Numbered from the stretch's first letter, positions 1-35,485 are shown. The stretch is 35,485 nt of DNA from a virus (IMGVR_UViG_3300043778_000099:1-35485); one strand, 5' to 3'. Made by a program: numbers and translations. The notes: generated by a model from the letters alone, not told the origin.

Positions 1-276
1 ATAATTTGGATAATCTGCCGGAATTTTAGATTTGTGACAGATAAAGATCTTACTGCTAAATTCGGACTGGTGTGATCAATTCACGATTTGTAGTTGGGCC
101 GGGCGCCTAGATATGGAGGAGGTGAGGCGTTGGGATGAGGCGGGAGGGTAGATGGTGATCGGATGAATGGAACAGATAATGTTCGCCGCCTTCTGTAAGA
201 CAGAGAGCAAAAAGGCTGATTTTAGTTGCATTCTGCGGCGGCATCATTGTGAAAGCTATCTTTTCGGGGATGAGGG
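1..276. other. AT-rich leader without a gene
   Basis: All forward frames carry frequent stops and I see no coding segment. The base composition is clearly more AT-rich than the region after position 2000 and continues into the following gene. GGGGA lies a few bases before the ATG at 277 and can serve as its ribosome binding site. A GATAAT at 175-180 resembles a -10 box, but I find no convincing -35 at the right distance. Confidence 0.4.
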
Positions 277-1905
277 ATGTCTGCTGAAAAACATGTCAAC
301 CATCTAACGATATTTTTAATAAAAAAACAATACGACACATGTGAGCAGGTGATTCGAAAGGAAGAGTGTGGAAAATCGTTCATTATTGATTTTTCTGGAC
401 ATGGAAAGGCGGAGCTGCATGTTAAAAATCAACCCCCGCGCCAACCCAAATGGACGGCTTTATTTAAAGATTATCTGGACTTAAGCGATATCGTTGTTCC
501 CGGTGTATCTGCTGCTCTATTTTTGAAAATTAACGAAAGATGTTTTGTGCTTACTTTTGGGCAAGGAGGGCGCTTCTTGCTTCAAGATGAGGTTTTTGAA
601 GAGCGTTTTGGGCTGCTTTGTGCTTTAAATTCAGTTGACCAAAATAGCTTCCGATGTGTCGACGTTCAGTCGCTCGATGCGATTCAAAGTCACACTCGAA
701 TTCAGTCTGGGCAAGAAACTAGCGCGAATCAGTTTGGGCTTGATGTTGAACAAGACATGTTGAAGGCGATAGTTGGTGCGCCGATAAATCCTGGCTTGGG
801 AAATAGAATGACGGGAAGCGATTCCTTGACCGTATCGGTTAAGATGGATTTGTCTGATTTGCCATCCTTGTTAAATGAATATAGAAAAAAATTCGAAGAA
901 GATTTGAGTGCTGATGACTATCAGTGGGTCAATAATATTTCAATGGTAAGAAATTCCAAGATTATTGAGAGGCTTGAAATTCAATTGAATGAAATTTTGA
1001 GTTTGAAGCAATATGACAATATTTGGTTATCGATCCCGGAAATTATAGACTGGAATTCGGTGTGTGGATTTATGTACTCGCACGGAAAGAGGGTAATTTA
1101 TCATGATATTAATTTAAATGGATTTATTTCAACTCTGGATGAGAGTGAGAATGTTAATCTTGATTTGCTAAAATCCCGCGAAGTTCATTGTGCTGACGCA
1201 GATCACAAAAAAGTACATAAATCGTGGAAGGTATATAAATGTCTGTATGCGGAAGTTAGTGTTGGCGATGAAAAATATATACTGAATGATGGAAATTGGT
1301 TTAAGGTGGCAAATGATTTTGTTGCGCGAACAAATGAGGATTTTGGAAAAATACCTATCTCGAAGTTAAATTTTCCAGATTACAAGGGGGGCGGGGAAGG
1401 AGGGTACAACGCTGAGATTGCGGATTTGAACTCTGATGCTTATGCGCTTCTGGACGATAAAAATAAAATTATGCACGGGGGCGGACATGGTCAGGTTGAG
1501 GTTTGTGATTTGCTGTCAATTAATCGTGAGTTAATTCACGTAAAGATATATAGCAAATCTAGTGTTATGAGTCATCTGTTCGCGCAAGGTTTTGTTTCTG
1601 GCCAGCTTATACAGACGGACCCTAAGTTTCGTGAGAAGGTTGTGGCGAAGCTTGAGGGGAAATTTAAAGATATTTTCCAAATTGAAAAACCTCCTGAAAA
1701 AGGAGAGTTTACGATAGTTTATGCTGTAATTAGTGAGGAGCCCGGTGAGATACTTTATCTTCCATTTTTCTCACGGGTTAATCTAAATAACACAAAAAAA
1801 ATATTGGCGGGATTTGGCTACAATGTTGAGCTTCTGAAAATATCGGTCGATGAAATTTATGCAAAGACAAAAGAGATGCCTAAGAAAAAAAATAAGCATG
1901 GGTGA
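277..1905 (+). CDS. DUF6119 family protein (TIGR04141-type, sporadically distributed)
   Basis: This 542-residue protein resembles the DUF6119/TIGR04141 family by its opening (HLTIFLIKK), a middle PGVSAALFLKI...CFVLTFGQGGRFLL stretch and a C-terminal LNSDAYALLDDKNKI...GGGHGQVEVCDLL...SHLFAQG segment. These cover the family's usual full length. There is no signal peptide or membrane segment, so it should be cytosolic. The biochemical role of the family is not established, and it is found patchily on islands and mobile DNA. Codon use is strikingly AT-rich compared with every other gene in the window, which points to recent transfer. It stands alone here and ends about 100 bp before a tRNA-Arg fragment, consistent with island cargo. 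The family call comes from pattern memory and was not searched. Confidence 0.75.
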   Translation: MSAEKHVNHLTIFLIKKQYDTCEQVIRKEECGKSFIIDFSGHGKAELHVKNQPPRQPKWTALFKDYLDLSDIVVPGVSAALFLKINERCFVLTFGQGGRFLLQDEVFEERFGLLCALNSVDQNSFRCVDVQSLDAIQSHTRIQSGQETSANQFGLDVEQDMLKAIVGAPINPGLGNRMTGSDSLTVSVKMDLSDLPSLLNEYRKKFEEDLSADDYQWVNNISMVRNSKIIERLEIQLNEILSLKQYDNIWLSIPEIIDWNSVCGFMYSHGKRVIYHDINLNGFISTLDESENVNLDLLKSREVHCADADHKKVHKSWKVYKCLYAEVSVGDEKYILNDGNWFKVANDFVARTNEDFGKIPISKLNFPDYKGGGEGGYNAEIADLNSDAYALLDDKNKIMHGGGHGQVEVCDLLSINRELIHVKIYSKSSVMSHLFAQGFVSGQLIQTDPKFREKVVAKLEGKFKDIFQIEKPPEKGEFTIVYAVISEEPGEILYLPFFSRVNLNNTKKILAGFGYNVELLKISVDEIYAKTKEMPKKKNKHG

Positions 1906-2002
1906 AGAGAGACTAGATGGGTGCGGAAAGCGGTGACGATGTGGGCCGAGCTATCAGTCCAATTATCTTGCAGAGCACTTGGTAAATTGTCGAAGCTACC
2001 AA

Positions 2003-2052
2003 CTGCCCTCCGAAGGCAGGGGTTGCTGGTTCGATCCCAGCCGGGCGCGCCA
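2003..2052 (+). repeat. Partial tRNA-Arg(CCG) 3' end, attachment-site copy 1
   Basis: The sequence folds as the 3' two thirds of a tRNA. The anticodon stem is CTGCC/GGCAG (2003-2007 with 2015-2019) around a seven-base loop with CCG at 2010-2012. The T stem is GCTGG/CCAGC with loop TTCGATC (2025-2041). The 3' acceptor strand is CGGGCGC, followed by discriminator G and an encoded CCA ending at 2052. The matching 5' acceptor strand (GCGCCCG) is absent at the expected distance upstream, so this is not a whole tRNA gene. Such 3' ends are left when integrases use a tRNA gene as attachment site. The intact gene is probably left of the window. Confidence 0.8.
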
Positions 2053-2203
2053 AGTCTGACAAGGCTTCCAGCGGTTTCGCTATTTCCTCGTTTTTCCCTG
2101 CTGCAGCGCAATTTCAGCTGGCCGGCTGCGAGCATCGGCGGTTTCGATGTCGCGGCACAGCCCGATGACCTGACCTGTGCGGGCTGCGTCTCCCATTTGC
2201 GCG

Positions 2204-2488
2204 CTATTGCTGGTGTTTGGGCGGCCGACGGAACCGCGCCAGCAAGCTGATCAAGGGAAGCGACAGCAAAAACGCGATTGCAAAGCTGACGAGCAACAGG
2301 GCGCCAACGAAAATGTCTTCGTTCTGTTCGCCGCCCACAGATCCCAGTGCGCGAAACAGCGGCGCCATGACGTTCCAACCTTCTCCGCCGTTGCCGAACC
2401 AATGTTCCATCCACGGGAGGGACGTGATGGCAGCTTGAACTGGCAGCGTGAGCAGCAGCGCAAGCACGATGCGACCGATCAGTTTCAT
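2204..2488 (-). CDS. Small two-helix membrane protein, probable immunity partner of the Tlde1-like effector
   Basis: This 94-residue protein has a hydrophobic N-terminus (about residues 5-24), an intervening hydrophilic loop of about 35 residues, and a second hydrophobic segment (about 60-84) ending in a basic RFRRPPK tail. That suggests an inner-membrane protein with the loop in the periplasm. Its ATG overlaps the stop of the upstream L,D-transpeptidase-like gene (ATGA), so the two should be translated together. Immunity proteins against peptidoglycan-acting type VI effectors work in the periplasm, which fits this topology. The immunity role is inferred from context; I recognise no named family. 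Confidence 0.6.
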   Translation of the reverse strand: MKLIGRIVLALLLTLPVQAAITSLPWMEHWFGNGGEGWNVMAPLFRALGSVGGEQNEDIFVGALLLVSFAIAFLLSLPLISLLARFRRPPKHQQ

Positions 2489-2967
2489 CGAACCGTCACC
2501 TTTCCATATGCTTTGAGTGTCGTGCCCGGTACCTGGAATGCAGGTTGAGCTTTCAGGAATGCCCGCAGCCGGTCGAACTGGGCTCGGCTCGATAGTGTGA
2601 TACAGCCGTCACTTTCGCCAAGGCGGCCGACCGGATGCAGCCGGAAATGGCCGCGGCGGATGCCGTTGATGGTCGTCCAGTCGTCGATTTTCCCGTCGTT
2701 GCGATAGAGCGCAAACCAGTCCGCCCGATGCGTGTGGAGTGAGAGGTCCTTCGCCGCGTCGTACAGCCAACCGAGATGGCCGCCGCTTTGCCGGTCGACG
2801 ATATAGTAGGTGCCGGTTGGGAGAGGGCCTTTGTCCTGAACGGCCGTCGAGTTCGGGTCGTTGACGTATCGGCTGTTTCCAGAGAACGCGGGGACACCGC
2901 CGAAGCCGGGGCAATTCAGCACCGACAGATTGTGCTTGTTCAGGGTGAACGTGCATTCCACTGGCAT
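2485..2967 (-). CDS. DUF2778 / Tlde1-like L,D-transpeptidase-fold protein (probable T6SS effector)
   Basis: This 160-residue protein matches the DUF2778 layout: a short beta-rich start, GPLPTGTYYIVDR (residues 47-59), and a catalytic block with H111 followed by S119-D-G-C122-I. The His...S-x-G-C arrangement is the L,D-transpeptidase active site. DUF2778 includes Tlde1, a type VI secretion effector of Salmonella that attacks peptidoglycan precursors. There is no signal peptide, as expected for a T6SS cargo. GAGGA lies seven bases before the chosen ATG. The gene overlaps the following membrane-protein gene by four bases. No T6SS structural gene is in the window, so delivery by T6SS is inferred from the family. 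Confidence 0.75.
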   Translation of the reverse strand: MPVECTFTLNKHNLSVLNCPGFGGVPAFSGNSRYVNDPNSTAVQDKGPLPTGTYYIVDRQSGGHLGWLYDAAKDLSLHTHRADWFALYRNDGKIDDWTTINGIRRGHFRLHPVGRLGESDGCITLSSRAQFDRLRAFLKAQPAFQVPGTTLKAYGKVTVR

Positions 2968-3213
2968 ATGTGGATCCTCGGAACGTGGCTCTCAGGTGGT
3001 TTTCGTTGTGCCGGATCGATGGACTCGATCCTTGGCGCAGCGATAGTGTTACACAATGGCCATCTCGAAATAGACGTTCGCATGAGGATGCAGGCTCGAC
3101 CGCATGTGTGGCCAGTACGCTGAGGTTTCAATTCGGTTTCACCCGGAGAGCTTGAAATTCGCGATTCGCATAAAGCATTGATTCTCAAGAAAGCGCGCCG
3201 CTAATCCGCAACC

Positions 3214-3248
3214 CCGAAGGCAGGGGGCGATCCCAGCCGGGCGCGCCA
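3214..3248 (+). repeat. Shortened tRNA-Arg(CCG) 3' end, attachment-site copy 2 (integrase-proximal)
   Basis: This copy repeats the 3' end seen at 2011-2052, from CCGAAGGCAGGGG to the encoded CCA. It lacks about eight net bases of the T arm (TTGCTGGTT replaced by a single G). It lies 24 bp from the stop codon of the integrase gene, the usual place for the attachment site of a tyrosine recombinase. Downstream sequence (GAGGCTTCC...CTCGTTT) also resembles what follows copy 1, so more than the core was shared. The deletion means it cannot be part of a working tRNA. Confidence 0.75.
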
Positions 3249-3271
3249 ATTGCCACGAGGCTTCCCTCGTT

Positions 3272-4357
3272 TCATCCCCCCTCCCGATGTACCTGAACTG
3301 CACCTACGTCGCGCGTCAGCGGGCTCACCCATTGCGTCAAATGCTCCGCCGACAGGTGCGCATAGCGCTGCACCATCTCCATCGTTTCCCAGCCGCCCAG
3401 CTCCTTGAGCACCTGCAACGGCGTGCCGCGCTGAACGTGCCAGCTCGCCCAGGTATGGCGCAGGTCGTGCCAGCGGAAGTCCTCGATGCCCGCGCGCGCC
3501 AGCGCCTTCTTCCACGCCGCGGTCGAGGTCTGCCGCACCGGCCGGCCGCGATACACGAACACGCTGTCCCGATACGCCGGCTGCCGCTGCGCCGCCAACT
3601 GCCGGCGCAGCACCGCGAGCGCCGTCTCGGACAAGGGCACCGCGATCGCCTTGCGCGCCTTCGCCTGGTCCGGATGGATCCACGCGATGCGCCGCGCAAG
3701 ATCAACCTGCGACCACTGCAGGCCCGTCACGTTGGCGCGCCGCAAGCCGGTTTCCAGGCTGAAGCGCGCCATCTGAGCGAGATGCGTCGGCAGCGCGGTC
3801 AGCAGCGTGTCGGCCTGCGCCGGCGTGAGCCAGCGGATGCGCCGGCCGGTCGTGCGGCCGCGCGGCGTGACGGGCGCGCGATCGAGCCATTCCCATGCCA
3901 CCGCCGCGTTCAACACCGCCTTCAGCACGCCCGTCACGCGCCGCACCGTCGCCGCGCTGACCCGCCCGCCCGTCGGTTTCGGGCCCGCGCGCGTGAGCAC
4001 GACGCGCGGTTCGTCGCGCTTCGCCCGGGCGATCGCGTCGATCGTCGCGCGGTCGATGGCCGCGAGCGGCACGCCCGCCAGGTGACGATCGAGCCAGCGC
4101 AGGTGCGCCTTGGTCGTCTCCAGGCTCGCGATGCCCTCGCGCTCGCTCACGTAACGCACGACCGCGTCGTTCCACAGATGCCGCGGCCGCCTTCCGAGCT
4201 TCGCCACATCCCACAGCTCGGCCTTCAGGCGGTCGTGGAACTCCTGCGCGCGGACTTTGTCGCGGGTGCCAGTGCTGCCTTGTAGCGGCTTTCCGCCGCC
4301 AGGCGGGTACAGCTTGTAATACCAGTTCGGACTGCCGGTTCGTTGATAGAGCGACAT
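3272..4357 (-). CDS. int: Tyrosine site-specific integrase
   Basis: This 361-residue recombinase has an N-terminal arm-binding region, a core-binding SAM-like domain (about 55-160) and a catalytic domain (about 175-345). Visible catalytic residues are R206 in TGLRR, K236, H297 and R300 in WHDLRHTWASW, W323 in GGW (the usual H/W position) and the nucleophile Y332 in RYAHLS. It should integrate and excise the element. The tRNA-Arg repeat 24 bp from its stop is the likely attachment site. Its 5' end overlaps the excisionase-like gene by 133 bp in another frame, so both probably come from one transcript. Confidence 0.93.
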   Translation of the reverse strand: MSLYQRTGSPNWYYKLYPPGGGKPLQGSTGTRDKVRAQEFHDRLKAELWDVAKLGRRPRHLWNDAVVRYVSEREGIASLETTKAHLRWLDRHLAGVPLAAIDRATIDAIARAKRDEPRVVLTRAGPKPTGGRVSAATVRRVTGVLKAVLNAAVAWEWLDRAPVTPRGRTTGRRIRWLTPAQADTLLTALPTHLAQMARFSLETGLRRANVTGLQWSQVDLARRIAWIHPDQAKARKAIAVPLSETALAVLRRQLAAQRQPAYRDSVFVYRGRPVRQTSTAAWKKALARAGIEDFRWHDLRHTWASWHVQRGTPLQVLKELGGWETMEMVQRYAHLSAEHLTQWVSPLTRDVGAVQVHREGG

Positions 4358-4575
4358 GCGGTTTCATCCAGGCCAGGGTGAGCGGGGGGCGGGCGGTCCG
4401 GCGTCCATTCGCCGGCGAGATAGCGCTGCAGCGCGAGCAGCGAGAAGATCCAGCGCTTGCCGACCTTGCGGCCGGGCAGCGCGCCCGCCTTCGCCTTGAG
4501 GCGCACGGTTTCAGGATGGGCGCCGAGCAGCGCGGCCGCGGCGATCAGATCGAGCGTCTGGATAACTGGGTTCAT
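4225..4575 (-). CDS. Excisionase-like helix-turn-helix protein
   Basis: The chosen start gives 116 residues. A winged-helix/MerR-like DNA-binding segment occupies about residues 5-53 (DLIAAAALLGAHPETVRLKA...KVGKRWIFSLLALQRYL), the layout of small excisionases and the helix-turn-helix proteins paired with phage integrases. The C-terminal half is low-complexity and overlaps the integrase start by 133 bp. GAGGAGG lies about six bases before this ATG. A longer frame extends upstream to 4968, but that part has no protein-like signal. The gene starts at an ATGA overlap with the small ORF upstream, suggesting translational coupling. It is likely the directionality factor for Int. Confidence 0.75.
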   Translation of the reverse strand: MNPVIQTLDLIAAAALLGAHPETVRLKAKAGALPGRKVGKRWIFSLLALQRYLAGEWTPDRPPPAHPGLDETACRSINEPAVRTGITSCTRLAAESRYKAALAPATKSARRSSTTA

Positions 4576-4940
4576 CGGCGGCCTCCTCGTCGACCGGACG
4601 GCACGCCCACACGCAGCGCCACGCGTGGACTCGTGGCCTGCCCGTCGCGCGTGCGCAACGCATTGATGGTTAAGGGATGGCGGGCGGTATGTCGCCACGC
4701 GTCCGACACATGGCGCGGCCCGGACTCGTGGCGCGCCGCGCGGCCGCGCTCGCCGACTCCTGGCGAAACGGCCGCAACCCGTGGCGTCGCGTCCGGCGCG
4801 CGGCCGGTTGCGGCGCGCTGTCTTTTTTCTTTCTCTTTCAATAACTTGAAGAGAAGAGAAAGAAAGAAGGAACGGTGGCCCCAGGCCGCGCCATTGCTGG
4901 CGTTGCACATCCCACTGATGGCGATATGACCGCTTTTCAT
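4572..4940 (-). CDS. Small ORF upstream of the excisionase-like gene, function unknown
   Basis: This 122-codon frame begins with a GAGGA-preceded ATG and stops by ATGA overlap with the excisionase-like gene. It encodes a short N-terminal region followed by a FFLSLLFKLLKEKEKRQR helix and then an Arg/Ala/Pro-rich tail of low sequence complexity. The tail looks more like GC-rich read-through than a folded domain, so the gene may be real only in its first 50 residues or may be a leader. It lies between the primase and excisionase genes on the same strand. The DNA around 4826-4870 can form a long purine/pyrimidine hairpin inside it. I recognise no family. Confidence 0.35.
   Translation of the reverse strand: MKSGHIAISGMCNASNGAAWGHRSFFLSLLFKLLKEKEKRQRAATGRAPDATPRVAAVSPGVGERGRAARHESGPRHVSDAWRHTARHPLTINALRTRDGQATSPRVALRVGVPSGRRGGRR
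4826..4870. other. Purine/pyrimidine-arm inverted repeat
   Basis: A pyrimidine tract (TTTCTTTCTCTT) is followed by TTCAATAACTTGAA and a purine tract (GAGAAAGAAAG), giving a hairpin with an inner 5-bp stem (TTCAA/TTGAA), a small bulge and an outer stem of about 11 bp. On the minus strand it is followed by A residues rather than T, so it does not look like an intrinsic terminator for the early operon. It lies inside the small ORF between the primase and excisionase genes. Confidence 0.5.
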
Positions 4941-5047
4941 GGCGCGGTTTTCCTCGCGAATCAAGCACTTGCGATACGCGCCGGCCGAATGCCGTGATTC
5001 CGGCGCGCTGTGTGCCGTCTCCCGCGCGGGCGTGGTCCGCAGGCGGC

Positions 5048-7816
5048 TCATCGCAGATCCTCCCGCACGGCGACGTGCAGGCCGAAGCCCGCGAGCCGCG
5101 CGAGCGACACCGGCGTCAGGTACGGCACGCGGCGCAGGCAGATGCGGCGCTCGACCTCCTTCTCGCCGACCACCACGCCCGCGTGGTGCAGCTGCTTCTT
5201 GAAGACCCGGTCCGACTTCACCGGCAGGCTGTTCCACTTGTCGCGCAGCGCGCTCGTGTGCGCGATGTGGTCCATCACGTGGCCGGTGCGCAGCAGCAGG
5301 CAAAGCTCGCCGTCGATCGTGTCGAACGTATGCGGGTGCTTGAAGTTGCCGCTGTCGATCTCCGACAGCACGGTCTCCATGATCCATACCCACGGCTCGC
5401 GGTCGGCGCTCGTCTCGGCGATGTGGCTGTTCATCTCGGCGAGCAGGTCGCGTTCGAAGTCGCCCTCGTCCGGGTCCATGCCGGCGAACTCGCACAGGTA
5501 GCGCCACGCGAGCGCGACCGCGGCGTAGTTGCCGGCCATCCGCAGCGCGCCGTCGTCCGCGCCGCTCGCGCGGCTGCCCGCGAGGCAGCGCTCGCGCAGC
5601 GCGCGGTACTGTTCGAGGACGTCGCGCGGCGCGAGGCTCGCGAGGAACGCGAGCCATTCGCGCACCGGGAAGCGCGGCAGCTCGTCGGGCAGGAGCGGGC
5701 CGCGCTTGCCCGTCAGCGTGGTGCGCACCAGCTTGCCGAGCAGGCTGCGCACCGGCACGTCCTCGCCGGCGAGCATCACCGGCGCGCACAGCAGGTATTC
5801 CGTCATGTCCGCGCCGCGTCGCGTGATCGTGTACTGATAGTTCTCCTGCAGCAGCCCGACCGCCTTGTCGATCACGTCCTGGCGGCGCGCCGACAGTTCC
5901 TCCCAGCCGACCGGATGGCTCGTGTGGCTGACGCTCGTGAGCAGCCGGAATTCGGTCTGCAGCGATTGCCCCGAGAACATCGTGAACGCGAGCGTGCGTT
6001 CGAGGCGCTTGATCAGCGTCGACTTGCCCGCGCCCTTGTCGGCCTGCACGGTCAGGTGCGGCCAGAAGCCGAGCAGCGCCTTCAGGTGGCCGCCGAGCCC
6101 CCACACGAGCGGCAGCGTCGCCGCGTTCTGCCGGAACGTCTGCTGGTACGCACCGATCACGCGGCGCGCGTCGCCGCGCGGCCCCGACGGGAAGCTCAGG
6201 TTGTGATATGGACACTGCTTGTCCGCCTCGGTGAAGTAGCAGTCGGGTCCTTCGTTCACGATCAGCCGGCCGTCGCGCCAGGCGAGGCCGACGAAGTTCA
6301 CCGCGTGGCGCGCGCCGAGATCCGCGCCGCGCTCCAGGATGTTCACCATGCGCAGGAACGGCGCGCGCGCCCAGATCGGTCCGAACTTCGACCACTGGTC
6401 GGTGTTGTGCAACTGGTCGTCGAGCATCACGCGGCGGATCAGCGTCGCGCCGTGGCGCGGCGCCTGGACCGACACCGCGAAATAGACGGTCGGTGCCTGG
6501 TCGGCGTCGCCCGTCATCGTCGAGGTGGCGCTCGCGACCGCGACGCGGCTGATCGACGCGATCCGGAAGCCGCACAGGTCGACCAGCACGGGCGTCTCGA
6601 TGCCGGTCTCGTCGTTGCGTTCGAGCTTCGCGATATGGCTCGTGAAGTCGGGCCGCGTGCGGAAGCGCCAGTACTGCGCGAAGTCGTGCGGCGGCAGGAA
6701 GATGCGCGGCCGCCCGCGCCGGCTGTCGTCGCCGGGCAGGCCCACGATCAGCCACGGCTCGTAGTGTTCGAGCGCGCGGCGCAGCGCGGCGACGCCGCGC
6801 TGCCGCAGGTAGTCGTTGACGTCGTTGAGCGGTGCGGCGTCGGGCTCGCCGTCGGCGAGATCGGCGCGCCACTCGCGCTGGTCGACCAGCACCGCGCTCA
6901 CGTTCAGGCCCGTGAGCCGTTCGTACAGGGCCCAGGCGGCCTCGGGCCCGGGGCGCTGGCCGGCGCGCGGATGGCCGTCGGGAAACGGCTCGTCGTTGTC
7001 GAGGCAGATCACGGCCTGCTTGCCGCGCAGGAACGAGAAGTCGATCCGCGCGACGTTCGCGAGGCCGCGCAGCGCGTAGGCGGCCACGTCCGGCAGCGCG
7101 CAGCTGTCGACCGACAGCGCGTTGATCGCGCTTTCGACGAGCACCACGCGCTGCGCCCGCGCAAGCCGGCGCGGATCGGCGGTCCAGCCGTAGCCGGCCT
7201 TGTCGCCGTGGGTCTGGGTCTTCACGTCGCCGTTGAGCGCGGGGTCGAGATAGCGCACGTCGACCGCGACGATCTCGTGCCCGGCCGGCGCGCGCACGAT
7301 GAACGCGGCGGCGGGCCCGCCGTGGCCGACGTTGCCCGGCGGCGTCTTCATGCTGGCCCAGTCGTTGAAGCCGACGGTGCGCGCTTGCAGCGCCGCGTCG
7401 AGCGCTTCGGGCGCGATGCCGCGCCCGGCGAGGTAGTCGCGGGCCTGCTCGCGGGCCGCGATGCAGCGCTCGGCGATGTAGTCGACCGTGGTCTTGTCGC
7501 GCCGCGCGACGCCGGCCGCCGGCGGGCCGGACGGGATTCCGTAGGCGTCGTGCAGATAGCGCAGTGCGTCGGCGACGGTGCCGCCGCGCGCGTACATCAC
7601 GAGGTCGATGCACGAGCCGCCGACGTCCGCACTGTGGTCGCGCCAGCCGCTGCCGTGCTTGGGGTGGTGCTGGAAGATCGACAGCGACGGGTGCCGGTCT
7701 TCGTGCGCGGGCGAGTGGTACAGCGCGCGTTCGCCGCCGCGGCCGCGCTTGAGGCCGAGGCGGCCGGCGAGGTCGTGCAGGTCGATGCGTTGTTTCAGTT
7801 CGTCGATCGAAGCCAT
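5048..7816 (-). CDS. Phage primase-helicase (CHC2-like/Toprim/ATPase)
   Basis: This 922-residue protein has an N-terminal region aligned with CHC2 primase zinc fingers (LYHSPAHEDRHPSLSIF then GGSCIDLVMY, residues 32-75). A Toprim-like part follows, with VVLVESAINAL (E228) and VICLDND (D273/D275). The C-terminal ATPase has a Walker A at DKGAGKST (593-600). It likely primes and unwinds DNA for replication of the element, the role of gpA in P2 and alpha in P4. The first two zinc-ligand cysteines of the finger appear replaced by histidine or lost, so zinc binding is doubtful. It sits in the leftward early operon. Confidence 0.85.
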   Translation of the reverse strand: MASIDELKQRIDLHDLAGRLGLKRGRGGERALYHSPAHEDRHPSLSIFQHHPKHGSGWRDHSADVGGSCIDLVMYARGGTVADALRYLHDAYGIPSGPPAAGVARRDKTTVDYIAERCIAAREQARDYLAGRGIAPEALDAALQARTVGFNDWASMKTPPGNVGHGGPAAAFIVRAPAGHEIVAVDVRYLDPALNGDVKTQTHGDKAGYGWTADPRRLARAQRVVLVESAINALSVDSCALPDVAAYALRGLANVARIDFSFLRGKQAVICLDNDEPFPDGHPRAGQRPGPEAAWALYERLTGLNVSAVLVDQREWRADLADGEPDAAPLNDVNDYLRQRGVAALRRALEHYEPWLIVGLPGDDSRRGRPRIFLPPHDFAQYWRFRTRPDFTSHIAKLERNDETGIETPVLVDLCGFRIASISRVAVASATSTMTGDADQAPTVYFAVSVQAPRHGATLIRRVMLDDQLHNTDQWSKFGPIWARAPFLRMVNILERGADLGARHAVNFVGLAWRDGRLIVNEGPDCYFTEADKQCPYHNLSFPSGPRGDARRVIGAYQQTFRQNAATLPLVWGLGGHLKALLGFWPHLTVQADKGAGKSTLIKRLERTLAFTMFSGQSLQTEFRLLTSVSHTSHPVGWEELSARRQDVIDKAVGLLQENYQYTITRRGADMTEYLLCAPVMLAGEDVPVRSLLGKLVRTTLTGKRGPLLPDELPRFPVREWLAFLASLAPRDVLEQYRALRERCLAGSRASGADDGALRMAGNYAAVALAWRYLCEFAGMDPDEGDFERDLLAEMNSHIAETSADREPWVWIMETVLSEIDSGNFKHPHTFDTIDGELCLLLRTGHVMDHIAHTSALRDKWNSLPVKSDRVFKKQLHHAGVVVGEKEVERRICLRRVPYLTPVSLARLAGFGLHVAVREDLR

Positions 7817-7879
7817 GATTGCGGACGCGGTTCTACAGGGATCGGGGAAACGGCGATGGTGAGTCGTGCGGGCCGGCGG

Positions 7880-8086
7880 TCACGCGCCATGCGCGCCTCG
7901 CGGCGGCAGCGCCCAGGCGAGCAGGGCCAGCAGCAGGATCAGCGTCGCGCACGCGGCGCTGAACGCGGCGAGCCGCGCGGGCGGGTGGCCGGCGCGCCGC
8001 AAGAGGCGCGCGACGGCGTCGGTGAGGCCCATGAGCGTGAAGGCGAGCAGTGCGAGCAGGCCGAGGTTGAACAGTGTGTTTTTCAT
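7880..8086 (-). CDS. Small two-helix membrane protein of the early operon
   Basis: This 68-residue protein starts at an ATG with AGGAGA seven bases upstream; a longer frame to 8167 has no added support. Residues about 5-22 (LFNLGLLALLAFTLMGL) and 43-62 (AAFSAACATLILLLALLAWAL) are hydrophobic, separated by a basic loop with LLRRAGHPPARL. It should be an inner-membrane protein. It lies between ogr and the primase gene on the same strand. I recognise no named family, and its role is unknown. Confidence 0.6.
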   Translation of the reverse strand: MKNTLFNLGLLALLAFTLMGLTDAVARLLRRAGHPPARLAAFSAACATLILLLALLAWALPPRGAHGA

Positions 8087-8197
8087 CGAGGTCTCCTGGC
8101 GGCGGCGCACGGTGGGGCCTGCCCACGCGACGCCGGGCAAAACGGGTCCCTCGCACCGCGCGGGCACGATGCGAGGAAACGGGGAACGCGCTGGGGT

Positions 8198-8446
8198 CTA
8201 GCCGGGCAGGTCCAGCTGCTGTTCGAGCCGCTCGCGCACGTGCGGCGACAGCGGCAGGTTCAGCGACAGGTCGGGCGTCGCCGACGGCGACAGCGTGCGG
8301 GCGAACTCCATGTTCACCACATAGGTGTGGCCGCACTCGGGATTCGAGCAGGCGAAGGTCACTTCGCGGAACGTGAGGGACATGTCGCGGCTGCTGCGCG
8401 CGGTGGCGCGTGCGCGGCAATGTGGGCAGCGGTTCAGGATGCGCAT
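8198..8446 (-). CDS. ogr: Ogr/Delta-type zinc-finger late transcription activator
   Basis: This 82-residue protein has the family pattern CPHC (C7, C10) followed by C33 and C38 in FACSNPECGHTYV, the zinc-binding module of P2 Ogr and P4 Delta. These proteins activate phage late promoters by contacting RNA polymerase. Here it would drive the tail and lysis operons. The start was chosen at the ATG just before the first zinc ligands; the longer frame to 8683 adds only Arg/Ser-rich sequence. It is in the early leftward operon, so it would be made only after repressor loss. No clear P2-type late promoter dyad was found upstream of gpX. Confidence 0.9.
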   Translation of the reverse strand: MRILNRCPHCRARATARSSRDMSLTFREVTFACSNPECGHTYVVNMEFARTLSPSATPDLSLNLPLSPHVRERLEQQLDLPG

Positions 8447-8513
8447 GGAATCGGGCTCCGGAGCGGGAACGGGCGCGCGAGGCGGGCGGGAACGGACGGG
8501 GCGCGCATCGGCG

Positions 8514-8765
8514 TCAGTCCTGGGGCGTGGCGGCGTCCGACGCATCGGCGCCCGACGCATCGGCGCCCGGCGCGATGCTTTTCTCGAGGTAGCGGTCGAG
8601 GCCTTCGAGGTAGACGAGCCGCGCGACGCTCGACATCGAACGGCGTTGCCGCTCGGACAGTTGCGCGAGCGTATGCTGCTCATGCGGCATCAGCCGCATG
8701 TACACCGGCTTGCTCGACAGCACGCCGCGCGGGGAGCGGGACATGGGGATTCGTTTGGTGGACAT
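8514..8765 (-). CDS. Arc-like ribbon-helix-helix DNA-binding protein
   Basis: This 83-residue protein has a basic N-terminus and a ribbon-helix-helix-like segment, KPVYMRLMPHEQHTLAQLSE then RSMSSVARLVYLEGL (about residues 19-56), so it probably binds DNA as a dimer. The C-terminus carries a GADAS/GADAS/DA repeat encoded by three tandem 15-bp units. It is the first gene of the leftward early operon, transcribed from the promoter at 8804-8832 that faces the repressor gene. By position it could act like Cox or another early regulator; that is inference. Confidence 0.7.
   Translation of the reverse strand: MSTKRIPMSRSPRGVLSSKPVYMRLMPHEQHTLAQLSERQRRSMSSVARLVYLEGLDRYLEKSIAPGADASGADASDAATPQD
8531..8575. 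repeat. Three tandem 15-bp repeats
   Basis: The unit CGGCGCCCGACGCAT occurs three times in a row with one mismatch in the first copy and three in the last. The copies lie inside the C-terminal coding part of the ribbon-helix-helix gene and encode a GADAS-type peptide repeat without shifting the frame. Confidence 0.85.
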
Positions 8766-8803
8766 GACGGATATACTTCCTGTCGTTAACCTTGCACAAG
8801 TTC

Positions 8804-8832
8804 ATAATACACACCATTCGGTGTGCTTTCAA
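8804..8832 (-). promoter_or_regulatory. Leftward early promoter with operator palindrome in the spacer
   Basis: Read on the minus strand, TTGAAA (8832-8827) is followed by exactly 17 bases and TATTAT (8809-8804), a good sigma70 promoter about 40 bp before the ribbon-helix-helix gene start. The spacer contains a perfect palindrome, CACACC-ATTC-GGTGTG on the plus strand (8810-8825). A repressor bound there would block polymerase. The divergent XRE repressor gene starts 24 bp away and is the obvious candidate. Promoter and palindrome are seen in the sequence; repressor binding is inferred. Confidence 0.75.
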
Positions 8833-8848
8833 CGTCCAAACAAACCAA

Positions 8849-9277
8849 ATGGAAAGTATCGGTGAGCGCCTGCGCGCGGAGCGCAAGCGCATCGCGCTGT
8901 CGTTGCGCGCGTTCGGCGAACGCGGCGGCGTCACGGAAAAGACCCAGGTGCTGTACGAGAAGGGTGAGCGGGCGCCGGACGCCCACTACCTGGTCGGCAT
9001 CGGGGCGGCCGGCGTCGACCTGCTGTTCGTGCTGACGGGCGTGCGCGCGTCGGCCGCGCTGGACGCGGACGAAGCCGCGCTGCTGGCGGGCTATCGCGGG
9101 CTGGACGAGCAGGGCCGCGCGGGGGTGCGTGCACTGATCGGCGGCTTGCGCGCACCGCAACCGGTCGCGGCGATGACGTTCAAGGGTGACGTCGGCCAGC
9201 AGATCCAGGGCGACGCGACGTTCCACGGCAATGTCGAACTCAATCTCGGAGGTGGACGCGCGAAGAAACGGAAGTAG
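8849..9277 (+). CDS. XRE-type helix-turn-helix phage repressor
   Basis: Starting at the ATG of MESIGERLRAERKR gives 142 residues. The N-terminal helix-turn-helix (about 3-60) has the XRE pattern: RLRAERKR...SLRAFGERGGV...QVLYEKGER.P...YLVGIGAAGVDLLFVLTG. The C-terminus is a beta-like GDVGQQIQGD...NVELNLGG segment. It is transcribed away from the early operon and probably holds the element silent by binding the palindrome at 8810-8825. It lacks a visible LexA/CI-type Ser-Lys protease domain, so induction may not be by self-cleavage. An upstream in-frame ATG at 8792 would overlap the operator and is less likely. Confidence 0.8.
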   Translation: MESIGERLRAERKRIALSLRAFGERGGVTEKTQVLYEKGERAPDAHYLVGIGAAGVDLLFVLTGVRASAALDADEAALLAGYRGLDEQGRAGVRALIGGLRAPQPVAAMTFKGDVGQQIQGDATFHGNVELNLGGGRAKKRK

Positions 9278-9337
9278 CCCTTCCCCCGCCCCAGGCCAGG
9301 GCGGTATCGAGCTGATTTGTGACAAACGGTACGGAAA

Positions 9338-10063
9338 ATGAAAACAAAGTACGAGTTTGAACGCGAAGTGGGACAGGTTGCCGGGGGCAACATCAAGTCC
9401 AACACGGTGCAGGCGCATGTCGACCTGCATATCCACCACGGGGTCGACCCTACGCCCGTCAGCGATCGCCAGCGCAACGCGATCGCGCGCAAGGCGTTCG
9501 AGATCGAGTCGAAGACGGGCACCGACAAGCTGATGGTGTACCGCCGCCTGATGAGCGTATTCAATTTCGAGAGCGTGGAGACCTTGCCGCGCGAGAAGTA
9601 CGCGCGCGTGATGTCGTATCTCGACGGTTGGCTGCGCAACGGCATGGCGGGGCAGGCCTCCGCCGCCCGTCAGCCGCAGCGGCCGGCGAGCCACGGGCTC
9701 GACGCGCCGCGCTATCGCCAGGCACCTGCGCCGGCGCCGGCCGCGATGGTCGCCGAACTGCGGCAGCCGATGTTCATTCAGTCGTCGGTGCTCAATCCCG
9801 GCGCGAAGAAGCTGCCGTGGCGCGCCGTGCTGGCGGGCGCACTCGCGCTGTCCGGTCTGGTGGCCGGCGCGTACGCGATGGGCGGCCGCCTGGTGGCGCC
9901 GGAGCCCGTCGCGATGCCGACGGTGCCGCGCGTGCTGCAATGCGAGTACGGCGGCGCCCGCTATACGGTCGGCAGCATCGTGATGCAGGCGGGCACGCGT
10001 CAGCAGTGCGTCGCGGCGGGCGAACACGCCGCTTGGGAGCAGGTGCCGGGCCACCGGCGCTGA
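9338..10063 (+). CDS. Membrane-anchored protein with ORF6C-like helical domain, function unknown
   Basis: This 241-residue protein begins with EREVGQVAGGNIKSN...VDLHIHHG. A helical segment (about 42-105) follows: DRQRNAIARKAFEIESKTG...MVYRRLMSVFNF...LPREKYARVMSYLDGWL, resembling ORF6C domains of phage antirepressors. After a Pro/Ala linker there is one transmembrane helix (about 165-185) and a short C-terminal domain with two cysteines. It follows the repressor gene by 60 bp on the same strand, so the two may be cotranscribed in the lysogenic state. Its N-terminal motif resembles the repressor's C-terminal tail. The domain match is by eye. Confidence 0.5.
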   Translation: MKTKYEFEREVGQVAGGNIKSNTVQAHVDLHIHHGVDPTPVSDRQRNAIARKAFEIESKTGTDKLMVYRRLMSVFNFESVETLPREKYARVMSYLDGWLRNGMAGQASAARQPQRPASHGLDAPRYRQAPAPAPAAMVAELRQPMFIQSSVLNPGAKKLPWRAVLAGALALSGLVAGAYAMGGRLVAPEPVAMPTVPRVLQCEYGGARYTVGSIVMQAGTRQQCVAAGEHAAWEQVPGHRR

Positions 10064-10148
10064 CGCGATCCGGCGCGACGGACCGTCGCCGTACCGGGCG
10101 GCCCGGCCGAGCGCGCGTGGTAGCGCACCCGGCAAACGTTCTCCGTGA

Positions 10149-11189
10149 TCACTTGCCTTTCGGCTTGCCGCCCGAGCCGTTTTTCTGTTTCGGCGGATCA
10201 CCCTTGACCTCCAGTTCGAGCGTCGTCGTGAAGCCGCCCGCGTCGATCTTGTGCGTCACCTTCTTCGCGAGCCAGACGGTCCCGTCGATCTCCGGCTTGA
10301 AGCCGCTCAGGTTCACCGGCATCTCCGGATAGAGATCCGGCCGGCCGAGCGCGAGCGCGTAATCCAGGGTCGCCTGGCTGCGGATCGTGCGCTGGTATTC
10401 CGCCTGCGCCGCCGCGCGCGCCGCGGCTTCGTCCGGGTAGGTTTCCGGCAGCACCTTGGTGTTCTTCGCGTCCTTGCCGCCGCCCACCTCCACCGACTTG
10501 CGCTTCGCGCTGCCGGTCGAGTGGTAGTACGCGCGCACCCCGCCGAACTCGTCGCGCTTCGCGAGGCTGTACTGGTGCCGGTCGCCGCTCGCGCGCGTGA
10601 TCGCGAGCGCGGGCAGCGGCTTGCCGCTCGCGGTGCGGCCTTTGCCGATCGGCATGAACAGCAGATTGCCGCTCTTGACCGAGGCGACCGCGTCGTAGCG
10701 CTTCGCGATGCGCGTGATGAACGACATGTCGCTCTCGTGCGTCTGGTCGATGTGCGCGATCGCGATTTTCGCGAGATCCGCCGGGATCACGGGCTTCAGG
10801 TGATAGCGCGCAGCGATCGCCTGCACGATCGCGCCGAGCGTGGTGCGGTGCCAGCTCTTCTCGCGCCGTTCGCTCATCGCATCGGTCATCGAACCGGCGC
10901 GCGCGCGCACGGTGATCGTGTCCGGCGCGCCCCGGAAGCTCACCTCGTCAATGGTGAAGCGGCCCTTGTCCACGAGGCCGGGCTCGATCCAGCCGAGCTG
11001 GAGCGTCAGCTCCGCGCCGCAGGCGGGCAGGTCGAGCCGGCCGTCGCTGTCGTCGAGCACCAGCTCGAGCGTGTCGGCCTCGCCGCCGCGGCTCTCCACC
11101 AGCGACAGGCTCACGAGGCGCGGATCGAGCGCGCGCGTCAGGTCGCGGCCGTCGAGCGTGATGCGGTAGTCGGCTTGCGGCTGCTTCAT
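10149..11189 (-). CDS. D: Phage late control / baseplate hub protein gpD
   Basis: This 346-residue protein has the gpD pattern: YRITLDGRDLT at the start, SLSLVESRGGEADTLELVLDD, a central WHRTTLGAIVQAIAARYHL, and SDMSFITRIAKRYDAV. It belongs to the gpD/gp27-like hub family that forms the centre of the contractile-tail baseplate together with the gpV spike. It is the last gene of the tail operon and overlaps gpU by four bases (ATGA). The 85 bp beyond its stop separate it from the convergent membrane-protein gene; I see no clear terminator hairpin there. Confidence 0.93.
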   Translation of the reverse strand: MKQPQADYRITLDGRDLTRALDPRLVSLSLVESRGGEADTLELVLDDSDGRLDLPACGAELTLQLGWIEPGLVDKGRFTIDEVSFRGAPDTITVRARAGSMTDAMSERREKSWHRTTLGAIVQAIAARYHLKPVIPADLAKIAIAHIDQTHESDMSFITRIAKRYDAVASVKSGNLLFMPIGKGRTASGKPLPALAITRASGDRHQYSLAKRDEFGGVRAYYHSTGSAKRKSVEVGGGKDAKNTKVLPETYPDEAAARAAAQAEYQRTIRSQATLDYALALGRPDLYPEMPVNLSGFKPEIDGTVWLAKKVTHKIDAGGFTTTLELEVKGDPPKQKNGSGGKPKGK

Positions 11190-11650
11190 GCGCGTCGGCC
11201 TTGCGGTTGCACCGTGTCCGGATCGCTCTCGTCCGCGTCCGCGTCGGACGGTTCGTCCGCGGCGATCGCGGGGCGCTCGTCGACGCGGCGCAGGACGATC
11301 GAGAAGGTGATCTTGCGCGGCACGCCGTCGCGCTGCAGGTAGGCCTGCGTCTCGTCGAGGCTTTCGATCAGGTAGGCGCCGTAGACGTGACCCGCGCCGT
11401 CCACGAGCACGTAGGCGTCGCCGCGCGCGGCCATCGCGCGCAGTTCGTCGAGCGAGTCGAGCGTGCCCGCCAGTTGCGGCGCGAGCACGCCGTTGAGCGT
11501 GACGGTGTCCTTGCCGGGGCCGGTGAACTGGCTGGCGTCGCGCACGCCCACGCGCGGCGCGGTGACGTGCTTCCAGTCCATCGAGCGGCGCAGGTCCTGG
11601 TAGGCGAGCGTCGGCAGACCGAACGCGAATTGACCGAGAGAGGCGAGCAT
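11186..11650 (-). CDS. U: Tail protein gpU
   Basis: This 154-residue protein has the gpU family opening MLASLGQFAFGLPTLAYQDL and the following GVRDASQFTGPGKDTVTLNG. In P2-like phages gpU acts at tail-tube completion, capping the head-proximal end. It lies between the tape measure and gpD, as in P2, and overlaps D by four bases. Its retention in a headless element is expected, since tailocin tails also need their length terminated. The C-terminus is acidic and repetitive (DEPSDADADESDPD). Confidence 0.9.
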   Translation of the reverse strand: MLASLGQFAFGLPTLAYQDLRRSMDWKHVTAPRVGVRDASQFTGPGKDTVTLNGVLAPQLAGTLDSLDELRAMAARGDAYVLVDGAGHVYGAYLIESLDETQAYLQRDGVPRKITFSIVLRRVDERPAIAADEPSDADADESDPDTVQPQGRRA

Positions 11651-11680
11651 GCTGGCGATCCTTGCGAGTGAGACGTGGGG

Positions 11681-14332
11681 TCAGGCGAGCGCGTCGGAGA
11701 AGCTCGACACGACGCGCGTGCGCTTCAGTTCCTCGCCGCGCGCGAGCTCGGCGCGCACCATCCGCAACAGTTCGTCGCCGGCCGGCCCGGAGTTGGCGGT
11801 CAGCGTGATGTTGTAGGTGTCGCCCGCGACGTTGACGGTCTTGCCCGGGGTCGGTACGCCGAGCGGTGCGCGCGTGTCGAACGCGAGCGGCGCGGCGGCC
11901 GGGGCGAAGGCGTCGGACTGGCCGAGACGCAGCGGCGCGACCGGTGCGAGGGGCGCGGGCAGCGGCGCGGCGGCCGGGGCCCACGCGCTCGCGCGCGGCC
12001 CCGCGCCTGCCGGCTGCGCCGCAGGCGGCAGCGGCGTCGCGGCCGGCAACGTCGGCAGTGTCGGCGCGGCGAGCGGGCCGGCGCTTGCGCGTCGTCCGCC
12101 GAAGCTGGCCGGATCGAACGGCGCGCCCGCCGCGGGCGCGGTCACGGGCGCCAGATGCGCGGAGGCGTCGGGCAGCCGCGGCGCGGCGAGCGGACCGGCG
12201 CTTGCGCTTCGACCGCCGAAGCGCGCCGGATCGAGCGGCGCGCCCGCGGCGGGCGCGGTCACGGGCGCCAGTTGTCCGGAGGCGTCGAACAATCCCGGCG
12301 CGGCGGGTTGATTCGCGAGCCGCGCGAGCGTGGACGGATTCTTGAGCGCGGCGCCGACGTCTCCGGGCAGCGGCTTGGTCTTGTCGTCGGCGTCGTCGCC
12401 GCCGATGCCGAACAGCTTGCCGACGTAGTGCGCCGCTTTCTTGATCCACTCCACGGCGCCGGCGAACACGCGCTGCACGACGTCCCAGTGCGTGATGATC
12501 AACGCCGCAACCGTCACCAGCAGCATCAGCGGATTGGCGAGGGCCACCCGCCCGACGAGCCCGATCGCGACCGCGACGCCGCGGAACAGGCCGATCAGCG
12601 GGCCGAACAGGCTGAGCCCGCCGAGCGCGCCGCGCAGCATCGCGATCGGACCGAGGATGCTGCCGACCATCATCAGGAGGCCACCGCCCGCGGCCATCAC
12701 GCCGCCCAGCACGGCGGCGACGCGCATCAGGCTCGCGGTCAGCTCGGGGTTCGCGCGCATCCACTCGGTGATCTTGCCGACGATGTCCGACAGGAATTGC
12801 AGCGTGGCCTGCGCGTCGGGCGCGATCGCCGCGCCTGCGATGCTCAGCGCCTCGGTGCCGCGGTCCATCAGCGCTTCGCGCGCGTTGCCGAGCGTGTTGG
12901 TCTGCAGGTCTGCGCGCTGCTGCATGCCGGGGCCTGCCGCGAGCTTGTCGGCGTTCTCGCGGTACCCGGTCGGCCCGGCGTCGATCAGCGCCGACGCGGC
13001 CTTGCGGGTGGTGTCGTCGCGGCCGAACAGCTGCGCGAGCACGGCTTCGCGCTTCTCGTCCGACAGCGCCTTGAGCTTGCCGAGCTGCGCGGCCATCTTC
13101 TCGACGCCGCCGAAGCCCCCCTTGCCGTCGGTGAAGTCGAGCTTCATCGCGGGATCGAGCAGGCGGTTGGCCCGGCCGACCTTGTCGGTCCGGGTCACGG
13201 TCGACAGCATCTTCGCGTAGCCGGCGCCGGCCGCCTTGCCGTCGAGGTCGCCGGACTGCTTCGCGATCATCAGCAGCGGCGTCAGCGCCTGCGCGCCGCG
13301 CGAGCCCTCGAGGCCGAGCTTGCGCATGGCGGGCGCGAGCTTGTCGAAGCCGGCGGTCAGGTCCTTGTCGTCGAGGCCCGAGTGCAGCGCGCGCTGGGCC
13401 ACGTCGCTGAGGGCGACGAGATCCTTCGCGCTGCTGTTGGTCGCCTGGCGCAGCGACGTCGCGAGCTTGGCCGCCTCGGCCGGCGTCTTGCCGATCGCGA
13501 GCGACAGCTTCGAGACGGCCGCGCCTACGCCGTCGAGCACCTCGGCGGGCTGGGTGCCTTCCTCGACGAGCGTGCTCATCATCTCGCGGAACGCGTTCGC
13601 GGAGCCGGGCAGCTTCGCGCCGAACTGCTCCGCGAGCAGGTTCATTTTTTCGAAGACGGGCGGCACCGTGCCGTCCGGTCGCATCAGGCTCGCTTTCAAC
13701 TGGTTCTGCGAGGCCTCCGCGTTCATCGCGGCTTCGAGCGGCTTGCCGACGATCGTGCGGCCGACCGACGACAGCGCCTCGCCGGCACCCTTCATGTTTT
13801 CCGCGCGGTCTTTCAGATCGGCCGTGCGCTTGTCGCGCTTCTCGTCCGAGGCTTTTTGCCGCGTGCCGGTGTCCTGCTGCAAGGTGCCCGCGCGCGTGTC
13901 GAGGCGCCGCGACTGCGCGGCGAGGCCGCGGTTGGGAGCGATGCCCTGCCGGCCGAGCCGGGCGGCGACCGCATCGAGTTGGCGACGCGTCTCGCTCTGC
14001 CGGGCCTGGGCGGCGCTCGCGCTCGCGAGCGCCGCGGGGCGCTCGGCCACGATCTTCCAAAGCGGGGTGCCGCTTGCCGCGACGATCTCCTGATTGACCT
14101 GATCGACGCGCATGCGGGCCTCGATCTGCCGGTCGGTCGCGGTCTTGAGCCGCGCCGTCAGCTTGCGGAAGGACTCGATGTCCTGCTGCGCGCGCTTGAC
14201 CGAGGCGAGTTCGGCCTTGGACGCCTTCAGCTTCTGCGTCTCGACGTCCCGGCCCGCGAGCATCGCCTGCAGGGATTGGGAGGCGCGCCCGAGGCGCGCC
14301 CTCAGCTCACTCGATTTCTGGTCGTTGCTCAT
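11681..14332 (-). CDS. T: Tail tape measure protein gpT
   Basis: This 883-residue protein starts with a long coiled-coil region (about 1-190). A TP901/P2-type tape-measure core follows (FREMMSTLVEEGTQPAEVLDGVG..., KDLVALSDVAQRALHSG). Hydrophobic segments come next around residues 555-655 (SLMRVAAVLGGVMAAGGGLL, RVALANPLMLLVTVAALIIT). It sets tail length. The C-terminal 200 residues are Ala/Pro-rich and hold two tandem 39-residue units. It starts at an ATGA overlap with the stop of gpE'. Confidence 0.93.
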   Translation of the reverse strand: MSNDQKSSELRARLGRASQSLQAMLAGRDVETQKLKASKAELASVKRAQQDIESFRKLTARLKTATDRQIEARMRVDQVNQEIVAASGTPLWKIVAERPAALASASAAQARQSETRRQLDAVAARLGRQGIAPNRGLAAQSRRLDTRAGTLQQDTGTRQKASDEKRDKRTADLKDRAENMKGAGEALSSVGRTIVGKPLEAAMNAEASQNQLKASLMRPDGTVPPVFEKMNLLAEQFGAKLPGSANAFREMMSTLVEEGTQPAEVLDGVGAAVSKLSLAIGKTPAEAAKLATSLRQATNSSAKDLVALSDVAQRALHSGLDDKDLTAGFDKLAPAMRKLGLEGSRGAQALTPLLMIAKQSGDLDGKAAGAGYAKMLSTVTRTDKVGRANRLLDPAMKLDFTDGKGGFGGVEKMAAQLGKLKALSDEKREAVLAQLFGRDDTTRKAASALIDAGPTGYRENADKLAAGPGMQQRADLQTNTLGNAREALMDRGTEALSIAGAAIAPDAQATLQFLSDIVGKITEWMRANPELTASLMRVAAVLGGVMAAGGGLLMMVGSILGPIAMLRGALGGLSLFGPLIGLFRGVAVAIGLVGRVALANPLMLLVTVAALIITHWDVVQRVFAGAVEWIKKAAHYVGKLFGIGGDDADDKTKPLPGDVGAALKNPSTLARLANQPAAPGLFDASGQLAPVTAPAAGAPLDPARFGGRSASAGPLAAPRLPDASAHLAPVTAPAAGAPFDPASFGGRRASAGPLAAPTLPTLPAATPLPPAAQPAGAGPRASAWAPAAAPLPAPLAPVAPLRLGQSDAFAPAAAPLAFDTRAPLGVPTPGKTVNVAGDTYNITLTANSGPAGDELLRMVRAELARGEELKRTRVVSSFSDALA
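12064..12297. repeat. 117-bp tandem duplication inside the tape measure gene
   Basis: Two adjacent 117-bp copies (12064-12180 and 12181-12297) are nearly identical and encode two 39-residue units of the form L-x-DAS...LAPVTAPAAGAP...DPA.FGGR..SAGPLAAP. The unit length is a multiple of three, so the frame is kept. A partial third start follows (GGCGCGGCGGG). Confidence 0.8.
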
Positions 14333-14445
14333 GATTCGGATTGGTAACGTTCGCGGGCGCGCTCACGCCAGGCCATCAGCTCGGCGAGCGTGAAGTCGTA
14401 CATCGCGCCGGGGGGCCAGTGGAACACCAGCGCGATGTCGGCCAT
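14329..14445 (-). CDS. gpE' (GpE family tail protein)
   Basis: This 38-residue ORF was found by reading the gap before the tape measure gene. It matches the GpE family: MADIALVFHWPPGAMYDFTL then ELMAWRERARERY. In P2-like phages this sequence is made mainly as the C-terminal extension of gpE by -1 frameshifting, giving the second tail assembly chaperone. The frame is open from the slippery site at 14499-14505 through this ORF, and its stop overlaps the tape measure ATG. Confidence 0.85.
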   Translation of the reverse strand: MADIALVFHWPPGAMYDFTLAELMAWRERARERYQSES

Positions 14446-14453
14446 CGGGTCTT

Positions 14454-14789
14454 CTACGCAGACGGGGATGCCATGGCCGCTTTCTGCGATCTCGACAGCA
14501 AAAAATCGCTGAAGGCCCCCGCCAGCGCGAGCAGGTCGGCCGGGTCGAGCTGGCCGACCTCGAATTCCGTCAGCGACGGCGAGGTGATGCGCGGCAGCAC
14601 CTTTTGCAGCGCGCTGACGTCGAAGCGCGCCAGGTCGTGCAGCGAAGTGCCGCGCAGCTCGCCCGCAGTCGGCTTGCGCAGCGTGACGGCGGCGATGGTT
14701 TCGCCGTCACGCACGATCGGCGTGTCGAGCGGGATCGCGGAAGCCGCCGCTTCGGCGCGGACGGCTTCGTGTTGAGCGTGGTTCGTCAT
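14454..14789 (-). CDS. E: Tail assembly protein gpE
   Basis: This 111-residue protein belongs to the P2 gpE tail assembly family: VTLRKPTAGELRGTSL, LQKVLPRITSPSL and a C-terminal helix ALAGAFSDFLLSRSQKAA. It is a chaperone that coats the tape measure during tail building. Start chosen at the ATG of MTNHAQHEAV. A slippery T-TTT-TTG lies in codons 95-97, in the phase needed for a -1 shift into gpE'. A shift there gives an E+E' product of about 153 residues. Confidence 0.88.
   Translation of the reverse strand: MTNHAQHEAVRAEAAASAIPLDTPIVRDGETIAAVTLRKPTAGELRGTSLHDLARFDVSALQKVLPRITSPSLTEFEVGQLDPADLLALAGAFSDFLLSRSQKAAMASPSA
14499..14505 (-). promoter_or_regulatory. -1 ribosomal frameshift slippery site (E to E')
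   Basis: Minus-strand TTTTTTG is phased as T-TTT-TTG within GAT TTT TTG of gpE (D95-F96-L97). Slipping back one base continues as GCT GTC GAG ATC and stays open for 18 codons up to the gpE' ATG, then through gpE' to its stop. This reproduces the arrangement known for P2 gene E. The sequence and frames are seen directly; use in vivo is inferred from the family. Confidence 0.85.
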
Positions 14790-14815
14790 GATGGAGTCGT
14801 TCTCGCCGAAGGGGA

Positions 14816-15325
14816 TCAGAGGCCGATCGCTTTGCGCAGCGACCCGAGCAGGTCGACGCCGTTGACGGTCTCGACCATGTTGATGAAGTCGAACTCGTGA
14901 ATCACCTGGCCGTTGATCGTGAGCTTGTAGTAGCTTGCCTGCGTGGTGACCTTGAACGCGGTGTCTTCCTTCGACTTGGCCGTGCCGAGGTCGATCTCCG
15001 AATGGCGGCCGCGGATCACGATCTCGACCGCGTCCGGGCGCGCTGAATCCTCGCCCTGGTAGGCGCCGGCGAAGCGCAGCTGCACGCCATCGTGGGTCGT
15101 CACGCCCCATTGCGACAGCACGCCGCGCATCAGGCCGCCGCAGGTCCATTCGAGCTGGATCGCTTCCTGGCCCCAGTCGACCTTGATCGGGCCGGTCATG
15201 CCGCCCGCGATGTAGTCCTCCATCTTGCGCGACAGCTTCGGCAGCGTGATTTCCGCGACCTGGCCGACGTACGCGTTGCCGTCGTTGAACAGCATGTAAT
15301 TCTTGAGTTTGCGAGGCATACCCAT
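14816..15325 (-). CDS. FII: Major tail tube protein gpFII
   Basis: This 169-residue protein has the FII signature: MGMPRKLKNYMLFNDG, then VAEITLPKLSRKMEDYIAGG and a closing INMVETVNGVDLLGSLRKAIGL. It polymerises into the inner tube of the contractile tail. It lies directly after the sheath gene, 32 bp away, as in P2. Length is normal for the family. Confidence 0.95.
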   Translation of the reverse strand: MGMPRKLKNYMLFNDGNAYVGQVAEITLPKLSRKMEDYIAGGMTGPIKVDWGQEAIQLEWTCGGLMRGVLSQWGVTTHDGVQLRFAGAYQGEDSARPDAVEIVIRGRHSEIDLGTAKSKEDTAFKVTTQASYYKLTINGQVIHEFDFINMVETVNGVDLLGSLRKAIGL

Positions 15326-15357
15326 GTGAGTGCTCCAGTGAAAGTGAGGACGGCGGA

Positions 15358-16530
15358 TCAGGCGGCGACGCGCGAGGCGAAATCGGCGAGGTAGCGATCG
15401 GTGATGCGCTGGCGCAGCGTCAGGTTCTCGATCGGCGGCACCGGCGTGTAGTCGTAGTCGATCGCGAGCTTGCCGGCCTTCAGCGCTTCCGGCGTGTTGA
15501 CGCTCTCGTCGTACCAGGCCGAGCCGCCGATCAGGTAGCCGTTCGCGATCAGTTCGCGGAACTTCGCGTTGATGCTTTCGATGATGTCGCGCACGAGCGA
15601 CGGATGCATCGGCTTGTCGACGTAGGCCATGTGCGCCTCGGCCATCGTGTCGGCCAGCACCTGCGCGGTGCGCGTGTAGTTCTCGAAGGCGAACAGCGGA
15701 TCGTCGGAGCAGGTGCGCGAGCCCCAGAAGCGGAAGCCGTTCGCGCGGATCAGCGTCGTCACGTCGTGCTCGTTCAGGTAGCCCGCGTCGGTCGCCGGGT
15801 CCTGCAGATCCCAGAACACGTCGCGGCTCACGCCCGTCACGCCGTTGATGCCGACGTTCGACAGCGACTTGTGCCAGCCGGTGTCCTCGTCGATCTTCGC
15901 GCGCAGGCCGAGCGCGATCGCGGTCGCGTCGATGACCGTGCTGCTGTTGGTCGCGGTGTCCCAGCCGAGGAATTCCGGCCACACCACCATCAGCTCGCGC
16001 TGGCTGAACTGCTTGCGGTAGGCGGTGACGTCCTCCTTGGTCTTCGCGCCGGCGGCCGACACGTAGGCGAAGCCGCGCAGCTTTTGCGCGAGTTCGGCGA
16101 GCGCGGCCGCGACCGGCTGCGAATCGAGGCCCGGCGCGCCGAGGATGCGCGGCTTCACGCCAAGCTTCGCCTCGGCCGTCAGCAGCGCCTTGAGGCCCGT
16201 GTACTGGCCGTCCGGCGTGACCGTGCCGACCACGTTCGAGGTGGTTTCCTCCGGGGTCTTGCCTTGCGGCACGCGGACCACGATGCACAGCGGCTTGGCC
16301 TGCTTGCTGATCGCGTCGAGCGAGCGCGCCAGTGTGCCCTTCGTGCCGGCCTTGCCGATCGCCTGCAGCACGTTCGTCAGCAGCACCGGCGTGTTGAGCG
16401 GGAAGGCTTTTTCGTCGGCGTCCTCGGCCGTGAAGACGCCGCCGATCACGGCCGTCGAGACGGTGCGGATCGGACGGGTGCCGTCGTTGGCTTCGATGAC
16501 GCGGACGCCGTGGTGGTAATCCTGGGGCAT
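15358..16530 (-). CDS. FI: Tail sheath protein gpFI
   Basis: This 390-residue protein opens with MPQDYHHGVRVIEANDGTRP and TVSTAVIGGVFTAEDADE. It also shows LGVKPRILGAPGLDSQPV, FWGSRTCSDDPLFAFENYTR and SINAKFRELIANGYL, all typical of P2 sheath proteins. It forms the contractile outer sheath. Full length and intact, so a working contractile tail is plausible. It follows the set-1 tail-fibre assembly gene. Confidence 0.96.
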   Translation of the reverse strand: MPQDYHHGVRVIEANDGTRPIRTVSTAVIGGVFTAEDADEKAFPLNTPVLLTNVLQAIGKAGTKGTLARSLDAISKQAKPLCIVVRVPQGKTPEETTSNVVGTVTPDGQYTGLKALLTAEAKLGVKPRILGAPGLDSQPVAAALAELAQKLRGFAYVSAAGAKTKEDVTAYRKQFSQRELMVVWPEFLGWDTATNSSTVIDATAIALGLRAKIDEDTGWHKSLSNVGINGVTGVSRDVFWDLQDPATDAGYLNEHDVTTLIRANGFRFWGSRTCSDDPLFAFENYTRTAQVLADTMAEAHMAYVDKPMHPSLVRDIIESINAKFRELIANGYLIGGSAWYDESVNTPEALKAGKLAIDYDYTPVPPIENLTLRQRITDRYLADFASRVAA

Positions 16531-16583
16531 GTCGTTACTCCAAGGTGAGAAAATTCAGGAGCCCGAATCAGGGCGGTCTGGGG

Positions 16584-17396
16584 TTAAGCCGCGGGGGCGG
16601 CGGGTTGCGGATCCGTTCCGGCGGGCGCCGCGGGGGCGGCGTCGCGGGACGGGGCCGGGGAAGACGCCGCCGGATCCGGTGACGCGTTCTTCGGAGGCGC
16701 CGTGGGCCCGGCGGGCTGGGCCGGCGTCGCGGGCGTATCGTCCTTCGGCGGTGCGGCCGGGTCGGGCTGGGGCGCGGGATCCGGCTTCGGCTCGGGCGTC
16801 GGCGGGGTCGGCTTCGGCGGCGGCGGCACGTAGGGCGCCGGTTCGGCGGGCCAGGTCACGCCTTCCGGGAAGCCTTCCTTCTCGACCTCGCGCACCAGCG
16901 CCATCTGGTAGGTGGACCACGCCTTGAAGTAGTAGACGCCCTCGTCGTCGAGCAGGCCGGCGGCGAGCGCGTCGGCCTTGCCGGCGTTCTGCTTGCGCGC
17001 GCGCGTCATGCGCAGCTCGAACTCGGCCATCGCGGCATCGTGCTTTTCGCGGGCGATCTGCTCGGGCGCGACACTCCAGCCGCCGTCGTGCCAGCTGTAG
17101 CGCTCGCTCGGGCGCGGCTGATCGGTGAGACCCTGTTCGTCCGGCGTCTTGCCCGCGACCACCAGTTCGGTCGGCAGGCCGTCGCTCTGGCGATACAGCA
17201 TGCGGCCGCGATAGTCGGGCAGCAGCGACCAGGCGCCGTCGCGGTAGAACGGCCAGGTGAACGGGGTGCGCGCGGGCGGCGCGTCGGTCGTGCTGAAGGC
17301 GGGGATCAGCCAGCGCGTGTCGTTGCGCGGATCGATGTCGGGCTGGCTGCTGCTCAGGTACTGGCCGGTGAGCGAGTCGTAGTGATGAATCAGCAT
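16584..17396 (-). CDS. Tail-fibre assembly-type protein, set 1 (gpG position) with proline-rich tail
   Basis: This 270-residue protein begins MLIHHYDSLTGQYLSSSQ and has FYRDGAWSLLPDYRGRMLY and a helical segment about 115-180, resembling tail-fibre assembly chaperones of Burkholderia phages. It follows the fibre gene, the usual place for its chaperone. The last 85 residues or so (from about 185) are a Pro/Ala/Asp-rich low-complexity tail. That tail is not typical of these chaperones and may be disordered. The chaperone call rests on position and N-terminal resemblance. Confidence 0.65.
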   Translation of the reverse strand: MLIHHYDSLTGQYLSSSQPDIDPRNDTRWLIPAFSTTDAPPARTPFTWPFYRDGAWSLLPDYRGRMLYRQSDGLPTELVVAGKTPDEQGLTDQPRPSERYSWHDGGWSVAPEQIAREKHDAAMAEFELRMTRARKQNAGKADALAAGLLDDEGVYYFKAWSTYQMALVREVEKEGFPEGVTWPAEPAPYVPPPPKPTPPTPEPKPDPAPQPDPAAPPKDDTPATPAQPAGPTAPPKNASPDPAASSPAPSRDAAPAAPAGTDPQPAAPAA

Positions 17397-17414
17397 GGTG
17401 AACTCGTGGAATGG

Positions 17415-20400
17415 TTAGTAAGCGCGGATCATCGCGAGCATCGCGATGTTGCGCGGGCGCGCTTCTTTGCCGCCGTCCGCGTTGACCGTGATGCCGTGGC
17501 TGTGGCGACCGCCGCCGCCGATCCCGATGGCGTGGTTGTGGGCGCCGCCGACGTCGGTCCAGAACTCGTGGTTGTGATCGCCCGCGGGCGACGTGTAGGC
17601 CCATGGGTTGTCGTAGTCGATGCCGCCGTGGGAGCCCAGCTGGGACCACGCGGCGACGCCCCACGGGGCGACGTTGACTTCCGAATACGGCGCGATGTGC
17701 TGGTGGTTGCCGTTGGCGCCCGTTACGCCGTGGTGGTTGTGCACGCCCTGTCCGTCGGCCCAGGCGTTGTGCACGTGATCGTCCGCCGTGCTCGACGAGG
17801 CGCCGTGCGCGTGCCAGATGTTCTGTGAGTCCTGATAGGTGCCGATGCGCCGCTGCGCGTCGATGTCGTCGCGGCCGTCGGCCCAGCAGCGGATGAATTC
17901 GCCGCGCAGCTCGGGGATGCGGAACGTGGTGGAGCCGTTACCGTCGGAGAAGCAGCCCCAGTTGCCGTTGGCCCAGTCCTTTTCGGCGACGAGCGCGCCG
18001 CTGGCCTGTGCGTAGGCCCACAGCGCGGGATAGTCGGCGCGATTGAGCGGCGCGCCGTTCGCTTTGACGAAGCCCGCGCGCGCGTTGGTGCGCGGCTCGA
18101 ACACGATCTGGCCGATCGAGGCGGCGGCGATCTCCGACGACACCCACGCGGTGGTGGGCACCCGGTTCGACTTTTCGCCGGCGGGCGGGTGAAGGCTGAA
18201 CGCCGGCTGGTCGAAGTACGTGCCTTCCGGGGCGAAGTGAACGGTGCCGATGCCGTTGCAGGTCACGCCGAAGTGGCCGTCGGCCATGTGATACAGGCCG
18301 GTGTCGGGCGCGCCGTCGTTGATGAAGGTCAGCGACGGCGCGCTCGCGCTGCCTTCCGACAGGAAGATGCGCTTGCCGGGCGCGAAATTGAGGTCGCCGA
18401 GCATCTGGCCGCCGAGGTTGCGATCGAGCGGCGTGAGATTGCCCAGGTGCCAGACCAGCTGGCCGTCGACGCGCAGCGTGTGGTCGGTGGCGAAGTACTG
18501 GAGCGAGGCGCCTTTGTCCGGCCACCACCAGCCGAAGCTGTCCGCGTTGCCGTAGAGGTAGCCGGTGTTCGTGCCGAGGAAGATGTGACCTTCATTGTTG
18601 CCCCGGTTGACATGCAGATCGCTGCCGACGATGGCATTGCCGCCGATGTAGGTGTCGGCGCCATGGCTGGCGATCTTGACCGTGCCCGTGTCGAGCGACC
18701 ACGCGAAGGGCCGCAGGTCGTTGTAGCCCCCGAATGGATCGCCCTTGCTGGTGGACAGCAGGTAGACGTTCGAATCGTCGTTGCGCAGGAACGCGCCGTA
18801 GCTGGCGCCGGCGGCGCGGAACTGCCCGCCGTTGCCACGGTCGCTCCCGCGGCTGATCACGCCGTTCTTGACCTGCAGATCCTTTTCGATCGTGGTCGTG
18901 CCGTTGATGAAGGTCGGGGAGCCGTCGAAGGCGATCTTGACCGCGCCGTCTTCGAGCGACCACGAGAACGGCCGGTAGCCGTTGAAGGCGCCGTAGGGAT
19001 CGCCCTTGTTCGTGGACAGCAGATAGGCGTTGCTGTCGTCGATGCGCAGGAACGCACCGAAGTTGTTGCCGGCGGCGCGGAATTGACCCCCGTTGGCATG
19101 GTCGAGCCCCCGGCTGATCACGCCGTTGGCGAATGCGGCATTGCCGTTGACCTGCAGCAGGTTCTTGCCGTCGTCGTTCAGCGAGCCGATCAGCACGCGC
19201 CCGGCATTCGTGACCCGCATGCGCTCCGCGCCGGCCGTGATCAGCGAGGTCCAGCCCTTGCCGTTGCCGCCGAGGAAGGCCTGGCCATCGCCCGATGCGT
19301 AGTAGTACGCGGTGGCCTGGTCGCTGTTCACCACGGCCTTGGTCGTGCCGCGCCCCGCCTGCAGCGCACCCGAGGTGCCGATGTCGCCGGCCACCTGGAG
19401 CAGGTTCGCGCCGTCGTCGTTGACCGTGCCGAGCATCACGCGGCCGCCGTAGGGGGCGAGCGAGATCGGCTTCTTCACCGTGTTGTCCACGTTGAAGGCC
19501 TCGATGGTCAGGCCGTCGTAATTGTTCGTGTTGAACGCGGCGATCGCGTTGCCCGCCACGTTGATCACCCGCCGGAAACTTCCGCCGCCGTCGACCTGAA
19601 GCGCGCTGGCGTCGCCGTGGGGCAGCTTGCCGATCACCACGGTGCCCTGTCCGGTGAGACGCATCACGCGGCTTTGCTTGTTGTCGTGGTTGATGTCGTT
19701 CCCGGCGCTGTTGAGCCAGAAGTCGAGGTATTCGCGGCCCCAAAAGCCGTTGTCGAAGCCCGAGCGCACGGTGGCGACGAGGCGCGTCCCGGTGTCGGCC
19801 GTCCCGCCGCCGAACGTGCCGTAGAAGCGCAGGCGGCTTTCGCGTCCCAGCGCGCCCGACGGCGGGCGCAGGTGAAGGTGGGCGGTTTCCGGGCCCGCAT
19901 CGAAGTCGATCGCGACCGGCCCCACGAAGGTCGCGCCCGTCTTCGCCGCGTAGCGCGAGGCCGCCGTCTTCGGCGTCAGCGCGCGCGTCGCGTCCTGGCC
20001 CGCGTTGACCTCGTCCTGCGTGGCCAGCTCGATCACGCCCGTGATCTCGGTCGTCGCGGGCGGATTGACGAACGACGCGTCGCCGATCGTGATCGCGCCC
20101 GCGTCGATCGACACGAACTGGATGTCGGCCGACAGCAGCAGGTCCGCCGACGGCGACTTCTCCATGATCGGCGCGTCCTGGGAATAGACGGCGAACAGCA
20201 CGCCGTTCTCCAGGTACAACCCCATGCCGAACAGCACGTACTGGTCGGCGGTGGCGTCGTTGATGGTCAGGTGCAGCGTGTCCGGGCTGATGTTCCGGCC
20301 GCCGATCGTCCTGATGCGCTTCTTTTCCCCGGGCAGCGCCAGCAGGTCCTTCGACGGCGTGAACTTGACGGTGCTCAGCCCGATCTCGACGACCTGGTGC

Positions 20401-20474
20401 GCGGTGGTGCCGGTGTTGCCGCTCGCGACGAGCGCGGCGCGGCCGGCATCGGTGACGGTGAAGATTGCAGCCAT
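17415..20474 (-). CDS. H: Tail fibre protein, set 1 (gpH position)
   Basis: This 1019-residue fibre starts with a P2/pyocin-type baseplate-attachment domain (about 1-150: FTVTDAGRAALVASGNTG...). The shaft is long and repetitive; residues 452-518 and 539-605 are two close copies of one unit (VISRG...GGQFRAAG...LLST.KGDP). A tail-collar domain lies at about 784-865 (GFVKANGAPLNRADYPALWA). The tip is rich in HxH motifs (residues 888-993), as in fibres whose trimers bind metal. It decides which cell surface is recognised. It belongs to the set containing gpW, the more P2-like arrangement. Confidence 0.92.
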   Translation of the reverse strand: MAAIFTVTDAGRAALVASGNTGTTAHQVVEIGLSTVKFTPSKDLLALPGEKKRIRTIGGRNISPDTLHLTINDATADQYVLFGMGLYLENGVLFAVYSQDAPIMEKSPSADLLLSADIQFVSIDAGAITIGDASFVNPPATTEITGVIELATQDEVNAGQDATRALTPKTAASRYAAKTGATFVGPVAIDFDAGPETAHLHLRPPSGALGRESRLRFYGTFGGGTADTGTRLVATVRSGFDNGFWGREYLDFWLNSAGNDINHDNKQSRVMRLTGQGTVVIGKLPHGDASALQVDGGGSFRRVINVAGNAIAAFNTNNYDGLTIEAFNVDNTVKKPISLAPYGGRVMLGTVNDDGANLLQVAGDIGTSGALQAGRGTTKAVVNSDQATAYYYASGDGQAFLGGNGKGWTSLITAGAERMRVTNAGRVLIGSLNDDGKNLLQVNGNAAFANGVISRGLDHANGGQFRAAGNNFGAFLRIDDSNAYLLSTNKGDPYGAFNGYRPFSWSLEDGAVKIAFDGSPTFINGTTTIEKDLQVKNGVISRGSDRGNGGQFRAAGASYGAFLRNDDSNVYLLSTSKGDPFGGYNDLRPFAWSLDTGTVKIASHGADTYIGGNAIVGSDLHVNRGNNEGHIFLGTNTGYLYGNADSFGWWWPDKGASLQYFATDHTLRVDGQLVWHLGNLTPLDRNLGGQMLGDLNFAPGKRIFLSEGSASAPSLTFINDGAPDTGLYHMADGHFGVTCNGIGTVHFAPEGTYFDQPAFSLHPPAGEKSNRVPTTAWVSSEIAAASIGQIVFEPRTNARAGFVKANGAPLNRADYPALWAYAQASGALVAEKDWANGNWGCFSDGNGSTTFRIPELRGEFIRCWADGRDDIDAQRRIGTYQDSQNIWHAHGASSSTADDHVHNAWADGQGVHNHHGVTGANGNHQHIAPYSEVNVAPWGVAAWSQLGSHGGIDYDNPWAYTSPAGDHNHEFWTDVGGAHNHAIGIGGGGRHSHGITVNADGGKEARPRNIAMLAMIRAY

Positions 20475-20477
20475 GTA

Positions 20478-21020
20478 TTAAGCCTCTGTCATGCGGATGC
20501 GGCGATAGGCGGCCATGCGTGCCACCGCGCCGAAACGTTGCGTGGTGTTGATCGCGAACCCCTGCGTGAACGAGTAGTGCGCGCGCACGGGCTTGGTCCG
20601 GTCGATTTCGGCCAGGATGTCGGCGACGTAGTCCGCGGTGGGCGGCTGACCGTCGCGGCTGCTGACGGTCATCACGATCGAGAACGTGCCGGGCTTGCCG
20701 GGCGGGTTGGTCTCGAACCATTCGCGCAGCACGATGTTGCCGCCGAAGGTCGCGACCACCTCGCGCACGGCCGCGGCCGTGCCGTTGCGGCGCGCGATCG
20801 GGATCGCGGCCTTCACGCGCGCGCGCTTGATCTGCTCGGGCCAGTAGTCTTTCCAGGCGTCGACGCCGAGCTGCCACGCGAGCCACGGCAGCAGCGCGGC
20901 CGGGATGCGGTCGGCGTTCATCAGGTCGCGGATCGGCGAGGGCAGGTCGCTGATCCGGCCGTTCACGGCCGCGATGCGCCGCTCGTGGCGCGATGCGTTC
21001 GGCGCGAGCAGGTCATCCAT
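20478..21020 (-). CDS. I: Baseplate/tail protein gpI, set 1
   Basis: This 180-residue protein has the gpI pattern: LLAPNASRHERRIAAVNGRI, ALLPWLAWQLGVDAWKDYWP and RRNGTAAAVREVVATFGG. gpI forms part of the baseplate wedge and joins fibres to it. It overlaps gpJ by eight bases and stops four bases before the fibre gene. A second, diverged gpI is at 24503-25069. Confidence 0.92.
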   Translation of the reverse strand: MDDLLAPNASRHERRIAAVNGRISDLPSPIRDLMNADRIPAALLPWLAWQLGVDAWKDYWPEQIKRARVKAAIPIARRNGTAAAVREVVATFGGNIVLREWFETNPPGKPGTFSIVMTVSSRDGQPPTADYVADILAEIDRTKPVRAHYSFTQGFAINTTQRFGAVARMAAYRRIRMTEA

Positions 21021-21921
21021 AGATGCCGCCGTGCCGGATCGCGGCGTCGACGCAGTACGCCGCCTGCGTCCGGTTGATCGCCACGTTCGCGGCCGGCTCG
21101 TCGAGCTGGACGCGCTCGACGCCTTCCACGTGCAGCGCGGCGTAGATGCCCGACAGCGTGATCTCGCGGCCGAGGCGATGGGCGTCGGAGACGTAGCGCG
21201 CGAGACGCGCGCGGGCCTCCGCGAGCACGACGCCGGAGTCCGGCCCCGGGAAGGTGTAGAGCGTCGCGCTGACCTTGTACGGCACGATCTGTGCGCTCTG
21301 CACGGTGACGCAGTCGGTCAGCGGCCGGACATTGTCGGCCTTCAGCGCGGCGGCGACCGCGTCGATCAGGCGCGCATCGGCCGTGCCGTCGCCGTCGCGC
21401 GACAGGATCGTGACGAGCACTTCGCACGGCGCGGGGCTCGTCGCCGAGGCGTCGAGCACGCGGCCGTCGGTGTTCAGCGCATGCGAGATGTACGCGCCTT
21501 CCGGGCCCGCGACCGAGTACCCCTGCGGCGCGAGCTGGGTGCGCTTGCGCAGGTCGACGTCGCTTTCCATCACGGCCGGGATGCCCTGTTCGGGAATCGC
21601 CGGCGACAGCACCAGGCGCTCGATGGCGAAGAAGGCCGCGAGCTGGTCGAGATCGCGGCCGGTCGCGTAGGCGAGCATCACCGCGCGCGCCGCGTCGTTG
21701 ATGCGCTGGCGCAGCACGATCTCGCGATACGCGCTTTCCTGGAGCAGTACCAGCATCGGTTCGGATTCGAGCTCGAGCGTCGCGCGCACCTCGGCCTGCT
21801 GGCCCGCCGGATAGAGCGCGATCAGGCGCGCCTTGCGCGCCGCGAGCAGCGTGTCGTAGTCGAGCTGCTCGACCACGTCGGGGGCGGGCAGGCGGGACAG
21901 GTCGATCGGGGTCGCGCTCAT
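21013..21921 (-). CDS. J: Baseplate wedge protein gpJ, set 1
   Basis: This 302-residue gpJ family protein (IDLSRLPAPDVVEQLDYDTL, ESAYREIVLRQRINDAARAVMLAYATG, LAPQGYSVAGPEGAYISHAL, EVLVTILSRDGDG) forms the baseplate wedge with gpW and gpI. It overlaps gpW by four bases (ATGA), the normal P2 W-J junction. It matches the set-2 copy at roughly half of its positions, so the two are old relatives and not a recent duplication. Confidence 0.93.
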   Translation of the reverse strand: MSATPIDLSRLPAPDVVEQLDYDTLLAARKARLIALYPAGQQAEVRATLELESEPMLVLLQESAYREIVLRQRINDAARAVMLAYATGRDLDQLAAFFAIERLVLSPAIPEQGIPAVMESDVDLRKRTQLAPQGYSVAGPEGAYISHALNTDGRVLDASATSPAPCEVLVTILSRDGDGTADARLIDAVAAALKADNVRPLTDCVTVQSAQIVPYKVSATLYTFPGPDSGVVLAEARARLARYVSDAHRLGREITLSGIYAALHVEGVERVQLDEPAANVAINRTQAAYCVDAAIRHGGIYG

Positions 21922-22280
21922 ACGGTGGGTCTCGCATCGAGTTGCACGCGCGTCGAGACCGGTTCGCCGGTCTCGGTTGTCACGCCTTCGATCTCCAGCG
22001 TCTGCGCGCCGGCGACCAGTTCGTCCGTCGACGCGTCGAGCTGCACGCGCGTGAGTTTCAGGCGCGGTTCCCAGCGCATCAGCGCAGCGGCGACCGCGGC
22101 GTACAGGCGCACGCGGGCCGCGCCGTTGTTGGGCGCGTCGATGAGATCGGGCAGCTCGGAGCCGAAATCGCGGCGCGCGATGCGCGTGCCGAGCGGCGTG
22201 GTCAGGATCTTGCCGATCGACTGGTAGAGATGGGGCAGGCCGCTCAACGCGCGTCCCGTGGTGGCGTTGAGGCCTTTCAT
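21918..22280 (-). CDS. W: Baseplate protein gpW (gp25-like)
   Basis: This 120-residue protein carries the GPW/gp25 signature: SIGKILTTPLGTRIARRDFGSELPDLID. It is a lysozyme-like-fold wedge protein that starts sheath assembly. It is the only copy in the window. In P2 it follows V directly; here four genes of a second J-I-H-G set separate it from V. Its start overlaps the stop of a 26-codon mini-ORF (22277-22357) that may be the vestige of an earlier V gene. Confidence 0.92.
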   Translation of the reverse strand: MKGLNATTGRALSGLPHLYQSIGKILTTPLGTRIARRDFGSELPDLIDAPNNGAARVRLYAAVAAALMRWEPRLKLTRVQLDASTDELVAGAQTLEIEGVTTETGEPVSTRVQLDARPTV

Positions 22281-22357
22281 CGGCGGGCCTCCACGTCGGC
22301 GCGGCGAGCCGGGCTCGGGGCGGGGGCGATCGAAGGCGAAGCGAGGCGTGCGTTCAT
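22277..22357 (-). pseudogene. 26-codon mini-ORF before W, possible remnant of a V gene start
   Basis: An ATG at 22357 opens a 26-codon frame (MNARLASPS...) that ends by ATGA overlap with gpW. Both its start and the roughly 70 bp upstream (22351-22420) resemble the start of gene V and its upstream spacer (26646-26717). Shared anchors are CGTTCATGC, GCGGCGC, GCGCACG, CGGCG and CCGGCGCG, in the same order. V also begins MN-x-R. The simplest reading is a scar left when a V-to-G block was placed upstream of W. High GC makes chance similarity possible. Confidence 0.45.
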
Positions 22358-22437
22358 GCTTCGATGGTGCCGGGCCGTCGCGGCGCGCGCACGCGACGGC
22401 GTGTGTGCCCGGCGCGAGTACAGCGCGCCGGCGGCGC

Positions 22438-22890
22438 TCAGTCGCGCGGCGCGAGGAACGCGGGCGGCGCCGGCAGATCGAGATCCGGCCAGCTCGGCTG
22501 GGCCGGCGCGTCGCGCAGCGCGGCGCGATACGCGAGCAGCACGGTGAATTGCTCGGCGCTCAGGGTCGTGCCGCGCGCGAGCAGCAGTTCGTCCTGGTGC
22601 CGGGCCACGACGCCGTCGGTGGTGCGCAGCGTCGCGTCGCGCGCACTGCGCAGGCGCCGCGCGCGCTGCTCGGCGCTGAGCGGGATCGAAGGCGGATCGA
22701 CCAGGGTCGGGGCGTGCGACGCGTCGAGCGCCATGCGCCGGCCGGCCGCCTGGCCCGCGAGCAGCATCGCGTAGTCGGTGTCGGAGAGCGCGATCGCGGC
22801 GACGTCCGCGGGCACCGGGCTGTCGACGTCGTCGTACAGGCCGGTGATGAAAAGCTGGGCGTCGTAGGACGCGAATTTCTGACCCATCAT
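22438..22890 (-). CDS. Tail-fibre assembly chaperone, set 2
   Basis: With the ATGA-overlap start at 22890 the protein has 150 residues. It opens MMGQKFASYDAQLFITGLYD and continues with DVAAIALSDTDYAMLLAGQAAG and a C-terminal helical segment containing SAEQFTVLLAYRAALRD. That matches small phage tail assembly chaperones encoded after fibre genes. It differs in sequence from the set-1 assembly protein, which fits each fibre having its own chaperone. GGGGA lies three bases before the ATG. Confidence 0.75.
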   Translation of the reverse strand: MMGQKFASYDAQLFITGLYDDVDSPVPADVAAIALSDTDYAMLLAGQAAGRRMALDASHAPTLVDPPSIPLSAEQRARRLRSARDATLRTTDGVVARHQDELLLARGTTLSAEQFTVLLAYRAALRDAPAQPSWPDLDLPAPPAFLAPRD

Positions 22891-24506
22891 TGTCCCCAGG
22901 CGAAGTAGAAGGCCCACATAGGCGTGTTGGCCAGGCGGCACGACAGGCCCATGGCGGCGGTCGTGCGCGACGGCAGCGCCAGGACCCAGGCGGTCTCCTG
23001 CATATAACCGCTCACATCGCCTGGCGTGGCTACGATTCCGAAGCAGGCATTCGGAAATGCGATCGGAAAATTGACCGGGATGACGTTCTCGCTGATGCCG
23101 TCGATCACGGTTCCCTGCGTCGAGCCGGAATAGAAGCCCATCTGCAGGATCAGGCCGCTCGGCAGCTTCTGGTAACTGCCGCCGGCGGTGAGACCCGCGC
23201 CGAATGCACCCGTGTAGCGCAGCTGGGCGGTGCCCTGGCTGACGAGCCAGGTATTGCGCCCCGTCGACACGAGCCGCGCGCTGTCGCCTGACGCGAGCAC
23301 CGGCGACAGCGCGGGCGCGCTGCCGATCACGTAGATCGTGTTGCCGCTCGCCGGCGCGAGCGTGACCGCGCCCGGCCCGCCGTTGACGAGATCGATCACG
23401 CTGCCGGGCGGGAGATCGGGCGTGTCGGCGGGCAGCGTGAGCGTGATCGCGCCCGCGGCGTTCGTCTGGATGAACTGGCCGACATGCTTGTCGGTCAGCG
23501 TCTGCGATGCGTTCAGCGACAGGTAGCCTGCGTGATTGCCCGCCGCGCGGCGCACGAATTCGGTGGTCGCGATGCGCGCGCCGCTATCCGTCAGGGGCGG
23601 CGTCGGCGCTTTTGGCGCTCCGGTCAGCGCGGGGGAATCGAGCGGCGCGACGGTGGCCCAGTCCGCTTCCTGCGAATACAGCGACGGCGCCGGGCCCTGC
23701 TCGATCTTGATCGCACGCACGGCGCAGCCGAATGCGGGCGCGAGCGGCCGCGCGTCGGCAGCCTTGATCGCGCGGACCTGCGTCGTGCCGGGCGGCGTGA
23801 CCCCGCTCGCGCTGCGGTACTGCCAGCCGTTCGCGCCCGCGTCGAGCAGGCACTGCGCGACGTCGCCGATCGGCTGGCCCGCTGCGTCGAGCGCCTGCAG
23901 CCGCACGCGCACCGTGCCGCGCGTCATGCCGTAGGCGTACAGCTCGGCGGACAGCGCGAGGTTCACGCCCGCGTTGCACGGCAGCGGCGCGCCGAGGTCC
24001 TGCAGCAGATCGCCGCCCGTGATCGGCGCGAGGTTCACGAACTGCGGGCCGTCGCCCCAGTTGCCCGACGCCGCAGGCAGGTTCGCGCTGCTCCAGGCCG
24101 CGTTGCCGAGTTCCCCCGAGCCGTTCGGCAGCAGGTTCGGCCGGTTCACGCCGTTGAGCTTGCCCTGCGCCTGCACGCCGGCTGCGAGCGCCGCCGCGAC
24201 GAAGCCGGTGTTCGCGGCCAGCGTCGACGCGTCGCCCCCGGGCGCGTCCGGCACGCGCACCGCGCCGCGGAAGGTCGGCGAATCGAGGTCGGCCTTGGTG
24301 GTCTGCAACGACTTCGATGCGTATTGCGGATGCGGGTCCGCGCTCGCGAAGTGCGCCTCCTGGGTGTCCTTCAGGTAGCGCGTGCGGTTCGCGAGCTGCC
24401 GGGCCTGCACGTTGTCGATGCCGTCCGGTCCGCCCTCGACGGGGTCGGACGTCTCCAGCTGATAGATGCCGGACTCCCACTTCCCGGTTTCGGTCAGGTT
24501 CGTCAT
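22887..24506 (-). CDS. Tail fibre protein, set 2
   Basis: The protein, from MTNLTETGKWESGIYQLETS, has 539 residues. N-terminal residues 1-60 (WESGIYQLE...DPVEGG.DG..N.QA.QLANRTRYL) are the attachment region found in many phage and pyocin fibres. The middle has beta-rich shaft and carbohydrate-binding-like segments. The C-terminal part (ETAWVLALPSRTTAAMGLSC...WAFYFAWGQ) resembles gp53-type receptor-binding tips. It is about half the length of the set-1 fibre and unlike it in the tip, so the two should recognise different receptors. Overlaps gpI2 by four bases. Confidence 0.88.
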   Translation of the reverse strand: MTNLTETGKWESGIYQLETSDPVEGGPDGIDNVQARQLANRTRYLKDTQEAHFASADPHPQYASKSLQTTKADLDSPTFRGAVRVPDAPGGDASTLAANTGFVAAALAAGVQAQGKLNGVNRPNLLPNGSGELGNAAWSSANLPAASGNWGDGPQFVNLAPITGGDLLQDLGAPLPCNAGVNLALSAELYAYGMTRGTVRVRLQALDAAGQPIGDVAQCLLDAGANGWQYRSASGVTPPGTTQVRAIKAADARPLAPAFGCAVRAIKIEQGPAPSLYSQEADWATVAPLDSPALTGAPKAPTPPLTDSGARIATTEFVRRAAGNHAGYLSLNASQTLTDKHVGQFIQTNAAGAITLTLPADTPDLPPGSVIDLVNGGPGAVTLAPASGNTIYVIGSAPALSPVLASGDSARLVSTGRNTWLVSQGTAQLRYTGAFGAGLTAGGSYQKLPSGLILQMGFYSGSTQGTVIDGISENVIPVNFPIAFPNACFGIVATPGDVSGYMQETAWVLALPSRTTAAMGLSCRLANTPMWAFYFAWGQ

Positions 24507-25069
24507 GAATGGATCGTTCCTCGGTTGTATTGGCGATCGCGGCGGGCCGCCCCGTTGTGACGGATCGGGCTCGCGCGATAGTCGAGCAGCGCGAGATGCG
24601 AACGCTGCGGCGCGTAGCGTTCGAGCATCGCGCGCAGGTTGTCGGCCTGGTCGCGCGTGATCGCGCGCGTGAGCCGGATCAGGTATTCGGCCCAGGCGTC
24701 GGCGCGGCCATGCACGTAGTCGCCGTTGCGGCGCATCGCGCCGTCGCGGCGACGGATCAGCCGGCCCTCGATCAGCGCGACCTCGCCGAAGCCGAGCCGC
24801 CGGATCACCTCGCGCACCGCCCACGGCGTGCCGCGCTTGCGATGCAGCTCGATCGCGCCGCGAATCAGCGCGCGCCGCGCATCCTCCGATTCCGCCAGCT
24901 CCCAGCCGTCCACCGAGACCTCGGTGGCCAGGTAGGGCAGCAGCGGCACGGGGCAGCGCGCGGGATCCCAGTACGCGCGCAGCGGGACCGGCAGCGTGTC
25001 GACGCGGCCCAGCGCGTGGGCGACGCGGCGTTCGAGCGGCGTCGCGTTCGGCGGCAGCAGGTCAGTCAT
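24503..25069 (-). CDS. Baseplate/tail protein gpI, set 2
   Basis: This 188-residue gpI family protein (LLPPNATPLERRVAHALGRV, PVPLLPYLATEVSVDGWEL, RKRGTPWAVREVIRRLGFG) is homologous to the set-1 gpI but strongly diverged, especially after residue 110. It overlaps gpJ2 by eight bases and the fibre gene by four. It probably fits the set-2 fibre onto the baseplate. Confidence 0.9.
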   Translation of the reverse strand: MTDLLPPNATPLERRVAHALGRVDTLPVPLRAYWDPARCPVPLLPYLATEVSVDGWELAESEDARRALIRGAIELHRKRGTPWAVREVIRRLGFGEVALIEGRLIRRRDGAMRRNGDYVHGRADAWAEYLIRLTRAITRDQADNLRAMLERYAPQRSHLALLDYRASPIRHNGAARRDRQYNRGTIHS

Positions 25070-25973
25070 CGACGCCGCCGTCGAGAATCTCGATGCCTTC
25101 GCAATACGGCGCGGCCGTGGTGCTGGTCACGAGATCGACGGCCGGCTCGCTCAGGTCGGTGCGCGTGATGCCCGCCGCCTGGATCACGCCGATCAGCGCG
25201 GAGGTCGCCACCTTGGCGCCGATCCGGTGCATCGCGTCGACATGTGCGCGGACGTTGTCGCGCGCGCGCCGGACCAGCAGCTCCGCGCCGACCGGTGATT
25301 GCGTGAAGACGGTCGCGCGCACCCGATAGCGGACGATGTCGGCCGACGCGACCTGCACGGTGTCGTTCAGCGGCCGCTGATCCTCCGCGCTCAGTGCGCG
25401 CGCGACGGCGTCGAGCAGGGCCGGCGGCGCCGTGCCGTCGCCGTCGCGCGCGAGCAGCGTGACCAGCACGTCGCCGGGACGCGGACGCGAACTGCGCGCG
25501 TCCAGCAGGCGGCCGTCGACGGCGAGCGCGCGCGACACGTAGGCGGCCGCCGGGCCCGCGGTGCTGAAGCCCTGCGGCGCGAGTTGAATGCGGCGGCGCA
25601 GGTCGGCGTCGCTTTCGTATTGAGCGGGGATCTGGCCGGCGGGGTCGCCGGGCGCGACGACGAGCCGCTCGACGCCGAACAGCGCGGCGCGCTGTTCGAG
25701 GTCCGCGCCGGTCGCATAGGCGAGCATCACGGCGCGCAGCGCGTCGTTGACGCGTTGCCGCCAGACCAGCTCGCGATAGCAGTTCTCCTGCAGCAGGCGC
25801 GCGAGCGGCTCGGATTCAAGCGCGAGCGTGGCGGCGATGCCCGCGCGTTCCTCCGCGGGCCACAGCGCGATCAACGCGGCCTTGCGCGCGGCCAGGAGCG
25901 CTTCGAAATCCAGCATCTCGAGCGCGTCGGGACGCGGCAGGCTGGCGAGGTCGATCAGGGCGGACAGGCTCAT
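25062..25973 (-). CDS. Baseplate wedge protein gpJ, set 2
   Basis: This 303-residue gpJ family protein (IDLASLPRPDALEMLDFEAL, YRELVWRQRVNDALRAVMLAYATG, LAPQGFSTAGPAAAYVSRAL, DVLVTLLARDGDG) has the same architecture as the set-1 copy at 21013-21921. It sits directly after V with a 13-bp gap, where W would be in P2. No second W is present, so either both J proteins use the same W or this set assembles without its own. Confidence 0.92.
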   Translation of the reverse strand: MSLSALIDLASLPRPDALEMLDFEALLAARKAALIALWPAEERAGIAATLALESEPLARLLQENCYRELVWRQRVNDALRAVMLAYATGADLEQRAALFGVERLVVAPGDPAGQIPAQYESDADLRRRIQLAPQGFSTAGPAAAYVSRALAVDGRLLDARSSRPRPGDVLVTLLARDGDGTAPPALLDAVARALSAEDQRPLNDTVQVASADIVRYRVRATVFTQSPVGAELLVRRARDNVRAHVDAMHRIGAKVATSALIGVIQAAGITRTDLSEPAVDLVTSTTAAPYCEGIEILDGGVDD

Positions 25974-25986
25974 GGGCGGCGCGGCG

Positions 25987-26652
25987 TCACAGCGGCGGGC
26001 TCGTGACCGCGTTCTCGCCCTGCGCGCGGTGCGTGTGGCCGGGGAGGCTCTTGCCTTGCGCGCGCACGTCGCCGCTGAATTCGGCGGCGCCGTCGATGCG
26101 CATCGTCGCGCCGCCGCCGCCGCCCTTGCCGGTCATGCCGGCCTGGAACTCGAAGGCGCCCTGCACGAGCAGCGAGCCGGTCACGGTGGTGGCGCCCGCG
26201 TCGATCGTCACGGTCTCGGCCTTGAGCGTCGCGGCCCGGGTCCGCACCTCGACCGAGCCGGGTGCGATCACGGTGAGCGTCGCGCCGGCCGGCAGCTCGG
26301 CGGTGAGTGCGTGCGCGGCATGGTTGTAGTCGATGCGCGCGCCGTCGGGATAGACGCGCGTGTGCGTGTCCGGGCTGTCGCCGGGCGCGCCGGCCGCATC
26401 CGAGAACACCCCGCGCAGCACGACGCCCTGCGCGGGGTCGCCGCTTTCCGACAGCAGCACCGCCTGCTCGCCGACGGTGGGCGGCAGCCATTCGCGCGTG
26501 GTGCCCGCGGCGGGCGTGAGCCAGCTCAGCCAGTCGGTCTGCAGCTCGCCGCTCTGGAAGCGGCACAGCGCGCGCGCGTGGTCGACCGCCATGATGCTGC
26601 CACGGCGGATCTGGTTGAGCATGAGGCGGGTCGATTCATTGCGGTCGTTCAT
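25987..26652 (-). CDS. V: Baseplate spike protein gpV
   Basis: This 221-residue protein starts with MNDRNESTRLMLNQIRRGSI, followed by an OB-fold domain (DWLSWLTPAAGTTREWLPPTVGEQAVLL; about 40-100). A beta-helical spike follows, ending in GHTHRAQGENAVTSPPL. The HTH motif near the end is the iron-binding tip typical of P2 gpV. It is the membrane-piercing tip of the tail. Only one spike gene is present for both J-I-H-G sets. Confidence 0.93.
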   Translation of the reverse strand: MNDRNESTRLMLNQIRRGSIMAVDHARALCRFQSGELQTDWLSWLTPAAGTTREWLPPTVGEQAVLLSESGDPAQGVVLRGVFSDAAGAPGDSPDTHTRVYPDGARIDYNHAAHALTAELPAGATLTVIAPGSVEVRTRAATLKAETVTIDAGATTVTGSLLVQGAFEFQAGMTGKGGGGGATMRIDGAAEFSGDVRAQGKSLPGHTHRAQGENAVTSPPL

Positions 26653-26717
26653 GCGTGCATCGTGCGGCACGCCGCGGCGCGGCGCACGGCGGCGCGTATG
26701 TCGCCGGCGCGGCGACG

Positions 26718-27155
26718 TCAGCCGAGGATCGTGCCGGGCGGCGCATAGAGGCCGGCGATCGACCAGGCCGGAGCCGGTTCGGACGGATGCTCGCCGCGCC
26801 GGCCGCCGTCGGGCAGGGTCGTCACGACGACCGGTTCCGACAGCTTCACGCGCAGCATCAGCCGGGGCGCGCCGTTGTCGGGCGTCATGTCGAAGGTCAC
26901 GCCGGTCTCGCGTTCGTCGGTCCGCAGCGGCAGCGCCGGCTCGTGCTCGGCGAGCCACGCGACGAGGGCGATCGCGAACGGATCGGGATCGCCCGGCGCA
27001 TCGCGCAGCGTGACGTTGAGCACGTAGCGGTATTCGAACGAGGGCGACGGCGCGCCGGTGGCGACGAGCGCGCCCTGCTCGATCGACACAGTGAGCTTGT
27101 CGGGCGACGCGCCCGCGGCGACGAGCGCACGGCGCAGACTGTCGGGTTTAATCAT
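26718..27155 (-). CDS. R: Tail completion protein gpR
   Basis: This 145-residue protein is similar to P2 gpR: MIKPDSLRRALVAAGASPDKL, then a beta segment FEYRYVLNVTLRDAPGDPDPFAIALVAWLAEHEP. In P2 it acts in tail completion. It follows the spanin genes and overlaps Rz1 by eight bases. In P2 the next gene is S; here the next gene is V, 65 bp further, so S is missing. Confidence 0.85.
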   Translation of the reverse strand: MIKPDSLRRALVAAGASPDKLTVSIEQGALVATGAPSPSFEYRYVLNVTLRDAPGDPDPFAIALVAWLAEHEPALPLRTDERETGVTFDMTPDNGAPRLMLRVKLSEPVVVTTLPDGGRRGEHPSEPAPAWSIAGLYAPPGTILG

Positions 27156-27417
27156 GGACGGACTCCTGGTCGGACTGGCAGACGACGATCGTGTCGACGA
27201 CCGCCGCGCATTCGGCCCACGCGCTTTCGGCGCGGGCGAGCGCGGCGCGCAGATCACCGTTGTCGCGTAGTGAGGTCGCCGGCAGCGTGCAGCGGCTCGC
27301 CGGCGCGCATGAATTCAAGATAGGAGCCGGCGCCGGTGAAGGCGGGGTGCTCGTGCAGGCGCACAACATCATCAGGCAGGGCAGCAGACGCCCACTCGCG
27401 CAGCTTCGCATGGTCAT
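27148..27417 (-). CDS. lysC: Rz1-like outer-membrane spanin lipoprotein
   Basis: This 89-residue protein has a short hydrophobic signal and lipobox LCAC with C21 (LLPCLMMLCACTSTPPSPAPAP), followed by a proline-rich stretch, the hallmark of Rz1. It begins inside the Rz gene in another frame (27254-27417 shared) and runs past its end. With Rz it would span the periplasm and fuse the inner and outer membranes at the last step of lysis, releasing tails from the cell. Confidence 0.82.
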   Translation of the reverse strand: MTMRSCASGRLLPCLMMLCACTSTPPSPAPAPILNSCAPASRCTLPATSLRDNGDLRAALARAESAWAECAAVVDTIVVCQSDQESVHD

Positions 27418-27694
27418 TCTCGAGTCTCCGGTAAGCGCTTTCCCGCGCGGCGAGCGTCGCGCGGGCCGTGTCGCGCGTGTGTTCGAGCGCGGCGAGCCGG
27501 ACGCGCGCGGCGGCTTCGAGTGCGCGGCGCGCGGCGAGTTCGCGGTCGCGGGCCGCGACCGCGGCTTCCGCCGTCAGGCGGGCGGTGCGGGCGGCGTCGA
27601 GTTCGGCGCGCAGCAGGCGCACGTAGGCGAGCGCGCCGCATGCGGCGGCGAGGGCGAGCAGCAGCGCGACGCCGCGCGACAGCCACGGGCTCAT
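27254..27694 (-). CDS. lysB: Rz-like inner-membrane spanin
   Basis: This 146-residue protein has one N-terminal membrane helix (about residues 6-26: SRGVALLLALAAACGALAYV). A long Ala/Arg/Glu-rich coiled coil follows (about 28-110) and ends in WASAALPDDVVRLHEHPAF, as in Rz/LysB proteins. Start overlaps the endolysin stop by four bases. It pairs with the overlapping Rz1-like gene. Confidence 0.85.
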   Translation of the reverse strand: MSPWLSRGVALLLALAAACGALAYVRLLRAELDAARTARLTAEAAVAARDRELAARRALEAAARVRLAALEHTRDTARATLAARESAYRRLENDHAKLREWASAALPDDVVRLHEHPAFTGAGSYLEFMRAGEPLHAAGDLTTRQR

Positions 27695-28479
27695 GCGGGG
27701 CGCGCGTACTGCGCGTAGACGCGCGCGAGCTTCGCGTCGTACTGATTGCGCGCGTAGTCCGGGCCGTTGTAGCCGCGCGCGAACGCGGCCCAGGCCTGGC
27801 GGCGCAGCGCGTCGAGCAGGGTCGGGTCCGCGCCCACGAAGCGCGCGAACGCGTCGAGCTGCTCGGCCGCGCCGGCGCGCATGCGCAGCACGAAATCGTC
27901 GATGCTCGCGTAGCCGAGCCGCGACCAGTGAAAGCCCATGATCTGGAACGCGCCCCAGCTGGCGGCTTCGTCGGCCGCGGCGAGATCGATCGCCTCGGCG
28001 CGCGCGAGGCGCGCGTATTCGGCGGCGCCGCCTGCATAGCCTCCCGGCGTGGTCGCGAGAATGTCCGGACAGGACGCGGCGAGCGGGGCGGGTGCGATGC
28101 CGCGCGCGGCGAGCCGTTTCCAGAACTGATGCCGTTCGAACAGGATGACGGGGCGGCCGTCGGGCAGGAAGCCGTTGCCGCGCGATTCGACCTCGGCGAC
28201 GGCTCGGACGGCGGCGAGCGGCGCGTCCAGGCGCGCGGCGACGGCGGCGAGCTCCGCCGCTTCGAGCGGCGCCGGCTGGACCGCGCGTTCGAGCGCGATC
28301 CAGGTCGCGGGGCCGGCGATGCCGTCGACGGCGAGCGCGCGATCGCGTTGCAGCGCGATCACGGCGCTTTGCGTGACGGCGTCGAAGCGGCCGGTCGCGA
28401 CGAGCGGATAGCCGGCGCGGGTCAGCTGGCGTTGCAGCAGGGCGACGTCCGGCCCGGCGTCGTTCAGGCGCACGGTCAT
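27691..28479 (-). CDS. Endolysin: peptidoglycan-binding domain plus N-acetylmuramidase (DUF3380)
   Basis: The start at MTVRLNDAGPDVALLQRQLT gives 262 residues. Residues 1-65 are a PG-binding-1 domain (LLQRQLTRAGYP...ALQRDRALAVDGIAGPATW). Residues about 80-260 are an N-acetylmuramidase domain, with likely catalytic E98 in EVESRGNGF and then ILFERHQFW, ASWGAFQIMGFHW and ARGYNGPDY. It cuts the cell wall to release particles. There is no signal peptide or SAR segment, so it depends on the holin. It overlaps both its neighbours by four bases. Confidence 0.93.
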   Translation of the reverse strand: MTVRLNDAGPDVALLQRQLTRAGYPLVATGRFDAVTQSAVIALQRDRALAVDGIAGPATWIALERAVQPAPLEAAELAAVAARLDAPLAAVRAVAEVESRGNGFLPDGRPVILFERHQFWKRLAARGIAPAPLAASCPDILATTPGGYAGGAAEYARLARAEAIDLAAADEAASWGAFQIMGFHWSRLGYASIDDFVLRMRAGAAEQLDAFARFVGADPTLLDALRRQAWAAFARGYNGPDYARNQYDAKLARVYAQYARPA

Positions 28480-28748
28480 CGCGCGCCCCGCAGGAGGCGC
28501 GCGACGTTGCCGCGCACGCCGAATACGAAGACACACAGCAGGGCGGCCCGCAGCGCCTCGACGGTCGAGATCCCGGCTTCGTGGACGAGCGCCTGGAACG
28601 CCGACCAGCCCGACACGACGACGAGCATCCACGCGACCCAGGCCACGCCGTGACGATGCCGAGCGCGACCGCGCCGATAGGTCAGCAGCCGCATGCAGAC
28701 CAGCAGATAGGCGATGAAGGCGGCGAGTGCAGGCGGATTCTCGAGCAT
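28476..28748 (-). CDS. Holin-like membrane protein (phage holin family)
   Basis: This 90-residue protein has three hydrophobic stretches (about 8-23, 35-52 and 62-78) separated by short basic loops (YRRGRARHRH, RGNVARLLRG). It resembles small phage holin families found next to P2-like endolysin genes. It overlaps the endolysin start by four bases. It may be the holin or an antiholin partner of the following 111-residue membrane protein. Confidence 0.75.
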   Translation of the reverse strand: MLENPPALAAFIAYLLVCMRLLTYRRGRARHRHGVAWVAWMLVVVSGWSAFQALVHEAGISTVEALRAALLCVFVFGVRGNVARLLRGAR

Positions 28749-28755
28749 GGCAGGC

Positions 28756-29091
28756 TCACTTCCTGAACAACGAGAGCAGATCGAACGACTTGATGCGCTC
28801 GATCAGCTGCAGGGTGAAGGTGATCGCGAGTGCCGAGGCGAAGAAGGCGGCGACGCCGGTCGAATGGATCGGAGTCGCCTGGATGACCTCGGGGGCGGAC
28901 TGATAGCCGACCGTGATCGAAATCAGCAGGTACGCGAAGCGTTGCAGGATCGACACGTCCTTCGACGTGACGACGACGAGCGCCGCACCGGTGAATGCGC
29001 CGAGCAGCGCGTTGCCGTCGATGCCGGGCATCAGGCCCGCGACGCCGATGGCGGCTGCTACGGAAAAGGTGGTGGTGCTCGGTTCGGCCAT
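28756..29091 (-). CDS. Phage holin (gpY position)
   Basis: The protein from MAEPSTTTFSVAAAIGVAGL has 111 residues. It has three probable membrane segments: about 8-22 with 25-40, 46-60 and 80-97 (GVAAFFASALAITFTLQLIE). The end is a charged SFDLLSLFRK. Position after gpX matches gene Y, the P2 holin. It would form the membrane lesions that let the endolysin out. The longer frame to 29154 adds only Arg/Ser-rich sequence and was rejected. Confidence 0.8.
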   Translation of the reverse strand: MAEPSTTTFSVAAAIGVAGLMPGIDGNALLGAFTGAALVVVTSKDVSILQRFAYLLISITVGYQSAPEVIQATPIHSTGVAAFFASALAITFTLQLIERIKSFDLLSLFRK

Positions 29092-29107
29092 TGGCGCGGC
29101 TCCAGGG

Positions 29108-29314
29108 TTAATCGAAGAGTTGCAGGAGCGGGACCGGCTTTTGCGCGGCGGCAAGCTCGGGCATGTCGACCGCGACGCCGATGGGCAGCATGGGGCCGTG
29201 GTCGGCGAGGCCCGTGTTGTGTTCGAGCACGGCCTCGACCATGCCGCGCGTGCGGCCGTAGTGACGCCAGCACATGGCGTCGACGGTGTCCCCTTGTTGC
29301 GAACGGATGATCAT
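29108..29314 (-). CDS. X: Tail protein gpX (LysM-like)
   Basis: This 68-residue gpX family protein (MIIRSQQGDTVDAMCWRHYG then VLEHNTGLADHGPMLPIG) has a LysM-like fold and acts in tail assembly. It is the first gene of the surviving late operon. In P2 it is preceded by head genes Q-P-O-N-M-L; here there is nothing head-like between it and the att core at 29643. Confidence 0.92.
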   Translation of the reverse strand: MIIRSQQGDTVDAMCWRHYGRTRGMVEAVLEHNTGLADHGPMLPIGVAVDMPELAAAQKPVPLLQLFD

Positions 29315-29537
29315 CGGATCGGCTCCATGATGGAAAAGCGGTGCGCGTCGGTGACCGGCTCACGGGCGGCGGGCAGGGCGTGACGGTCAGGTCCGGCGCC
29401 CGCGCGCCGACGTCGCCGGGCCGGGCGGACAGCGTCGGAACGATGGTGCGGGGTGGGGCGTCGGGCGGCAACGGACGGCGTGCGTCGTGGCGGCGGGGAC
29501 GCCGCGACGCGGCGCGGGTGCAGCGGAATTGCACCTT

Positions 29538-29632
29538 GGGTGGGGACGGGCAGGCTTGGGGGAGATTGGGTGAGCTTGGAGTTGCGGGCGGGGGTGGGGG
29601 TAAGGCGTTGATTTGTCTGGGGTTGGGGGGGC
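29538..29632 (+). other. G-run-rich tract with G-quadruplex potential
   Basis: At least nine runs of three to seven G residues, such as GGGTGGGGACGGG and GCGGGCGGGGGTGGGGG, occur within 95 bp on the plus strand, next to the att core. Several sets of four runs have short loops. The tract is non-coding. Confidence 0.6.
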
Positions 29633-29642
29633 GAGCATCGTG

Positions 29643-29661
29643 CTCCGAAGGCAGGGGTTGC
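29643..29661 (+). repeat. Att-core copy 3, right end of the element
   Basis: CTCCGAAGGCAGGGGTTGC is identical over 19 bp to 2008-2026, running from the anticodon loop to the start of the T arm of the tRNA-Arg(CCG) fragment. It lies where the phage genes end. After the core the tRNA sequence stops, so the remaining tRNA 3' end expected on the chromosome side is missing. Tyrosine integrases often cross over in the anticodon region, which fits this core. Confidence 0.7.
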
Positions 29662-29838
29662 GAGGAGGGCGCTCGGTCGTCCTCCCGGCTGCCGGACAAC
29701 GCGCGGGCGAGGGGTTGACGCGTCTGTCCGGCACCTCGGGCCGGGCCTATTTCCGCCTTGCCCGAGGGAGGCGGAATCGGCCCGGTGCGGCCGGCATGGA
29801 CAGCCGGTGCAGCGGAGGCGTCTCCACCGCGATCCGCT

Positions 29839-30774
29839 TCACCCCAACTTCAGCAGATCCCGATACGCATCGATGTGCTGATACCCGGCCTGCCCGGTGA
29901 ATTTTCGATAGTTGTGGCCTTCATTCTGCACGCCCTCGAGCCGATGCGAGGTGCCGCAATGGGTATATCCCAGATCGAGCGCGACGACATCCCGCACGAT
30001 CTTCTTGATGTAATCCGGCGTGCCGATGTCGTGGTAAAGCGAATCGATCTGCTTCAGGTCGCTGCTGTTCCACGCGTGCGGAACGATATCGAGCGAATTC
30101 CACACGCGCGTCAGCTTGCCCTGCAGCACGCTGTCCGAATAGCGCGCGAAGGCCGCATTGCCGGCGGTCGCGCCGGCGAAGGCGTAACAGCTGAGATTCG
30201 CGGCCAGCTTGCCGAGTGTCTCGTGAAAGAGCAGCGCGAGCGTGGCCGCCATGGTGCCGCCGAGGCTGTGCCCGGTGATCGTCAGCCGGGCGGTGGCGGG
30301 AAGCGCGCTCAGCACATCGGTCAGCTTGCCCGTGCCCGGATTCAGCGAGGATGGGGTTGTCAGAACGGCTTGCAGGCCGATGTCCGTTGCCGGGGAAATC
30401 AGCGCGGGAGACGGGCAGCCCGAGACGTATTGCTGGAACGGGACGAGCGGAGGCAGCACGTCGAGATCCTCGAGACCGACTTCGAGCAGCGCGAGGAAGT
30501 TGGTTCCGCTCGTCGCGACCCGGTAATCGTCGGGGTCCTGCGTCCCCTGCAGGACGGCCGTGACGTTGGCGGGGAATCCGCTGGGGTCCATGTAGACGGA
30601 GGGTCCCCAGATGATCGTGTATTGGTCCCGGGTAAGGGACGAGGCCTTGAGTGCGGCCTGAATTTCCTTTTGCAGCAGAACCGGGGTGATGTTCATCTGG
30701 TTCTGCCCGACATTGGTCGCGTAGGCGAGGGTGAGATTGAGTTGAAGATCGTGGAAGACATCTCTCCGTGACAT
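29839..30774 (-). CDS. Class 3 lipase family protein
   Basis: This 311-residue alpha/beta hydrolase has GHSLGG with nucleophile S170. Probable acid D229 is in NSLDIVPHAW and probable histidine H300 in QHIDAY, the fungal lipase-like (class 3) arrangement. There is no signal peptide, so the site of action is unclear. AGGAGGT lies seven bases before the ATG, a strong ribosome binding site. It stands alone just outside the element. A short diverged copy of its NSLDIVPHAW region occurs at 32031-32095. Confidence 0.85.
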   Translation of the reverse strand: MSRRDVFHDLQLNLTLAYATNVGQNQMNITPVLLQKEIQAALKASSLTRDQYTIIWGPSVYMDPSGFPANVTAVLQGTQDPDDYRVATSGTNFLALLEVGLEDLDVLPPLVPFQQYVSGCPSPALISPATDIGLQAVLTTPSSLNPGTGKLTDVLSALPATARLTITGHSLGGTMAATLALLFHETLGKLAANLSCYAFAGATAGNAAFARYSDSVLQGKLTRVWNSLDIVPHAWNSSDLKQIDSLYHDIGTPDYIKKIVRDVVALDLGYTHCGTSHRLEGVQNEGHNYRKFTGQAGYQHIDAYRDLLKLG

Positions 30775-31430
30775 GATGAAACCTCCTGTCTCTCAAGGTG
30801 CGGTTGTCGGCCCGTTGCTCATGGGGCGTCGGTGAGTCCATGACGTGCCGACGCATCACGAGCCATGTCCTTGCCGTCATCGCCGACACGCATGAAGCAT
30901 TTCAGTTTAGAAAGGCCTCGGCCCGGCGGCCCTACCATTTATCGGGGGAGAGGCCTCGCAGGCCCAATGAGGCTGGCCGCCGAACCGCGCACCGGGTTCT
31001 GGCTGCCCATTCCGGTAGTCGTGACCGGGCACGCAGCTTCGGAACGCTCCTTCAGGCGAATCAGCTTTTTCTTCGTGTCGCGCGCTTGCGTATTTGGATG
31101 GCCGCAAGGAATGTGCGCCGAATTGGGCTGAACAGGCTGGCAACAGAAACGCCGGGCAGTTTTTCAAAAACTAAAGTTGACTATTGATCTGTCGTTATAG
31201 GGAGGGCGTAAGGAAGCTGTCATGCGCGATGCAAGCGAGTCGATGCATGACGTCGATTCTTACGCGATGGAGCGTCGACGGTTCGCGGAATCGCAGGGCA
31301 CGGCTTGCTGTGTGCCCTTCCCGGTCCGGATGCGAAGACTGATTCGAGCATGGGGCCAAGCACCTTGCGCGAACCTCCCGCTCAACGCTTCGAAACCCAG
31401 TCGGGCATGAACCTTGAGAGGACTAGATCA
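30775..31430. other. Intergenic region without a convincing gene
   Basis: Several short frames cross this 656-bp stretch but none has a protein-like composition with a ribosome binding site. A small inverted repeat AGTTTTT-C-AAAAACT lies at 31158-31172. TTGACT (31177) and TTATAG (31195) are spaced too closely for a normal sigma70 promoter. GAGAGGA before 31431 is the ribosome binding site of the next gene. Confidence 0.5.
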
Positions 31431-31838
31431 ATGCGTACGAAAATTGTCGCCGCACTGCTGGCGGTTGCCGTTCCCCTGGTAAGCAGCGCGGCGACGTCGA
31501 TTCCGATCGACGCGCGCAACAACTGCATCACCGCCGTGTTCGGCCGCGCGCCGGGCGGCACACCGGCGCGCTTCCAGCTCACGCCGGGACGCTATGTCAT
31601 TTCGCTCGTATCCAACAACATGAGCTGCGCCGGTGGCGGATTGGGCGGCGGCTGCCTGATCGACACCGTGTTCATGCAGGGCGGTTGGGGCACGGCTCAC
31701 TGGGGCACCAACGCCACGGCGCATCCGTCGGTAATTGATGTCACCAATACCACGACGGATATGTACGCATACGTCAGCGACGACATTTGTTCCGACAATG
31801 CCGGCGGGGCGACGTTGCTGATCCAGCCGGCCAACTGA
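31431..31838 (+). CDS. Small secreted protein, function unknown
   Basis: This 135-residue protein has a clear signal peptide (MRTKIVAALLAVAVPLVSSA, cleavage expected near residue 20-21). The mature part is beta-rich with RFQLTPGRYVISLVSNN, a Gly-rich C-containing segment and TTTDMYAYVSDDICSDN. Four cysteines in the mature part could form disulphides. GAGAGGA lies about seven bases before the ATG. It is followed by a perfect terminator hairpin, so it is a single-gene unit. The fold recalls small secreted beta-sandwich proteins, but I recognise no family. Confidence 0.75.
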   Translation: MRTKIVAALLAVAVPLVSSAATSIPIDARNNCITAVFGRAPGGTPARFQLTPGRYVISLVSNNMSCAGGGLGGGCLIDTVFMQGGWGTAHWGTNATAHPSVIDVTNTTTDMYAYVSDDICSDNAGGATLLIQPAN

Positions 31839-31895
31839 GCGCGCATTGCGCTTGCCGCGGGACGCGCCTCACGCATGGTTCCGGTGAGGCGGCAG

Positions 31896-31927
31896 GACAA
31901 GAGGCGCTTCGGCGCCTCTTGTCTTTT
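31896..31927 (+). terminator. Rho-independent terminator
   Basis: GACAAGAGGCGC, a TTCG tetraloop and GCGCCTCTTGTC make a perfect 12-bp hairpin followed by TTTT, 58 bp after the stop of the small secreted protein gene. Confidence 0.93.
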
Positions 31928-32030
31928 CGCCGACTCGGCGAACCATTGCGGGGCGGCCGTTGCGACACACCTGTTCTGCTTGCCGTGCCGGTGAACGCCG
32001 GAATGTCCGATAGATCCGGTCGCTTTTCCG

Positions 32031-32095
32031 ATGAGAGCGACGCCGCCGTTGTTCCACGCATGCGGCACGATGCGCAACGAATGCCAGATCAGTTG
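32031..32095 (-). pseudogene. Short lipase-like remnant
   Basis: Read on the minus strand, this segment encodes LIWHSLRIVPHAWNNGG, closely resembling RVWNSLDIVPHAWNSS of the lipase at 29839-30774. The DNA matches 30060-30110 at about two thirds of positions. The GHSLGG and C-terminal histidine regions are not present around it, so only a fragment survives. It lies between the terminator and the GHL10 gene. Confidence 0.6.
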
Positions 32096-32155
32096 GAACT
32101 CGCATCGTCGTCTTACTCTTCACGCCGTGTCGACCGAACCCGCCGGTCACTCGCC

Positions 32156-33802
32156 TCAGCGCGGGCTCGCCTTGCCGGATGCCGCTGCGAGGCGCGCCTC
32201 CGCCGGCGCGCTTTCATTCGAGAACCGGTCGAGCGCGGTGACCTCGTAGTGGTAGCCGCGATCGGCCCGCGCGGTCGCGTCGACATACTCGACGCCGCGC
32301 ACCGTCGCGAGCAGATGGCGCGCATCGCTGCGGTCGCACGCGGTGAGCGGCGTCTGCTCGCTGCGATAGATCGCATAGGCGGTCGCACCGGCCGCCGGGC
32401 GGGGCTGCCATTGCAGGCGTGCGCCGCCTGCGGCCCGTTCGACCTGAACCGTGTCGACCGGAGCGGGCGGCGACACCCCGGGCGAAGCCATGACCGGCAC
32501 GAGCGCGGGGCGCGAATACCATGTGCGGGTCAGCCGCGACATCGCGCCGAGCGAATCCGCGCGCACGTCCTTCGCGGAGAAGTAGATGTCGCCCTGCACC
32601 TCGGGCCAGGCGCGATTGGCCGCCAGATGCTTGCTCAATTCATCCGCATCGGCCCAGCCGGGCGACTGACGGGAAGGCTTGCCGACCTTGAAGGCGGCCT
32701 GCCCGATATAGAGATGGACGTCGCGCCCCCGCACCTGCTCGGCCCACCACGCCACGACCTGATCGTAGTCGGCGGCCGGGAAGCCCCGGGCCCAATAGAC
32801 CTGCGGCGCGACGTAGTCGAGCCAGCCCTCGCGCACCCAGCGTCGGGTGTCGGCGTACAGATCGTCGTAGGTCTCGATGCCGGCCCGGGTCGGCGAACCG
32901 AGCGGATCGGTCGAGGCATTGCGCCACACCGCGAATGGTGACACGCCGAACTTCACCCAGGGCTTCGCTGCCTTGATGCGCTGCGCGAGTGCCTCGATGA
33001 AGCGATCGACGTTGTGGCGACGCCATGCGGCGAGCGTTGGAAAATTCGCGCCGTACCGCGCGTAGGCGGCCGCGTCGTCGAAGGTCTTGCCTCTGACGGG
33101 ATACGGGTAGAAGTAATCGTCGAGATGAACGCCGTCGATGTCATAGCGGCCGACCGCATCCATGATCGCGTCGATGACGAACGCGCGCGCGGCCGGAATC
33201 CCCGGGTTGTAGTAAAGCTTGCCGCCGTAGCGGACGATCCAGTCCGGATGCGCGCGCGCCGGATGCGTGGCGGCGAGCGTATCGACGCGGCTGCTCATGG
33301 CGAGCCGGAACGGATTGAACCAGGCGTGGAATTCGAGATTGCGCCGGTGCGCCTCGGCGACGGCGAACGCGAGCGGGTCGTAGCCGGGATCGGTGCCCTG
33401 CCTGCCGGTCAGATATGTCGACCAGGGTTCGAACGGCGACGGCCAGAACGCGTCCGCGGCCGGCCGCACCTGCACGATGACCGCGTTGTGATGCATGCGG
33501 GCCGCCTCGTCGAACCATCGGCGCAGCTCGTCCTGCTGCCGGGTGGCCGCGAGCCCGGGGCGGGAGGGCCAGTCGAGGTTCACGACCGAGGCGATCCAGG
33601 CGGCGCGGAATTGCCGCTTGGGCGTTGCGGCGTCCGGCGTACAGGATTGCGCCGGCGTATCCGGTGCGTTCGACGCGCTCGGCGCATGCGGCGCGCTTCG
33701 CGTGTCCGGCGGAGGCGCGCAGGCGCTGCTCGCGGAAAGCAGGAGCGCTGCTGCGACGCGACGGTACAGCGAGAGGGATGTCGAGTCGCTCGAGGGCGGC
33801 AT
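32156..33802 (-). CDS. GHL10 (DUF187) family glycoside hydrolase-like lipoprotein
   Basis: The protein, from MPPSSDSTSLSLYRR, has 548 residues. It has a signal segment (RVAAALLLSASSAC) with a probable lipidated cysteine and a Pro/Ala-rich linker. The DUF187/GHL10 domain (about 55-415) starts FRAAWIASVVNLDWPSRPG and includes FHAWFNPFRL, DIDGVHLDDYFYPYP, VKFGVSPFAVWR and DYVAPQVYWARGF. A fibronectin type III-like domain ends the protein (about 440-535). Members such as YngK are envelope glycosidases, with cell-wall or exopolysaccharide glycans as likely substrates. A longer frame from 33883 is possible but adds no signal-like sequence. Confidence 0.88.
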   Translation of the reverse strand: MPPSSDSTSLSLYRRVAAALLLSASSACAPPPDTRSAPHAPSASNAPDTPAQSCTPDAATPKRQFRAAWIASVVNLDWPSRPGLAATRQQDELRRWFDEAARMHHNAVIVQVRPAADAFWPSPFEPWSTYLTGRQGTDPGYDPLAFAVAEAHRRNLEFHAWFNPFRLAMSSRVDTLAATHPARAHPDWIVRYGGKLYYNPGIPAARAFVIDAIMDAVGRYDIDGVHLDDYFYPYPVRGKTFDDAAAYARYGANFPTLAAWRRHNVDRFIEALAQRIKAAKPWVKFGVSPFAVWRNASTDPLGSPTRAGIETYDDLYADTRRWVREGWLDYVAPQVYWARGFPAADYDQVVAWWAEQVRGRDVHLYIGQAAFKVGKPSRQSPGWADADELSKHLAANRAWPEVQGDIYFSAKDVRADSLGAMSRLTRTWYSRPALVPVMASPGVSPPAPVDTVQVERAAGGARLQWQPRPAAGATAYAIYRSEQTPLTACDRSDARHLLATVRGVEYVDATARADRGYHYEVTALDRFSNESAPAEARLAAASGKASPR

Positions 33803-34450
33803 GGCTCGTTCCGGGGATGAAGGGCATAAGGTGAGAAGACCAGTGATGTTCCGCGCAAGTTCCACGCCAAGGCGAGACCGCATTGTGCGGCAGCGAGAAA
33901 CGGACCGCGGCGCCAGTGTCTCGTGTCACGCGCGCGCCATGCGATTCCAGGCCGTCAATACTTCGGAATGCAAATAAAAGCGAAGGACGGGTCGGCTCGC
34001 CGAAGGCTGGGGGCGACGCAGCCCGGCGCTGGGTCGAGGGCGGCTCGATCCGCCGCGGGGCAAGCTGGCCGGGCGCCGCGGCATGGGGCCGCGAGGCTGA
34101 TGGAGCGGCAGTCGCTCGCGCCGTCGGCCGGCTCCTTTCTGTCGCCTCCGCCGCCCGGATCGCCACGGACGGACGCGCTTGACCGCGTCCCCTGCCGTTC
34201 GTCCCATTTACACCAAACCGTCACGACACGATGCTTAGCTCCGGATGACCGTCGGCGGCGAAGTCGCGAAGTCGCCGCGCTTTCGCCGCGGCATGACTGT
34301 CCTCACGCGCCGTCGCACGCTATAGTCGCGGATGTGACAGTTTCGTGACAAAGCCTTGCATCGAGACCTGCTCACACGCCGCGCGCGCCGCAAGCCGCGC
34401 CGCGGCCGACTGACCAAGATCCAATCAGACTGTAGAGGAGCGCCCCACCC
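33803..34450. other. Divergent intergenic region
   Basis: These 648 bp separate the GHL10 gene (leftward) and the acid phosphatase gene (rightward). I see no credible gene: frames are Arg/Ala-rich and lack start signals. A Pho-box-like direct repeat lies at 34334-34351, and GAGGAG before 34451 is the ribosome binding site of the downstream gene. Confidence 0.5.
34334..34351 (-). promoter_or_regulatory. Pho-box-like direct repeat
   Basis: On the minus strand, TTGTCAC-GAAA-CTGTCAC consists of two 7-bp repeats spaced by four A-rich bases, close to the PhoB box (CTGTCAT-N4-CTGTCAT). It is about 100 bp upstream of the phosphatase gene but in reverse orientation relative to it, so function is uncertain. 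Confidence 0.45.
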
Positions 34451-35485
34451 ATGACCGACACCCCCGATCTTCCCGACGACGACACCCCCGCCGATCCCGA
34501 CCGCCGCCGCGTATTGGGCGGCATGGCCGCGCTGGGCGCGAGCCTCGCGCTCACCGGCTGCGAAACCGCGCAGCTTGCGCCGCGTTCCGCCGCCGACCTG
34601 CGGTTCGACCAGCTGCTGCGCGACAAGGTGCGCAACATCGTGGTGATCTACGCGGAAAACCGCAGCTTCGTGAACCTGTACGGTCATTTCCCGGGTGTGC
34701 GCCATCCGCTCGCCGACGTGTCGCCGAACCAGGCGCTCCAGCTCGACCGCGACGGCAAGACGCCGCTGCCCACCCTGCCGAAGGTCTGGGGCGGGCTCGT
34801 GCCGCAGGCGCAGGAGATCGACGGCAAGCGCTACATGATCGCCGAGCGCGACATCCAGAACCTGCCGAACGCGCCGTTCCTGATCCGCGATGAGCAGGGC
34901 AAGCCGCTGCCGAACAACGTGATCACGCGCGACCTGTGGCATCGCTTCTACCAGAACCAGATGCAGATCAACGCGGGCCGCAACAACCAGTTCGCCGCGT
35001 GGGCGGATTCGGGCGGCCTCGTGATGGGCCACTACCGCAATTCGGCCGAGACGCTGCGCCTGTGGAACCTCGCGCGCCAGTACACGCTGTGCGACAACTT
35101 CTTCATGGCCGCGTTCGGCGGTTCCTGGCTGAACCACATCTACCTGATCTCCGCGCAGACGCCGCTGTATCCCGACGTGCACACGAGCGCGGCCAAGCAC
35201 CTGGTGTCGGTGGTCGACGGCGACGATCCGACGGGCACGCGCCTGAAGGTCGCGGCCGATTCGCCCGCGTCGGCGCTCGACGGTCCGCCGAAGTTCGAGC
35301 GCGACGGGGCTTTCACGCCGGACGGCTACGCGGTGAACACGATGGCGCCGCCGTACCAGCCGAGCTACGTGCCGCCGCCCGAGGGCGGCAATCCCGCCTA
35401 CGCGGATCCGGCCGACCCGCGCGTGCTGCCGCCGCAAAGCTACGCGACGATCGGCGACCGGCTGTCGGAGAAGGGCGTCGACTGG
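34451..35485 (+). CDS. Acid phosphatase / phospholipase C family protein (AcpA-like), 5' part
   Basis: The gene runs off the right edge; 345 codons are visible. The N-terminus DRRRVLGGMAALGASLALTGC (C37) has a twin-arginine-like motif and a lipobox. The phosphoesterase domain begins NIVVIYAENRSFVNLYGHFPG, where E69, N70 and S72 are the metal/nucleophile region of the AcpA/PLC superfamily. Further on are QFAAWADSGGLVMGHY and CDNFFMAAFGGSWLNHIYL, all typical of Burkholderia acid phosphatases. It hydrolyses phosphomonoesters or phospholipids outside the cytoplasm. GAGGAG lies ten bases before the ATG. Confidence 0.9.
   Translation, partial: MTDTPDLPDDDTPADPDRRRVLGGMAALGASLALTGCETAQLAPRSAADLRFDQLLRDKVRNIVVIYAENRSFVNLYGHFPGVRHPLADVSPNQALQLDRDGKTPLPTLPKVWGGLVPQAQEIDGKRYMIAERDIQNLPNAPFLIRDEQGKPLPNNVITRDLWHRFYQNQMQINAGRNNQFAAWADSGGLVMGHYRNSAETLRLWNLARQYTLCDNFFMAAFGGSWLNHIYLISAQTPLYPDVHTSAAKHLVSVVDGDDPTGTRLKVAADSPASALDGPPKFERDGAFTPDGYAVNTMAPPYQPSYVPPPEGGNPAYADPADPRVLPPQSYATIGDRLSEKGVDW

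Follow-up and report, generated by a model that had tools for sequence, protein, structure and literature searches.

A second, phage-derived wedge-fibre cassette in a predicted P2-like R-type tailocin locus of Burkholderia

The window, by which we mean the whole stretch of DNA analyzed, is an IMG/VR record of 35,485 nt (68% G+C) with its main gene block on the minus strand. In the direction of that strand, the block runs through X, holins, muramidase, spanin-like genes, R and V to J2-I2-H2-G2, followed by W, J1, I1, H1, G1, FI, FII, E, T, U and D. Beyond D lie two plus-strand genes at 8792-10063 (the first has no family match and is repressor-like by position only), an Ogr-type gene, the gene for a 922-aa Toprim replication protein and an integrase gene. 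The features of the block are listed below; T and D were assigned from their position and their similarity to relatives.

26718-29314, minus strand: R, lysis genes (muramidase, holins) and X; no head gene past X
25987-26652, minus strand: V, baseplate spike, single functional copy (Pfam Phage_base_V 2.7e-15, phrog_9992)
25062-25973, minus strand: J2, wedge scaffold, second cassette (Baseplate_J 2.3e-21, phrog_6; PDB 6u5b Tri1a PA0618 3.2e-68)
24503-25069, minus strand: I2, wedge/fibre-dock, second cassette (Tail_P2_I 9.1e-37, phrog_48; PDB 6u5b Tri2 PA0619, residues 3-94)
22887-24506, minus strand: H2, shorter fibre (539 aa) with Gp53-like C-terminal tip (phrog_4209 3.3e-72, PF21882 2.1e-13)
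22438-22890, minus strand: G2, fibre assembly chaperone, 150 aa (phrog_188 1.8e-26; Phage_tail_APC 3.3e-5, slightly under the Pfam cut-off)
22277-22437, minus strand: G2-W gap with V-leader copy and 26-codon ORF (22277-22357), probable relic of the resident V
21918-22280, minus strand: W, gp25-like sheath initiator, one copy for both cassettes (GPW_gp25 1.2e-14; PDB 6u5b PA0617)
21013-21921, minus strand: J1, wedge scaffold, resident cassette (Baseplate_J 1.4e-23, phrog_6; PDB 6u5b Tri1a 2.7e-90)
20478-21020, minus strand: I1, wedge/fibre-dock, resident cassette (Tail_P2_I 8.1e-47, phrog_48; PDB 6u5b Tri2 3.9e-23)
17415-20474, minus strand: H1, long fibre (1019 aa) with collar domain and internal tandem repeat (phrog_4849, Collar, Gp34_trimer)
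16584-17396, minus strand: G1, fibre assembly chaperone, 270 aa, of another family than G2 (phrog_105 1.4e-46, Caudo_TAP)
15358-16530, minus strand: FI, sheath (Pfam match)
10150-16530, minus strand: shared tail body FI, FII (tube), E, T (tape measure), U and D (hub) (Pfam for FI, FII, E, U)

The order V-[J2-I2-H2-G2]-W-[J1-I1-H1-G1] proposed in the initial annotation was borne out, and all eight cassette genes are open. The interval assigned there to the second cassette, 20478-25973, does contain it, but also takes in W, J1 and I1; the cassette proper spans 22438-25973. J1 and J2 are 53% identical over 296 aa, close to the earlier estimate of about half of positions, and the fibres are, as claimed, unequal in length (H1 1019 aa, H2 539 aa), with unrelated N-termini (15% identity). 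Genes within both cassettes are joined by few-base overlaps or gaps, the exception being 18 bases between H1 and G1; such short junctions are typical of co-translated operons. Terminator matches were fewer than expected by chance. Within H1, a tandem 260-bp repeat (window 18607-19127, 77% identical) corresponds to an internal duplication of approximately 87 residues.

The window carries the genes of a contractile tail (sheath, tube, hub, spike, wedge and fibre) and its own lysis genes, namely a muramidase and two holins. Family scans of the ORFs revealed no head genes from the integrase up to X, nor on the far side of X, a stretch occupied by a lipase-like gene and then by chromosomal genes. 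The P2 capsid family PF05125 was found in all five single-cassette J2-type records, but neither in the window nor in any of the 16 dual-cassette virus records searched. Since head genes are lacking, the locus corresponds to a Burkholderia P2-like R-type tailocin, not to the phage that it had been taken for, and is predicted to make headless tails that kill rival bacteria. An intact P2-like temperate phage with two cassettes is ruled out by the missing head and packaging genes, and two adjoining prophages by the single V, W, sheath, tube and hub. The lipase (class 3)-like gene adjoining X (window 29839-30774) is also found in Burkholderia genome G077, and was not seen beside X in other tailocin loci.

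G077 has the window locus at approximately 100%. Beyond the integrase, the left flank is about 81-96% similar (main blocks) in G077, G023 (B. ubonensis), G035, G047 and G062, and its neighbours are, as we take it from their sequences, a UvrD/Rep-like helicase and a cytochrome c gene. Similar left flanks at the same site in these genomes indicate one resident element inherited at a fixed position. Indeed, the resident locus occupies this chromosomal site in several species, mostly with one cassette, and the integrase gene is still present in this fixed-site headless element. The integrase and the Toprim protein (window 3272-4357 and 5048-7816) are 75-82% identical in other species. At the left edge of the window, a DUF6119/TIGR04141 gene (277-1905), absent from the equivalent flank of G077, is probably a separate insertion. 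An assembly artefact is ruled out for the cassette order, since it recurs unchanged in L059, a separate assembly from B. multivorans WS-FJ9 (proteins V to H1 87-98% each), and in the near-identical genome G077 (locus L105).

The double cassette is not unique to the window, for it recurs, differently ordered, in a second lineage. Of 65 Burkholderia genomes, five carry J genes in tandem: G077 and G022 (WS-FJ9) share the window's order, and G023, G035 and G047 carry R-[J2-I2-H2-G2]-V-W-[J1-I1-H1-G1], with the second cassette between R and V, an order that also occurs in 16 virus records. Dual-cassette loci form two lineages, that of the window (including B. multivorans WS-FJ9) and a B. ubonensis group. 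Among 399 genomes sampled from the family, tandem J was seen only in G023, G035, G047 and G077; among 369 genomes from the class, only in the centre genome G023; and a further virus scan, covering 80 loci, gave tandem pairs in just two ubonensis-type records, both among those above. Locus L206 has two J genes on opposite strands and is thus not a tandem cassette, and a Pseudomonas luteola plasmid with three J places has one cassette in the stretch read. The capsid-bearing relatives examined each have one cassette and no tandem J, as do eight headless relatives in carrying one cassette each. None of 350 phage records with a J has a second J place, so that two sets as a standard arrangement of intact phages, envisaged in the initial annotation, were not encountered. 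Because many of these records are closely related, only two lineages stand behind the link between dual cassettes and headlessness, which is no more than suggestive.

In the J phylogeny, which had been put forward as a check, J1 and J2 fall into separate clades, and J2 groups with cassettes of intact phages. The J2/I2 clade includes intact, capsid-bearing Burkholderia/Paraburkholderia P2-like phages (L003, L004, L061, L062, L166 and L167) whose J2-I2-H2-G2 genes are homologous to the window's (J 62-69% identical); these phages differ from the window in having a single J2-type cassette in the ordinary order V-W-J-I-H-G. The second cassette is thus foreign and phage-derived, as initially claimed, and an internal tandem duplication is ruled out by the separate J clades and the different fibre and chaperone types. 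The cassettes of the ubonensis group nest within the intact-phage J2/I2 clade, adjoining L003, a phage whose IMG genome number is the same as that of the dual tailocin L012. The window cassette lies outside the intact-phage/ubonensis clade (support 98/94). Forcing the two tailocin groups together gave AU test p values of 0.031 on J+I and 0.056 on J alone; one acquisition common to both dual lineages is disfavoured, being rejected by the former and narrowly missing rejection by the latter. The J+I test suggests that the two lineages likely, though not certainly, gained the second cassette separately, in at least two acquisitions. Most dual loci of the ubonensis group also carry a decayed N-terminal piece of FI after G2 (at most 56% over 52 aa), the scar expected if a J-I-H-G-FI' block had been cut from a standard phage; in L005 it lies at 5697-5846, between G2 and V. 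Other gene orders were observed among the loci compared. In the P2-like elements L055, L056 and L069, the last from Sphingomonas, the order is R-J-I-H-V-W-FI, with the wedge-fibre genes ahead of V and W. In most of the Providencia-type loci L027-L031, L033, L035 and L063-L065, V-W-J-I and the group of U, FII and FI are on different strands, so that part of the tail operon is inverted.

The initial annotation had placed the insertion between V and W, but the R|V boundary is the more probable site. Within the 157-bp gap between G2 and W lies a 68-bp duplicate of the V leader with its ATGAACG; this match was the best of 876 windows of equal length and was reached by none of 2000 shuffles. With a V-leader profile built from relatives, the gap was again the top match in the whole window, albeit a weak one (E 0.17 window-wide). 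A 26-codon frame runs from the ATG of the leader copy to the start of W, which it overlaps by ATGA, the overlap that V itself makes with W in most relatives. The leader copy suggests that V-J2-I2-H2-G2 probably entered upstream of the resident V, which then collapsed to a relic; the site would in that case equal the R|V boundary used in the ubonensis group. Alternatively, the copy could be a retained start signal for a W-J1 unit.

Purifying selection acts on both cassettes. In the comparison of the window with WS-FJ9, dN/dS values were 0.18 for J1 and 0.14 for J2, 0.20 for I1 and 0.28 for I2, 0.35 for H1 and 0.32 for H2, and 0.12 for W, and pairs within the ubonensis group gave similar values for J and I. 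G2 showed the weakest constraint in the window lineage (0.62). Both fibres have hypervariable tips: in the ubonensis group, mean identity falls from 97% over the first 100 residues to 53% over the last 150 for H1, and from 77% to 37% for H2. A conserved N-terminus with a variable tip is the usual mark of receptor-binding tips. In the otherwise near-identical G077, G2 has a 158-bp out-of-frame deletion relative to window 22438-22890 which, if a genuine loss and not an assembly error, would disable the chaperone of the second fibre. Together with the weak constraint on G2, it suggests that the second cassette may be dispensable.

J, I and W are recognized, by sequence alone, as the R2 pyocin baseplate proteins PA0618 (Tri1a), PA0619 (Tri2) and PA0617 (sheath initiator). 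In the related phage XM1, the baseplate has six wedges, each of two J-like proteins and one I-like protein; spikes attach via the I-like protein, and adjoining wedges are fastened by dimers of the C-terminal domain of the J-like protein (PMC10457771). Over the core bundle, middle and C-terminal segments, J1 and J2 show identities of 0.60, 0.64 and 0.33, respectively, as compared to C-terminal identities of 0.43-0.46 among Burkholderia J1-type proteins of equal total divergence. I1 and I2 lose similarity towards the C-terminus (identity 0.49, then 0.22), the lower value applying to the half in which the fibre is expected to be held.

These observations can be accommodated if a resident P2-like R-type tailocin gained a whole J-I-H-G module from a P2-like phage of another type, with a single spike, hub, W, tube, sheath and lysis set serving both modules. 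We infer that the two sets are co-expressed, are compatible with one W and sort into two particle types. Each J-I pair would probably build on the common W and hub and carry its own fibre only, and rings would close with their own kind, as six J1/I1/H1 wedges with long fibres or six J2/I2/H2 wedges with short ones. As J-J contacts close the rings and J1 and J2 differ most in the domain that makes them, mainly uniform particles are expected, and one induced cell would release two target ranges. We lean, if only modestly, towards this reading of an acquired second module that co-assembles with the shared W and hub into mainly two uniform particle types, and consider it likely that the two cassettes give one weapon a wider target range.

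The same proteins could also be built into one particle. J1/I1 and J2/I2 wedges may sit around one hub, giving a tail with H1 and H2 that needs, or can use, two receptors; the 60-64% identity of J1 and J2 over the core bundle and middle segments would permit mixed wedges or rings, a single W and a single hub serve both sets, and H1 is longer than H2 in every locus measured. The divergence of J is, however, concentrated in the inter-wedge dimer domain, and J1-J2 identity among tailocins is no higher within genomes (52-54%) than between genomes (51-56%), which gives no sign of co-adaptation. We thus regard mixed particles as doubtful. Put in its strongest form, with a baseplate of two wedge kinds and a particle that reads two receptors through long and short fibres of independent origin, the proposal seems to us unlikely.

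Two further readings dispense with simultaneous use. Were only one set built into particles, the second cassette would be a passenger heading for loss, as the frameshifted G2 of G077, the dN/dS of G2 and the lack of a detectable G2 homologue in some ubonensis-group loci might suggest. However, in both lineages J2, I2 and H2 are constrained to roughly the same degree as their resident counterparts, many ubonensis-group records are dual with intact J2 and I2, and the H2 tips are still diversifying, which makes a passenger improbable. The sets could instead be switched, by inversion, recombination or separate promoters, with one kind made per cell at a time, and the V leader copy upstream of W may indeed give each cassette its own start signal. 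Against this, no invertible repeats flank the cassettes, the only inverted pairs being weak ones (22-34 nt, 74-82%) elsewhere, so that a DNA inversion switch is ruled out; no invertase is found among the annotated ORFs of the window, so that both marks of the invertible-fibre systems of Mu and carotovoricin are lacking; no consensus promoter match was found; in the window lineage, the sequences ahead of V, J2 and W showed no P2-type Ogr site (pattern TGT-N12-ACA); and J1-J2 recombination would delete W. Switching is, in our judgement, highly improbable.

Tailocins widen their target range by swapping or adding fibres, and the window has two fibre genes, each paired with a chaperone (H1/G1 and H2/G2), a multi-fibre arrangement known here from the genes. 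BceTMilo, a P2/KL3-like myotailocin of Burkholderia cenocepacia, resembles the window in being a headless P2-like tail locus with KL3-like synteny that has kept its lysis genes and lost its head genes; compared by description only, the part of that account used here describes no second J-I-H-G set (PMC5411513). In P. chlororaphis, where three fibres go into three distinct particles, a precedent for separate particle types (Dorosky 2017 and 2018, as described in PMC12090994), multi-fibre tailocins likewise give one locus several target ranges, through two complete tailocins sharing a lysis cassette or through extra fibre genes; unlike in the window, no duplicated J/I around one spike and W is mentioned in the portion of the article drawn on (PMC12090994). 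Xenorhabdicin, too, groups numerous genes for fibres and their assembly in a single P2-like tailocin locus, but the relevant section speaks of extra fibres and chaperones only, with no mention of wedge duplication (PMC13280938). Carotovoricin Er, as summarized in a later source, shares with the window two fibre tips in one locus, and differs in obtaining them by DNA inversion of the fibre end, for which the window has no signal (Nguyen 2001, via PMC12090994). A paper on the WS-FJ9 tailocin concerns another gene of a tail cluster (PMC12029163), and our searches of an open-access library turned up no account of a J-I-H-G module present twice, which is not proof of absence. Compared to these systems, what is new here is the unit gained, an entire wedge-plus-fibre module, probably taken up more than once in one resident locus. 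This suggests that a locus without a head may be less tightly held to one wedge set, and raises the concrete question of whether two foreign wedge sets can both work with one hub, spike and sheath initiator, and whether they segregate into particles of their own. J-I-H-G also stands out, beyond the fibres exchanged in known tailocins, as a unit that phages and tailocins naturally exchange.
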